From NCBI GenBank assembly GCA_023053575.1, contig JAKZAP010000021.1:16802212-16866211 (forward strand): 64,000 nucleotides of DNA. The letters run 5' to 3'. The position numbers were made by a program, and so were the translations under genes. The notes below the pieces were generated by a model, which had not been told where the DNA came from, did not search any database, and worked only from the letters and a program-made list of their open reading frames with translations. Shown one piece after another: positions 1 through 64,000 of the stretch. Each line of letters begins with the position of its first letter. Position 1 is the first letter of the stretch. Source of the DNA: Branchinecta lynchi (Eukaryota; Arthropoda; Branchiopoda; Anostraca; Branchinectidae).

Positions 1-285
1 TGAATGTTTCAATCAGGTCTCCTCTAAAAAATCTGTATACAATGGAGGGAAGGCACAACTTTGCTAATCACACTTGGTAGGGGAGATCGCGCAGATCTGG
101 TACGAACTTCGTAGCTCTCCGTTGGATTTTTTCATAAACCTCAATGTCACAATTGTAATATGGCCTCACTGTGGTGTGGATATATTCAGTGATCGGGCAA
201 ACCATCGACTTGAAAAGAAGTGAGAACAAACCATCCTGCTTAAAAGTAAAGTTTCTTCTAATTACACCAAGGTATAGGAGGCACG
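1..285 (-). pseudogene. L2/CR1-like LINE reverse transcriptase, C-terminal fragment
   Basis: The minus strand reads through the conserved end of an L2/CR1-type reverse transcriptase: IQRRATKFVPDLRDLPYQ, then after one in-frame TGA LAKLCLPSIVYR and FRGDLIETF. In this family the segment follows the catalytic palm and precedes the 3' UTR. The fragment is cut by the window edge at its downstream side and fades near position 285 on its upstream side, so no catalytic motif is present. The internal stop marks it as a dead copy. It would have copied its own RNA by target-primed reverse transcription. The family level is secure; the choice between L2 and CR1 is inference. Confidence 0.75.
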
Positions 286-331
286 AGTACTAAAAAGAGG
301 CACGAAAACCAAGAGGGCCGTTCAGGCTTCA

Positions 332-680
332 TACACTGTCAGAACTTTCATAACAGATAACACGAGGATGCGTGGTTTTAACAGATAAAACTTCGGGTGT
401 TATCTGTTGTGTTTCAAAATGTTATGCATAATAAGCCTTACCATCAGGAAGAACCGAAAAACCGCCAAAAAGTATCTGCCGAGTTTTCCGACATCATGAC
501 GATACAGAATAAAGTCAGTAGATGCCTTTTTGGCTCTTCCTAACAAAGCTTGTTATGCATAATATTTTATATTAGTTGTATGTTGATTGACGTTTCTGTG
601 TATTAATAACCTGTACCTGCATCTGTTACGCATTATCTGTTGAAACCGCGCATCCTCGTGTTATCTCTTATGACAGTGTA
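332..680. mobile_element. Family F hairpin MITE, copy 1
   Basis: The ends are inverted copies beginning TACACTGTCAGAAC and carrying a further shared stretch around AACACGAGGATGCG. The interior holds more inverted blocks (GTTATGCATAATA on both sides), so the whole element can fold back. It encodes no protein. I see no clear target duplication. Related copies are at 12075-12464 and 54734-55120. Confidence 0.75.
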
Positions 681-2035
681 GTGAGGGCCAGGAACAGTGT
701 TCTAACGTGCCTTCTTTTAAGGCTCTGGAATTGCGAACTCGCACTTACTTGTCTACTTCTACTACTTGCTAATCTTTTTGATTACTCGTGCCTCCTGTGC
801 CGTGCCGTGCTCTTTATAGTCGATCCCATCAACGAAAGCTGACATCTTGAAGTACGCTGCCAAGCTTGCTCATTTTCGCCAGCCGTAGAGCGAACCTGGA
901 TACGGTATCGGATTTCCGTCGCAAGTTTGAGGAAGGTGTGGCCTTAATATACTTTAATGCGATGTCGCCTCGCATATTTACTTTCCGGCCCAGTAGTTTT
1001 GCTAATGAAAATATTATGAGGAAGCAATCAAAAGCAAAATGACACGACAAAAGTCAAATATTCTCGATGACTCTTCGTGACGATACAGAATCGCCGTGTG
1101 CCTATCGAAGAGCCCAAAAAATCACCACAGTATACGTTGTTGATTGGTTTACATAGGATTTGAGTCAGTTTTGAGGATATGCTTGGGTGACCTTTCTCGT
1201 CCTATTCAATCGGTGTCAAAGTTCGAACACAGAAACCGTAAAAAGGGTAATCCAACTTCATTACTCTAGCGTTCTCTTTTACAACTCTTGATTCCGACTG
1301 ATAAATGAAATGAATGAAGAGCAGCGCGCGCCGAAAGCGGCGGCGGATAATAAGTATAGTTGTTTTACAGCACGTTCTTCCTTTGGATCACTGTAGTGTT
1401 TCGAACATAGGTAGCGTTCCAGTAAAGTTATTACAAGTTACGATGATAAGAGGAGTGGCGAGCACCGTACTGTTGTAGTCATCACGCTCTCTGGAACGAA
1501 AATAATCACAACGCGGACATACGTCATCACTCTTACGAGAGTTCCTGCAGAACCGATAGATATGATACTTATGATCCTCGCGACCATCATAAGTAAATTG
1601 TAACGAACATAGCAATCATGGAACGAAAACAGTAAGTGGGAGGAGCCAATTTACTTATTCCGGCGGTAACCACGGCGGAATAGTAACGATCGTAACTAGT
1701 AATAAGTCGCTGGAACGCTACTCTAGTTATATTGAGTATTGACTGCGACAAAATAGATTAAGCGAAACCAAAATCACGCTATATTCGTTTTTCTGAGGCC
1801 CATTTGTGTGTCATACATTTCTGCTTGTTCTTCACGGAAACACGATCCTGTGCCACACAGTCGAACAACGCTTTAAAACACATTTTTCGTGGGAACGTCG
1901 CTTTGACTGTTTCTTTGGCGGCAATTCCAAATGTCTGAAAATACAAATAAAATCCAGACTTCCATACCGTTCTGTGCAATAAGGATCGTCGGTTTTTACA
2001 AATTCAAATAATGTAAACAACGGATACTTCAGCTA
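681..2035. other. Intergenic stretch, no gene seen
   Basis: No convincing coding exon is visible. A block at about 915-1040 (GCATATTTACTTTC region) recurs in degraded form at about 3380-3470, so part of it is an old dispersed repeat. The remainder of 1050-2030 has several short inverted words but no clear element ends. Confidence 0.4.
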
Positions 2036-2210
2036 CGATGCTTCATCAGTGATATTTCGGCCCTTCTTAGCAAGGGTCCTTGTCAGGCTGTCAATCTTCA
2101 GGGTCACCGTTGAGGAAGGAAACAATCCTGTAAAACTGTATGGCTGAAAAATCGCTGATGAAGCATCGTAGCTGACGTATCCGTTGTATACATTATTTGA
2201 AGGTATGTTT
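2036..2210. mobile_element. Family G interspersed repeat, copy 1
   Basis: It contains the family core GGCCCTTCTTAGCAAGGGTC and the flanking word GCTGACGTATCCGTTGTA. The core recurs at 25735-25990, 35100-35210, 41765-41890 and 46740-46860. At 25.8 kb it forms a clear inverted pair around a short spacer, suggesting a hairpin MITE; this copy also has inverted GCTACGATGCTTCATCAG words at its two ends. Confidence 0.6.
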
Positions 2211-2368
2211 CAAAGTCAGTTTGGGCTCAAGGAATATTTATCGTCGGTTGTATGTCTATTTGCTTGGTAGAGTATTATAGTTAATTGTACTTTAATTTGC
2301 TTCGTAAGATTTGAACCACAAAATTGAAAATCGCCTCAAAATTCGAGCCGCCCCACAAAGCGAGTAAC

Positions 2369-3353
2369 AACAAGACCAAAGGTTTCGACGGGATCCCAAA
2401 CGTTTCATATCTGATCCAGACAATTGGATCTTGTCTTTGCCACACTACTTGAAAAAATTTTGCTATTTAAGTTTAGAAACAGATTAAGGCCAGTGGCTAA
2501 TCTTCTGAGAAAACCAAGTTCAGATATGGGTGTGTTTACTCCTATTGGTCATATATACTTTGACGAAATTGATCAAAACTTCCAGCAGACTTTTGCCAGA
2601 TTTCTTGTTTCTGCCGGATTCTGGGCGAACTACTTGTCCCTTAAAAAGCTCAAAAATGAATTTAGCTTATCTCCTTAACCCTATATCGAACCTCTAACCA
2701 ACTTCAGATAAAACTTGGACTTATAAAGAATTTTCAGGTTTTTGCCGGATTCCGGGCGAACTATTTGTCCGTCGAGAAAGTAATTTACATATACGGAATC
2801 AGCATGCCTCCTTACCACTATATACATCGAACCTCTGATCAACTTCAGATAAAACTTCTACTTATATGGCGATGTGTATATGGCTACGGCTGAATTAAAT
2901 AAATAAATAAAAATAAATAATTTTCCGGTTTCAGCCGGATCAGGGCGAACTATATGTCCAGGTGAAGAATGATGGATTCAGCATGTCATCTTTCTTACCC
3001 ATGATTCGAACGTCCAATGAAGTTCAAATAAAACTTTTACTTCAAGCAAATTTTCCGGTTTTGGCCGGATCGTGGGCGAATTACTTGGCGGGCGAAAAAC
3101 TAATTTTCATGTACATGTTCATCATGTCTCCTCACCCCTGGACTGAACCTCAAATCTACTTCAGATCAGACTTTTATTTTTCCTATATTTTCCGGTTTTG
3201 CCGGATTCCGGGCTAACTACTTGTCCGACAAGAAAAATTATCGGTGTAGTTGGATTCGACATGTCTCCTTAACCCTAAATCTACTATTTTTCGGCCGTTT
3301 TCATAGCCTATTCATAGGTATCCCTCTACTACGTTTTGGGATCCCAAAAACCT
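2369..3353 (-). mobile_element. Family A satellite-bearing element, copy 1 (reversed)
   Basis: Read from the minus strand it runs from the family head (GGGATCCC box followed by CGT) to the tail box GGTTTCGACGGGATCCC...GGTCTTGTT at 2369. Between them lie about five diverged copies of a unit of about 136 bp containing a CCGGATTCCGGGCGAACTA word. There is no coding capacity. Mobility would require enzymes supplied by another element. Confidence 0.8.
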
Positions 3354-3507
3354 TGTTGAGCGTGGAAACACACTTCTGGGACGATTTGGCCTCAATGTGA
3401 TTTAATGCAAGAATCCATTTCGCATATTTACTTTCTGAACCAGTCGATTTGCAATCGAATGAATGAAGCACGGAGACATTGCAAACCGTGAAACTTGAGC
3501 ATCCTCA

Positions 3508-5590
3508 AGTGCCATACAGCGATCGTAATTTCTATCGGTCTGTCCCAGTTTTGCTAGTTTGGGAACATAAGCTAGGACGATGAAACTTGTTCAAGTTTCA
3601 GACCGACTTTAACAAAAGGTCTGTCGGTAATCAGGAAACTTTTTGTTTGGGAATAGGAGTTTGTTGTCGCTGCGGAGATGATGACAAAAGCCTTGTCGGG
3701 AATTGAAGCCGATGATCGGATCGGGATCCTGATTCGATTGTTTTGATTTTTCGATACTGTAACCAGTAAGTCTTGTCGGTAAATGGGAACTTTCTTTTTC
3801 GTTCTGTTAAATCTAGAATGGATAAGGATTCTGTCTTTAAATTCAATAATTTCGAACTGTCCGTCAGTTCGAAAACTCTTTGTTGCGGTGACTGGAAAAT
3901 TCTCTTCGGTAAATCCATTTTTTTTTGTAAAATCACCTACAAATACTTTTTCCTTCCTTCCTATTCCTTAGCGGTAAACCGGCCACCCCCGCCAACTTGT
4001 TTCCTTGTTTTGTTCTGGGGGGGATTTCTCTGTTCCAAACCATTGATTGCCCTTTTGGGTTTATCTAGCTTTACATGCTATAATCAATCCGGGACATCGT
4101 CCACTTTATTCGTAACTGTGTCTTGTAACTGTATTAGTTCAATCGTTTCGGACGATGAAACTTGTCAGGCATATAAGGGACCCAACCAGATTAACTTGGA
4201 AACATTCACTTCCCAATCCGTCCATCGTGAGGGAAGTGGAGGGATGGGAAATCCGGAAACTAGTAACATGCATAACTTAGGAACGGGTAATCGGACATGC
4301 ATGAAATTTGATATTTGTCAAGGACAATTGTTTCAGATACTCAGTTTCAAATCCGGACCAAATCCGATAACTGGGAAGGGGCTGGAGGGTGGCACCGGTG
4401 AAACGCTTCCACATAAGCTAGGACGATGAAACTTAGCAGGAGTATCAGAAAACCGACCAGATTAACTTGCAAATAATCACTTCCCCGGTCCTGCAATCAT
4501 GGAGGGAGTGGAGGGATAGGAAATCCAGAAACTAGTAACATGCATAACTTCGGAGCGGGTAATCGGACATGCATGAAACTTGACATATGTCAAGAACAAG
4601 TGCTTCAGACTCTCAGTTTAAAATCCGGACCAGATCAATAACTGGGAAGATGCTGGAGGGGGGCACTGGGAATCTCGTGAAACGCTTCCACATAAGCTAG
4701 GACACTGAAACTTGGCAAGCATACCAGGGAACCGACCAGACTAACTTGGAAATAAATACTTCCCCGGTTCGGGCATGAGGGGAGAGTGGAGGGACGGGAA
4801 ATCCGGATACTAGTAACATGCATAACTTTGGAACGGGTAATCGGACTTCTATGAAACTTAACATCTGTCGAGAATAAGTTATTTGTATTTTCAGTTTTAA
4901 ATCCGGACCATATCCGACAACTAGGGAGGGGGGCTGGAGGGGGGGAGACCGGAAATCTTGTTAAACGCTTCCACATAGGCTAGCACAATAAAAATCGGCA
5001 GGCATATGAGGGAACCAACCAGATTAACTTGGAAATAATCACTTCCCGGATCGAGCCATCGCGCGGGGAGTGGAGGGATGGGGCATCCGAAAACTAGAAA
5101 CTTGCGTAACTTTGAACGGGTAATCCGACATGCATGAAACTTGAAGTTGTGAAAAACAAGTGTCAGATTTTCAATTTTAAATCCGGACCGAATCCGAAAA
5201 ATGGGGTGGGGGGGGAGAGTTTGGGGGGACCGGAAATCTTGTTTAATGCTGAGGGTCGAGGGATCGGGATGGAACTTGAAGGGAAGAACAAGCATTAACC
5301 CTGGATACTTTATTGACAAAACAAGACCGGGTCGTGTCACAGTAGGAGGGGGTTTTCCCGGACTTCTGGTGATCACGAATTAGGGTACTTTCAGATGTAC
5401 TAGGACCATAAGACTTGGCAGACAGATTAGGTATTCTCCTAGGTTGACTTGAAAATAGTTCCTTTCCCGATCCAATGACTATGGGGGTCTGGAAGGATGG
5501 GAAATCCGGTTTCTAGTGACATGTATAACTTTGGGACGGGTGCATGAACCTTGTCAAGTGTCAAGAACAAGTGTCTCAGATGATCAATTA
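3508..5590 (+). repeat. Family C satellite array, G-rich strand up, copy 1
   Basis: It starts with the family end GTGCCATACAGCGATCG and a GTCTGTCC stretch. From about 4090 it carries tandem units of about 280 bp marked by AAGCTAGGACGATGAAACTT (near 4420, 4695 and 4975), a GGGGAGTGGAGGGA tract and AAATCCGGACC. Family M is nested at 3601-4130. Frames in this array shared by neighbouring units are repeat artefacts. Confidence 0.8.
3601..4130 (+). repeat. Dispersed repeat family M, copy 1
   Basis: About 500 bp that reappears at 7605-8275. Shared words include TTTTCGATACTGTAACCAG, AAATTCAATAATTTC, GCGGTAAACCGGCCAC and TATAATCAATCCGGGA. No protein is recognised. It interrupts the first family C array. 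Confidence 0.7.
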
Positions 5591-5819
5591 TAACACATGG
5601 TTTATAAATTATAACACAATTGATAACACAGGTTATAGTTTAAAAATTAAGGTGACATACAGCATTGCTGTCTAAGGTAATCAGATACCGTGGTTTGTTA
5701 CTGAGGATGGTTATAAATGGAGATCAAAAATTTGAATTCCAGCTAAGCCCAGTTTTTAAAAATTGGAAAACGGAAACTGAAAGGATGTAGACTAGAAATT
5801 TGAGCGGATTCGTAAGATT

Positions 5820-5935
5820 GAAGGTTTGGAATCCGAGTACGAATCCGAATCCAGGCTGACAAGCAGAAGATTCGAATCCGGCCAAAAGGACGAATCCTGT
5901 ATTCGAATCCGGATTCGGATTCGCCCATCTCTGTT
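5820..5935. repeat. GGATTCGAATCC-type simple repeat
   Basis: A run of imperfect GAATCCGGATTCG words, each self-complementary, giving a locally hairpin-prone minisatellite. Confidence 0.7.
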
Positions 5936-6215
5936 CCAGATGTCAAGTTTTATTAAGATCCGATCTCCGGTTCCGAAATTATGGATACTTCAAGATTCCA
6001 GATTCCTTCACCCTCCCCACCCCCTGGATGGTCGGATTGGGGAAGTGACTGATATTAAGCTAGTTTGGTCAGGCCCCTAATATGGATGCCAAGTTTCGTC
6101 GTCCTAGCACACCTGGAAGTATCTTTACTCGCGATCGCCGGACCGACCGATGGAAAAGTGATCGGTATATGGAACTTGGCCGGAACTCAAGTGCCCTAAG
6201 AACGTTCCGGCTAGC
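5930..6215 (-). repeat. Family C fragment, C-rich strand up
   Basis: It carries family words in reverse orientation to 3508-5590: AAGTTTCGTCGTCCTAGCACA, CTCGCGATCGCCGG and a degraded end box TATATGGAACTTGG. Confidence 0.7.
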
Positions 6216-6556
6216 GAAAGTTGTCACGTCCTTGGCACGTATTCTGTCGTGTTGTTTGTCCTTATTTCGTAGACGATGCGTGCGGTTATTCGCGACATAA
6301 AAGTGAACATGGTTCGGTAGCTGTAAGGAAACACTCTCGCCTAGTCATGGTCTTGTATAACAAATAACTGGTGTAACAAATCAAGGAACTGCCGAGACGA
6401 ATTATGTAATTAGTGACACGCACTTTCACATACATCGGCACGAACAGGCATTGACTTGGGCACAGCTCGGTCATTTAATAGATTTAGCAACACTATACAT
6501 ACAATTAGGGTAAAAACCTACGAAACAATTGGCTTAATATATTCGATATCTGAAAT

Positions 6557-7470
6557 TAAGAACAAGACCAAAGGTTTCGATGGGATCTAAAAAATTCAAT
6601 ATTCTATCCAGACAATTGGGTCTTGTCTTCTCCAGATTCAGTCTTCGCCAGAATCCTTGAACATTTTTAGTTTTAAAATTTAGAAAGAGATTAAGGCGAG
6701 AGCGTAGATCGCACACTTCGCCTTGTAACCTGTCTACTTCGTTTTTGTGAACTTGCAGGTTAGCGTTCATTTTAGCCAGCTGTGAACTGATGCCTTGGAC
6801 ATCCTGAGACAGTTTTGGCATCAGGCTTAGTTTAGAGTTTATTTCCTCCAATAGTTGCTCATTTGCCGACTGAACCATTTTTCCCACAAGTTCCTCCAAA
6901 TCACGATCAAAATGCAATTAGTCCAAAAATCGTTGTCAAATTCACGCTAATTGGTTGACAGGAAATCTCGCGTTCAGTCCACACTGTATTGTCCAAACTC
7001 GTAATTAAGGTCGCGCACGGACGTTATCGGGAAATGGGTATTTCACTGCGGAATAACAAACAAGCATGAAAGGGGTGTTCTCTCGTTCAATGCTGAATGA
7101 ATACTGGGTAAAATGAATACTCCGGGTGAAAATTGATTGTCATATAAGGATTTACCATCTCTTCTTACCCTAAATAGGACATCTAATCTACTACAAATAC
7201 AATTCAGCTTGTCTTCTTACCCCTTAATCGATCTCATTAGCTGTTTAAAAGTATTTTGTTTGCCTCTTAATTTGAACCCCCACCCCTAATTGTAGGGCTA
7301 CAGAGCCCATCTACGAACTCGACCTTTCCCTTGACCCAAATGATCCTTACACCAAGTGTCATCAAGATATCTCATTCCCGTCGAGAGTTATCGTGCTCAC
7401 AGACAGACAGACAGACAACTTTTGCGATGTCATAGGTATCCCTCCAATTACGTTTTGGGATCCCCAAAAC
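6557..7470 (-). mobile_element. Family A element, copy 2, carrying a foreign segment
   Basis: The tail box AACAAGACCAAAGGTTTCG (minus sense) opens at 6557 and the head GGGATCC box closes it at 7470. The central part differs from other copies: about 6690-7100 is unrelated sequence containing a coiled-coil reading frame, after which family A sequence resumes near 7120 (CATCTCTTCTTACCC). This looks like an insertion or gene-fragment capture. Confidence 0.7.
6690..6917 (-). pseudogene. Coiled-coil fragment, possibly LINE ORF1-derived
   Basis: About 75 codons are open on the minus strand. The composition is strongly helical and charged (LEELVGKMVQSANEQLLEEI, QLAKMNANLQVHKNEVDRLQ) with leucines and valines about seven apart, as in a coiled coil. 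Below 6690 the frame runs on into family A tail sequence, so the carboxyl end is chimeric and probably meaningless. No ATG starts it; the first usable start is TTG. ORF1 proteins of LINEs often begin with such coiled coils, which is my preferred source, but a captured host exon is equally possible. No RNA-binding motif is visible. Confidence 0.45.
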
Positions 7471-7604
7471 AGGCTAGTTTGTTTGTTTGCCAGACTTTTT
7501 GGGAAAAAACGACACTTATATTACGATACAAGCTTTCTCTGCTCTTAACAATCTACGCACAACTAGTCGCAAAACTAAGGGGGTGTGGTGGGGGAAAATT
7601 CTGT

Positions 7605-8275
7605 GGGTAAATCAGAAAATGTCTTGTCGAGGAATCGGCAGTGTTTTTCAGTGCGGAGACGGTGGGCGGATTCGGTTTTCGGTGCTGACAAGAGCCCTGA
7701 TAAACACTTTCCTCATTCCGTTTCTGATACCGACAAAACCTCCGTCGGTAAATCTTGATGGGAATATCGGCAGCGTTTGTCGGTGAGCGTATTCCGTTTT
7801 CAGTACTGACAAGAGCTCTGACAAACACTTTCGTCATTCCGTTTCTGGCGTGGTCGGGAATTCAAGCCGGTGATAGGGTCGAGATACTGATTCGCTTGTT
7901 TCGATTTTTCGATACGGTGACCAGTAAGTCTTGTCGGTAAAATAGGAACTTTCTTTTTCGTTCCATTACATCTGAAATGGATAAGAATCCTGTCTTGAAA
8001 TTCAATAATTTCAAACTGTTCGTCAGTTCGAAGACTTTTTGATGTGGTGACTGGAAAAATCATCGTCGGTAAATCAATTTTTGCGTGTAAAATCACTTAC
8101 AAATACTTTTTCGCTCCCTCCTGTTCCTAAGCGGTAAACCGGCCACACTCGCCAACCTGTTTCCTTGTTTTGTTCTTGGGGGATTTCTCTGTTCCCAACC
8201 ACGTTGCCCTTCCGGGTTTATCTAGCTGTACATGATATAATCAATCCGGGAAATCGTCTACTTTATTCGGTGACT
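7605..8275 (+). repeat. Dispersed repeat family M, copy 2
   Basis: Same family as 3601-4130 but longer at its left. The extra part contains a local duplication: the words CTGACAAGAGC and CATTCCGTTTCTG occur twice, near 7687-7725 and 7805-7843. No coding content. Confidence 0.7.
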
Positions 8276-8499
8276 TTTGACGTTCAAAGTGCCATCAGTA
8301 ATACCCCCACCAACACTCTGCCCACCGATGCTGGATCACGCCAGGATTTCTCAGTAACACACCTAGGCCTAGTGACCGCAATATTGCAAAGTTTAATCTC
8401 AATCGCTCAACGCATTTGGTCTTTAAGAGTTTTAGTAAATGACCGGAACCCACCTCTAATCCCCCCACACCACCACCGCCATGGCAAGAAGAGGTTCAG

Positions 8500-8830
8500 C
8501 CGCATAAATCACATATTTGGCATCTATGCTTGCCATCAAGTAATTCCCCGAAACTGGAGCTTTTCCGAAAACCCAGCCCCATCGTCACTCCACGGACGTC
8601 AGATCGGGTTCGGGAGTACCTTTCAAGTTTCATCCCAATCACTCTATCCGTTCGGCCCCTACGCGTGTTACAACCTTTTTAAGATCTCCCTTCAACATCA
8701 CTTTCGAATGCGGATAAATGGAACAGCTTGGGCAAGTTTCATTCGAATCCGAGCACTCTTTATGGCCCATGAACCCGTTTGGTTTGTGAGGCTTATGGCA
8801 AAATTTCCGTGACTTCTACCTTCCACTCGC
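8500..8830 (+). repeat. Degenerate family C-like sequence
   Basis: Scattered similarity to the C-rich face of family C (TTTCAAGTTTCATCCCAATC, CATTCGAATCCGAGCA). The open frame crossing it looks like a by-product of low stop density rather than a gene. Confidence 0.35.
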
Positions 8831-8859
8831 AGTTGTCCGATTCGATTCGATTTCACAAA

Positions 8860-9151
8860 ATTTGTTATGAGTTATATTTTTATTTGAAGTTGATTATATG
8901 TTCGATACTGGGGAAAGATACGCTGAGTTTGTTTTTTAGCTTTATTTTTTCGCCGGACAAGTAGTTCCGGAATTCGACCGAATCCGAGAATTGGCAGAAG
9001 TAAGGCAGGAAGTTTTCGTCAAAACAGATATGACTTAGAGGGGTAAACACACATGCTGAAGCCATATCTGTTTTCTCAGATGATTAGCTGTTTGGCCGTA
9101 ATCTGTTTCTGAATTTTAATAGTAAAAATGTTCAAGGAGTCTGGCGAGGAT
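8860..9151 (+). mobile_element. Family A fragment, copy 3 (tail half)
   Basis: Contains the last satellite unit and the tail words GTTTTCGTCAAAACAGATATG and AATGTTCAAGGAGTCTGGCG, then stops abruptly at poly-T and family B. Confidence 0.7.
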
Positions 9152-9152
9152 T

Positions 9153-9320
9153 TTTTTTTTACTTTCCACCATCTACTCTAGTTTTGACGTTCAGAATATC
9201 TGCGGCCGTTCCCACAGCATAAATTCTACTATGACGCAGGAAATTTTAATTTAAACACAAACGTAGCTTTGCAGTGGGCAGTGGTGAGACTGGTGACGAT
9301 TGCTTATAGTGTCTGAACAA
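9153..9320 (+). mobile_element. Family B MITE fragment
   Basis: Shares TTTTGACGTTCAGAATATCT, GCGGCCGT, AATTCTACTATGA and GGGAAATTTTAAT-type words with 19190-19425, 38404-38575 and, inverted, 37588-38045 and 49785-50250. Confidence 0.7.
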
Positions 9321-9323
9321 ACA

Positions 9324-10902
9324 AGACCAAAGGTTTCGATGGGATCCCAAAAATTCAAAATTTGATCCAGACAATTGGGTCTTGTCTTCGCCAGACTCCT
9401 TGAACATTTTTACTTTTAAAATTCAAAAACAGGTTAATCATCTGAGAAAAAGAAGTTCAGGTATTGAACCAGCATGGCCAAATAACTAGTCATCTGAGAA
9501 AACCAAGTTCAGATATGGATTCAGTATGTGTGTTTACCCCTATAAGTCATATCTGTTTTGACGAAAACTTCCTGCCACTTCTGCCAATTTCCCGGTTTCG
9601 GCCGAATTCCGGAAGTACTTTTCCGGCGAAAAAAGAAAGCTCAAAAACGAACTCAGCGTATTTTCTTTCCCCAATATTGAACATCTAATCAACTTAAAAT
9701 AAAGTTCAACTTATAACACATTTATACATTATACACACATTTTCGTTGAAGTATATGTTCGGGTAAAAAATGGTCATACACGGATTCACCATCTCTTTAC
9801 CCCTAAATCGAATATCTAATCAACAACAAACAAAAATCTAACTTTTAACAATTTTCGGTTTTGGTCGGATTCCGGGCGAACTACTTGTCTGGGTAGAAAA
9901 TTGTTTTGACATAAGTGTTCAGCATGTCTTCTTACCCCTAAATCGAACATCTAATCAACTCCAAATAAAACTTTTACTTTTAACAAGCTTTCCGGTTTTG
10001 GCCGGATTCCGGGCAAACTATTTGTTCGCGAGAAAATGGTTTTCACCATTGTGTTCAGCATGGCTTCCTGTCCCTAAATCGAACATCTAATCAACTTCAA
10101 ATAAGACTTTTACTTTTAACAGACTTTCCGGTTTCGGCCGAATTCCGGAACTACTTTTCCGGGCAAAAAAGAAAGATCAAAAACGAACTCAGCGTATCTT
10201 CTTTCCCCAATATTGAACATCTAATAAACTTCAAATAAAAATTCAACTTATAACACATTTTCCGGCTCCAGCCGGATTCCCTTTGAACTATATGTTCGGG
10301 TAAAAAATGATTGTCATACACGGATTCACCATCTCTTTACCCCTAAATCGAATATCTAATCAACAACAAACAAAAATCTAACTTTTAACAATTTTCGGTT
10401 TTGGCCGGATTCCGGGCGAACTACTTGTCTGGGTAGAAAATTGTTTTCACATAAGTGTTCACCATGTCTTCTTCATCTAATCAACTCCAAATAAAACTTT
10501 TACTTTTAACAAGCTTTCCGGTTTTGGCCTGGTTTTCACCATCGTGTTCAGCATGGCTTCCTACCCCTAAATCGAACATCTAATCAACTTCAAATAAGAC
10601 TTTTACTTTTAACAGACTTTCCGGTTTTGGCCGGATTCTGGGCTAACTACTTGTCCGGCGATAAAACGGTTTTCACCATCGTGTTTAGCATGTCTTCTTA
10701 CTCCTAAATCGAACATCTAATCAACTTCAAATAAAACTTTTACTTTTAACAAACTTTCCGGTTTTGGCCGGATTCCGGGTGAACTACTTTTCCGATGACA
10801 AAATGGTTTTCACCATCGTGTTCAACATGTCTTCTTGCCCCATAATCGACTATCACATTATCTGTTTAAAAATATTTAATTTGCCCCTTAATCTAAAACC
10901 CC
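9324..10902 (-). mobile_element. Family A element, copy 4 (reversed, enlarged)
   Basis: The tail box is at 9324. Satellite units fill the rest and end in part of the head (CCCCTTAATCTAAAACCCC). A block of about 540 bp is duplicated: 9580-10120 and 10125-10660 share long identical stretches, for example the CATCTCTTTACCCCTAAATC segments near 9791 and 10330. It joins copy 5 head to head at about 10903. Confidence 0.75.
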
Positions 10903-11700
10903 TCCCGGAAAGTTTGTTAAAAGTAAAAGTTTTATGTGAAGTTGATTAAACGTTCGATTTAGGGGTAGGAAGACATGCTGAGGACGATGGTGAAAACCAT
11001 GTTCTCGACGGACAAGTAGTTCGCCTGGAATCCGGCCCAAACCGGAAAGTTTGTTAAAATTAAAAGTTTTATATGGAGTTGATTGGATGTTCGATTTAGG
11101 GCAAGAAGACATGCTGAACACGTATGTGAAAAAAAATTCTACCTGGACATGTAGCTCCCCCCGAATCCGGCCAAAACCGGAAAAGTGTTAGAAGCTTAAG
11201 TTTTATTTCTAGTTGATTAGATAACCGATTTAAGGGTAAGAAGAGACGCTGAATCCGTGTTTGACAATCATATTTTACTCGGAAATTTAGTTCGACCGGA
11301 ATCCGGCTGGAGTCTGAAAATTTGTTATAAGTTAAATTTTTATTTGAAGTTGATTAGATGTTCATTATTGGGGAAAGAAGATACCCTGAGTTCGTTTTTG
11401 AGCTTTCTTTTTTCGCCGGACAAGTAGTTCTGGAGTTCGGCCGAAACCAGGAAATTGGCAGAAGTGGCAGGAAGTTTTCGTCAAAACAGATATGACTTAT
11501 AGGGGTAAACACACATACTGAATCCATATCTGAACTTGGTTTTCTCAGATGACTAGTTATTTGGCCTTAATCTGTTTCTGAATTTTAATTGTAAAAACGT
11601 TCAAGGAGTCTGGCGATGACTGGATCTGGCTAAGACGAGACCCAGTTGTCTGGATCAGATATTGATTTTTTGGGATCCCATCGAAACCTTTGGTCTTGTT
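10903..11700 (+). mobile_element. Family A element, copy 5 (forward)
   Basis: Satellite units in forward sense followed by a complete tail ending GGGATCCCATCGAAACC...GGTCTTGTT at 11700. With copy 4 it makes an imperfect palindrome of about 2.4 kb whose right end is about 50 bp from the exon at 11754. The spacer 11703-11735 is a scrap of family B (CCCAGCCCTTTTCGGTTAAA). Confidence 0.75.
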
Positions 11701-11753
11701 CCTATCCCAGCCCTTTTCGGTTAAACTTTAAACATTAATGTTTTATGTTTTAG

Positions 11754-11909
11754 GCTCAACTGTTCAATCGTATGAATCAATCCGATGTCATCACTTTAGC
11801 GAGCTCCTACTCGAGCCCGCGAAATGCCGCCAAGGTCGTTGAACTCTTTGGTCCTCTTTTTGGTCGAGACGGTCGGGTCGCACTGATGAAAATGAAGAAA
11901 GATGATATG
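11754..11909 (+). CDS. Exon a of a mesothelin/stereocilin-like superhelical-repeat gene
   Basis: A 156-bp exon, 52 codons, phase 0 at both ends. It follows TTTTATGTTTTAG and is followed by GTAAGT. The peptide begins AQLFNRMNQSDVITLASSYS and contains NAAKVVELFGPLFG. Short amphipathic helices, leucine-rich with SDV- and FGPL-type turns, resemble the superhelical repeats predicted for mesothelin, stereocilin and otoancorin, which are extracellular or membrane-anchored adhesion proteins. The phrase VELFGPLFG is echoed by EVVFGPLSS in the exon at 34485, suggesting an internal repeat. The upstream exon was not found. Exon status is well supported by splice sites and phase; the family assignment rests on general style and could be wrong. 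Confidence 0.6.
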
Positions 11910-12074
11910 GTAAGTGTTGTTTGGTTAAATATTCATCAGAATTGAGGAGTACAAAATATAATGTATGAAACAGAACTATTCCAAAACCATCTGGTACATT
12001 CAATGACATATAAATACTAACAAAAATACAGATGCTCATACACATATGGATGTCAAAGCTATGCAATACAACAC

Positions 12075-12464
12075 TACACTGTCAGAAGTTTCATAACAGA
12101 TTGCGCCCAATACTTTCAAGATTGACAACACCTTTTCACTTAGAAATAAAGTGTTATGACCTATTAAGTTTAAACTATTTCGTGCCTAGATCTCCAACAA
12201 CACCTTCAATAGGTAAAAATACTACACTATCAGAAGTTACATAACGACAACAGAAGGATGCTCGGTTTCAACAGATAACACTTTGGGATGTTATCTGTTA
12301 TGTTTCTTTCGTTCCCGTTAGTATTTTTACCAATTGAAGGTGTTGTTGGAGATCTAGGCACAAAATACGTAAACTTAATTGGTCGTAACACTTTATTTCT
12401 AAGTGAAAAAGTGTTATTATTGAAAGTGTTATACGCTATCTGTTATGAAACTTCTGACAGTGTA
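12075..12464. mobile_element. Family F hairpin MITE, copy 2
   Basis: Ends TACACTGTCAGAAGTTTCAT and its complement. Inside them a second inverted pair (AACAACACCTTCAAT and ATTGAAGGTGTTGTT) encloses a smaller F-like hairpin (TACACTATCAGAAGTTACAT... at about 12225). It is nearly the same as 54734-55120. It lies 165 bp downstream of the exon at 11754. Confidence 0.8.
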
Positions 12465-12508
12465 ACTAACAGCGTGTTCGTCGTACACTGTAGCTTTTGG
12501 TTTTAAAA

Positions 12509-13657
12509 AACGTAAGTGGAGGGATACCCATGACATCGCAAAAGTTGTCCGTCCGTCTGTAAGCACGATAACTCTCGAAGGGAATGAGATATTTTCATGA
12601 AACTTAGTGTGAGGATTCGTTTGGTCGTCGGACCAGTCAAGTTCGTAGATGGGCTTTGTAGCCCTACATTTAGGGGTGGTGGAGGGGGTTCAAATTAAGG
12701 GGCAAACAAAATATTTTGAAACAGCTAATGTGATAGTCGATTATGGGGTAAGAAGACATGCTGAGCACGATTGTGAAAACTATTTTGTCATTGGACGAGT
12801 AGTTCGCCCGGAATCCGGCTAAAACCGGGAAGTTTGTTAAAAGTAAAAGTTTTATTTGAAGTTGATTAGATGTTCGATTTAGGGGTAGGAAGACATGCTG
12901 AAGACGATGGTGAAAACCATTTTCTCGACGGACAGGTAGTTCGCCCGGAATCCGGCCGAAACCGAAAAGTTTGTTAAAATTAGAAGTTTTATTTCGAGTT
13001 GATTTGATGTTCGATTTAGGGCAAGAAGACATGTTGACACTTATGTGAAAACAATTTTCTACCCGGACATGTAGTTCGCCCCGAATCCGGCGAAAACCGG
13101 AAAGTTGGTTAAAAGTAAAAGTTTAATCTGAAGTTGATTAAATATTTGATTTATGGGTAGAAAGACATGCCAAACACGATGGTGAAAATCATTTTCTCGC
13201 TGGACAACTAGTTCGCCCGGAATCCGGCCAAAACCGGAAAATTCATTAAAAGCAAAAGTTCGATTAGATGACGGATTAAGGGGTAAGAAGAGAGGCTGAG
13301 TCGGTTTATGACAATGGTTTTTTACCTTGACATAAAAATATTCCGGACTTCGGTTGTAACCGGATTTTTTTTTAAGTCAAACTTTTATTCAAAGTTGATT
13401 AGATGTTCTTTATAGGGATAAGGAGATACGCTGGTTTTGTTTCTGTATTTCTTTTTTGCTGGACTAGTAGTTCGCCCGGAAATCGGCAGGAAGTCTCGGT
13501 CAGTATTGTCAGTATAGATATGGCTTATAGAGGTATATTTGAACTTGGTTCTCTCTGATGATTAGCCTGTCCAAGACTGGATCTGGCGAAGACAAGACTC
13601 GATTGTCTGAATCAAATATTAGATTTTTGGGATCCCATCGACACCTTTGGTCTTGTT
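12509..13657 (+). mobile_element. Family A element, copy 6 (forward)
   Basis: Head AACGTAAGTGGAGGGATA, GTCCGTCCGTCTGT, GGGGTGGTGGAGGGGG, then satellite units. The GACATG word recurs near 12754, 12892, 13028 and 13163, giving a unit of about 136 bp. The tail ends in the GGGATCCCATCG box and GGTCTTGTT. This is one of the most complete copies. Confidence 0.85.
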
Positions 13658-14549
13658 GGGATTCCAAAACGTAAGTGGAGGTAAGTTTGTCAGCACGATA
13701 CCTCTTGAAGGGAATGAGATATTTTGATGAAATTTGGTGTGAGAAATTCTTTTGGTCAATGGAAAGGTCGAGATCGTAGATGGGCACTATAGCCCTATAT
13801 TTAGGGTGGGGGAGAAGGCTCAGATGAAGGGGCAAACAAAATATTTTAAAACAGCTAATGAGATAGTCGATTAAAGGGTAAGAAGACATGCTGAACACTA
13901 TTATGAAAACCATTTTCTTGCCGGACAAGTAGTGCGCCGGGAACCGGGCCAAAACTTAAAAGTTTGTTGAACGCAAAAGTTTTATTTAAAGTTAATTAGA
14001 TGTTCGATTTACGGATAAGAAGACATGCTAAAAACCTATGCGTATCTTATTTTCTACCCGGACAACTAGTTCGCCCGGAATCCGGATAAAATCGGAAAAT
14101 CTGTTAAAACCAAAAGTATAATCCGTATATGACAATCATTTTACCCGGACATATTGTTCGTTCGGAATCCAGCTGAAACCGGAAATTTTTGTATAAGTTA
14201 ATGTTTTATTTAAAGTTGATTATGCTGTTTATAGGGATAAGGAGATACGCTGAATTCGCTTTGTTTATTTGCTGGACAAATAGTTCGCTCGAAATTTGGC
14301 CGAAACGGGAAATTGGTCAGAAGTATAAAGCAGGAAATTTCGATCAGTATCCTAAAAAGAGATATGGCTTGGCTTATAGAGATATATCTGAACTTGGTTG
14401 TCTCAGATGACTAGCTATATATTTGCTAAACTAATCTGTCTCTAAATTTAAATAGTAAAAATGTTTAAGGATTCTGGCGAAGACAAGACCCAATTGTCTG
14501 GATCAAATGTTAAATTTCTGGGATCCCATCGAAACCTTTGGTCTTGTTT
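13658..14549 (+). mobile_element. Family A element, copy 7 (forward, tandem with copy 6)
   Basis: The head GGGATTCCAAAACGTAAGTGG starts directly at the last base of copy 6, with no host sequence between them. The tail ends GGTCTTGTTTC at 14549. Tail-to-head tandem integration suggests insertion at, or recombination through, the GGGATCCC box. Confidence 0.8.
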
Positions 14550-14664
14550 CATGTCTTGTCCCCACATCACCTCTTTTCTACGCAGTGAACTATTCTGAAA
14601 TTGTCTTATCTCATATCATCCGCCTGAAGATCAAAGCAAACTTCAAAAGCTATTCTTGGGGATA

Positions 14665-14800
14665 TTTTGTCGTGGTAACGTTTCGCCATGGAGACATTCT
14701 TTATAGGGACGTTTTGCCACGGTGACGTTCAGCCGGGGACGTTTTTTCATTGGGGGGCTCCACCGGAGACATTTTGCCATGGGGACATTTCGTCGGTAAG
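14665..14800 (+). repeat. Minisatellite of GGGACGTTTTGCCAC-type units
   Basis: About seven imperfect units of roughly 16-20 bp, alternating GACATT/GACGTT and GCCATGG/GCCACGG. No known element ends were seen. Confidence 0.6.
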
Positions 14801-15503
14801 CCAATTATAACGTTCAAAGAAACATGCAACTACTTGACATACATTCAGTAAACATACTTTTGCCTCTCCAAATTACAATGACAGGAACTTACTGAGTTAA
14901 AAAGGATGTGGCTGTTTTGATCTATAATTTTCGTGCCTTGAAATCAAACTTTCTCAGTCAATGTAATAAGTAAATAGCCATTATGCATGTATCAGTTTCT
15001 TTGGTCATGGTTCGCGTGTGGGAAAATAGGACTAATATTTGTTTCTTGCTTTTCGATTTTGAACAGCTCTGGGGAAGCAAACGTTCTCAGTGAGAAAACT
15101 TGTGGCAAAGTGTTGGAGGCTTGGAGGGCTTGGAGGGAAATAAGGGTTGCGTTTTCACACAACAACGAGTTTGACAAAAATGTGCAAATACCCATTTTCT
15201 TTCCACCGTGTTTACTCTCGAGTCTAACGTCTAAACATGTAACGTAACTTAAGGAGTTGCGTGTTCTGGATAATCGGTGTTAAACCCGCGCATAACACGG
15301 AGGCTTGAAACGCTTTCAAATATAAACACAGTAACACAGTGTTTGACTCTGGCAAATGAAAACGCTTTTTGTTAAAAATCAGGGAAAACACAACTGTCTG
15401 GAAACGCAGCTAAGGGTTTTCATCATGTTGAACACTCATCGTGGTGATTATTATTATGTCTGGTAGGTTAGTTTCTGACCACAATGAAAGGTACAAGTAC
15501 GTT
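14801..15503. other. Intronic stretch, one uncertain splice-acceptor signal
   Basis: There is a good pyrimidine tract and acceptor at 15040-15066 (TTTTCGATTTTGAACAG). The following open frame (15068-15247) needs phase 1, which does not fit the phase-0 exons of the gene, and no clear donor follows. At 15280-15450 there are short related words (AACGCTTT, GAAAACGC) without visible ends. Confidence 0.3.
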
Positions 15504-15780
15504 TTTGGGATCCCAAAACGTAAGTGGAGGGACACCTATGACATCGCAAAAATGTCCGTCTGTCTGTGAGCACGATAACTCTCGAAGGGAATGAGATATT
15601 TTGATGAAACTTGGTCTGAGTATTCATTGGGTCAAGGGTAAGGAAGAGTTCGTAGATGGTCTCTGTAGCCCTACATTTATGGGTGCGGGAGGGGGTTCAA
15701 TTAAGGAACAAGCAGAATATATTTAAAACAGGTAATGTGATAATCGAGTATGATGTAAGAAGACATGCTGAACACGAATA
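15504..15780 (+). mobile_element. Family A fragment, copy 8 (head only)
   Basis: Complete head GGGATCCCAAAACGTAAGTG with TGTCCGTCTGTCTG and GATGAAACTTGG, truncated in the first satellite unit at GACATGCTGAACACGA and followed by an (AT)n run and CGTGTAT. Confidence 0.8.
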
Positions 15781-15873
15781 TATATATATACGTGTATTTA
15801 AAAGCCAGTGGCCATATACACAACTACAAACACAAAAATAAACAAAAAAGAAAAACACTAACACTCAACACGT

Positions 15874-16505
15874 TCAAGTCGCTGCCTTCCGCGCCTCCAC
15901 GCCTTCCTGTGTAAAGCAACATAACGCAATAATTGAATCTCTCGAAGTAGTCCCCAAAATACCAGGGAGCAGCGGTACACCTCCTCGAAAAAATGTATCC
16001 CTCAAATTCACCAAACTTTGGCAACTATTCAGAAAATGTTCCAGCCCCAGCCTCCCCACAAAGGGAGCAAACACATCTACCTCCCGAGCCACCATCAACA
16101 AAAAACTCCCAGTATCTTTTACGCAGTGGTATGCAGTTTGCCCGCGCCTGCAACCAACACTTAAAGGACCCCTCTTGCTTATTGTACCTTTTATAACATA
16201 CTTAGCTCCCATATGAAATTATAATCTTCTAAAATCCCCACCTTTCTCCATTGTTTCGTTTCGTAACTACGAATTTTAGCGCTTTTTCGGCCTGCCCGAG
16301 CTTTGCCATCACCCAAAGAAAATTTTGCCGGGATCTTCATTGTCCGCTGAAAACTCTTTCCCACATAAGGATGTGATAATCTTCTGTTTGTTACTTTTTT
16401 TATTTGCTTCGTTTTCCCACTTCTTAACCAAGTCACGTTCAGTTTTAAAATCTTTTGCGCCCAGCCGCCGCGTCGGAGAGCAGAAAGGCTGGATGTAATC
16501 AACAA
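15874..16505 (-). pseudogene. Probable LINE C-terminal relic (Cys/His-rich end)
   Basis: The frame at 16212-15874 contains a Cys-x2-Cys-like start, then LEHFLNSCQSLVNLRDTFF, which matches the style of the Cys/His knuckle plus 'NLRD.F' helix at the end of many LINE reverse-transcriptase proteins (family knowledge). The upstream segment 16505-16191 is basic (KQIKKVTNRRLSHPYVGKSF) and in another frame, so the copy appears frameshifted. No palm motifs are nearby. Without a database search this is a moderate call. Confidence 0.4.
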
Positions 16506-16559
16506 CCGCCAACAAGAGAATCGCTAGTTTCAGGTGGAAAGTATGTGAAGGCAAATTTA

Positions 16560-16863
16560 AAGGTCCCATGTTATTTATCCATATGGCTAAGCTGGCGGTG
16601 CTGATCTCCGACTCTCGGCCCTCAGCCAGGAAGTGCAATGGGGGATTGGGGGCCAGCCATCCTGTGCTTTCACACACCCTTCCTGTCACCTTCCCCTTAC
16701 CCGGATTTCTGCAGGTACCCATTTGAAGCTGGGTGGACTTTGGCTTGTCTTACAGGGTTACACCACTAACCCCCGTCCCAAACCAAACAGCAGGCACTAC
16801 CGAGACTCAAACAAGCGACCCTTCACTTGCGAGTCCGGCGCGCCAACCACTCGGCCACGGACG
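16560..16863 (-). mobile_element. tRNA-derived SINE with LINE-related tail
   Basis: On the minus strand the head resembles a Leu/Ser-type tRNA gene: an A-box-like GTGGCCGAGTGGTTGG (complement of 16843-16858) and a B-box-like GTTTGAGTC (complement of 16804-16812). Both are internal RNA polymerase III promoter elements. The body then carries AAGCCAAAGTCCACCC and TGGGTACC (complement of about 16713-16755), a tail shared with the L2-like LINE at 24185-24730, and continues to about 16560. The shared tail suggests that the LINE's enzyme mobilised it. Confidence 0.7.
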
Positions 16864-16979
16864 GACATCCATATGGCATCGGAAATAAGTCTCCATATGG
16901 CCTCATATCTCCATGTTATTCTCCGTATGGCATCGGAACCCTGATGGTCCTACTACTTTCCCGTGTGAAATAATTCAAG

Positions 16980-17160
16980 TCGTAAACGATCGTTTTTTTC
17001 GAATTGTATTATGGGACATTTTCCCAATCGTAAACAATTTGTTTTTTTACGATTGGAAACAGTTGTTTTCGATTAAAACATTTTACGACTGGAAACAGTT
17101 GTTTCCAATTGTATTTTACGATCGAAACGTTTGTTTCCGATCGGAATTTCTGACTGCCGA
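16980..17160. repeat. ACGATTGGAAACAGTTGTTTT-type quasi-palindromic repeat, copy 1
   Basis: Dense self-complementary words (AACGATCGTTT, GGAAACAGTTGTTTCC-like). A similar patch with the same words is at 21765-21945. The two patches flank the family C/hAT complex at 17374-21725, but no element ends can be defined. Confidence 0.45.
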
Positions 17161-17373
17161 TTCTTTTTCAACAGACCCTCCACCTATACGACCCTAAAAT
17201 GTAGCTTGTCGAAAAGCGGAAGGACTATGACTTCTCTTGACCTAGTCCTTAATTTCCTGTGGTTCAGTTCGGTCTATTATATTAAGGTCTTAAGGAGCAA
17301 TATTTGCAATGTGCTATATACAGGCCAATAGTTTGTCTTAAAATTTTTCGATTAAACAGCAGCACTCCAAAAC

Positions 17374-18176
17374 AAGCGCTACGAGCTCATATGGCACTTG
17401 TTACGAGTAGGTGGTACAAAAGAGTAAAAGAGAACTTCACAAAACACCCCGCCATCCAAAAATGCGGTTCGGACCTAGAATCAGGATATCGAGTTTCACT
17501 CAAGTCCCTCAACTCCAAGCCATCGCCAACCTTCCAAGTTTCAATCCAAGAAATGCACTCGCTATGTCTCTAGACGTGTCCAAGATTTCCCGGTACCCCC
17601 TTCCAACTTCCTATACCACGGCCGAATCTGGTCTGGACTCCTAACTGGATCACCTGAAGCATTTTCTCTTACCACCTATGTTTCACTTGGATCCGAGCAT
17701 TTCTGGGGGAACTTCCGGTAAATCCCCCCCCCACTCCGTGTTTAGATCCGGTTCGAACAATATGTCATCTAGGGCATATGATCTCTGTACCTTCCAAATT
17801 TTATTCAAGCACTCCACTTGTTTGACCCTTATGTGCATGTCAAAAACTTCTCGCAACCCCCATGGTGGTCGGATAGGGGAAACGACTATTCTCAAGTCAG
17901 TCTATTCGGGTCCCTGATACGTCTTCCGAGTTTTATCGTCCTAGAAAATCAGGAAGTTCCGAACTTGCGGGATCGCCAGAATTAAGCCCTCCCCCACAGT
18001 GTCCGAATTTGATCCGCTTATTTCAACGATGTATCAGACTTGCGCTTGTTCTTTCCACCAAGTTTCATCCCGATCCCTCCACTCTAAGCGTTCCCAAGAT
18101 TTCTGGTTCCCTCCTCCGGCTCCCGTCAAAATCATCGGATCCGATTTGAACTGGGTCGTCTGAGACTCAGCGTCTT
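17374..18176 (-). repeat. Family C copy 2, left part (C-rich strand up)
   Basis: Opens with the family end CGAGCTCATATGGCACTTG and GTACAAAAGAGTA, followed by C-rich units (AAGTTTCATCCCGATCCCTC). It is interrupted at 18176 by the hAT-like element and resumes at 21590. Confidence 0.8.
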
Positions 18177-19189
18177 TAGGTGTGGGCACTGTTCCTGTTT
18201 TCTGTTACTGTTTTTTCCTCCTGTTTTACTGTTTACTGTTTTCTGTTTCAGGGACCCAAAAATAAACAGAACATCTTTTTTGAAGCCAGCTTTTTTTTTC
18301 TCATCTGTTCTGTTTTGTTTTGGTGTGTCCTGTTTTGCCCTGTTCCTGTTTTTTTTCACCTGTTTAAACACCCAAATCTGTTTTTTGGGGGCAACCTATC
18401 TTATCAGTACAACAAATCTTTTAACTCAAGATGTCACATTCCAAAAGAGGCCAATCTGTCAACCTTACCATTCATTACCCACGCTGAATGTGAATGCAAT
18501 GACGGCTATGAAAAATACTGACTAAGAATCAAGCAATAGTAGGAACAACAGCAAAAAAATAATATTTCTTCTTATTTATTTGAAATCGTGAAATAATTGG
18601 AACTCCAGATGCCGTAAATATTTAGTCAGCCCATGCTGACGGTGAATCACATTTGACAGAGCTAAATCGACACGTAGTCAGCTAAGTGACTACGGGTGTA
18701 GGATTCCAACACTTCGTGGCAACAGCCGTCTTCGGGTCCAATCCGAACAAGTGCGCAAGCGCTCAAACTTGATGTGTAAAAGTAAAACGTATATCATGTA
18801 TTGTGTACGAACAGCCTAATAACCATTCGCCCTTGACTTTTAATTCATTGGTCAGTATGGGCCCAGTTGCCAGCCTTTGGATGGGGGGGGGGGGGCTGTA
18901 TCACCGAAATATACATCTAGACCTCAATGTTAACACGTATTTCGAATCTCACCTTGGCACCAGTCATGGTCAGCAAGTTTGCGCAGTTGGCCCATTCCAC
19001 TTGCCTCTGAACCGGAAGGGTAGGGGGGGGGGGGGGGGGGTCCAAAGACCCATCTGGACAATGATATTCACGCATTCCAAATTTCACCTTAGTACTAGTC
19101 ATGTTTAGTAAGTCTGCGAATTTGGTCACGTAATATACTCTGGGCAGTCCGGGACCAGTTGGACATAATTCGCAAAAAGTTGGTAAGCC

Positions 19190-19425
19190 TTTAAAATTTA
19201 ACTGAAAAGCCAACTAATTTTTTTTCATTTCAAATTCACTGAGTTGTTTGGATATTTTTTTATTTTCCACTATCTGCTCTAGTTATGACGTTCAGAATAT
19301 GTGCGGCCGTCCCGCAACGTAAATTCTACTATGATGCGGGAAATTTTAATCTAAACACAAACGCGGCTTTCAGTGGGCAGTCGTGAGATTGGTGAAGGTT
19401 GCTCAGTGCCGGAACAAAAAAAAAA
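19190..19425 (+). mobile_element. Family B MITE fragment inside the hAT-like element
   Basis: Left terminal repeat TTTAACTGAAAAGCCAACT is present, then ATGACGTTCAGAATATGTGC and AAATTCTACTATGATGCGGG. The distal half of the family is missing. Confidence 0.7.
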
Positions 19426-19799
19426 TCCTAAATTTTTCTCGTAAGGCGTACATAAAAATACACCTTACGTCTTAACCTTATGTTAAGACAAACGAAACTT
19501 CCATGGCTCATTTTCCATCGGGAAAAAGTGTGATTCATTGGTATAGGCAGCTGGAATTCTGGACCAAGATATTTCTTGTTCCATGAAAACAACTCGAATA
19601 AAGGCAACTGTCCGGTCCAAGGAAGAACTATTTAAGATAGACATATTTTTTTAATTTCATCAAAAACACATAAATTAAGCAAACAATTTACCATTAACGG
19701 CCACTTTTAAGACAACAAAAATCCTGATTGTGGCCGTAATTCTAACCACCACGAATCCACTATATCATTCCCTCCCCAACCTTGGGGGGGGGGAGGGTA

Positions 19800-21390
19800 A
19801 TTTTTTTTTTTTTTTAAATAAACACCCCTCTTATCACACTTCTTTCCTTTTTAAATAATGGGATTTAACCATTCTCTTGAATGATGCCAGACTTACAGCC
19901 TCTCTGACCGATTCTGGAAGGTCATTCCAGACGCTCACACCTATGTTCCTGAGAACAAATCCTGCTCTTGTTGTGTTTCTTCTCTAGTGAGCTAGATCCT
20001 CTAAATGTCGGGTAAAATAAGGGTGATCAAACGAGTTAGTGTTAAAAAAAATCATAAAAGTACTCAGGGCTTACCTTATTTACACTTTGAAAAACAAATA
20101 TCTCTAGCTGGTAATCACGGAGCTCACCTACGTTCAAAATCCCATTCTTTCTAAAACACTCCGCAGTATTCTGACAATTTTGAAATTCTCCTATGAGACG
20201 CAGCGCTTTGTCTTGTATTATTTGGGTTCTTTTATAATTGGACAAGAAATTACTTGTCCAAACAGAACAACCGTACGTGATGTAAGGATGCACAATAGCA
20301 CTGTATAACAGTTTGACAACTGCTATCGGGAACACTTTTTTCAGCCTCCTCATCACTCCCAATCCTCTAGCTGCTTTTGCCGATACTATTTCACCATGCT
20401 TCTTCCACGACAAATTGCAATCAATATAAAATCCGAGATATTTACAAACAAACACCTGTGTTATGTTGACTCCATTATATAGCACATTATCAAGAAGTTC
20501 GGGCAAACCAGTTCGACTAAACACCATAAAATTCGTTTTTCTTGGATTTACTGCAAGAGAGCTTAGAGCTGTAAAAACATGAAGCCGACTCAGGACGTGG
20601 TTTGCTTTTTGCACAAGCTCTTGCGAAGTCCGGGCGAACACTGTGAAAGCTGTATCATCGGCGAAAGATGTTAAAACTGAAGCGCGTAGATAAAATCGAA
20701 GGGTATCCACATATACCAGGAAGAGTAACGGGCCAAGGACTGACCCTTCGGGAACACCACAATTTATAGGCAATAGATATGTCACTCATCACCACCTTCA
20801 TGGTCTTCCGCACAGGTAAGATCGAAACCAACTTAATGCCGTATAAGATTTCGCAGTCTTTTCAGTAAAATTTAAAAATCCACAGTGTGAAACGCCTTCT
20901 TCAAATCAATAAAAATAGTTAGAGGAATCAAATTATTTTCAAACGCCCTATTTACACAATCTAAAAGGTGATGAACGGCATGCACTGTAGAATGACCTTT
21001 TCTAAAACCAAACTGCGAGTCTGACAAAAATCCAAGCGAATTCATGTACTCGTATATTTTTTTATACACTACTTTTTCGTGAATTTTTGAGAACAGCGGT
21101 AGAATAGATATCGGTCTCCAGTTGGAAATGTCTCTTTTATCACCTCCTTTATGGAGGGGTATAACTTTTGCGCGCTTTAGTTCGTCAGGAAAAGCCTTTT
21201 TGAACAGATAAATTGACTAGAAATAAGATGACAGGTAAGAGATACGCAGCAACTGTTTTAAAAGCTTTGATATTTAGGCCATCAACACCAGCTGCTACCA
21301 TCAACACCAGATACTTCTTGGTACAGGGCAAACCAGTAGGTGAACTATACCAGAAAAAACAATAAGAAATACGAGAAATCAAATAATAAA
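19800..21390 (-). pseudogene. Non-LTR retrotransposon (CR1/jockey-like group), 5'-truncated
   Basis: The minus strand encodes much of a reverse transcriptase in order. It opens with QFGFRKGHSTVHAVHHL (around 20990), then FIDLKKAFHTVD (around 20900), CGVPEGSVLGPLLFLVYVD (around 20750) and the FADDT active site (around 20660). Further on are the thumb segment CKYLGFYIDCNLSWKKH and the end segment SVWNDLPESVREAVSLASFK (around 19910). The catalytic aspartates are present (FADD). The copy is broken: QFGFRK and GVPEGS lie in different frames, one stop sits near 19985, and the N-terminal endonuclease is missing. The plus-strand poly-T at 19801-19816 is the 3' poly-A. It inserted into the hAT-like element. 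Subfamily needs a tree. Confidence 0.85.
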
Positions 21391-21589
21391 AAAAAAAAAT
21401 TTTAAACAGCCGGTTCTGTTTTTTTTTTCGCCTGTTTAACAGCTGTTTCTGTTGTCGAAGTCATCATTTCTGTTAAAACAGAACAGGACCTGTTTTCAAG
21501 TTTCCTGTTTTCTTTCTGTTTCTGTTCTTATGTGACCTGTTTCTGCCTGTTCCTGTTTGAATGAAAAAACAGAACAGTGCCCATGCCTA

Positions 21590-21725
21590 GGCGTCTTTAC
21601 AAACATCAAGTTTCATTAAGATCCGGTCACCCGTTGGAAAGTTATAAATACCTCAAGATTCCGGATTCCCTCTTCCTCCACTACTCCCCGGATCTGACAT
21701 GGAACATCTGAGACGATAGCTCTTT
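21590..21725 (-). repeat. Family C copy 2, right part
   Basis: Continues the unit broken at 18176: CATCAAGTTTCATTAAGATC, GGTCACCCGTTGGAAAGTTA. Together with 17374-18176 it reconstructs the empty target site of the hAT-like element. Confidence 0.75.
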
Positions 21726-21950
21726 CCACTTGTTATGATCGTTTAGGATTGGGATTTCAGATTCACCGTTTCAGTGAAACCTTTTTTGATCGTTTACAAC
21801 AACGAAAAAATCAACTTCCCTATTACAGTTGTTAAAACTCAGGTCTGTATTCACGACTTGAAAACAAAACCAACTGTTTCCGATCGAAAACAATTGGAAC
21901 CAATTGAAAACGATTGGAAACAGTTGAAAACGATCGTTTTGAATGGATAC

Positions 21951-22857
21951 GAAACAAGACCTAAGGTTTCGATGGGATCCCAAAAAGTCTAATATTTGAT
22001 CCAGACATTTGGGTCTTGTCTTCGCCAGATCCAGTCTTCGCCACGATAATCATCTGAGAAACCATGTTCAGATATATCTCTATAAGCCATATCTATTTTG
22101 ATGATACTGACCGAAACTTTCTGCTTTACTTCTGCCAAATTTCCGGTTTTGGCCGAATTTCGAGCGAACTACTTATCCAGCAAAAAAAGAACAATTCAGA
22201 AACAAATTCTGCCTATCTCTCTATCCCTATAAAGAAGGTCTAATAATTGCAAATTAAACTTTAACTTATAAAATTTCTGGACGAATTATATGTCCAGGTA
22301 AAAAATGATTGTCTCAAACAGACTCAGCGTCTTTTCTTAGCCGTAACTCTGTCATCTAATCAACTTCAAATAAAAATTTCGCTTTTAACAAATTTTCCGG
22401 TTCGGCCGGATTCCGGGAGAACTAGTTGTCCGACGAGAAAATGGTGTTCATCATCGTGTTCAGCATGTCTTCTTACCTCATAATCGAACATCTAATCAAC
22501 TTCAAATAAAACTTTTAATTCTATTCAACTACCGGTTTTGCCGGATTCCGGACGAACTAGTTGTCCGGCAAGAAAATGGTTCTCACCATCGTGTTCAGCG
22601 TGCCTTTTCACCCCATAATCGTCTATCACATTAGCTGTTACAAAATATTTTATTTGCCCTTTAATTTGAACCCCCACCCCTAAATGTAAGGCTACCGAGC
22701 CCATCTACGAACTTGACCTTACCCTTGATCCAACGAATCCTCACACCAATTTTCATCAAAATATCTATTTCCGTTCGAGAGTTATCGTGCTGACAGACGG
22801 GCAATTTTTACGATGTCATAAGTATCCCTTCACTTACGTTTTGAGATCGCAACAAAC
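21951..22857 (-). mobile_element. Family A element, copy 9 (reversed)
   Basis: Tail box AACAAGACCTAAGGTTTCG at 21951, about five satellite units, then the head (CACTTACGTTTTGAGATC) near 22857. The head box has decayed from GGGATCCC. Confidence 0.8.
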
Positions 22858-22889
22858 GATCGTAATTTTTTTGAGCTTAAGCATCTGAA

Positions 22890-23790
22890 GTCCGGCATTC
22901 CCTCGCTTTATGATGCTGGTCGTCGGTCTTTTAAATCTTGAGTTAGAATTATCCCTAGGAGTTTAGTTTTTTCTACTCTAAAGGAATCTGAAATTTCAGG
23001 TAGAAAAGTAGGGCTGAAAGATTTAAAAAAAGAAATTGTCATAGTGCACGATTTACTATCATTCACAGTCATATAGATTTCAAAGCTTGCATTTTTACTT
23101 TGCTGACAATATCTTGAACTTGACTCGAATCTTCTCTACAGCAAACTTCAACAATTGTAAGATCATCAACATACTTCCAACGATTTTCAAAATCATCAGC
23201 TATGTGATTAATCATAACTAAAAATTAAATTGGGCCTAAGATTGTACCCTGGGGCATACCACAAAGTACCGCTTCTGGTTCAGAGTAAACATTCCGATAC
23301 TTTAAAATCTGGGATCTACCTGTTAAAAAAGCTTTGAATTATTTTTTATTACTCTGGTATTAACTTAAAAACATGATAGAGCTTATAAATAAAAATTTTG
23401 TGGTCAGTAAGATCAAAATCTTTTTTAAAATCAATTGCTATCAAATTCAACCATTTACCGGGCTCATCAACATGCTTGAAAATAAAATGGAGAAGACTGG
23501 TTAGATAATGTGAAGTTGACGTACATTTTCGGTTTCCATACTGTGGATGATCTATAGCAATGGTTCTATTTCTGCTTTAAGCCAATCAGCAACAAAACTT
23601 TCGTATACTTTACTGAATAATGGAGTTAGGGTGGTAGGCCTTACTCCGTGAAAATCCAACTGAGTATCTTTCTTTGGTATTGGTGTGACGTACCCTGTTT
23701 TCCAAACTCTTGGGTATTCTAAACTACTAGAAATACTAGTAAATATATTTGTCAAAGGTTTTACAGTTTTATCGGGAAACGCTTTAATTA
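22890..23790 (-). pseudogene. Reverse transcriptase relic with a YVDD active site
   Basis: Minus-strand segments in order: VWKTGYVTPIPKKDTQLDF and RPTTLTPLFSKVYE (around 23640-23720), an IDFKKDFDLTDH block (around 23420), then GMPQGTILGPI followed by an in-frame TAA (around 23240), and RWKYVDDLTIVEVC (around 23175), the palm active site. Stops and frame changes make it a dead copy. YVDD instead of FADD, and a sequence unlike the LINE at 19.8-21.4 kb, show a second reverse-transcriptase lineage. Endonuclease and 3' end were not identified. Confidence 0.8.
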
Positions 23791-24184
23791 ATTGGATAGG
23801 GATATCAGCAGGTGTTATGCTTGTTCTTTTCAGCTTTTTCTATTGAGAACAAACTTGATCTTTGCTAACAAGCTTAACATTACTTTCTTCTGTCTAAAAT
23901 TCTGCAGTTTCATTTCCATCCAGCGGAGGTTCTGGATCTGGAAGAACGGGACAACAAATAGTATATTCAGCGGTGTTTTCATGTGTTTAGAGTGGATGGC
24001 TTGCCATCAAATCAACTGTCGTTGGGAGACTGATACATAGGCTATTTTTGGCCTGAGTTTTCGTCAAAGTTTCTTCCCGCAGGAAAATAAATCTAAAGTC
24101 CCAATGGCCACGATTTTCTTTCCCACTCTCACATTTAGCATTGACCCTGGCATTTTGGGCTGTGGGCGTTTGTGGGAATTGTGA

Positions 24185-24730
24185 TCGTGGGCATTTTGAG
24201 TGTTAGCATCTTAGGTACCCATTTTGAAGTTGGGAGGACTTTGGCTTACCTTAAATTACCTTAAATTGCACTTGCAAGCAATAAGGATGTTGAATCCCGA
24301 TGGTCGCTTGCGGTTGATGATGGTGTACATTTATTTCTGGGCCACTGTTTCTGGGGCACTCCAGTACACTTTCCACGGTTGCGCACACCAGTCCTCGTCG
24401 AGTCGTTTTTTGAACCCCTCCGGTGCTGGCGAACACGAGAGGAACAGGCTTTTCGGAACAACTTCCAGGAGTGGCCCCTAGTCCGTGAATTGCTGTCAGG
24501 AGCGAAGAGGGATGGGAGACAATTAGAGTTGAGTAGTTTGAAGACAAGTAGCATGTCTCCCCTCATCCGCCGGTAAGTTAGTGTTGGGAGTTTTAGTTTC
24601 TGCAGCCCTTGTTCATAAGGCAGTGTTTTGAGGCCACGAATGGATTTTGTGGCTCGCCTCTGGACGCCTTCGATGAGCTTCTTGTCATGTTTGTAGATAG
24701 TCTGGGGTCCACTGAACCGAAAGTCTTCTC
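24185..24730 (-). pseudogene. L2-like LINE, C-terminal and 3'-UTR fragment
   Basis: The minus strand reads LIEGVQRRATKSIRGLKTLP, LQKLKLPTLTYRR, RGDMLLVFKLLN (around 24540-24690), then TRGHSWKLFRKACSSRVRQH (around 24440-24490), the typical end of L2/CR1 reverse-transcriptase proteins. Frames change downstream, so it is inactive. Its 3' UTR contains AAGCCAAAGTCCTCCCAACT and TGGGTACC, shared with the SINE at 16560-16863. The piece expected immediately upstream in such a protein is found 3.5 kb away, at 28266-28526. Confidence 0.8.
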
Positions 24731-25448
24731 CTTCTAAAAGTGGAGGGACTTACTCGGGCAACACCTCTAGAGATCACACGACCTCCCGTACGTTCTGTTA
24801 CTCACGAAATTTACCGGGATACAGCTTTTTGGTATATCGCACATGCTTTTCTAACCTCTTACACTCGAACTATTCTGCGGTTGCGGTTTGTGCGGTTACA
24901 TCCGCGATCGAACTTTCGACCAATCAAAAGCAAGCAGATGTAAACAAACATTCAAACATTCTGAAGCAGCGTTGCCGCCTGTCGCAGAATTCTGCGGTTA
25001 ATGACAGTTTTCACTTCTTCGACAGAGCAAGCCAAAATTCTACGACGGGTTCCATGCAAGTAAATATAAAAAGTAAGCAAAAAATCTTTTGCGGCCAAAA
25101 GTCACATGTTCCAGACAAGAAAAAGTGGCAACAGTGTTTACAAACCAAGGATTCCAAGATATTTCACCCGAGAATTGGAGGATGTTAAGAAGAATAAACA
25201 GGTAAAAATCATTCAAGCAGAGCTGCAATGTGGTTGTTCTTGAGTGTGGGTTAAGGCCTTTTAGGTAGTAGAAAGTTCCACTTGCTTATAGGCACAGATT
25301 AAACAGCAAATAAGTTGGACTGTCGAGAGTTTAAGGTAATTCATGGTATGTATTGTTTTTTTTTGTGAATGTTACAGAACTGTTAGTCAGTCCATTATAA
25401 AAGCCTCATTTTTGGAGGCCGGAGGCTATGCTAAGTTACTGTCACTGT
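24731..25448. other. Mostly unassigned sequence between repeats
   Basis: No recognised repeat ends. A plus-strand frame of 119 codons (24829-25188) has no recognisable domain. A stretch at about 25010-25200 is also open in another frame and ends at CAG/GTAAAA (about 25201), so a decayed 5' part of the pseudogene at 26560-27891 is conceivable but unproven. Confidence 0.3.
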
Positions 25449-26028
25449 CAGAGGCGTTACTAGCTGAAATGTTTGTCGGGGGGGGGCAAGGTATTTACTG
25501 ACTGTTGTTGCAGAAAGAAGAACTGTTTTCAAGAACAAAAATGACAGCTTTGAAAAATAATTGACTGATTTAAAAAAATGACTGTTTTGAAAACAAATCA
25601 ACTGATTTTCAGGGAAAATAACTGTTTTCATGAAAAAAAAACTGTGACGGAAAATTGCAGTGCTTCACGCCAACTCAGTTATTTTTTACAGACTGGCCGG
25701 ACACATTTGGAGGATATTTGATGGTGCAAAACGGATACGTCAGCTGAATTTTATTGGAGCTATATTTCAGCCCTTCTTGGCAAGGGTCCTCTTCAGGCTC
25801 AAAACCGCTCAAGTTGGAAATATTATCTTGTGGGAAGGGTTCGTTTTTCCAACTTAAGCGGTTCTGAGCCTGAAGAGGACCCTTGCCAAGAACGGCCAAC
25901 TCCAAGAAAATTCAGCTGACGTATCCATTTTGCACCATCAAATATGGTTCGCAGTCAGCTTGGGCTGAAGGAATATTTACATTTGGAAGGGTCGCCCCCC
26001 CCCCCCCCCCACAGTTGTGACGCCCCTG
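25449..26028. mobile_element. Family D hAT-like MITE, copy 1, with nested family G
   Basis: Ends CAGAGGCGTTAC and GTGACGCCCCTG, near-complementary. The flanking 8 bp are GTCACTGT and TTCACTGT (7 of 8 matching). The interior has a long G-tract at one end and a C-tract at the other, with ACTGTTTTC/GAAAA words between. Family G is inserted at 25735-25990 as an inverted pair (CCTCTTCAGGCTCAAAACCG and its complement). Confidence 0.75.
25735..25990. mobile_element. Family G hairpin MITE, copy 2 (nested in D)
   Basis: The best-formed copy: AGCCCTTCTTGGCAAGGGTC on the left is mirrored by GACCCTTGCCAAGAACGG on the right, around a short AT-rich loop. GTCAGCTGAATTTT words lie outside both arms. Confidence 0.7.
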
Positions 26029-26559
26029 TTCACTGTACATACTGTACGGATGTCTGACGCTTGTCGGCCATGCCACATGGCTATTTCCATTTTTTAATTA
26101 AATTATGATAACTTAACTAATTTGAACAGCTAAAAAGGCTGAGAAGCTCAGTAGCAAAGTCGGGTTACAGTAAATCAGTAGCTTAGTGAATAACCTAGAT
26201 GCCGTGAGTCTCCGACTAGTCAGCAGAAATATTTTCATATCCTGTGGTTTGATCAGTAGTACAGGGAAAAAATACAGAACCCTGAAGCTGCTACGCACAA
26301 CTATGGTAGTCAGAATAAAGTTTACTTGGAAAAATATCCATTATTATAAAGGCTAACCATGTTGAGTCCCTAATATGTGTTTGTATTGTTTATTTTCTTT
26401 TTCTTATGAGATATTTTATGGTCTTTGTTTGCCACTAGTTAGCCAAGCTAAAAATTAACAAATTTTATTGTATTATATTTGTTTTAACTACTGTAAATTC
26501 CTCTGTGATTGCAAGGTTTGTCAATACTATAGGTGTGTAACATATTTTTTTCTTTACAG
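26029..26559. other. AT-rich stretch, no gene seen
   Basis: No repeat match or coding pattern. It ends with a good acceptor-like tract, TTTTTTTCTTTACAG, at 26545-26559, directly before the pseudogene. Confidence 0.35.
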
Positions 26560-27891
26560 GAAATTGAATGGATCAACTGACCAAGAAGCAGGTCCAGATT
26601 GCGAATAGCCTAAAGAAAGAGGAGAAATCTGACTTCTTATTTTGTGCCAAACACGGATATTCTTCCATTATCAGAGGCTTGAGTCCTGGACAAGCTCAGT
26701 GATACATTGAAGACAGTCAGAGACAGGCACTATAGGCCTCTGATGACTACAATGGCAGGTGGCATGCAGTGAGAAGGCCAAATATCATGAAAAGTTTATC
26801 AAGGGGTTTCTCAATCTTTAACCAGTGGAAGAAGAGATTGTAGATGGTTACGGTTTGCCAAAAATGGATCCTGTTTGCCAACAGCCCATAAAAGAGAAAA
26901 CTTATCGACTTTTCTATGTGTATTTGTGCCAAACAACTGACATCGCTCCTTTGTCACAGGCTAAAGTGTTAGACAAGCTAAGTGATTTGCTGCAAAAAAG
27001 CTCATGACTGCAATGTCAAAACCTGGTTTTTGTGATTGTGTGTTGCATGAAACTTCTAGGAAAAAGTTTTTTTCCACTTCAAGTCCTCAGTCTTGTTAGC
27101 TGACGGGACTTCTGACACTGTGCAACTTGGACATCAACGTCAACTCCTAGTCCCATGGCCGTACAGTTAAGGTCTCAAAGTGTGACTTTTCATATACTGA
27201 CACTTTCCTCTTTTACCTGAAAAAAGAATGTAAAGAGAGGCCAGAGTCTCAACTTCGCAGAGTTTCTGAAGCGTCAAGGAGCGTTAACATAGTAATTGAA
27301 CATGCTTGTGCACTAACTGAGCGAGATATTCTTCTTGCTTCTGGGTGCAGGGGTCGTGATCTTGTTGCAGAGAAGGCCAGGTATCTCGATAAATACTTGA
27401 GGAACTTGTGATGGAAATTTAACCAAAGTGTAAATGATGGTAGTGTGTATAAGACATCACAAATCAGAGAAAACTTTTCTGTCCTTTTAAAGCAGAGTGA
27501 CAGCCATACTATGAAACGGCTGAAGAATTGCCTAAAAATGATCTCCGCATACATCTTTTGCCACGCAAAAAGGAGCTCATGTGGCTGCCACCCACCGACA
27601 GATCATTTTTTTTTTGTGTAGACGCAAGCTCACGACCCAAGACCTGTCTCTTTGAACCCACTGGACTATGGATGGGCCGATGAGATACGTGGGGGAGCAA
27701 AAGCAGTGGCAACTGATGGGCCATATTTTTCAAGACAGTGTGGTCGGTGTTTTTTGTGCCTGCAAGAAATCTTGCAGCAAAAATGCTCATGTGCTGTAAC
27801 CAAGAGATCTCGTGATTTACTATGCGCATCCGGGGGGGAATGTGTCAATGTCATTGTAATAGACGAGGAAGAAGAGGATTTCGAAGCTTAA
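26560..27891 (+). pseudogene. Decayed transposon-associated gene with Cys-rich 'DPLxYGW' end
   Basis: It starts after an acceptor-like CAG with MDQLTKKQVQIANSLKKEEK (ATG at 26568). Many stops and frame changes follow. The last part (27575-27891) has LPPTDRS-like residues in one frame, then NPLDYGWADEIRGGAK, then a cysteine cluster CGRCFLC, CSC, LLCASGGEC and an acidic end IDEEEEDFEA. That order (PPT, LDPLxWGW, Cys cluster resembling a CXC/tesmin-like metal-binding end, acidic tail) is familiar from a widespread transposon-linked protein family in invertebrate genomes. The original enzyme activity is unknown. Stops within the first 120 codons exclude function. Confidence 0.5.
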
Positions 27892-28265
27892 CTCATTTGT
27901 GATTAAATATGAAAGTTGACAGGACCAACTTTTGCAAAAAAGCTTTTAATAAATGTACTCTTTCACCGTAAATAAACATACCTAAATAAACTTCTCCATT
28001 GTTTCTGACGGATAATTATTAGTCGGAGTTGGAATCACCGTAGCTGGTTAGCTGATAACAGTTTTCGATCCGCTTTAGAAAAATGAAATGGAACGTCAAG
28101 ACATCCGAATTTGAGTGTTGGTGCGTAACATCTTTAGTACATGTCTGATCCCAGTATCCCGCCCAGATTCGAAATCAGCGTGGTCGATTTACCTAGAATC
28201 CATCGTCGGATCAGCTGCCCCCGACGGGAAAGCTACTTTTCACATTTTGATATTTGGGCCCCAGA
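27892..28265. other. Unassigned sequence upstream of a LINE fragment
   Basis: No clear coding or repeat structure. An AATAAA lies near 27948 and may be the polyadenylation signal of the dead gene to its left. Confidence 0.3.
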
Positions 28266-28526
28266 CTAAGAAGGCGAGGCAAGGGCGTTACCGCTCTCCA
28301 ATTTGGGTCTGAGCAAGGCTTTGTATAGCTTCATCATAACGGCTGGTTTGCGCGATGTAATTGAGCGTTTGATCATCTCTAGAGTCCGATTGGCGCTTGC
28401 CACCACCTTTTTGGTGTGGTAATGGAACTTTACTTGATCATCTACAATGACTCCGAGGTCTCGCTCTTCTGAGGTGGGTGGGATTGGAACTGGGGAGCCT
28501 GTCTTGTGCTTGTCTTTCAAGATCAC
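28266..28526 (-). pseudogene. L2-like reverse transcriptase, thumb-region fragment
   Basis: The minus strand reads SEERDLGVIVDDQVKFHYHT, ANRTLEMIKRSI and MMKLYKALLRPKLESGNA. This is the segment between the active site and the IQRRATK region in L2/CR1 proteins. It breaks off at the point where the 24185-24730 fragment would begin, so the two may be halves of one copy or two separate copies. Confidence 0.75.
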
Positions 28527-28676
28527 GCCACTAACCTAATTAAACGGGACTCGGAACAGAGTTCTGCGTAGTTAAACAGTTGGCTGGGATATATATAACC
28601 TTGATTATATATAATATTGATATATATATATAACCTGACAGAAGTGAAGCGATTTGTGCATTTATGTCATTATAAT

Positions 28677-28975
28677 TAGAGGCGTTACTAGCCAAAATGT
28701 TTGGGGGGGGGGACGAGGCTTTACCGACTGGCTGGTAATTTTTACCGACTTTTTCTGCAGAAAAAACGACTGTTGTGAAAAAAATCTACTGATTTTCAGA
28801 AAAACCGACTATATAGACGAAAAATCGACCATTTTTCAGAAAAACCGACTGTTTTCATGAAAAAAAATCAGCTGTTTTGACGAAAATCGCGGCGCTTCGC
28901 GCCGACTCGTTTTTTTTTTTACCGACAGGCCGACAGCATTGGGGGGCCCCCCCCCCTCCAGTCGTGACGCCCCTG
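28677..28975. mobile_element. Family D hAT-like MITE, copy 2
   Basis: Ends TAGAGGCGTTACTAG and CGTGACGCCCCTG. The flanking 8 bp are identical: ATTATAAT at 28669-28676 and 28976-28983. The interior has G-tract, AAAACCGACTGTTTT words and C-tract, as in copy 1 without the nested G element. An AT microsatellite lies just to the left (28588-28632). Confidence 0.85.
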
Positions 28976-29034
28976 ATTATAATTAAACAGCGAGCAGATT
29001 TGGTTTCAAGTAATGACAGCATTTTTTGTGTCCG

Positions 29035-29415
29035 ACTTTAAAATTCAACTAAATAGGGCTGAGATCTGATGAAGATGCGTTATTTTGTTGCTCCGCGATT
29101 CACATAATCGATTTCGTCGAATAAACTTTTTCTTTGAGATTTATCGTATCTTTATGTGCTTGTACCTCTTTGGTTGAAATATTAGCATCTACAACGGTAA
29201 ACGATTACCGAAACATAAATCTGTTTTGGATCCATGCAGTAGCGAATTGAACATTTCCTGAGCTTTGCATCAGAAGCCATTGAAATCCTCACTTTCAGCG
29301 TTGGTTGACATTCAAATTCTCCGCGTATGGATGAAAAGATGGAAAAGTAAAAACATCCGTTAGCAGAATCAAAGTAATTCAGTGTATTTAAGTCCAAGAG
29401 ATAAAAGTAAGCTGG
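29035..29415 (-). mobile_element. Diverged family B element
   Basis: Shares the order of family B words with 37588-38045 in weakened form: GAAGATGCGTTATTTTGTTG, TTGTACCTCTTTGG, AATTCAGTGTATTTAAGTCC and AGCTGGCTTTCAG. It is followed by a LINE-like 3' end, AATCATCTTTATTTGCCC. Confidence 0.5.
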
Positions 29416-29573
29416 CTTTCAGAATCAGAATCATCTTTATTTGCCCAATATCTTTACACAAGGACAAAAAAATAACCTACAATTAATTCATATCGTGTCA
29501 AAATGCTTCATTGTCTTCTTTTCCTACTATTTTCAGGTTGTGATGACGGGTGAAATATGACACGAACGAGTTT

Positions 29574-29868
29574 GAGCGTGTTCCACCCTTTTGCAAATAG
29601 TAACTATTAGTTACTATTTCCGTTCCAACCTCACCAAAAGTTACTACGCTGACCGTTCCGACCTTCTCGAAATAGTAACTATTTGCTTACCACGCTTAGG
29701 AGCGTCGGAAGCGTAGTAACTACGGATCTCGGTAACGTGATTGGTCGGATTCGCCCGTGGCATGATATTCTGCTGGAAAATAGAAAAATCATTCCAGCCT
29801 TGACAGCCAAAAGCCAGAATTCGTGACGTCGTGCGTAGTAACTACGGTAAGTATGATGGAACACACTC
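29574..29868. mobile_element. Family E MITE, copy 1
   Basis: Ends GAGCGTGTTCCA and TGGAACACACTC, with TTT on both sides (29571-29573 and 29869-29871) as a 3-bp target duplication. The interior is rich in AGTTACTA and its complement. It lies 136 bp before the exon at 30005. A second copy is at 46219-46523. Confidence 0.8.
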
Positions 29869-30004
29869 TTTGTGTGGCGTTGTTTTGAGTGAGTTGATTG
29901 TGTCAGTGGTGGCTGAAGGAGTGGATCGAGTCCCTTAGTTTTTGGCACGACGTGTTCGACTTTTAGGAAGTTGTTTCAGTTCAACTTAACTAACGTTGTT
30001 ACAG

Positions 30005-30259
30005 GGTTGCAGTCCGGACTTCCAAGCTCTCATCACACAATGCTTCAAGTATTTCCGTCCCTTCGAGAGACTGAACTCCTCATTACTGACCAGTGAACTG
30101 CTTGCTGTGTTGCCTGCTGACGTCATTCTCCAGCTGAAAGATAAAGACGTGGCAACGCTGCTTCTGCCTGATTTGAAGGATGGAGATGTGGGTTGTGGAG
30201 TAGGTGGAGGAAAAAAGAAGGGAAATGGAGGGATCGTGGAGCCGATAGTTAGCAGAAGC
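30005..30259 (+). CDS. Exon b of the mesothelin/stereocilin-like gene
   Basis: It follows AACGTTGTTACAG. The frame is open from GCSPDFQALITQCFKYFRPF through LLTSELLAVLPADVILQLKD to IVEPIVSRS, and is followed by GTAAGT at 30260: 85 codons, phase 0 at both ends. The LLAVLPADVILQL and VATLLLPDL segments have the alternating short-helix pattern of the mesothelin superhelical family. An alternative donor at 30188 (GAT/GTGGGT) would give 61 codons, also phase 0, and drop a glycine- and lysine-rich tail. Which is used cannot be decided from the sequence. A family E MITE precedes it and a family K MITE follows. Confidence 0.65.
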
Positions 30260-30320
30260 GTAAGTTCAGTGATAGCTCGTCCCAGTTTCGCTTGAATGAA
30301 TAACTGGTAATCCCACTTAT

Positions 30321-30490
30321 ACACTGTAAAAAGTTTTTCCGTATAAAGATTAAAGTTAACTGCAGTATCTGCTAATGGGATTATTCTTATCTCTGCGCAG
30401 ATAAGATTAATACCAAAGAGATAAGATGAATCTGAGTAGCACATACTGCAGTTAACTTTAACGTTTATACGGAGAAACTTTTTACAGTAC
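30321..30490. mobile_element. Family K hairpin MITE, copy 1
   Basis: Inverted ends ACTGTAAAAAGTTT and AAACTTTTTACAGT with internal mirrored AAAGTTAACTGCAGTA. The centre holds AGATAAGATTAAT words. A second copy is at 37126-37266. Confidence 0.75.
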
Positions 30491-30692
30491 ACTGTCAATC
30501 AATCAATTATTTTACTACCGTAGTAACAGTCGGTTGGCTATAAATTGGAGAAAAGTAAAAATAAGTAAATAAACGGGATGTAAATCTGATGAGAGTTTTA
30601 AAAACCCCACGACTCTTGTGTCCTTTTTCAGCTAAGTGCGAATCCTCGGGGGGGGGGGGGGGAGTCTCCCGATGGCCCCATTGGGACCGTTA

Positions 30693-30745
30693 CCTACGTA
30701 AACCTTACCTACGTAAACCTTACCTACGTAAACCTTACGTAGGCA
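30693..30745 (+). repeat. Minisatellite, TTACCTACGTAAACC units
   Basis: Three full 15-bp units and a partial one. The short repeated-peptide frame across it (YLRKP) is a by-product. A long G-tract precedes it at 30649-30661. Confidence 0.8.
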
Positions 30746-30788
30746 AGATCGGAAAAATAGAAGTAATTACCAGTGCGTTAAACATAAA

Positions 30789-32530
30789 AACAAGAGCTGT
30801 AAGCTCATATGGCACTTGCATGGGTTAAGATGTTCTGATTTATCAAAAGTAAGTCTCGACTTTGCGGTTGAGATGCGCACTCCAAGGGAGCTAGAAGTTC
30901 ACTTGTCAGCAAAACCATTCAGGCAAAAATGATAATGGGCTGATGGGGATCATGAAAATGCATATATTGCTTAAAAGTATTTTTTTTACTTTCCGGTCAA
31001 GATTGGTACTTTAAGGGATAATCGGATTTGGGAAGTAGTAATTTCTAAGCAAATTTGTTGAATCTCTTATATTCCAGCGAAGTTTCATCGTCCTAGCACA
31101 TCTAGAAGTACCTTAACTCGCGATCACCGGAATTCCAGACCCGCCCCCCCCCCCTCCAACTCCACCCACAATACCCAGAGCTAATCCGGTTCTGTAAATG
31201 ATTAACCCAGAGCATCTGTTCGTTATTCCCACGAAGTTCGATCCCGGTCTCACTAATCTAAGCGGGTCAAGTATTCCCCCCCCCCCCCCCAATAGTTGTC
31301 GGATTCGGTCCGGAAACGAAAAAGATCACCAGAGATAAATGTCCTCTGTTCAATTATTAAATTTCACTCGAATCCGATCACCCGTTCCAAAGTTACACAT
31401 GACTCAGTATTCCGGATTCCCCTCCTTCAACTCCCCGCCCCCCAAGATTATCATATCGAAGATTTTTTTTGTATTCCTAGTCAGTTTTACCGGGTCCCTG
31501 ATATGCCTGCCAAGTTTCGTCGTGAAAATCCCCCCAAAAACGGAATTCCGGGAAACCCCCTCCCTCCCCCTCAAGTGTCCGGATCCAGTCAAAGTGTGTA
31601 AAAGATTTATATGGAGCAGTGTTTGTTCTTCCCAGCAAGTTTCACTCCGATCCCTCCATTCTAACCGTTTCTCGAGTCACTCGGCCCCACGGTGCCCGTA
31701 GCCAATCCGATTCATTAAATGATTTACCCAGAGCATCTGCTTGTTCTTCCCACAAAGTTCCATCCCGATATCTCCATTCTAAGCGGGTCACGGATTCCCC
31801 CCCCCCCTCTAGTTGCCGGGTCCTGTCCGGATATGAAAAAGATCACCAGAGAAATGTCCACTGTTCAATTCTTAAATTTTACTCGAATCCGATAATCCGT
31901 TCCAAAGTTACGCATGACTGAATATTCCGGATTCTCCTCCCTCCACTCCCCCCACCATTATCAGATCGACAAAAATTTTATTTTAAAGTCAGTTTGATCG
32001 GGTCCCTGATATGCCTGCCAAGTTTCATCGTGAAAATCCCAAAAACCACCATTACCGGAATTCCGGACCCCCCCCCCCCCCCCCCTAAGTGTCCAGGTAC
32101 AGTGCAATTGTCTAAACGATTTATCTAGAGCAGATGATTGTTCTTCCCAGCAAGTTTCACTCCGATCCCTCAATTCTAACCGTTTCTTGAAATTTCCGGT
32201 CTCCCCCCCCCCCCCCAGCTCCCCCCTGGCTACTGAATCCGGTCAAGACTTTAAACGGGACATCACAGCTATATAATCTATTCAGTTATTAAGTTTCATT
32301 ACAATCTGATCATCCTCCACTCCCCCGCATATGGTCGGATCGGGAAACTGATTATTTCCAGGTTAGTTTGGTCGGGTCCCTGATATGCCTGCTAAGTTTC
32401 ATAGTCCTAGCACATCTGGAAGTACCCTAACTCTAAAAAGTTTGACAAAAAACCCGGACCGACTGACGGACCGACAGACGGAATTGTGATCGGTATATGG
32501 CACTTGACCCAGAGGCTGCAAGTGCCATAA
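30789..32530 (-). repeat. Family C copy 3 (C-rich strand up)
   Basis: Begins with the family end AGCTCATATGGCACTTGCAT and finishes with CGGTATATGGCACTTGACC and GTGCCATAAAA. Units near 31070-32450 carry AAGTTTCATCG, CCTAGCACATCTGGAAGTACC and long poly-C tracts. About 30840-31060 is unlike other copies. Open frames crossing it have repeat composition. Confidence 0.75.
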
Positions 32531-33956
32531 AAACTAGATAATATCAGGAGGGACAACTTCACTGTCAGAAGTATGGTAATATTTAAGATGTTACGACGAC
32601 TGAGTTTGTATGTGAAGATGCACTCTCAACCTGATCTTATGGCGAGGGGTGTAGTAGGCTGGAAAAGGATGGTAAATGTCTAAGAATACAATCATCGGAG
32701 TCAGGATGACATAGGGTGTCAGGATGGCCCACCACACATGCAGAACTCACGGGTTCATTATGGATTCCCCAGGTCAGTTCACACTATGGTTTACAGTTCA
32801 GTTCAGTTCAGTTCATTTTATTCATAAAAATAGAGAACACCATTAACTGTTTTTGACCCCACCATAAGGCCTAACATAAGGCCTGGCAATGGGCGGGGCT
32901 TGCAATGGGCTACAGCCGGACCCACAATAGGTTATCAACCACCCATCATTCACTAGGCCTTACAGGCCAGCCCACTCTAAGGAGCTTTAAATAAGAGTCA
33001 TAACAATGGTCCTTATATAAACAAAAGGTTTATTAACTGGTTCTTACAAACTCGACAACCTTTAGATGAAAAGTGTTGTTGGCCGGTCGAGGGCCGGAAA
33101 AGAAGTCTAGGTGTGGATGACTCATGTTCCTGGCATGATTCAGTATAAGTCAAAGAGTTAATGAATAATGCAAGAGTGGAATACGGACATCATAAGAGGT
33201 TAGACATAAGCTGCGTTTTATTGAATTCACTTTTGTTTCGTCAAAGTTTGCGGTTTGGCTCTTGTTTTATCTTACTTGCGTTTTATTGAGTTCTTGTTTC
33301 CGAAAAGTCAAACTACGTCGGCGAGGTAGTTTGTAGTTTGAGCTCCGTAGTTTCAGGTTCGAAGCTACAGCAAATGGAATGGACAAATAAAACGGCTTTT
33401 AAGCGAAACTACGCCGAAACTACATCCAAAAAAACGCAACTATAATAAATGGAAAGGGAGTAGCGCTACCTAGCTGTGGCCGAAGTGAGCAGTGCGGGGT
33501 GCAGATGGCACCACCGCAACAAAACACATTTGCGCATCTTTGTGTTAAACATTGTGAAAATATATATCTATTATAACCTTGATTATGACTCTCTTAAATG
33601 TTAACCTTTCATGAAACATAACAAAGTAAGGGTCATAACAGGAATATCCTCGGTATCCACTTTACCATAAGGATGCGCACCTTCTGTTACTTGTTATCAA
33701 ACTTCGGATTGTGAATACCCGTCCAAACTCCGAGTCGGAGCCGTGCGAGGCCCAGGATTGGCAGATGAATACGAGTTGACTCCTCCTCCGGGTGGAGACA
33801 AATGGTGATAAGTGACAGGGGGCCCCGCGTTAGAGGAGGAGTCAGGTTATTTCTGCCCTTCGATGCTAAACACATTTTACAACATTACTTGAAGACAAAA
33901 GGTTAACAATGAACAGAAATGATTAATTTTTTTCTTGGTACTGGGTGAAACCATCA
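32531..33956. other. Intronic stretch with simple repeats, no exon seen
   Basis: Contains a (GTTCA)n run near 32793-32815 and words such as AATGGGCTACAGCCGGACCC. A TTTTATTGAATTC/TTTTATTGAGTTC pair lies near 33220-33295. No protein-coding pattern or clear transposon end. Confidence 0.4.
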
Positions 33957-34264
33957 ACCACAAACCCGTGATTTTTGGATACCGTTTGCCAGACGCTGGT
34001 TACATCTAGCGTTTGGCATACCCTATGCCTAATGCTGGATACCCTATGCCAAACTCTGGGGACCTGTTGTCATTCTATCCCTGACTTATCCCACTAGAGA
34101 GGAATTCTGATTGGTTGGTTTCTGAGCTTCAGTCAAATGATCAATAACTGGGTTAGAGTATCGAGCATTTGGCATAGTTTATCCAGCGTTAGGCATAGGG
34201 TATGCCAAACGCTAGATATACCCAACGTTTGGCATTGAGTATCCACAAATCAGGGATTTGTGGT
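33957..34264. mobile_element. Family I hairpin MITE
   Basis: Ends ACCACAAACCCGTGATTT and, inverted, ACCACAAATCCCTGATTT. Inside, CGTTTGGCATACCCTATGCC words occur in both orientations, so nearly the whole 308 bp can fold. It lies 220 bp before the exon at 34485. A second small hairpin (AAAACCG...CGGTTTT) occupies about 34330-34465. Confidence 0.7.
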
Positions 34265-34484
34265 AGAATGGGCGAAACTGGTTAAAGTTGTCTTTGAATA
34301 TAAGGTTTGAAGCCAAGCTGACATTCATTACGAAAGAAATAGAAAACCGTTATTTTCTTCTTCTTTTTTTTCCGAATTCATATTTATCCCTCGCACATCA
34401 TCCTAGAGGGATAATTAGCTCATCAAGAAAATAAAAAACTAAAAATCACGGTTTTTTATTTCTTTAGTTGTCTTTGATTTTTAG

Positions 34485-34646
34485 AGAGTTCGTCTAAGCC
34501 TTTTGGAAGTCGTATTCGGGCCGCTATCGTCGTGGAATTCAACTGCTATTACTCAAAACCCTGATATTGTGTCGTCTCTACCCCTGTGGGCTTTAAAGAC
34601 GTTGAACTTGCAAGGACTAGTTCAGTCTTTGCCTGTGTTATCCAAG
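34485..34646 (+). CDS. Exon c of the mesothelin/stereocilin-like gene
   Basis: 162 bp, 54 codons, phase 0 at both ends. The acceptor is TTTGATTTTTAG and the donor AAG/GTGAGT. The peptide includes LSLLEVVFGPLSSWNSTAIT and IVSSLPLWALKTLNLQGLVQ and ends LPVLSK. The 'LP.WALK.LN...LV..LP' spacing followed in the next exon by 'W...Q' is the strongest match in the window to mesothelin/stereocilin-type helical repeats. An earlier AG at 34467 is possible, but the TTG-TCT-TTG-ATT extension then meets TTT TTA and shifts nothing useful. Leucine content and lack of charge runs fit a secreted or GPI/TM-anchored repeat protein. Confidence 0.7.
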
Positions 34647-36002
34647 GTGAGTCCTTTTCCCTTTGATTCAGTTTAAATAATATTGAAATTTAACAGATTT
34701 ATTCTTGCTAAAATGTATAATTCCTTTGGAGTCGCGCACGTTATTTTTTTTATTTATTTATGACCCGCTTTTTGCGTAACAGCGGAGTATGAATAAAATA
34801 CAAAAGTAAAATATACATATTAAAACACTTAAACAAAACAATGTAAATAAACACGACAACATTCTTTTCATATAAATAAAAAACACACTACTATTGTTTT
34901 GTCTCCTTTTCGGAAGCTGCTTTCCTGCTCAAATATGAAAGACATTCGTAGATCTTTTTACAAATATGTAAAGTATTTGCCGTGGACAAGTAATAGCAGA
35001 TTGTCTTCTAACTATGTAGTTAGCAAGACCCATATCTGTTATTCGGGAAATGCAAGAGCGCTTTAAGCGCATCCTTTAGATTACAGGTTTGTTTCCTTTC
35101 CCGAAGTTGAACCAGAGGATTGACAGCCTGACGAGGACCCTTGCCGAGAAGGGCCGAAATATCGCTGATGAAGAATCATAGCTGACGGGTTCGTTGTACA
35201 CATCGTTTGAATAAAAGTAGCTCAGTAGTTGCTTTACTCAGTGTAAATACAGTCAGTATGTGAGGTTTTCTTCTTAAGTTTCTTGTTTTCTTTCCATTAG
35301 TTCTGTTGATAGTAATGTTATTTTTTTTTTTTTTTTTCTTCTTCTTCATTTAATTACTCCGTCTTTTTGTACGTCTGTGCATTATGATGCTCAATAAATC
35401 TATTGTTATTATATTCGTAGTCAAAAACAAGATAACTCATTAAGTAAGTAAGTAATAAGTAAGTAATTTGTTTCTGACCCGCCATTTCAAAAGCGGAGTA
35501 TGTAAAACAAAATAAAAGAATCAAATAAAACACAACAAATACAATATAAAATATTTCATTAATCAACCAGAAAATAATGTAGATTATCGTGTGCTGGCTG
35601 GGCCCTCTTGTCCATGATTTTGGCAGAGCCGACGAAACTTCCAAAAGTGTGACGCTTGCATCTTTAACTTGGAAACGCTCCGTTAGCATGTGGCTGTGGT
35701 ATAACTTTGGCAAATAAAGCAGGTGCTTCGCATACTTAAAATAGCATCTTCTCATCTTTTAATAGAATATTTATCATTTGACAGAAAAAAAAAAAAATCA
35801 TGCACTACTGGGCTCAACCAGCACATGCCGTTCGACATCCTTTCCTGGACGAAGATTGAAAAATTATGTTTTTGACGTGTTTTATTTCTTTCTTTTTATA
35901 TACTCCGCTTTTCAGAATGTCGGGTCACACCACATATGAATTACTTACCCACTTACTTAGAACAGAAGTGTATTTACAAAAAGGCGATTGGGCCATGCAC
36001 GT
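34647..36002. other. Intronic stretch with LINE 3'-end-like and G fragments
   Basis: Two related blocks, about 34735-34800 and 35465-35560, share TGACCCGC and AGCGGAGTATG followed by AATAAAA/AAAATAAAAG, as in LINE 3' UTRs in minus orientation. A third piece (TACTCCGCTTTTCAGAATGT) is near 35900. A family G core is at 35100-35210 and an AAGT/GTAA microsatellite at 35433-35467. No exon recognised. Confidence 0.45.
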
Positions 36003-36430
36003 GACTTTAAACACGAAGAGGAAAATAAACAATTTTTTTCATTACGAACAAACATAATAAGTCATATTATATTATAATATGTCACAATTTTCACCACGCA
36101 GCCTTCTCTGCGTCTTAGCATTTCCACGTTTTCTTTCGAGCGTTTGATTTCCTCTCCTTTATTTCCCTAGAGGTCTGACAGTAAACGTACAAATTTTAGT
36201 TATTATTTTCGGGAGACTTTAAACACGAAGAGGAAAATAAACATTTTTTTTTCATTACGAACAAACATAATGTGTCATATTATATTATAATATGTCACAG
36301 TTTTCACCACGCAGCCTTCTCTGCGTCCTAGCATTTCCACTTTTTCTTTCCAGTGTTTTCTTTCCTCTCCTTTGTTTCCCTAGAGGTCTGACAGTAAACG
36401 TACAAATTTTAGTTATTATTTTCGGGAGAC
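36003..36430 (+). repeat. Tandem duplication of a 212-bp segment
   Basis: Unit 1 (36003-36214) and unit 2 (36215 to about 36430) both run from GACTTTAAACACGAAGAGG to TTATTATTTTCGGGA with few differences. Each contains TCATATTATATTATAATATG and CACGCAGCCTTCTCTGCGTC. Confidence 0.85.
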
Positions 36431-36544
36431 TGTTTTGCAGGATTCCTGAGAGGTGATTCCTTATTCGTCTTCCTCGGGATAACAGCCTCGTAAATATTTC
36501 CTAGTGTCCAACCTTCCGGAAAAATCGGCCAAGCTGTTCCCAAC

Positions 36545-37110
36545 GGGATCGACTAAAACCAGTAAGGGAAGGGAACGCGAGAAAAGCAGGAAGGCATGCT
36601 AAAACAAGGAAGGGTATACTAAAACGAGGAAGGGCATACTAAAACGAGGAAGGCTGTCGCCAGAATTCGCCGCACCGTCCCCTTCATCTATTTAGTATTA
36701 TTTGAAGGGTCGGCAATTTTTCAGATTCAAAGTTCACCATCCCTTCCTCGTTTTAGTATCCTGACATGGGTAGGCATTAAGTTCAGTGAGGGGTCCGCAA
36801 CTATAAAAAAATTGTAATTCACCTTTTCATTGCTCGTACTGACGGTAAGCGACTAAATTCCTCCGAGGCCAGCAAGGGGTTGGCAACTAAGATATTTCAA
36901 GTCCACCATTTCCTTCCTCGTTTTAGTACTTTCAAGGTACTAAAACGAGGAAGGGAACGGTGCGGTGAATTCTAGCGACTGCCTTCCTCGTTTTAGCATG
37001 CCCTTCCTCGTTTTAGTATGCCCTTTCTTGTTTTAGTATGCCCTTCCTTGTTTTAGTATGCCTTCCTGTTTTTCTCGCGTTCCCTTCCCTTCCTGGTTTT
37101 AGTCGATCCC
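36545..37110. mobile_element. Family J foldback-like element, 566 bp
   Basis: Ends GGGATCGACTAAAACC and its exact complement. The flanks are identical 9-bp direct repeats, GTTCCCAAC (36536-36544 and 37111-37119), a good target duplication. Each arm continues with GGGAAGGGAACGCGAGAAAA and then tandem units of about 20 bp, CATACTAAAACGAGGAAGGG. No coding capacity. Tandem-repeat arms plus a 9-bp duplication fit foldback or Mutator-like elements. Confidence 0.85.
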
Positions 37111-37125
37111 GTTCCCAACCGACCA

Positions 37126-37266
37126 CTGTAAAAACAAATCTTGCAGTATTGCCACTGGGATTAATCTTGTCTCTAAAAAGATAATCTTATCGATAATTCG
37201 AATTAATCCCTGTAGCAAATACTGCAGTTAACTTTAATCCTTACTCGGATAAACTTTTTAGAGTGA
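37126..37266. mobile_element. Family K hairpin MITE, copy 2
   Basis: Same family as 30321-30490: ACTGTAAAAAC, TTGCAGTATTGCC, AAAGATAATCTTATC and AATACTGCAGTTAACTTTAA. It lies directly beside the right target duplication of family J. Confidence 0.7.
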
Positions 37267-37587
37267 AGTCAGCCGAAGAGGAATAGCTCCCTCGGATGTG
37301 CAGTGTGATGGTGCAAACAAAAGTTCAGTTTTTTTTTGCCGGATTTTCTGCATTTTATGGATAAAGTTGGACAAACCTTTCCGCACTGAATCGACGATGA
37401 TGTCGAAAATGCGGGCAGGAATTCCAGTTCGTGACCACTCGACCCTGATCTTGTGTCTGAGCCATGAGTCTTCTACTGCAGTTTCGTGTGGGTGCTACAC
37501 GCTTAAAGGACACCTCGCACTTTATAGTTTTTCTCCTCAGATGTGTGAAATAGTTGACCAGTTTACAACCAAGCTATGCTAGCTTAA

Positions 37588-38045
37588 AGCTTAACTGAAA
37601 AGACAACTTGTTTTTGGATCATTTAACTGAGTACATTGTATTATTGGACTGTGTAAAAGTTTAACCGAAAAGGGCTGGGATAGGACAATCTAGTTACCCA
37701 TCACTTATTCACTTAAATTGGCTTAAAGACCCGCTGAAAATGCGTTACTTCGTTTTTTCCGCTATTCACGAATAATCATTTTAAAATCGTGGAATTTCCG
37801 TGGGATTTGTGGTACCTCTATGCTCTTGTATTTTTGTTGTATGCCCACTGAAAGCCGCGTTTATGTTGGGATTAAAACTTCCCGCGTCATAGTAGAATTT
37901 ACGTTGTGGGGACTGCTACAGATATTCTAAACGTCATAGGTAGAGCAGATGGTGGAAAATAAAAAAATTCCTTTGCACCATCCAAATAATTCAGTATATT
38001 CAATTAAATGACACAAAAATAAGTTGGCTTTTCAGTTAAGTCTTT
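37588..38045 (-). mobile_element. Family B MITE, most complete copy
   Basis: Inverted ends of about 55 bp: CTTAACTGAAAAGACAACTT on the left and, inverted, CTTAACTGAAAAGCCAACTT on the right, extending through CATTTAA. Body words: GTTTAACCGAAAAGGGCTGG, GACCCGCTGAAAATGCG, TTGTGGTACCTCTATG, CATAGTAGAATTTACG. No coding capacity. Confidence 0.75.
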
Positions 38046-38403
38046 AAAGAACCCCTCGTACTATTTACTCTTGAACTTAACGTATTTTAAAATATTTGAA
38101 AAATAAGCTGTGTTTTCAACAAATAACTCGCTGTTTTGGCTCTTTTCCGAGACCCGTTGACTTGTAGCAAAAGCAGGGAAAAAATGTATATAACCGGTTT
38201 TCCTGATAGAAAAAATTCTCACCGACAACCGTTGACAGCGTGATACACATCGAAGGTAGCAAAACACGGCAAGTGAGAAAATCAGCGTTGTTTTGTTAGA
38301 GGGGTTAGAATGTACCGTACGAAATTGGGGTCTCCGGGTTTAGAAATATATGGAGTGACTATGGAAGTAGGTTGCATTAGTGTTATATGTAAGACAGGTC
38401 CTT
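38046..38403. other. Unassigned segment between repeat ends
   Basis: Bounded by CTTTAAAGAACCCCTC on the left and CAGGTCCTTTAAGGG on the right, a possible short inverted pair. No gene seen. A family B fragment in plus orientation (TTTGACGTTCAGAATACCT) follows at 38404-38575. Confidence 0.35.
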
Positions 38404-38575
38404 TAAGGGATTTTTTTTCTATTTTTCACTATTTGCTCTAGTTTGACGTTCAGAATACCTACGGCCGTCCTCACAACGCAAAATTCTACTATGATGCGGA
38501 AAATTTGAATCTCAATACAAATGCGGCTTTTCAGTGGCCAATGATCAGCTCGCGGAAGTTGCACTTGCGTGAGCA
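38404..38575 (+). mobile_element. Family B MITE fragment
   Basis: Carries TATTTGCTCTAGTTTGACG, CAGAATACCTACGGCCGTCC and AAATTCTACTATGATGCGG in plus sense, then joins the family A head at 38580. Confidence 0.65.
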
Positions 38576-38579
38576 CTTA

Positions 38580-39436
38580 CTTTTTGGGATCCCAAAACGT
38601 AAGTGGAGGGATACCCATGACATCGTGAAAGTTGTCCGTCTGTTCGTCCGTCCGTCTGTCAGCACGATAACTCTCGAAGGGAATGAGATATTTTGATAAA
38701 AGTTGGTGTGAGGACTCTTTGAGTCAAGGGAAAGGTCGAATTCGTAGATGGGCCCGATAGCTGCATATTTAGGGGAGGGGGAGGGGTTTCCGATTAAGGG
38801 GCGAAACAAATATTTTTTAAAAGCTAATGAGATAGTTGATTACGGGGTAAGACGAAATGCTGAACACGAATATGAAAACCATTTTCTCGCCGGACAAGTA
38901 GTTCACCCGGAATCCGGCTAAAACTGGAAAGTTTGTCAAAAATAAAAGATTAATCTGAAGTTGATTAGAGGTGCGTTTTTAGGATATTGGAACATGCTGA
39001 ATCCGAATATGTGAATTTTTGTCGCCGGACAAGTAGATCGCCCGGAATTCGGCCATAACCGGAAAATCTGTTAAAAGTAAAAGTTTTATATGAATTTCCT
39101 GAGGTGTTCGATTTACGGGTAAGAAGGCATGCTGAATTCGTGTATGACAATCATTTTATACCTGGACACATTTCACCACGAATCCTGCTGAAATCCAAAT
39201 TTTTTTGAAAGTTGAAGTTTTATGTGAAGTTGATTATGGAGATATGGAGATGCGCTGAATCTGTTTTTGAACTTTAATTTTTTGCAAGACAAGTAGTTTG
39301 CCCGGAATCCGGCTGAAACCGGAAATTTGGCCGAAGTAATGCAGGAGCTTTCGTCAAAGTAGACATGACGCAGGCTATAGGGGTAAACTCACATGCTGAA
39401 TCCATATTTGAACTTCGTCTTCTCCGATGATTACCA
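38580..39436 (+). mobile_element. Family A element, copy 10, left part (target of the foldback element)
   Basis: Complete head (GGGATCCCAAAACGTAAGTG, GTCCGTCCGTCTGTC, GATAAAAGTTGGTG), satellite units, and tail up to CTCCGATGATTACCA. The remaining tail is 9.8 kb away at 49221-49292. The separation shows that the large palindromic element inserted here. Confidence 0.85.
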
Positions 39437-39461
39437 TTGGACTATGGCATGCATTTTGGGT

Positions 39462-39775
39462 CAAAATTGTTAAAAATGTTGCCGAGAATACTCGAAATGT
39501 CGCCGAGAATCCATGAAATGTAGCCGAGAAGCTGCTTTTGTCGCCGGGATTTTTTGTGTGTATCCGAGACTGCAACGTTTGTTGCCGAGAATGACAACTT
39601 TGTAGCCGAGATTTTCACTGAAAAACGTGTCGCCGAGAAATACGGATATGCGTTCGAAACCAAAAATCTAGTTCCCGAGATGGAACAACGTGTCTCCGAG
39701 ATTGATAGAAATGTCGCCGAGATTTCGCGTAATGTCGCCGAGAATGCATGAAATGTCGCCGAGATTTCTTTGAAA
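39462..39775 (+). repeat. 21-bp tandem repeats in the left terminal arm
   Basis: GCCGAG occurs at about 39481, 39502, 39523, then near 39563, 39584, 39605, later 39716, 39737 and 39758, almost always 20-21 bp apart (consensus AATGTCGCCGAGA plus 8 bp). Because 21 bp is seven codons, the plus frame 39554-39751 reads as heptads such as RNVAEIS/RNVAENA, with V and A at fixed positions as in a coiled coil. A TGA near 39517 and a frame slip break the left part. Whether it is translated is unknown. Confidence 0.7.
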
Positions 39776-39937
39776 ATAACAAACGAGTGAAAAAAGTGTC
39801 GCCGAGAATTGGAAAAAAAATACAGCTTAGAACGAAAAATCTGATTTTTGATATGGGAACAAATGTAGCCGACTTGGTGGTTGGTGAGGTCCTCCTTATT
39901 GTTCTATTTGTAAGTCCGGAACAAGTGTGATTCTTCG

Positions 39938-40090
39938 TTGCAGTACACGCTCCCTACCATTGTAAGTGCTATATTTGCTATCGCACTCTTGTTGGTATTA
40001 GTCTACTCAATAAACAATGTGAATCTGAACAACAGTTGCTCAAAAGTAAGATCCACAGGAAGTTTCAAAGGAAAGGATATGGCTCAGAGG
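39938..40090 (+). CDS. Short membrane-spanning frame, left arm
   Basis: It reads MQYTLPTIVSAIFAIALLLV then LVYSINNVNLNNSCSKVRS, a strong single membrane helix of about 20 residues followed by a polar tail. A listed ATG-like start is not required: the frame may be entered by splicing, since GTAAGTCC at 39911 and TTCGTTGCAG at 39936-39945 could remove a mini-intron of about 35 bp and join it to the preceding NVADLVVGEVLLIVLF frame. The first 47 codons are identical in the right arm (48702-48562). A family D insertion at 40091 replaces the original end. Function unknown; coding status is inferred only from conservation. Confidence 0.4.
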
Positions 40091-40606
40091 CAGGGGCGTT
40101 GCGAAAGGGGGGGAGGGGGTACAAAATTCGGTAACTTATTTGGTATAATTGCTAGGATTCGGTAGTTACCACAAACATGAAGAGGTCGAGTGAAGAACTG
40201 GTCGCAGACAAAGGATTTCATCGATATTCCTTACTTTTATTTGTATCCTAAAAACAAGCTCTTATCAGAAATGTCTCGAAAATTCTGCCTGCGGCGCTTT
40301 TCATAATATTCACTATTTTCCGGAAAGGTGCGTCATTTAGCTAGGTTTTAAACCAGTTTTAGGGGTCGCGATTTTTCAAAACCCTAAAAGCTAGAACCTG
40401 CATGGAAATAGCTGAATTTGGCAGGAAAAAAACAACTTAAAAAATCTCGCCTGCGGCGCTCACTTTATGAGATCATGGCTAGTAATGACTAGTCATACAG
40501 TAGCTGCTGCTGCCGGGATGTCGCTCCATCCGGTTTCTGGAAATTCTTAGGATCCTGGTGTTTTGGCTCTGCACCTAACTACAAAAATTCACTTGTGACG
40601 CCCCTG
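40091..40606. mobile_element. Family D hAT-like element in the left arm
   Basis: Ends CAGGGGCGTTGC and GTGACGCCCCTG. The flanking 8 bp are CTCAGAGG and CTCACAGG. It is 516 bp, the same length and with the same flanks as its mirror copy at 48034-48549, so the insertion is older than the arm duplication or was copied between arms. Confidence 0.85.
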
Positions 40607-41111
40607 CTCACAGGTGCTAAGAAAGCTAGAATAAGTATAGTCGCTGAAAGAAATATATAACTGAAACGCATTTATTTTACGGATATATCATCAAAAAATG
40701 TGTTACCACCTTACATTTTTTGAAATAATGACTTTAGCACAAAAACCTGGTTCTGGGTAGCTTGACTTTGACATGGACGACTGATTTTCTCTTTCATTTG
40801 AGTCATCCACCAATAGCCTTGTATACTGGTAAGGGCTAAGGTTCAAGCATAGCAAGTATGATAGTTTGGTTCTTGCAATAGCCTTTTCACATGGTTATGG
40901 TTAAGGTTCAAGTCTCCAAACATCGTTTGTATGGTAGTTTTGGTTCATCTTAAAAGGAAATGTCAGGTAAGCAGCACTTCATAGCATCTCCATGACTGGA
41001 AGTGCAAGCCCATCTCAGAACCATGCTTGTTCATGGTTACACATTCAAATCCAAGATCAGAGCTTCTGAGAACTTAACACGTCAGCAGGGCCAGGAATTG
41101 GCTCAAGCTCA
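40607..41111. other. Arm sequence without recognised frame (left)
   Basis: Mirrors 47620-48033 in the right arm. It contains AAGGTTCAAG words twice (near 40840 and 40896). No coding pattern is evident. Confidence 0.5.
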
Positions 41112-41605
41112 CTACTTCCGAACTGTTAGTTTCAATGACTTATTAGGACTGTGATTGTTCAACTCAACTTCAGAGACAAGAAGTGGTTTATCTGATAGGT
41201 GGAAATAAACAGGAAATTTCAGTCCGGTGATGCAGCTTTTCCACCTCGAAATTCCGGCTTCCTCACTACTACAGATCCCCAGAAGCTGAGGAATATATCC
41301 TTTGCATACACGCTCCATGTACTGATTGTCAATTAATATACTTTTCCAAATTTTGGCTATCACCCCTTGACTTCATATTTCAGGAATTGCTCAATACTGT
41401 TCAAAACTGGAGCTTGAGTACTAGTCAGCTGCTCCTGTTGGCTTTGGGCACGAATGATCACTGCATGGGCTTTGCCTATTCCTTCTTGCGGACCTTTAAT
41501 AGCCGATTTCCCACACAGACTTCCATTATCGACAACTGCATCTAACACTTCGGAATCCATCTTCGAATTTCCGATCATAATGGGCACATTGGGCACACAT
41601 AGCAC
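41112..41605 (-). CDS. Pair of unrecognised frames, left arm
   Basis: Two minus-strand frames lie end to end. The first (41605-41360) includes MIGNSKMDSEVLDAVVDNGS and AIKGPQEGIGKAHAVIIRAQ and stops at EVKG. The second (41363-41112) includes YIPQLLGICSSEEAGISRWK and CITGLKFPVYFHLSDKPLLV. They overlap by a few bases in different frames. The mirror frames are at 47093-47311 and 47354-47614. Over 72 comparable residues of the first frame only six differ between arms. No domain is recognised and there is no similarity I can name to transposases. They may be exons or remnants of the element's own gene. Confidence 0.45.
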
Positions 41606-41764
41606 TCATCAGAAGAAACAGTGTTATTCTCAAGTGTTAGGTTAATTGTGAATGAATTTGTGGTAAAACAATTAAAGATTCTTCCTTAAATATCTGATTT
41701 TGTGAATTTCTTCTCTGAAAATCAGATATTTAAGGAAGAATCTTTAATTCTTTTCCCACAAACT

Positions 41765-41890
41765 CATTTGCCAACTTGAGAGGCTTGAGCCTGAAAAGGA
41801 CCCTTGCCAAGAAGGGCTGAAGTATCGCTCTTATGAAAATGTAGCTGACTTATGGGTTTGCACCGTACATGATGATTCGCAGTCAGCATG
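41765..41890 (+). repeat. Family G core in the left arm
   Basis: GAGCCTGAAAAGGACCCTTG and CCAAGAAGGGCTGAAGTATC, followed by GTAGCTGACTTATGGG. It is mirrored at about 46740-46860 in the right arm. A hairpin pair, AAATCAGATATTTAAGGAAG and its complement, lies just outside at 41670-41745 and 46872-46950. Confidence 0.6.
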
Positions 41891-42329
41891 GGCTGGAGGA
41901 CTATCTCCAACCTTCTTTATACTCTTGATGACTATCTCTCTATGCCGATTCAGAATCTCTGGGTACCTGCGGAAGAAATGAAGAAATGGTGCGAAAGCTG
42001 CGGTGACTCGGGATTTGAGTCGTTGAGTTTGAGTCGTTACGGACACGTTTACGGTACTCTTTCTTCCTGAGAATCAGTGGCGTGTTCTGAACTTAGTCAT
42101 ATAGAGTATTATCCCACAACTAAAAGTTCTCCTGCTTTGGAAAGTGAACTGTTTGCTACTTCAGTCTCATGCAAGGAATTTTTTAGCAAACTACAATCTA
42201 GATCTGCCATGGAAGAAAAGCAAAAACGGCTCCATAGCGTGGTGCCAGAGAGCCAATGTCTGCAGATACTTACATACAGTTCTCAGAAAAAGAGCCATTG
42301 ACAGTCAAAGGTATGTCAGTCAATTCTGA
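41888..42329 (+). CDS. Unrecognised frames conserved between arms (left)
   Basis: The frame at 41888-42070 reads MGWRTISNLLYTLDDYLSMP and AEEMKKWCESCGDSGFES. Downstream frames at 42077-42329 are open in two registers. The mirror frame at 46734-46537 has MGWRTISNRLYTLDEYLSML and AEEMKKCCKSC, retaining residues with conservative changes. The start region overlaps the family G end (GCAGTCAGCATGGGC), so part of the similarity could come from the repeat. No family recognised; low confidence as a gene. Confidence 0.3.
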
Positions 42330-42467
42330 CTCAAACTATACTAAAACATGAGCTACTTGAACCACTAAAAGAACTTTAGAGAGGCTGCAATGGCCTTGAA
42401 CTTCTGACTTTCTTTGGTATATGATGTCCTCCTTAGGGAAACGTAAATACCTCACTAATCTAGCAAA

Positions 42468-44117
42468 TCAAGTTGACACTGAAGGAAGGCCCATGAATAA
42501 TACAGCACTGCACCCATTTAGACACTCGCACTTCTTGAATCCTGTACCACCTACTTCTTAGTGTTTTTCTAGATTATTTTGTCTGAATGATCTTATAACT
42601 CTAGGCAGAGGTCTCGTTTCATGGAAATCTAGAGGGACAAAAGTCACTGTACAGGACTGGGACGCAGGTGCCCTTCGAAGGGTTTCGGCATGTTGAACAA
42701 GACCAAAGGTTTCAATGGGATCCCAAAAATTCAATATCTGATCCAGACAACTGCGTCTTGTCTTAGCCAGACTCCTTGAACATTTTTACAATTAAAATTC
42801 AGAAACAGATTAAGGCAAAATAGCTACTCAGCTGGGAAAAACCAAGTTCAGATATGGATTCAGCATGTGTGTTTACCCCTATAAGTCATATCTGTTTTGA
42901 CGAAAACTTCCTGCCACTTCTGCCAATTTCCTGGTTTCGGCCGAACTCCAGAACTACTTGTCCGGGGAAAAAAAGAAAGCTCAAAAACGAACTCAGGGTA
43001 TCTTCTTTCCCCAATAATGAACATCTAATCAACTTCAAATAAAAATTTAACTTATAAAAAATTTTCCGACTCCAGCCGGATTCCGGTCGAACTTAATTTC
43101 CGGGTAAAATATGATTGTCAAACACGAATTCAGCATCTCTTCTTACCCTTAAATCGGTTATCTAATCAACTAGAAATAAAACTTAAGCTTCTAACAATTT
43201 TCCGGTTTTGGCTGGATTCGGGGGGAACTACATGTCAAGGTAGAAAATTTTTTCACATAAGTGTTCAGCATGTCTTCTTGCGCTAAAGCGAACATCTAAT
43301 CAACCCAAAATAAAACTTTTAATTTTAACAAACTTTCCGGTTTGGGCCGGATTCCGGGCGAACTACTAGTCCGTCGAGAAAATGGTTTTGACCATCGTCC
43401 TCAGCATGTCTTCCTACCCCTAAATCGAACATTTAATCAACTTCAAATAAAATTTTTACTTTTAACAAACTTTCCGGTTTTGGATTCCGGGCGAACTACT
43501 TGTCCGATGACAAAATGATTTTCACCATCATGTTCAGCATGTCTTCTTACCCAATAATCGACTATCAAATTATCTGTTTCAAATATTTTGTTTGCCCCTT
43601 AATTTGAACCCCCTCCCCCACCCCTAAATGCAGGGCTACAAAGCCCATCTACGAACTTGACTGGTCCGAACACCCAACAAATCCTCACACCAAGTTTCAT
43701 CAAAATATCTCATTCCCTTCGAGATTTATCGTGCTTACAGATGGACAGACGGACAGACGGACAACTTTTGCGATGTCATAGGTATCCCTCCACTTACGTT
43801 TTGGGATCCCAAAAAGTATCTCAAATATAAGACTGGCAGATATTTTGCTAACCTGGAGGATTATACTGGTTAGAAACAATAGACAAGAAACAACAGGGCC
43901 AAACAAATGCGCAAAACTGTGTGAATTGCAAGAAAAAGTAACAACAATTCTTACAAGTTTAAGGCAAAGGCTTATAGGTCATCCATAATAATAGGAATTT
44001 GCTACGAGGGAAGCCCCCACAGTAGTCTGTTATAACTGATGACAATTAACAGCTTGAAAATATTCGCCCGCTGCAAATTCAGGCTAAATTTTCTGAATGT
44101 TATTCTGTTTTGCCTGC
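42468..44117. other. Left-arm-only segment
   Basis: The right arm passes directly from the equivalent of 42467 (CTCACTAATC, complement near 45838) to the equivalent of 44118 (GCTGATTCCCCC, complement near 45825). This 1.65 kb, including a family A copy, is therefore an insertion on the left or a deletion on the right. Its non-A parts include an open stretch reading EKVTTILTSLRQRLIGHP near 43920-43985, which looks coding-like and may belong to the original element. Confidence 0.6.
42697..43818 (-). mobile_element. Family A element, copy 11 (reversed, left arm only)
   Basis: Tail box AACAAGACCAAAGGTTTCAA at 42697, six satellite units, head GTCCGTCTGTCCGTC and the GGGATCCCAAAA box at about 43805-43818. 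Absent from the right arm. Confidence 0.85.
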
Positions 44118-44270
44118 GGTGCTCCAGAACCCCACGAAGCTGATTCCCCCACCCCCCAATGATGCCTCTGATTCTAGGATTCTGAATCTCTGATTCAAGC
44201 AACTCTGGGCCTGAGTCTAACAATCCCCTGAGCCTAATCTCTCAGCCTAATCTCTCAGCCTCATAAACTT

Positions 44271-44446
44271 TGTTGTAGCAGGCACACTGAAAAACAACAA
44301 CATAGGTTCGGACAGTGGTTGGAGAGACCATAGGTTACCTATCCTGCATTGTAAATGACATCATAGCAGGCACACTGAAAAACAACAACACAGGTTCGGA
44401 CAGCGGTTGAAGAGAACATAGGTTACCTATCCTGCATTGTAAATGA
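44271..44446 (+). repeat. 87-bp tandem duplication, left arm only
   Basis: TAGCAGGCACACTGAAAAAC to CATTGTAAATGA occurs twice (near 44275 and 44362). The right arm has a single copy (about 45612-45705). Confidence 0.8.
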
Positions 44447-44918
44447 TATCTCGTTTTATCCATGAAATTCAATCCAAGCCTTTGGAAGACTCTGTGACCC
44501 CTCAGTGTGCACACCTTTCGGGGATTTTGAATCCTGGCAATACCTGAAACCTTGAGGTACTGAAATCCCTAACGATGTAAGAACAAAGGCTAGCAAAATT
44601 CAAGAGAAATCTCAAAAGAAGCCAGACAAATTTTTCTTTTCCTTTTCGGTGGTCTAATTATATTGTCAATAGGATGAAAACAATCACAAGTCCCAGCAGA
44701 CGATTCCAATATAAATTTCGCTTGTCTTTTGAAAAAAACTTTAAAGCTCATATTTAAATTGGGTAGTGGGACTGGTGGGGTCCGGGTTCACCTTTGGGTC
44801 TACCCGAAAATCCTTCTCCCCCCTGGACACAAAAATCCGTCCGCCCTCCCTGAATGCAAATATATAGGAAACTAAATATATTCTGACAGCGAGTTAATGT
44901 AAACTCTATACAGACACA

Positions 44919-45059
44919 CGAGTTAATGTAAACAGGTGATGGTGGCCTTCCCTATCTATGAAATACTTTTAATAGAAATAAATTGGGAGAGGGTTTGGTC
45001 GGGGTGGTTCGGTACCCGAGGTTTTTTCGTGCCGCCGGGGGGGGGGTCGCTGGGGCGAC
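44919..45059. other. Loop between the inverted arms
   Basis: The last mirrored bases are CTCTATACAGACA (44906-44918) and TGTCTGTATAGAG (from 45060). The unpaired spacer includes a second GAGTTAATGTAAAC next to the left arm and a GCCGCCGGGGGGGG tract on the right. No frame recognised. Confidence 0.7.
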
Positions 45060-46218
45060 TGTCTGTATAGAGTTTACATTAACTCGCTGTCAGAATATAT
45101 TTAGTTTCCTAGATATTTGCATTCAGGGAGGACGGACGGATTTTTGTTGCCAGGGGGGAGAAGGATTTTCAGGTAGACCCCTGGGCGCGGACCCGGACCC
45201 CACCAGTCCCACTACCCAATTTAAATATGAACTTTAAAGTTTTTTCAAAAGACAAGGGAAATTTATATTGGAATCGTCTGCTGGGACTTGTAACATTCAT
45301 CCTAATGACAATATAATTAGACCACCGAAAATGAAAAGAAAAATAATCTTTTACATTGAAGATTACGCTTTTAGTGTCAAGAATAAGAAGAGATAAAGAA
45401 AGAAAATTTCGTTACTTTTTTTCTGACTTCTTTTGAGATTTCTCCTGGATTTCTCTTGAATTTTGCTAGCCTTTGTTCGTACGTCGTTAGGGATTTCAGT
45501 ACCTCCAGGTTTCAGGTATTGCCAGGATTCAAAATCCACGAAAGGTGTGCACACTGAGGGGTCTCAGAGTCTTCCAAAGGCTTAAATTGAATTTCATGGA
45601 TAAAACGAGATGTCATTTACAATGCAGGGTAGGTAACCTATGTCCTCTTGACCGCCTACTGTCCGAATCTATGTTGTTGTTTTTCAGGGTGCCTGCTACA
45701 AAGTTTATGAGGCTGAGAGATTAGGCTCAGGGGATTGTTAGACTCAGGTTAGACTGAGGCCCAGAGTTGCTTGAATCAGAGATTCAGAATCCTAGGATCA
45801 GAGGCATCATTTGGGGGGGGGGATCAGCCGACTGGATTAGTGAGGTATTTACGTTTCCCGAAGGAGGACACAGGAGGACATCATATACCAAAAGAAAGTC
45901 AGAAGTTCAAGGCCATTGCAGCCTCTCTAAAGTTCTTTCAGTGGTTCAAGTAGCTCATGTTTTAGTATAGTTTGAGTCGGAATTGACTGAAATTGCTTTG
46001 ACCGTCAATGGCTATTTTTCTGAGAATTGTATGTAAGTATCTGCAGACATTGGCTCTCTGTCACCAGGCTATGGAGCCGTTTTTGCTTTTCTTCCATGAC
46101 ATATCTAGATTGTCTTTGAAGCAAAGAGTTTGCTAAAAAACTCCTTGCCTGAGACTGAATTAGCAAACAGTTCACTTTCCAAAGCAGGAGAACTTTTAGT
46201 TGTGGGATAATACTCTAT

Positions 46219-46523
46219 GAGCGTGTTCCACCCTTGTAACAATAGTTACTATTAGTTACTATTTCCGTTCCATCCTCACGAAAAGTTACTACGCTGACCG
46301 TTCCAACCTTGTCGGAATAGTAACTAATAGTTACTATTTGCTTACCATGCTCGGGAGTGTGGTAAGCGTAGTAACTACGCATCTCTGGAACGTGATTGGT
46401 CAGATTCGCCCCTGGCGTGAGATCCTGCTGGAAAATAGAAAAATCGTTCCAGCCTTGACGGCAAAAAGCCAGAATACGTGACGTCATGCGTAGTAACTAC
46501 AGTAAGTAGGATGGAACACGCTC
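46219..46523. mobile_element. Family E MITE, copy 2 (right arm only)
   Basis: Ends GAGCGTGTTCCA and TGGAACACGCTC with TAT on both sides (46216-46218 and 46524-46526). The left arm has the uninterrupted site CATATAGAGTATTATCCC at about 42098-42115, a natural empty-site control confirming the element limits and the 3-bp duplication. Confidence 0.9.
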
Positions 46524-47092
46524 TATATGACTAAGTTCAGAACACGCCAGTGATTCTCAGGAAGAAGGAGTAAACGTGTCCGTAACGAATCAAACTCAAC
46601 AACTGAAATCCTGAGTCAGCGCAGCTTTTGCAGCATTTCTTCATTTCTTCTGCAGCCATCCGGAGATTCTGAATCAGCATGGAAAGATATTCATCAAGAG
46701 TATAAAGACGGTTGGAGATAGTCCTCCAGCCCAAGCTGACTGCGAATCATCTTGTACGGTGCAAACCGATAAGTCAGCTACAGTTTCACAAGAGCGATAC
46801 TTCAGCCCTTCCTTGCAAGGGTCTTTTTTAGGCTCAAGCCTGTCAAGCTGGCAAATTAATTTTTTGGAAAAAGAATTAAAGATTCTTCCTTAAATATCTG
46901 TTTTTCAGAGAAGAAATTCACAAAATCAGATATTTAAGGAAGAATCTTTAATTGTTTTACCACAAATTCATTCACAATTAACCTAACACTTGAGAATAAA
47001 ATTGTTTCTTCTGATGAGTGCTATATCTGCCAAACTTGATCTCCTTTCCAGGGCACAGTTATTGATCAAGAAACATAACTGCCTCGGCCATT

Positions 47093-47614
47093 ATGATCGG
47101 AAATTCGAAGATGGATTCCGAAGTGTTAGATGCAGTTTTCGATAAAGGAAGTCAGTTTGGGAAATCGGCTATTAAAGGTCCGCAAGAAGGAATAGGCAAA
47201 GCCCATGCAGTGATCATTCGTGCCCAAAGCCAACAGGAGCAGCTGACTAGTACTCAAGCTCCAGTTTTGGACAGTATTGAGCACTTCCTTAAATATGAAG
47301 TCAAGGGGTGATAGCCAAAATTTGGAAAAAGTATATTAATTGACAATCAGTACATGGAGCCTGTATGCAAAGGATATATTCCTCAGCTTCTGGGGATCTG
47401 TAGTAGTGAGGAAGCCGGAATTTCGAGGTGGAAAAGCTGCATCACCGGACTGAAATTTCCTGTTTATTCCCACCTATCAGATAAACCACGTCTTGTCTCT
47501 GAAGTTGAGTTGAACAGTTACAGTCCTAATAAGTCATTGAAACTACAGTTTGGAAGTAGTGAGCTTGAGCCAATTCCTGGCCCTGCTGACGTGTTAAGTT
47601 CTCAGAAGCTCTGA
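47093..47614 (+). CDS. Pair of unrecognised frames, right arm
   Basis: Mirror of 41112-41605. The first frame (47093-47311) has MIGNSKMDSEVLDAVFDKGS and stops at EVKG exactly as on the left. The second (47354-47614) has GYIPQLLGICSSEEAGISRW and ends PGPADVLSSQKL, longer than the left copy, whose end is frameshifted (TVRK). The shared stop after EVKG suggests a true terminus, a splice boundary or a break older than the duplication. Upstream, TTTCCAGGGCACAG near 47049 could be an acceptor. Role unknown. Confidence 0.45.
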
Positions 47615-48033
47615 TCTTGGATTTGAATGTGAAACCATGAACAAGCATGGTTCTGAGATGGGCTTGCACTTCCAGTCATGGAGATGCTGTGAAGTGCTGC
47701 TTACCTGACATTTCCTTTTAAGATGAACCAAAACTACCATACAAACGATGTTTGGAGACTTGAACCTTAACCATAACCATGTGACAAGGCTATTGCAAGA
47801 ACCAAACTATCATACTTGCTATGCTTGAACCTTAGCCCTAACCAGTATACAAGGCTATTGGTGGATGACTTAAATGAAAGAGAAAATCAGTCGTCCATGT
47901 CAAAGTCAAGCTCCCCAGAACCAGGTCATTATTTCAAAAATGTTAAGGTGGTAACACATTTTTTGATGATATATCCGTAAAATAAATGCGTTTCAGTTAT
48001 TTATTTATTTCTAGCTTTCTTAGCACCTGTGAG

Positions 48034-48549
48034 CAGGGCCGTCGCAAGTGAATTTTTGTAGTTGGGGGCATAGCCAAAACACCAGGATCCTAAGAATTTC
48101 CAGAAACCGGATGGAGCGACATCCCGGCAGCAGCAGCTACTGTATGACTAGTCATTACTAGCCATGATCACATAAAGTGAGCGCCGCAGGCGAGATTTTT
48201 TAAGTTGTTTTTTTCCTGCCAAATTCAGCTATTTCCATGCAGGTTCTACCTTTTAGCGTTTCGAGAAATCGCGATCCCCAAAACTGGTTTAAAACCTAGC
48301 TAAATGACGCACCTTTCCGGAAAATAGTAAATATTATGAAAAGTGCCGCAGGCAGAATTTTCGAGACATTTCTGATAAGAGCTTGTTTTTAGGATACAAA
48401 TAAAAGCAAGGAATATCGATGAAATCCTTTGTCTGCGACCTGTTCTTCACTCGACCTCTTCATGTTCGTGGTAACTACCGAATCCTAGCAATTATACCAA
48501 ATGAGTTACCGAATTGTGTACCCCCTCCCCCCCTTTCGCAACGCCCCTG
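48034..48549. mobile_element. Family D hAT-like element in the right arm
   Basis: Mirror of 40091-40606 with the same 516-bp length. Ends CAGGGCCGTCGC and ACGCCCCTG; flanks CCTGTGAG and CCTCTGAG. Confidence 0.85.
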
Positions 48550-48561
48550 CCTCTGAGACAT

Positions 48562-48702
48562 ATCCTTTCCTTTGAAACTTCCTGTGGATCTTACTTTTGA
48601 GCAACTGTTGTTCAGATTCACATTGTTTATTGAGTAGACTAATACCAACAAGAGTGCGATAGCAAATATAGCACTTACAATGGTAGGGAGCGTGTACTGC
48701 AA
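48562..48702 (-). CDS. Short membrane-spanning frame, right arm
   Basis: The minus strand repeats TLPTIVSAIFAIALLLVLVY followed by SINNVNLNNSCSKVRS without change relative to the left arm. Past this the frame enters family D sequence and ceases to be informative. Identity over 47 codons, while neighbouring arm sequence has drifted, could mean selection before or after duplication, or recent gene conversion. Confidence 0.4.
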
Positions 48703-48854
48703 CGAAGAATCACACTTGTTCCGGACTTACAAATAGAACAATAAGGAGGACCTCACCAACCACCAAGTCGGCTACATTTGTTCCCATCTCAAAAATCAGA
48801 TTTTTCGTTCTAAGCTGTATTTTTTTTTCCAATTCTCGGCGACACTTTTTTCAC

Positions 48855-49200
48855 TTGTTTGTTATTTTCAAAGAAATCTCGGCGACATTTCATGCATTCT
48901 CGGCGACATTACGCGAAATCTCGGCGACATTTCTAGCAATCTCGGTGACATTTCTAGCAATCTCGGCGACACTTTGTTTCATCTCGGGAACTAGATTTTT
49001 GGTTTCAAACGCATATCCGTATTTCTCGGCGACACGTTTTTCAGTGAAAATCTCGGCTACAAAGTTGTCATTCTCGGCAACAAACATTGCATTCTCGGAT
49101 ACACACAAAAAATCTCGGCGACAAAAACAGCATTCTCGGCTACATTTCATGGATTCTCGGCGACATTTCGAGTATTCTCGGCAACATTTTTAACAATTTT
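48855..49200 (-). repeat. 21-bp tandem repeats in the right terminal arm
   Basis: Mirror of 39462-39775 with one additional repeat: the minus frame (49150-48890) has an extra IARNVTE heptad. The repeat block therefore changes copy number in whole 21-bp steps while keeping the heptad register. Confidence 0.75.
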
Positions 49201-49220
49201 GACCCAAAATGCATGCCATA

Positions 49221-49292
49221 TTGGACCGCTACAAGACCCGAGTGTCTGTAAATATTACATTTTTAGGATCCCATCGAACCTTTGGTCTTGGT
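49221..49292 (+). mobile_element. Family A element, copy 10, right remnant
   Basis: After the TTGGAC duplication, CTACAAGACCCGAGTGTCTG and GATCCCATCGAACCTTTGG complete the tail begun at 38580. Some tail bases between the two sides are missing. Confidence 0.8.
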
Positions 49293-49784
49293 GTAAATCG
49301 TTTTCGTCAAGCATACAAAAAAGTACAATCACACCGAGGTACCACACATCCAACAGGGAAATTCCGCTATTTGAGAATCGATCGTTTGTAAACAGCGAAT
49401 TAACGTAGGAACGCATTCTCATCGGGTTTTCAAGCCACTTTAAGTGAATAAGTGATGGGTAACTAGATTGACCTGTCTCAGCCCTTTTCTGTTAAACTTC
49501 AAAGAAAATTACACTCGGCTGCGGCTGTTTTAAGCCTCTTTCCATTTCCCTTGCCTTGGATGACAATCTTGCCAAATTTTGCACAACCAGTATCCGTACG
49601 AATAAACTCGGAAAAAAATGATTGGGTACATGTCATGTAAAGAGAACAAAAGTGGCAACGATAGTAGTCAGTGTATTGCTAATATAGGAGGTAAGATACA
49701 CTTATGAAGTGAAGAATGTCGCGAACAAGAATGGATGGAAATACTACTGAAATACAATGAATCACTATTGTAATTACGATGCGT

Positions 49785-50250
49785 CCTTTAAAGTTTAACT
49801 GCAAAGGGCTGGGATTGGACAATCTAGTTAACCATCACTCATCCACTTAAATTGGCTTGAAGACCCGCTGAAATGAGTTACTTCGTTGTTCCACTATCCA
49901 CGAATAATCGATTTTCAAATAGCCGAATTTCAGTGTGATTTGTGGTACCTCTATGCGCCTGTATTTTTGGAGCATGCCTGACGAGAAAGAATTATGATGT
50001 TTTTTAGTTCAGGCACTAAGCAATCTTCACCAATCTCACCACTGCCCACTGAAAAGCCGCGTTTGTGTTGAGATTAAAATTCCCCTCGTCATAGTAGAGT
50101 TTACGCTGTGGGGACGTCTGTAGATATTCTGAACGTCATAACTAGAGCAGATAAAAAAAATCCCAAATATAAACATCCTTTGCAGAATCCAAAGAATTCA
50201 GTGTATTCAGTTAAATGACACTCAAATAAGTTGACTTGCAACTATCGCTA
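49785..50250 (-). mobile_element. Family B MITE copy
   Basis: Body words as in 37588-38045: TTTAACTGCAAAGGGCTGGG, TTTGTGGTACCTCTATGC, GCCCACTGAAAAGCCGCG, CATAGTAGAGTTTACG. It carries an extra segment (GACGAGAAAGAATTATG, near 49980) also related to the plus-strand fragments. A further small piece lies at 49437-49500 in opposite sense. Confidence 0.7.
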
Positions 50251-50645
50251 AAGAATGAGAAGTAGAAGTAATAATATCTGCCCCAACTCTAACTTGAGCC
50301 CAGTTGCCCAGGAACTTAGACGAAGAGAGGGGGAGCCCGGGGGGGGGGGGGCAAATCTAGAGAATTTAAGCTTAGGCGGTCAATTGGCTTTTGGGTAGGG
50401 TGGCATGTTAATGAAATGATTGATTGGCGGGGCAGGAAATTGGAGAAACAACCAATCAGTACGAATACCTATTATTGACACGACGATTTCTTTTTTTGGC
50501 AAAATCCGCAGCTAATTTTATTCGCAAAAGCAGATGATTTTTACACAGAGGCGTCATTGCGCCGGAACCTAAGGGGGCAACAGCGCCCCCTTCACATTCC
50601 TTAACAAAAATCTTGCATAGGAGAGACCGAAAATATATCAACTAG

Positions 50646-51072
50646 AGTTGCGTTTTTGCAGATACCATGGTATCTGATACCGCGGTCCGAAGTCGTTTTT
50701 GCAGTTATCGTGGTATCTGATACCACGGTCAAAAGGCGTTTTTGCAGTTAGCGTGGTATCTGGCAAGTTATCGTAGTATCTGATATTCAGATACCACGGT
50801 CAGACCGTGGTAACTTGCCGTGCATGGTATCTTAAAGTCATCTCACTTTTATCAAATTCTGTTAAATTGGTGAGAATGAAGTTTAGCACTTATTTATATA
50901 ACTGGATATCAGTTTTTCTTTTGTGATGACTTCGAAAAGTGCAATTTCGGCAATAATCGTTTTTGAAGAGCAACCATGTAACAGATACCACGGTAACTAC
51001 AAAAACGACTAATTGCAGATTCAGTTACCGTGGTAACAGACACCATGGTATGGTATCTGCAAAAACGCAACT
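50646..51072. mobile_element. Family N MITE, 3-bp duplication TAG
   Basis: Ends AGTTGCGTTTTTGCAGATAC and its complement, flanked by TAG at 50643-50645 and 51073-51075. The interior repeats GTTTTTGCAGTTA and GATACCACGGT in both orientations. No coding capacity. TIR length and a 3-bp duplication are compatible with Harbinger-type MITEs. Confidence 0.8.
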
Positions 51073-51399
51073 TAGGCTTTACAGTCATTTTTCATGGGTA
51101 GCTGCATACTGTATACCTCATCCAATAACTTGAGTCGGTGCAAAAGCGGGCCGTGTTCATTATTATTGGCGATCGACAGCTTATCTTATGGTGAAGCGCT
51201 TGTTAAACACGACCTCCCCACGTTGGCCCAAAGATACGAGCAGATTATCCTGAGGTTTGGGAAGTTTCTTCTCTCTAAACCCCGGCATCGAGACATCTTA
51301 CCACCCACTGCACCGCCCAACAATCGTACGCGTCACCAAAATAAACTGTTTCCAGTAGCTTCGCAAACGAACCGCCACGCAAATTCTTCGGCCAAGTGC

Positions 51400-52440
51400 C
51401 ATATAGCGATCGCAATTTCTGTCCGTCCGTCGGTCTGTCGGTCTGTCCAGGTTTTGCTAGTTCGGGCACTTCCACATAAGCTAGGACGATGAAACTTGGC
51501 AGGCATATCAGGGACCCCAAATGATTAAGTTGGAAATAGTCACTTCCCCCATCCGAGCACCGTGGGGGGAGTGGAGGGAGGGAGAATCCGGAATCTTGAG
51601 GTATTTATAACTTTTGAACGGATGGTCGGATCTCGATGAAACTTGATATTTGGAAAGACCTCATGCCTCAGACGACCCATTTAAAATCCGGGCCGGATCC
51701 GGTGACTTTTGGGGGGAGCTGGAGGGGGCAACCGGAAATCTTGGGAAACGCTATGAGTGGAGGGATCGAGATGAAACTTGGTGGGAAGACACCTAGCAAA
51801 CACTAGATACATTATTGACATAACCGAGCCGATTCGGGCACTGTGGGGGGAGTGGAGGGAGGGGGAATCCGGAATCTTGAGGTATTTATAACTTTTGAAC
51901 GGGTGATCGGATCTCGATGGAACTTGATATCTGGAAAGACCTCATGCCTCAGACGACCCACTTAAAATCCGGACCGGATCCGGTGACTTTTGGGGGGAGC
52001 TGGAGGGGGGCAACCGGAAATCTTGGGAAACGCTATGAGTGGAGGGATCGAGATGAAACTTGATGGGAAGACACCTAGCAAACACTAGATACATTATTGA
52101 CATGACCGAGCCGATTCGGGCACTGTCGGAGGACTGGAGGGAGGGGGAATCCGGAATCTTGAGGTATTTATAACTTTTGAACGGGTGACCGGATCTCGAT
52201 GAAACTTGATATTTGGAAAGACCTCATGCCTCAGACGACCCACTTAAAATCCGGACCGGATCCGGTGACTTTTAGGGGGAGCTGGAGGGGGCAACTGGAA
52301 ATGTTGGAAAACGCAATGAGTGGAGGGATCGAGATGAAACTTGGTCGGAAGACACCTAGCAAACACTAGATACGTCATTGACATAACCGAGCCGTGCCTA
52401 CTCGTAACAAGTGCCATATGAGCTCGTAGCTCTTGTTTTG
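51400..52440 (+). repeat. Family C copy 4 (G-rich strand up)
   Basis: Starts GTGCCATATAGCGATCGC, with GTCCGTCCGTCGGTCTGTC and GACGATGAAACTTGGCAGG. It then has three close units of about 282 bp (GATTCGGGCACTGT near 51831 and 52113), and ends GTGCCATATGAGCTCGTAGC. It is one of the cleanest copies, showing both end boxes and the satellite core. Confidence 0.85.
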
Positions 52441-52539
52441 TGTTAGTTTGTTATTTAGTATAGTGAAGCAACTCAAATTAGCTGTCAGCTATGATGTTGT
52501 CTAAATACACCTATCTCTCTCTCTCTCTTCCCTCGACTA

Positions 52540-53310
52540 TAAGCGTTTCACAAGATTTCCGGTGCCCTCCTCCAGCTCCCTTCCAGTTATCAAATCTGTT
52601 CCGAACTCCATATACTTATTCTTGACACTTGTCAAGTTTCTTGCACGTCCGATCACCCGTTCCAAGGTTATGCATGTCAATAGACTCCGGGCTCCCGATC
52701 CCTCCACTTCCCCACAATGACGGATCGGGGAAGGGACTGCTTCCATATCAATCTGGTAGAGTCCCTAATATGCCTGTCAAGTTTCATGGTCCCAGACCAT
52801 CTGGAAATACCCTAGATCGCGATCATCGGAGTTCCCGGAAACACTCTCCAACTTGCTCTGAAACGGTCTACCCCTGTTTTGTCAATAATATATCTAGGGT
52901 CTATGCTTGTTGTTCCCACCAAGTTCCATTTCCATCCCTCGACTCTTAGCGTTGCATGAGATTTTGGGTGCCCCCCTCCAGCCCCCCCCCCCCCCCCCAG
53001 TTGTTGGATCCCGTCGGAGCTTGAAATTGAACATCTGAGACACTTGTTGTTGACACTGGTCAAGTTTCATGCACGTCCAATCACCCGTTCCAGATTCATG
53101 CATGTCACTAGGTTCCGGGTTCCCATCCCTCCATTCCCTCCGCGATGACAGATCGGGGAAGTGATTATTTTCAAGTTCATCTGGTCAGGTCCCTGATATG
53201 CCTGTCAAGTTTCATCGTCCTAGCTTGTGTGGAAGGGCCTAAACTACCAAAACCGGGACAGAACAAAAGACATTACGATCGATCTATGGCACTTGAGTTG
53301 TGCTTTAGTG
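52540..53310 (-). repeat. Family C copy 5 (C-rich strand up)
   Basis: Opposite orientation to copy 4 and only 100 bp from it, with a CT microsatellite between. It ends ATCGATCTATGGCACTTGAG and GTGCCATATAAAA, about 40 bp before the acceptor of the exon at 53355. Confidence 0.8.
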
Positions 53311-53354
53311 CCATATAAAATATTGATGTTACTATTTTTTTTTCTCTTCTTCAG

Positions 53355-53467
53355 ATAAAAGATTGGGACGAAGGTCAGAGCTTCTTACTGGCTTCTCGAT
53401 TGTCTTCAGCTGTCAAAGACACCATCCCCCTTTTCACATCCGATCAGTTCTCTTCTTATTTAGATAG
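53355..53467 (+). CDS. Exon d of the mesothelin/stereocilin-like gene
   Basis: 113 bp. It begins after TTTCTCTTCTTCAG and ends before GTAAGT; start phase 0, end phase 2. The peptide is IKDWDEGQSFLLASRLSSAV followed by KDTIPLFTSDQFSSYLDR. The preceding exon ends LPVLSK, so the junction reads as a short turn followed by 'W..GQ...L..RL', a pattern common in mesothelin/stereocilin-type repeats. The exon sits between family C (to 53310) and family A (from 53674), each less than 210 bp away, yet is undamaged, which argues for purifying selection. The next exon must begin with one base completing an Arg or Ser codon. Confidence 0.7.
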
Positions 53468-53673
53468 GTAAGTCATTTCCCCTTTCGTGGTGTGGAATAG
53501 GTTTTTTTTTATAAAAAAAAAATGATATGAGTGTATCGTTTTCTGGAATTTGAGCATATTCCAAATTGGCTAGATTTAATTGGGAAACGATAGCTTTTCC
53601 TGTTTTGTTGTAGCTGTTGTAGTAGTAATGTGTCCGAGTTAGGAACCAGCAGAGAACCATAACGAGAAGCGTT

Positions 53674-54553
53674 TTTTTGGAGTCGCAAAACATAAGTGGA
53701 AGGTTATCATGACTTAGTAAAAGTTGTCTGTCGGTCTGCCCGTCTCTCAGCACGATAGCTCTCGAAGAGAATGAGATATTTTGATGAAACATGGTGTGAG
53801 GACTCTTTAGCTCAAGGGAAAGGTCGATTTCATAGATGGGCTCTGTATAATAGCTCAACATTTAGGGGTGAGGGAGGTGGTTCAAATTAAGTGGCGAACA
53901 AATTTTTTTTTAACAGATAATTAGATAGTCGATTTAGGGGCAAGAGTACACGCTGAACGCGAATATGAAAACCATTCTCTCGCCGGACAAGTAGTTCACC
54001 CGGAATCCGGCCAAAACCGGAAAGTTTTTAAAAGTCAAAGTTTTATTTGAAGTTGATTAGATGTTCGATTTAGAGGTACGAAGACATGCTGAACCTTTAC
54101 ATGAAAGTCATTTTCTCGTCTGACAAGAAGTTTGCGCGGGATCATGCTGAAACCGAAAAATTTGTTAAAAGTTAAAGTTTCATTTGAAGTTGATTAGATG
54201 TTTGATATAGGGGTAAGGAAATACGCTAAATTCGTTTTTAAGCTTTAATTTTTGCAAGACAAGTAGTTCCCCAGTTATCCAGTCGAATCCAGAGATTTGG
54301 CAGAAGTAAGGCAGGAAGATATGAGCAGTTCGTCAAAGTAGATATGACGAATAGCCTAGGGGTAAATACACACATGCTGAATCGATATCTAAAATTGGTT
54401 TCTCAGATAATTAGCCATTGGCCTTTTTCTGTTCCTAAATCTTAATAGTAAAAATGTTAAAGGAATCTAGCGAAGACGGGATATCTACAAGACCCAATTG
54501 GTCTAAATAAAAAATTAAATTTTTGGGATCTCATCGAAACCTTTGGTCTTGTT
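53674..54553 (+). mobile_element. Family A element, copy 12 (forward)
   Basis: Decayed head box GGAGTCGCAAAACATAAGTG, four satellite units, full tail ending CATCGAAACC...GGTCTTGTT at 54553. Confidence 0.8.
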
Positions 54554-54733
54554 TTTGACCGTTGTCTGTTTTGTCGTCCAACTTCGCCCGTTCTGAAAAA
54601 ACAATCGGTCTTACCCGATTTCGGCAGAATTATTTAGCATTTTGTTTTACTGTTATGTCTGCCCCCACAAGAGTTTCATCTGGTAATTAAATTCATTCGT
54701 TAATTTATCCTACGATAATGAAGTGTTAATAAC

Positions 54734-55120
54734 CACGCTGTCGGAAGTTTCATTTCAGATTGCGCATAAAACTTTCAACAATAACGCCTTTTCACTTAGA
54801 AATAAAGTGTTATGACCAATTAAGTCTATACTATTTCGTGCCTAGATCTCCAACAACACCTTCAATAGGTAAAAATACTGCACTGTCAGAAGTTACATAA
54901 CGACAACAGAAGGATGCGCGGTTTCAACAGATAACACTTTGGGATGTTATCTTTTATGTTTCTTTCGTTCCCGTTAGTATTTTTACCAATTGAAGGTGTT
55001 GTTGGAGATCTAGACACGAAATAGTGTAAACTTAATTGGTCATAACACTTTATTTCTAAGTGAAAAGGTGTTATTCTTGAAATTGTTATCCGCTATCTGT
55101 TATGAAACTTCTGACAGTGC
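54734..55120. mobile_element. Family F hairpin MITE, copy 3
   Basis: Nearly the same as 12075-12464, including the nested inner hairpin (GCACTGTCAGAAGTTACATA) and the long mirrored CAACAACACCTTCAATAGGT arms. Outer ends CACGCTGTCGGAAG and CTTCTGACAGTGC are slightly decayed. Confidence 0.8.
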
Positions 55121-55266
55121 AGATATGTCCCCTTCTTGGAAGTATTACTCTGTCCAGAGCCTCGTTTTTGTTGCAATAGCGCTGCCGCATCGCTGCTTTT
55201 GCATAATATGCGTTTTTGGATTTACTTTCTTCTTGGTTGAAGCGGCAGCGCTGCAGCATCTTGCAG

Positions 55267-55480
55267 GGAAGGACGGACTTGGTCGGGGAGCAAGTCCGTG
55301 ATTCTCGAGAAGCGCTGCCGTCTTCCTCGGAAGCACCGCAGTGCAAAAACGGATGTAGAAAGAATCAGCCCGGAATCGGCCGAGAAGTGGACCTGCAGCA
55401 TGCAACAAAAAGAGGCTCAGGTGTTCGCAACTTCTTCTGGTTATCATACCAGTCAACCCGAAGAACGGTATAGATCCTAG
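55267..55480 (+). CDS. Possible 3'-terminal exon of the host gene
   Basis: An acceptor-like CAGCATCTTGCAG precedes 55267. Entered with one base to complete the split codon left by exon d, the frame stays open for 70 codons (EGRTWSGSKSVILEKRCRLP near the start, SSGYHTSQPEERYRS at the end) to a TAG at 55478. The composition is basic and polar, as in a cytoplasmic tail. The fit of phase is suggestive, but a frame of this length has a fair chance of being open by accident, the pyrimidine tract is interrupted, and another frame of the same region codes a hydrophobic stretch (55150-55250). No polyadenylation signal follows closely. Confidence 0.25.
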
Positions 55481-55484
55481 TATA

Positions 55485-56190
55485 AGTTGATTAGAGACTA
55501 GGTACAGGAGTAAGGGTGATGCCTAATTGGTTCTTGAAGTTCACTTTCCCGACAAGTAGTTCGACCCGAATCCGGCCAAAACCAGAAATATGGTGTCAAG
55601 TATTTTGCGTGCAGTCTATGAGGGATTCGGTGTAGGAGTAAGAGGAATGCTGAATAAATTTTCGAACTTTATTTCTTGGGGGATAAATAGTTCGGACAGT
55701 ACCCGGAAATTTACAAAAGGTAAAAGTATTTTCTTTGAGACCTACTTATCTAAACTTAAGATTATTTTCTTGCCCGACAAGTAGTTTGTCCGGAAATTCC
55801 GTAGAAATGAAAGTTAATCCTGGATTTTGGGGAAAGAATGCATGTTGTATCTGAATCAGCCAATAGTTTTCTCAGTGGATCAGTCGTTTGACCGTAATCT
55901 GCGGAAAACCATCCCATTAACTCTTTTTGTGATCCCAAAACGTAAGTGGAGGGATACCGATGACGTCGCAGAAGTTGTCCGTCTCGTGTAAGAACTTGGT
56001 GTGAGGATCCCCAAAGCTGTACTTTTAGGGGTGGGGGAGGGGTTTCAGATTATGGGGAGAAAATAAAAAAAATTTAAAAGCTAAGGAGGTAGTCGATTTA
56101 GGGGTAAGGACATGCTAAATCCGAATATGAAAATTATTTTTTCGGGGAAAAGTAGTTCGCCCGGAATCCGGAAGTTTAGCATGGAATTAA
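55485..56190 (+). mobile_element. Family A pieces, copies 13-14 (tail then head)
   Basis: 55485-55900 has satellite units and a partial tail. From about 55921 a new head (GTGATCCCAAAACGTAAGTG) begins and is cut short after one unit, at 56190. The copies are old and disordered. Confidence 0.65.
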
Positions 56191-56202
56191 AAAACAAGAG
56201 CT

Positions 56203-59017
56203 ACGAGCTCATATGGCACTTGTACGAGTAGGCTGTACAAGAAAGTAGATGAAAACGTCACAAAATACACCCGCCATCCAAAAAGGCGGTTCGGAAATAG
56301 AAATAGGATGTTTAGTTTCACTCATTTCTGAGCAGTTCCCAATAAATCCATTTGTTTGATCCCTAGACGTGCTACACGATTTCCGGTACTCACTCTATTT
56401 CCACCTACTGTGGCCGAATCTGGTTCGGAATAAAAAAAAATCGACCACCTAAAGCATCTTCGTTTATACCATCTACCAAGTTTCACTCGAATCTGAGCAT
56501 TTTTGGAAAGTTCCGGTACCCCCCCCCTTCCCACCAACGTTGTCGGAGCCGGTTCGGGCCCAATCTCTTAATTCCCTCATCAAGTTTGACTGAAATTGGA
56601 GGATAGCCTATCTGCAAGTTTCCAGTACCCCCCCCCCCCCCCTACCTTGGCCGAATCCGGCTCAGACGCCAAATAACAAATCTAAGCCGCATAAACTCGG
56701 CACTGTCGAATTGCATTTCATTCGGTCCATCCGTTTGGTTTTTGTGCATGTCAAAAGTCCCCCCACCCCCAGTTCCCCTAATCGTGGTCGCATATGGTTC
56801 GAACGCATGTTTTACATGTCGAGGCCATCGATTCGTATCACCCATGAAGTTTCACTCGAATCAGACCACTCGTTCGCAATTTATAGAAGTCCATATTTCT
56901 CTTCTCTTGCTCCCCAAAAAATGCTCGGATCTAGGAACGGAAGTTTCCGGGGGTATGTTGTGTCAGGTTTTTAAGTCAAGATAATTCGGGTCGCTAATAT
57001 GCCTGCAAAGTTTCGTTGTCGTTTTACATCTGGAACTATTCTAATTCACGACTACCGGAATTCCAGGAAACCCCCTCCAACTCCCCCCACAGAGCCCCAA
57101 AACCATCTGGCTCCGTCAATTTCATCTAGGCCTAATGCTTGTTCCATCCATTAAGTTTCGTCCCAATCCCTCTGCTTTTAGAGTTTCTTGAGTTTTCCAC
57201 CCCCCCCCCCCATCCCCACAGGTATTGGACCCGACTAGGACGTGACACTGAACGTCCGAGGCGATAGCTCACCAGACAAATTTCATTCAAATCCGATCAC
57301 CCGTTCAAAAGTTATGCACGCCACTAGATTCCGGACTCCCCATCCACCCACTCTCCCCACGATGGTCGGGTCGGGGAAACGGCTGTTCTCAAGTCAATCT
57401 GTTCGGATCCCTGACATACCTGCCAAGTTTCATCGCCCTAGGACATCAGGAAGTATGCCGAACTCGCGGGATCGCTAGAAATCCGGACCCCCACCCCAAC
57501 TCCCCCACAGTGCCCTGATCCGGTCCGGTTATGTCAATGACGTGTCGAGGACCTGTGCTTGTTTTTCCCACCAAGTTTCATCCCGATCCCTCCATTTTAA
57601 GCGTTTCTCAAAATTTCCGGTTCCCTCCTGCAACTCCCCCCAGTGTCATCAGATCCGGTCCGGTTATGTCAATGACGTGTCTAGGACCTGTGCTTGTTTT
57701 TAACCACCAAGTTTCATCCCGATCCCTCCACTTTAAGCGTTTCTCAAAATTTCCGGTTCCCTCCTCCAACTCCCCCAAGTGTCATCGGATCAGACCCGGA
57801 TTTAAAGTGAGGTGTCTGAGACACAAGGTCATCCTAAATATCAATTTTCATCAAGATCCGATCACCCGTTCAAAAGTTATGCACGCCACTAGATTCCGGA
57901 CTCCCCATCCACCCACTCCCCCCACGATGGTCGGGTCGGGGAAACGGCTGTTCTCAAGTCAATCTGTTCGGATCCTTGACATACCTGCCAAATTTCATCG
58001 CCCTAGGACACCAGGAAGTATGCCGAACTCGCAGGATCGCTAGAAATCCGGACCCCCACCCCAACTCCCCCACAGGGCCCTGATCCGGTCCGGTTATGTC
58101 AATGACGTGTCTAGGACCTGTGCTTGTTTTTCCCACCAAGTTTCATCCCGATCCCTCCACTTTAAGCGTTTCTCAAAATTCGGTTCCCCACCCCAACTCC
58201 CCCACAGTGCCCTGATCCGGTCCGGTTATGTCAATGACATTTCTAGGACCTGTGCTTGTTTTTCCCAACAAGTTTCATCCCGATCCCTCCACTTTAAGCG
58301 TTTCTCAAAATTTCCGGTTCCCTCCTCCAACTCCCCCAGTTTCATCGGATCCGGCCCGGATTTAAAGTGAGGTGTCTGAGACACGAGGTCATCCTAAATA
58401 TCAATTTTCATCAAGATCCGATCACCCGTTCGCAAGCTAAAAATACCTCAAATTTTGGCTTCACCCTCCCTCCACTCCCCCCCCCCCCCAGATGGTCGAA
58501 TCGGGGAATTGATGATTTCCTATTTAAGCTGGTCGGGTCCCAGACATGCCTGTCAATTTCCATCGTCCCAGCACATCAGGAAGCACGGAACTCGCGGGAT
58601 CACTACAAATTCGGACTTCTCCCCCCCCCCCCCCAACTCCCCCAAAGTGAGCGGATCCGTTTCGGTTATATCAGTCACGTATCTAGGACTTTTGCTTGTA
58701 CTTTCCACCAAGTTTCATTCGGATCCCTCCACTCTAAGTGTTTTCCAAGATTTCCGGTTTCCCCCTCTAACTCCCCCCAGTGTCACCGGATCCGGTCTGG
58801 ATTTAAAATGGAGGGTCTGAGACACGAAGTCCTTCCATGTATTAAGTTTCATTAAGATCCGATCACCCGTTCGTAAGCTAAAAATATCTCATTTTTCCTA
58901 TTTTTTCCGGATTCCCCCTCCCTCCACTCCCCTCCAGATGGTCGGATCGAGGAAGCGACAATTCCTAATTTAATCTGGTCCAGTTCCTGATATGCTTGCC
59001 AAGTTTCATCTTCCTAG
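56203..59017 (-). repeat. Family C copy 6, long array with higher-order repeat
   Basis: Begins AGCTACGAGCTCATATGGCA. Units carry AAGTTTCATCCCGATCCCTC, CAAAATTTCCGGTTCCC and AAGATCCGATCACCCG with poly-C tracts. Segments 57304-57550 and 57869-58130 are almost identical and about 565 bp apart, a recent two-unit duplication. The array breaks off at CATCTTCCTAG near 59017. Long frames here (for example 57531-58043) are translations of repeats, not genes. Confidence 0.85.
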
Positions 59018-59018
59018 T

Positions 59019-59517
59019 GTAAGGCTCCCTTCGGTGCTTTACCTCTTTGGTAACCCTTTTTGAGTTAGGTACGCGTGTACGGGTTACGATCGACTGTATC
59101 GTACGAGATGGTAGACGCGACGGCGACCTTACTTGGCGGCTTGGCGAGAAGCCGCCGGATTGAGGGTTGTTAGGTAGCGTAGACGATAGTGTTCGGCAAG
59201 GCGTATATTTGGTTCTTTCTTTCCTATCTGCTGTGGTGAACAATCTACCCGCTTTCTAAGTCTTAATTCGTACACTCAAGTCGCAAGTACATGGTTATTA
59301 TATTGGTCTGAAGATGGTACAAAGTATAAGTTAGATGATAGATAGGTGGCGAGTTAGAAGGACGAATCAGCAGTATTGCAGAAGGCTGTCATAGGTTGCG
59401 TGTATTTTAAGTATAGGTCAGTTCAGCTGGACAGAGTTCGGCGAGGGCGTCGGAGGAAGATGGATCTAAAGAAATAAACTTACTTTAGTTCTACATATTG
59501 AATTCCTGTACCAACAA
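59019..59517. repeat. Possible solo or flanking LTR
   Basis: A segment of about 500 bp from TGTAAGGCTCCC to GTACCAACA has the TG...CA ends of an LTR and interrupts family C abruptly on its left. In plus sense it has a TATAAG near 59306 and an AATAAA near 59474. No second copy is seen, and the orientation relative to the env-like frame is unclear. Confidence 0.35.
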
Positions 59518-62034
59518 GTGTGCTGGTGAACGGCTAGATTAAAACTCCCCGAATCCCGCCTGAAAATCTTTCGAGGGAGTACTTCTTTTGGGTGCAGGTC
59601 ACGTCATCAAGTTTGCCCTTCAGAAAGGCAAACTCCTGATTGGCTGGCTGAAGCCTTATGATGGTGGTGGCTTTCTTCTAACGGTCTGTTTGCCACTTTC
59701 TACCTTTTGACCGTGTGACAGGGATCTGGACTTTGTAGTGATTTATTTGATTGAAACTTGAGTTGGGTAAAATAGCTGTCGAGTAATAAACGTTAAAAAG
59801 GACAGGAGAATAAATCTAGAAGAGGGAGGCCTATTGTAAAATAATAAATAAAGTGGAACGATCTCACCTTGAGTGTTCAGAGGGGGAGGAAGGACCCTTC
59901 TTACATATTCCCTGGCTTTGAAAAAGCACGGCTCGGTGCTCCGCTTATCCACCGCCAAGGCCATCTTCGTTGCTGAATCCTGTTTGGGTGTGGTATCTAC
60001 TTTAGGAAAGAAATCTGCAAAGAGAAATGGCTTGAAGCTTCTGAACCCAAGAAAACTGTTATATCATTCAAAGGAAAATTGCCTGTTTCTGGAATTACAA
60101 TCTTTACTACATACTAGCCTATAAATTTCTTCATTCTACCTATTCATCTAAGAAAAATAATAAAAAAAATATGACAAGAATTTTTTGTTGGGTATTCTTT
60201 TGTTGTCTTGTTCTTTAGGAATAATTGTTGGGGAGGTAAGATATATTAGTGAAATGATGTAAGTTCGTTACATTCTGTTTACCCTTTTGTCTCCTTTTTT
60301 TCTTCTTCGTTCTTTTCATATAATTATCTTGTCAGAATTTTCTGTGAACTGATATCACCCTTTAACAATTCAAGCTCGTGACGAACGATAACCCTTTACA
60401 AAATGTGCGATATCTAAATATACAACGGTAACTCTAAAGCATCACTAGGACAAAACTACGAAAATACCACTTCTTATCAACCATTATTTTCTACGAACCA
60501 CTGCAAAATGTTCAAACTACATAAATCGAAAACTAGCGAATTTCTGGTTCTTTGTTCTTCTCTTCTTTTTTTTCTTTTGTAAGTTTTACTTTGTAAAAAT
60601 ACACCTGAACAAAGCGAAGAAAGCAAATTTCGCTAAATTCATGTTTTTCTCTTTAAACATCAGCACGCTTTGCAATAATCTTGTAAGCATTACACTTAAG
60701 AAAATTCCTTTTTTTCTTTTGGCTGAAAGAATATTTCTTTTTTCTTTTTTTTTTTACACATATACTACTTCATAAAACACAGAAGAATACAATGCGAAAT
60801 GTAATCAGACCTTTTTTTCTCAAGCATCAGTCTACGCCTTGCATTAATCTAATAACATTACTTTCTGTTTCTTTCTTTACAGTTCTGAGGAAATAATCAT
60901 ATCAAATGGTAAAAAAAACTCTTCACACTTTTCTTAACTTCGATAGCTGGAGTTATTGTTTTTTTTCCAGTCCTTTTTTTTTTTTTTTATCGAAGTTGGA
61001 GTTTTCTTTTTCTCCACTATTTTTTTCTCTCTTTTTACTTTCTTTTCTTTTTTAGACAATGTAATGTGGAAAACAGTCACTCGAAGTTGAGTTTTAGATG
61101 AATCTTCGACTGGTGCAATCAACCCAAAAATCTTTACTGTCATGAATCTTTCCCAAGAGTTTCGAATACTTCGGTAAAAAAAAAAGGTGTGATTCTACGA
61201 ATATGCTCCTTTTAGTTTAGTTATGAAAGTTCCTAGTTTGTATTTGATGGATACTTACACACTGTCAGAGTGTCGACCCCCTGCTTTGTCATCTGTGCTA
61301 CTAACGACCTGTTTTAGCAGACAGAAAGGGTTTATGAGAAGCTGCAGCCGCTGCAGGTACCGGCCTGTCAAATTATAGGGCTGATGAACCACTTATAATA
61401 TGCCGGCTGCTTGTTTGAAGGGTGCAGTTTTTGTTTGTTTGCCTTTTACTGGCAACATGATACCTTGCATTAAGGTTGTTCGACCTGTCAATCACTTGAC
61501 TTTGAAGAACGCTAATACTTCTTGGGAATTTTAATAACTTATAACTAAGAAGTGCAAACACTGAATTTGGGGGGGGGGGATATTACCGAAAATATTTTCT
61601 CTCCTTTCTACATGCCTCCCTGAAACACCCTGTTTGCGTAGTAGACTCCCAGTTAAAAAAAATTCATCCTTTTTTGTTTCGATTTGACCGTTTCAAGCAT
61701 TTAGTGCAAAGAAAAAGGGGTACAAGTGACGGTTCCAACTGTTACAAAATTCACGTGTTAATCAAGCACACAAATAAAGCATAGGGATATAGTTTTACAA
61801 ACTTCAGCCTGAATTAATTCAAAATTACATACGAGCTAGTGGCCCAAAAATGATCTGTTACCATACAAACACCTACGATTTAAGTCATCTTACAAACAAT
61901 AATGCTAAGCTTAGCTGGATAAGAATGATTTCTTAAAAAAAGGGATAGTACTAGCTGGTTGATTTTCTTTATCAAACTACTATTTCACCTGGTGGGAAAT
62001 CATAGTCTAGCTTCATCTTGAGGGATTTCTTCCC
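59518..62034. other. AT-rich, pyrimidine-rich stretch, no gene seen
   Basis: 60130-61070 is dominated by T-rich tracts (TTTTTCTTTT). No exon, repeat family or promoter can be supported. The segment before the env-like frame (61560-62030) is also unassigned. Confidence 0.4.
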
Positions 62035-62922
62035 TTAAGTCCTGAATAGGCAAAAACATGGTATCTGTGTACTTTCTTTAAATTTTCCGTACAAATATGC
62101 GGACATGCCGGTACATAAAATCACAGTGACCGCAAGCATACCGACTAAAACGTAAATGTGAGTTAAAGACTGTGAATGAGTATTGGTCTGTTCCTCAACC
62201 GAGAGTAGCTCTAACGGGAGCTCAAGATTGTGATGGTTTCTGCTTCCTTTGCTTTTTAGCTTACTTTGTCAATACTCATTCAGAGTTTCAACGTTTAATT
62301 TCGAAGTAACTTGATTCAGTGGTACAATAAGTTTCTCAATCTCTAACACTGGGGTAAACGGTTTAGCCTTGAATGAAGCTGTCGGACTGTAATAGTCTTG
62401 AATAATGAATGACGAATGGCTAATTTTACATGCACCATTTACAGAAAATATTTGTGCTTCCCTGACATTTACAGAATAATATTTGTACGTCTGGTTTGCT
62501 AAAAACAAGTTCGTTTCTGGACATACAACATTTGATGTGACTGGGCCCGAAGAAGGACTCGTAAAAACATAGGTATCCCCATCTAAAACTGCTGCGAACG
62601 GAGAAGAGAACGTTGATATTTTACGCTCGCATAATTCGTTAATAGCACTGGTATCCTGAGTAAAAACAGCGTACGAGCAAGTCGGAAAACTTCCTTTCCT
62701 AAGCACTATGTGACTGTCACAAATAGTTTTCTGTTTATATCACACACAGTTGAATTCCATATCGTATCGGTTCAACAACAAGTAAGAATCGGCATCGTTA
62801 GTAATTGCGAAAAAATCTGAGGACGGCTGCGTCTTTACGTTATGTTCTGATTCCCTAAGACGATATGGAACCGGTATGGTTTCATATAAATTAAATTCAC
62901 TTCCGATACGGTTAGCATACAA
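62035..62922 (-). pseudogene. Env-like glycoprotein fragment of an LTR retroelement
   Basis: A single minus-strand frame runs 62922 to 62035, interrupted only by two TGA codons (62740-62742 and 62269-62271). The ectodomain part has scattered cysteines, including the C-x2-Y-x-V-F cluster around 62670, and N-x-T type sites. After the second TGA a hydrophobic stretch near 62090-62160 looks like a membrane anchor followed by a short polar tail. This layout resembles the envelope proteins of gypsy-like or BEL-like elements of invertebrates, which would mediate membrane fusion. The N-terminal half and any gag-pol are not in view. The breaks indicate an inactive old copy; the family assignment is from overall pattern only. 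Confidence 0.45.
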
Positions 62923-64000
62923 TTATTAATTGTTCTGAAGTCGACATAAGTTCACATTTGACTATATTTACAAGGTCAAGAAGGTTCTCTTTCGAAGAAA
63001 TAGAAAGGGCGTAGGGGCTTCGGAGTTATTGTACTATGCTTTTCAGAATAGTAACTGAACAGGGAATCCTTTTAAAGACGCTGTCATTACTGCATGAAAA
63101 GATGCTAAAGTTAAGTTTTAAGAAAACGGTAATTATGATATTCGGTTCTTCCCCACCAGATTCAGTAAAAACAGGATCAAGTGTTTACAAGCCGAGTTTT
63201 AAATATCGGAGGATAAATGTTCGGGAAGCTGGTTGTGTAGACTATGTAAAGAGAAAGTTATGGGAAAAGGGCTGACAATGGCAGTTCTTTGGAAATGGGA
63301 TTATAACAAGAATCAAGGACCTGAACATCGATGAACCATTTATTTATTTATTTTTATGTTAAAAGTGAAACAAATAATAAACTACGGTGTAGAACTGCGG
63401 GGTTCGGAATCGCAGTTCAATTCAAGGTTCAAAGTTATCTTTATTTGCAAAAAAAGTCTATCATTATCACTTTTCGCTGCTGAGACCAGAGCTCGAGCGC
63501 ACACAGAAAACTAAATAAAACCAGATTAACTTAAACATGAAGAATCATACCCAATAACATTGGAAACAGTCCAACCCTACGAACTAAAATAAAACTTATC
63601 CCACCTTAAAAGATTTTGGAATAAAATGTCATCCCTGCCAGAGGAGAGAATTTTCAAGTATAAGCACAATTAAACTAATATTGAAGACAAAGCGAAATTA
63701 TGGCCTTTGGAAGTGAAAAAATAATCTTAGATAATGCGGGTCTTTCGAATAAATCGTAACCTTTTCTTTTCTTTCAACGTACATATACCTATTTCGTAAA
63801 ACCAATTGGCTTTTAAACTATTTTTTTTTTTAGTAGTAGTAGTATTTAATTACAACAAACATAGATAAAAATCACGGACCAGTGCACATGCCTGGTGGCA
63901 TACTTTAGCACTGACAATGTTGCACAACGAAAATAAAATAAAAAGCCGTCTTCTAACTACATTTTGACATCAACAAAAAGAGAACAAAAACAAAAGAAAG
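62923..64000. other. Unassigned right end of the window
   Basis: A plus frame at 63036-63275 has an LSFKKTVIMIFGSSPPDS segment faintly like the part of LINE reverse transcriptases after the active site; this is weak. Near 63425-63470, GGTTCAAAGTTATCTTTATT resembles the LINE 3' end at 29415-29470 in minus sense. AT-rich elsewhere, with no exon seen. Confidence 0.3.

Follow-up and report, generated by a model that had tools for sequence, protein, structure and literature searches.

A high-copy family of near-palindromic foldback elements with IS3EU-like ends in Branchinecta lynchi

Introduction

Foldback elements are characterized by long, internally repetitive inverted arms with little sequence between them. 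Most are described as belonging to the Mutator group, with exceptions such as Galileo of the P superfamily (PMC4079207). In the arms of this Drosophila element several transposase-binding sites have been described (PMC3688188) and the arms have been implicated in inversions; Galileo copies retain transposase remnants and are flanked by target-site duplications of 7 or 8 bp with the consensus GTATTAC (PMC4168063). The Mutator-type Tetris is described as a non-autonomous foldback for which no transposase gene is known, with 8-10-bp duplications, 220-bp tandem repeats in its arms and three structurally complete copies (PMC4079207).

Elements of the IS3EU/GingerRoot type are a different case. According to the available descriptions, they have TA..TA ends and usually create 6-bp duplications (PMC10045372), with TAYGG..CCRTA ends and 6-bp duplications given for fungal families (PMC12730594). 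Their terminal inverted repeats exceed 30 bp while measuring tens of bases, and autonomous members are described as encoding an IS3/IS481-like DDD/E transposase. Styx from Zymoseptoria, a related example, is reported with 36-bp terminal inverted repeats and 6-bp duplications, and its degenerate copies are presumed to depend on intact ones for movement. Polintons/Mavericks likewise produce 6-bp duplications, carry polymerase and integrase genes and have ends of the AG..CT kind. Dada elements produce 6-7-bp duplications, while the described families lack terminal inverted repeats and reside in snRNA or tRNA genes. Membership in a Repbase superfamily can be assigned when duplication length is equal and terminal positions 1-11 are alignable with a known member (PMC4455052).

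Here, we analyze an element in a stretch of 64,000 nucleotides, termed the window, from Branchinecta lynchi (contig JAKZAP010000021.1, positions 16,802,212 to 16,866,211).

Results

Architecture of the insertion

Positions 39443-49220 of the window are a single insertion of mobile DNA of 9.8 kb that is nearly the mirror image of its own sequence. A preliminary description had placed the arms at 39443-44918 and 45060-49220, which is correct to within a few bases: arm-to-arm alignment yielded a left arm (arm A) at 39443..44916 on the forward strand, its inverted copy (arm B) at 45060..49220 on the reverse strand and a spacer of 143 bp at the palindrome centre (44917..45059); little sequence thus separates the long inverted arms. 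In self-BLAST, 39443-41583 matched 49220-47088 in inverted orientation with 95.0% identity over 2166 columns, and in the arm-to-arm alignment identity with the right arm amounted to 92.5% for left-arm positions 1-2664, 89.4% for 2659-3021, 85.3% for 4697-4920, 88.7% for 4922-5188 and 92.0% for 5188-5474. Both termini are identical (TATGGCATGCAT); the left 30-mer that was used for the genome-wide search (TATGGCATGCATTTTGGGTCAAAATTGTTA, 39443..39472, forward strand) recurs in inverted form at 49191..49220 (reverse strand). As described earlier, TTGGAC is present on both flanks, at 39437..39442 and 49221..49226. The further claim that the insertion splits a family A repeat copy is supported, since a sequence in which the two flanks are fused at a single TTGGAC aligns over the fusion point with diverged repeat copies at 21955-22855 (71.6% in 955 columns, with a gap at this point) and 13535-13658 (74.2% in 124 columns).

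Two segments interrupt the symmetry. About 1.7 kb with family A tandem repeats (42464..44138) are present in arm A and absent from the right arm, and a MITE-like insert of 305 bp with the ends GAGCGTGTTCC and TAT on either side is nested in arm B (46219..46523). In all nine other full copies a 90-base probe from the end of the arm-A segment (44051-44140) was found in one arm, and the site of the MITE-like insert was empty.

The arms begin with arrays of putative binding sites. The left subterminal array (39477..39809, forward strand) consists of 13 direct TGTCGCCGAGAAT-like sites when up to 3 mismatches are allowed (12 with up to 2), at a spacing of mostly 20-21 bp, and the right array (48832..49186, reverse strand) of 14 such sites at up to 3 mismatches. 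Shuffled window arms contained on average 0.09 and 0.13 sites; opposite-strand matches numbered four per window arm, at 3 mismatches. Arrays of 11-14 direct sites, mostly 21 bp apart, open each of 20 arms examined and lie within their first 600 bp. Internal repetition in the window arms is a matter of the first ~400 bp, the other tandem repeats being those of the arm-A segment.

Coding capacity

The suggestion of a head-to-head dimer with genes of its own found no support. No open frame longer than 175 aa and no polymerase, integrase or transposase was present in 20 other copies, for each of which 10 kb were read. Comparison of three window frames with Pfam returned a single match (RickCE_N, E 0.039) that lies below the curated cut-off and was taken as chance; one window frame had no match among phage records, and another none in a large protein database, where no candidate shared three words with it. 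A gene-like fragment consisting of two frames split by stops (41112..41605, reverse strand; arm B copy at 47066..47614, forward strand) is treated here as decayed. Among the matches listed, stops recur between copies of this stretch, and over its 549 bp 122, 87 and 121 changes were counted at the three codon positions of one fixed frame that is not open throughout; the deficit of first- and second-position changes typical of genes is absent.

Genome copies and target-site duplications

The first 1201 bases of the element had 41 matches in the genome, 40 of these starting at base 1, and the exact terminal 30-mer occurred 170 times as opposed to 0 occurrences of a reversed control. Among the 100 matches listed of these 170, there were 41 inward-facing pairs, 30 of which span 8.9-10.04 kb. 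The window element is one copy of a high-copy dispersed family, the typical copy of which is a palindrome of ~9-10 kb, and the foldback-like transposon proposed in the preliminary description has thus been recovered as a transposing unit in many copies.

Both junctions were read in 42 copies including that in the window, and all of them end in TATGG..CCATA. Exact target-site duplications of 6 bp were present in 26 copies and of 7 bp in 13, while exact duplications of 8-10 bp did not occur. Of the remaining three copies one has a 12-bp flank match located in an AGT microsatellite, one lacks a duplication and one has inverted flanks. The 26 six-bp target sites show no evident consensus. Copies with the expected termini and 6-bp duplications therefore do exist, as had been anticipated, yet the copies with 7 bp depart from the expectation in a way that had been named beforehand as counting against it. 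The third of duplications that measure 7 bp is also a blemish on the fit to IS3EU, said to produce usually 6 bp.

Inheritance of the palindrome and evolution of the arms

Arms were compared for ten full copies (20 arms). For the innermost arm parts the nearest match was in all 20 cases the same side of another copy, with a likeness to the other arm of the same copy of only 0.886-0.925. This grouping by side indicates a single origin of the palindrome, which is transposed as a whole. In the outer parts, six of the 20 arms, i.e., those of the window copy and of copies L017 and L020, were nearest to their own partner, and the tree supported this pairing with 100/99 for L017 and 100/100 for L020. 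Judging from these sequences, the outer arms are partly homogenized.

Search for a transposase partner

The integrase profile PF24764 had 34 matches in the genome. Around four of these genes (L032-L035), 10-kb stretches were read, and none contained a TATGG..CCATA-like pair with a duplication. In L032, L034 and L035 the aligned pieces agree at 98.5-99.8% and run up to the stretch boundaries, which means that this PF24764 repeat is longer than the stretches and has its ends outside them. For PF13683 there was one match in the genome, with the best 150 of 322 candidates scored, in a frame that we take to be a Polinton integrase. As no transposase was tied to the family, ends and duplication length are the basis of its placement in a superfamily.

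Discussion

TATGG..CCATA ends together with predominantly 6-bp duplications agree with what has been published for IS3EU, but not with Mutator, Galileo, Dada or Polinton. The ends conform to the TA..TA and, more closely, the TAYGG..CCRTA pattern, and terminal inverted repeats longer than 30 bp are present in the form of arms of thousands of bases. On the other hand, arms of 4-5.5 kb contrast with inverted repeats of tens of bases in IS3EU/GingerRoot, and the element differs further in its 7-bp duplications and in that no transposase was seen. We consider it probable that this is a non-autonomous foldback family whose mobilization depends on an IS3EU/GingerRoot-type transposase acting in trans. 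The assignment to IS3EU is suggested by the published end consensus rather than by alignment with Repbase IS3EU entries.

A foldback of the usual type, mobilized by a Mutator-like or P/Galileo-like transposase and leaving somewhat short duplications, appears unlikely. Such an origin would agree with the predominance of Mutator among described foldbacks, and the 7-bp duplications lie within the range of Galileo, with which the family shares long, internally repetitive inverted arms. The commonest length is nevertheless 6 bp, none of the 42 copies has the 8-10 bp of Tetris, the six-bp sites have no evident consensus comparable to the GTATTAC of Galileo, and the ends equal those described for IS3EU (PMC12730594). 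Still less can be said for the view that the family derives, with loss of autonomy, from a Polinton/Maverick or from another integrase-bearing element with 6-bp duplications; we regard this as quite improbable. A Polinton-like integrase frame, labelled so from general knowledge, exists in the genome, and the earlier comparison with Polintons was right as to duplication length; the ends, however, are TA..TA rather than AG..CT and point to IS3EU, and the 20 copies read contain neither polymerase nor integrase nor any other long frame. Dada was considered because of the 6-7-bp duplications and rejected in view of the long terminal inverted repeats; the window has no Rfam or tRNA match, and an insertion into a small RNA gene is not apparent.

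Two other readings concern the palindrome itself. Each copy could have formed anew by head-to-head joining of two units of a one-armed element, the palindrome not being inherited. The length of the arms, the 18 termini without an exact partner among the 100 listed and two copies (L016 and L026) with a single arm within the stretch read would accord with this. It is contradicted for the ten full copies by the grouping of their innermost arms by side and by their common central spacer, a 93-bp piece of which is also central in all nine full copies other than that of the window (92-98%), and must be rated very improbable. An assembly artefact has next to no probability. One copy, L029, contains 1808 bp inverted at 100% identity, 300 bp of flank included, and for this reason may by itself be an artefact. 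For the family, this reading conflicts with exact 6- or 7-bp duplications flanking 39 of 42 copies, with differences of 1-8% between the outer arm parts of the nine other full copies, and with the 170 genomic occurrences of the terminal 30-mer against none for its control.

If the IS3EU-type foldback is accepted, an IS3EU/GingerRoot-like DDE transposase would act in trans, binding the ends and the subterminal arrays; the element would be excised and reinserted at a staggered cut with an offset of 6-7 bp. A single event, the inverted duplication of half an older element, may have given rise to the palindrome. Conversion between the outer arms would since then have preserved the similarity of the ends, and the inner arms would have diverged. 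Copies lying close together could recombine via their arms and thereby invert the DNA between them. A more far-reaching proposal, which we put forward tentatively as falling somewhat short of probable, is that the foldback shape evolved independently on an integrase-like (IS3EU/GingerRoot) transposase, in the form of a near-complete palindrome of 9-10 kb with about two dozen phased putative binding sites that has transposed intact since before the family spread, has its outer arms kept alike by conversion and has the capacity to invert chromosomal segments lying between adjacent copies.

Nothing in the open-access papers searched contradicts the earlier designation of this foldback family as possibly undescribed. 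The sequence features suggest that the element represents an unusual kind of foldback if indeed an IS3EU-type transposase moves it, and a foldback with IS3EU-type ends would support repeated evolution of this shape on unrelated transposases. A family in which 170 exact termini are present, the inner arms evolve separately and the duplications are readable makes the survival of long palindromes in a genome testable, and it likewise allows the frequency of arm conversion or inversion to be tested.

Structure and Copy Number of the Element

The element at 39443-49220 of the window (G000:C13:16802212-16866211 in the source genome) is a real, heritable, high-copy palindromic transposon, a foldback by structure and IS3EU-like by its ends. 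Arm-to-arm alignment identified an end-to-end inverted repeat, the arms of which (39443-44916, forward, and 45060-49220, reverse) are alignable over most of their length and enclose a spacer of 143 bp (44917-45059). The ends are identical and TTGGAC flanks both. An extra 1.7 kb is present in the left arm (42464-44138), and a MITE-like insert of 305 bp (46219-46523) is nested in the right arm and absent at the same site in all nine other full copies, i.e., copies retrieved with both termini. This insert belongs to a repeat with ends GAGCGTGTTCC that is found twice in the window, the second copy (about 29573-29869) being ~86% alike; 3-bp flanking repeats are TAT at the former and seem likely to be TTT at the latter.

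A search of the genome (575.7 Mb, 216 contigs) with the first 1201 bases, in which the best 40 of 3093 candidates from an initial pass were scored, returned at least 41 matches with 91-100% identity, 40 of them starting at base 1. Among 20 other copies taken as 10-kb stretches for comparison, a second full terminus lay inside the stretch in nine, giving element lengths of 9.0-9.6 kb, the second outer arm was partly contained in four (L015, L018, L021, and L027) and it was not seen inside the stretch in the remaining seven. An arm-internal segment is present twice in L009, L010, and L012, the second one in L012 being just a piece; partner termini for L010, L011, and L024 occur at distances of 11.3-15.4 kb, and a single arm was seen within the stretch read in L016 and L026. 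Genome-wide, the exact terminal 30-mer occurs 170 times (87 forward, 83 reverse), vs. 0 + 0 for the reversed control. Among the 100 termini listed out of these 170, there are 41 inward-facing pairs with members no more than 25 kb apart, and 18 termini have no partner; 30 pairs span 8.9-10.04 kb, ten span 10.2-17.4 kb and one spans 5965 bp.

Inheritance of the Palindrome and Arm Homogenization

We compared the arms of ten full copies (the window element and nine others), oriented by the segment specific to the left arm. In the innermost columns (5400-6259), every one of the 20 arms had its nearest relative on the matching side of a different copy and was 0.886-0.925 identical to the other arm of its own copy; in the last block (column 6000 on), identity was 0.835 within copies vs. 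0.967 and 0.962 between same sides. Since inner arms group by side and not by copy, the halves diverged before the spread of these copies, which transpose as whole palindromes. Over the outer 2.2 kb, the closest relative was the corresponding arm of a different copy for 14 of the 20 arms, whereas for six (window, L017, and L020) it was the opposite arm of their own copy, a pairing with tree support of 100/99 for L017 and 100/100 for L020 and unsupported for the window. Mean identities in the outer five blocks were 0.966-0.983 within copies vs. 0.963-0.981 between same sides. Occasional arm-to-arm conversion may have acted on these outer arms.

Target-Site Duplications and Rearrangements

Both junctions were read in 42 copies, comprising 37 of the 41 pairs together with L017, L020, L022, L023, and L025 from outside the pairs; the pairs at C6:13137335, C1:13839416, and C9:12938932, read at one junction at most, and the 5965-bp pair were left out. 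Exact duplications measured 6 bp in 26 copies, 7 bp in 13 and 12 bp in one, located inside an AGT microsatellite, and base counts at the 26 six-bp sites revealed no evident consensus. One copy (C7:4488888-4498492) has no duplication and one (C9:3890484-3900472) has inverted flanks.

In both the latter and the neighboring 5965-bp element C9:3876707-3882671, the left flank is the reverse complement of the right flank: TGCAGA adjoins the elements on the outer flanks and its reverse complement TCTGCA on the inner flanks, such that re-inverting the intervening 7.8 kb restores an ordinary TGCAGA duplication on both. This arrangement would be explained if a tandem duplication occurred first and the arms then mediated an inversion (G000:C9:3876407-3900488; stretches L029, L078, and L079). 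An assembly error is possible as well, and the 100% inverted identity over 1808 bp in L029, 300 bp of flank included, speaks for it. Elsewhere, outward-facing termini at C3:3293713 and C3:3299655 (L030, G000:C3:3293413-3299955) lie 6 kb apart and both have CCTTCG on the side turned toward the other, which suggests that the DNA around one copy was duplicated.

Subterminal Arrays

In the first 600 bp of each of the 20 arms, TGTCGCCGAGAAT or TGTCGCCGAGATT (up to two mismatches) recurs 11-14 times in direct orientation, mostly 21 bp apart, and none occur past 600 bp at this threshold. With up to three mismatches, the window arms have 13 and 14 sites, the last by base 389 (shuffle means 0.09 and 0.13), and four opposite-strand matches each. 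A repeat spacing close to two turns of the helix and the fixed orientation suggest a row of putative binding sites. Several transposase-binding sites in long arms are described for Galileo (PMC3688188), which offers an analogy for the putative sites of the present element.

Coding Capacity and Candidate Transposases

The longest stop-to-stop frame in the 20 copies comprises 175 aa and extends into the flank. In L031, a 17.4-kb copy covered in part, a frame of 191 aa probably sits inside another insertion because the surrounding stretch does not match the element. A gene-like stretch (41112-41605 and 47066-47614) is interrupted by stops that recur in at least some of the copies, and no homologue was found in Pfam, phage records or a large protein database. 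As far as read, with copies above 10 kb covered in part, the family is non-autonomous.

The TATGG..CCATA ends and the predominance of 6-bp duplications agree with the ends (TAYGG..CCRTA) and the duplication length published for IS3EU (PMC12730594). Two observations count against an IS3EU-type transposase, namely the 7-bp duplications in a third of the copies and the failure to find a partner transposase. No IS3EU foldback was found among the mostly open-access papers listed by the literature searches; PMC8268682 mentions both terms, but foldback just in a reference title. The genome yielded 34 matches to PF24764 integrase genes vs. none in 14 control genomes, and four frames at two such loci match the PF24764 model; our guess is that these genes are of the IS3EU kind. 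Together with the genome size, the division of such genes over separate frames points to a eukaryotic source. A split rva_4 (PF24764) integrase gene is carried by one repeat present in three places (L032, C14:9508100; L034, C5:226045; L035, C22:730228), which are 98.5-99.8% alike and extend beyond the stretches read. A 318-aa frame with an integrase core, open at its 3' edge (L095, G000:C22:10527580-10528979), resembles a Polinton integrase, so the genome probably harbors Polinton-like elements as well.

Other Features of the Window

A reverse transcriptase fragment (PF00078, E 4.3e-10) is located at 20042-20785 on the reverse strand. Two copies of a self-inverted element only ~390 bp long, whose ends are close to CACTGTCAGAAGTTTCAT, occur at 12073-12464 and 54732-55119; they are 92% alike, and each matches its reverse complement at ~80% identity.
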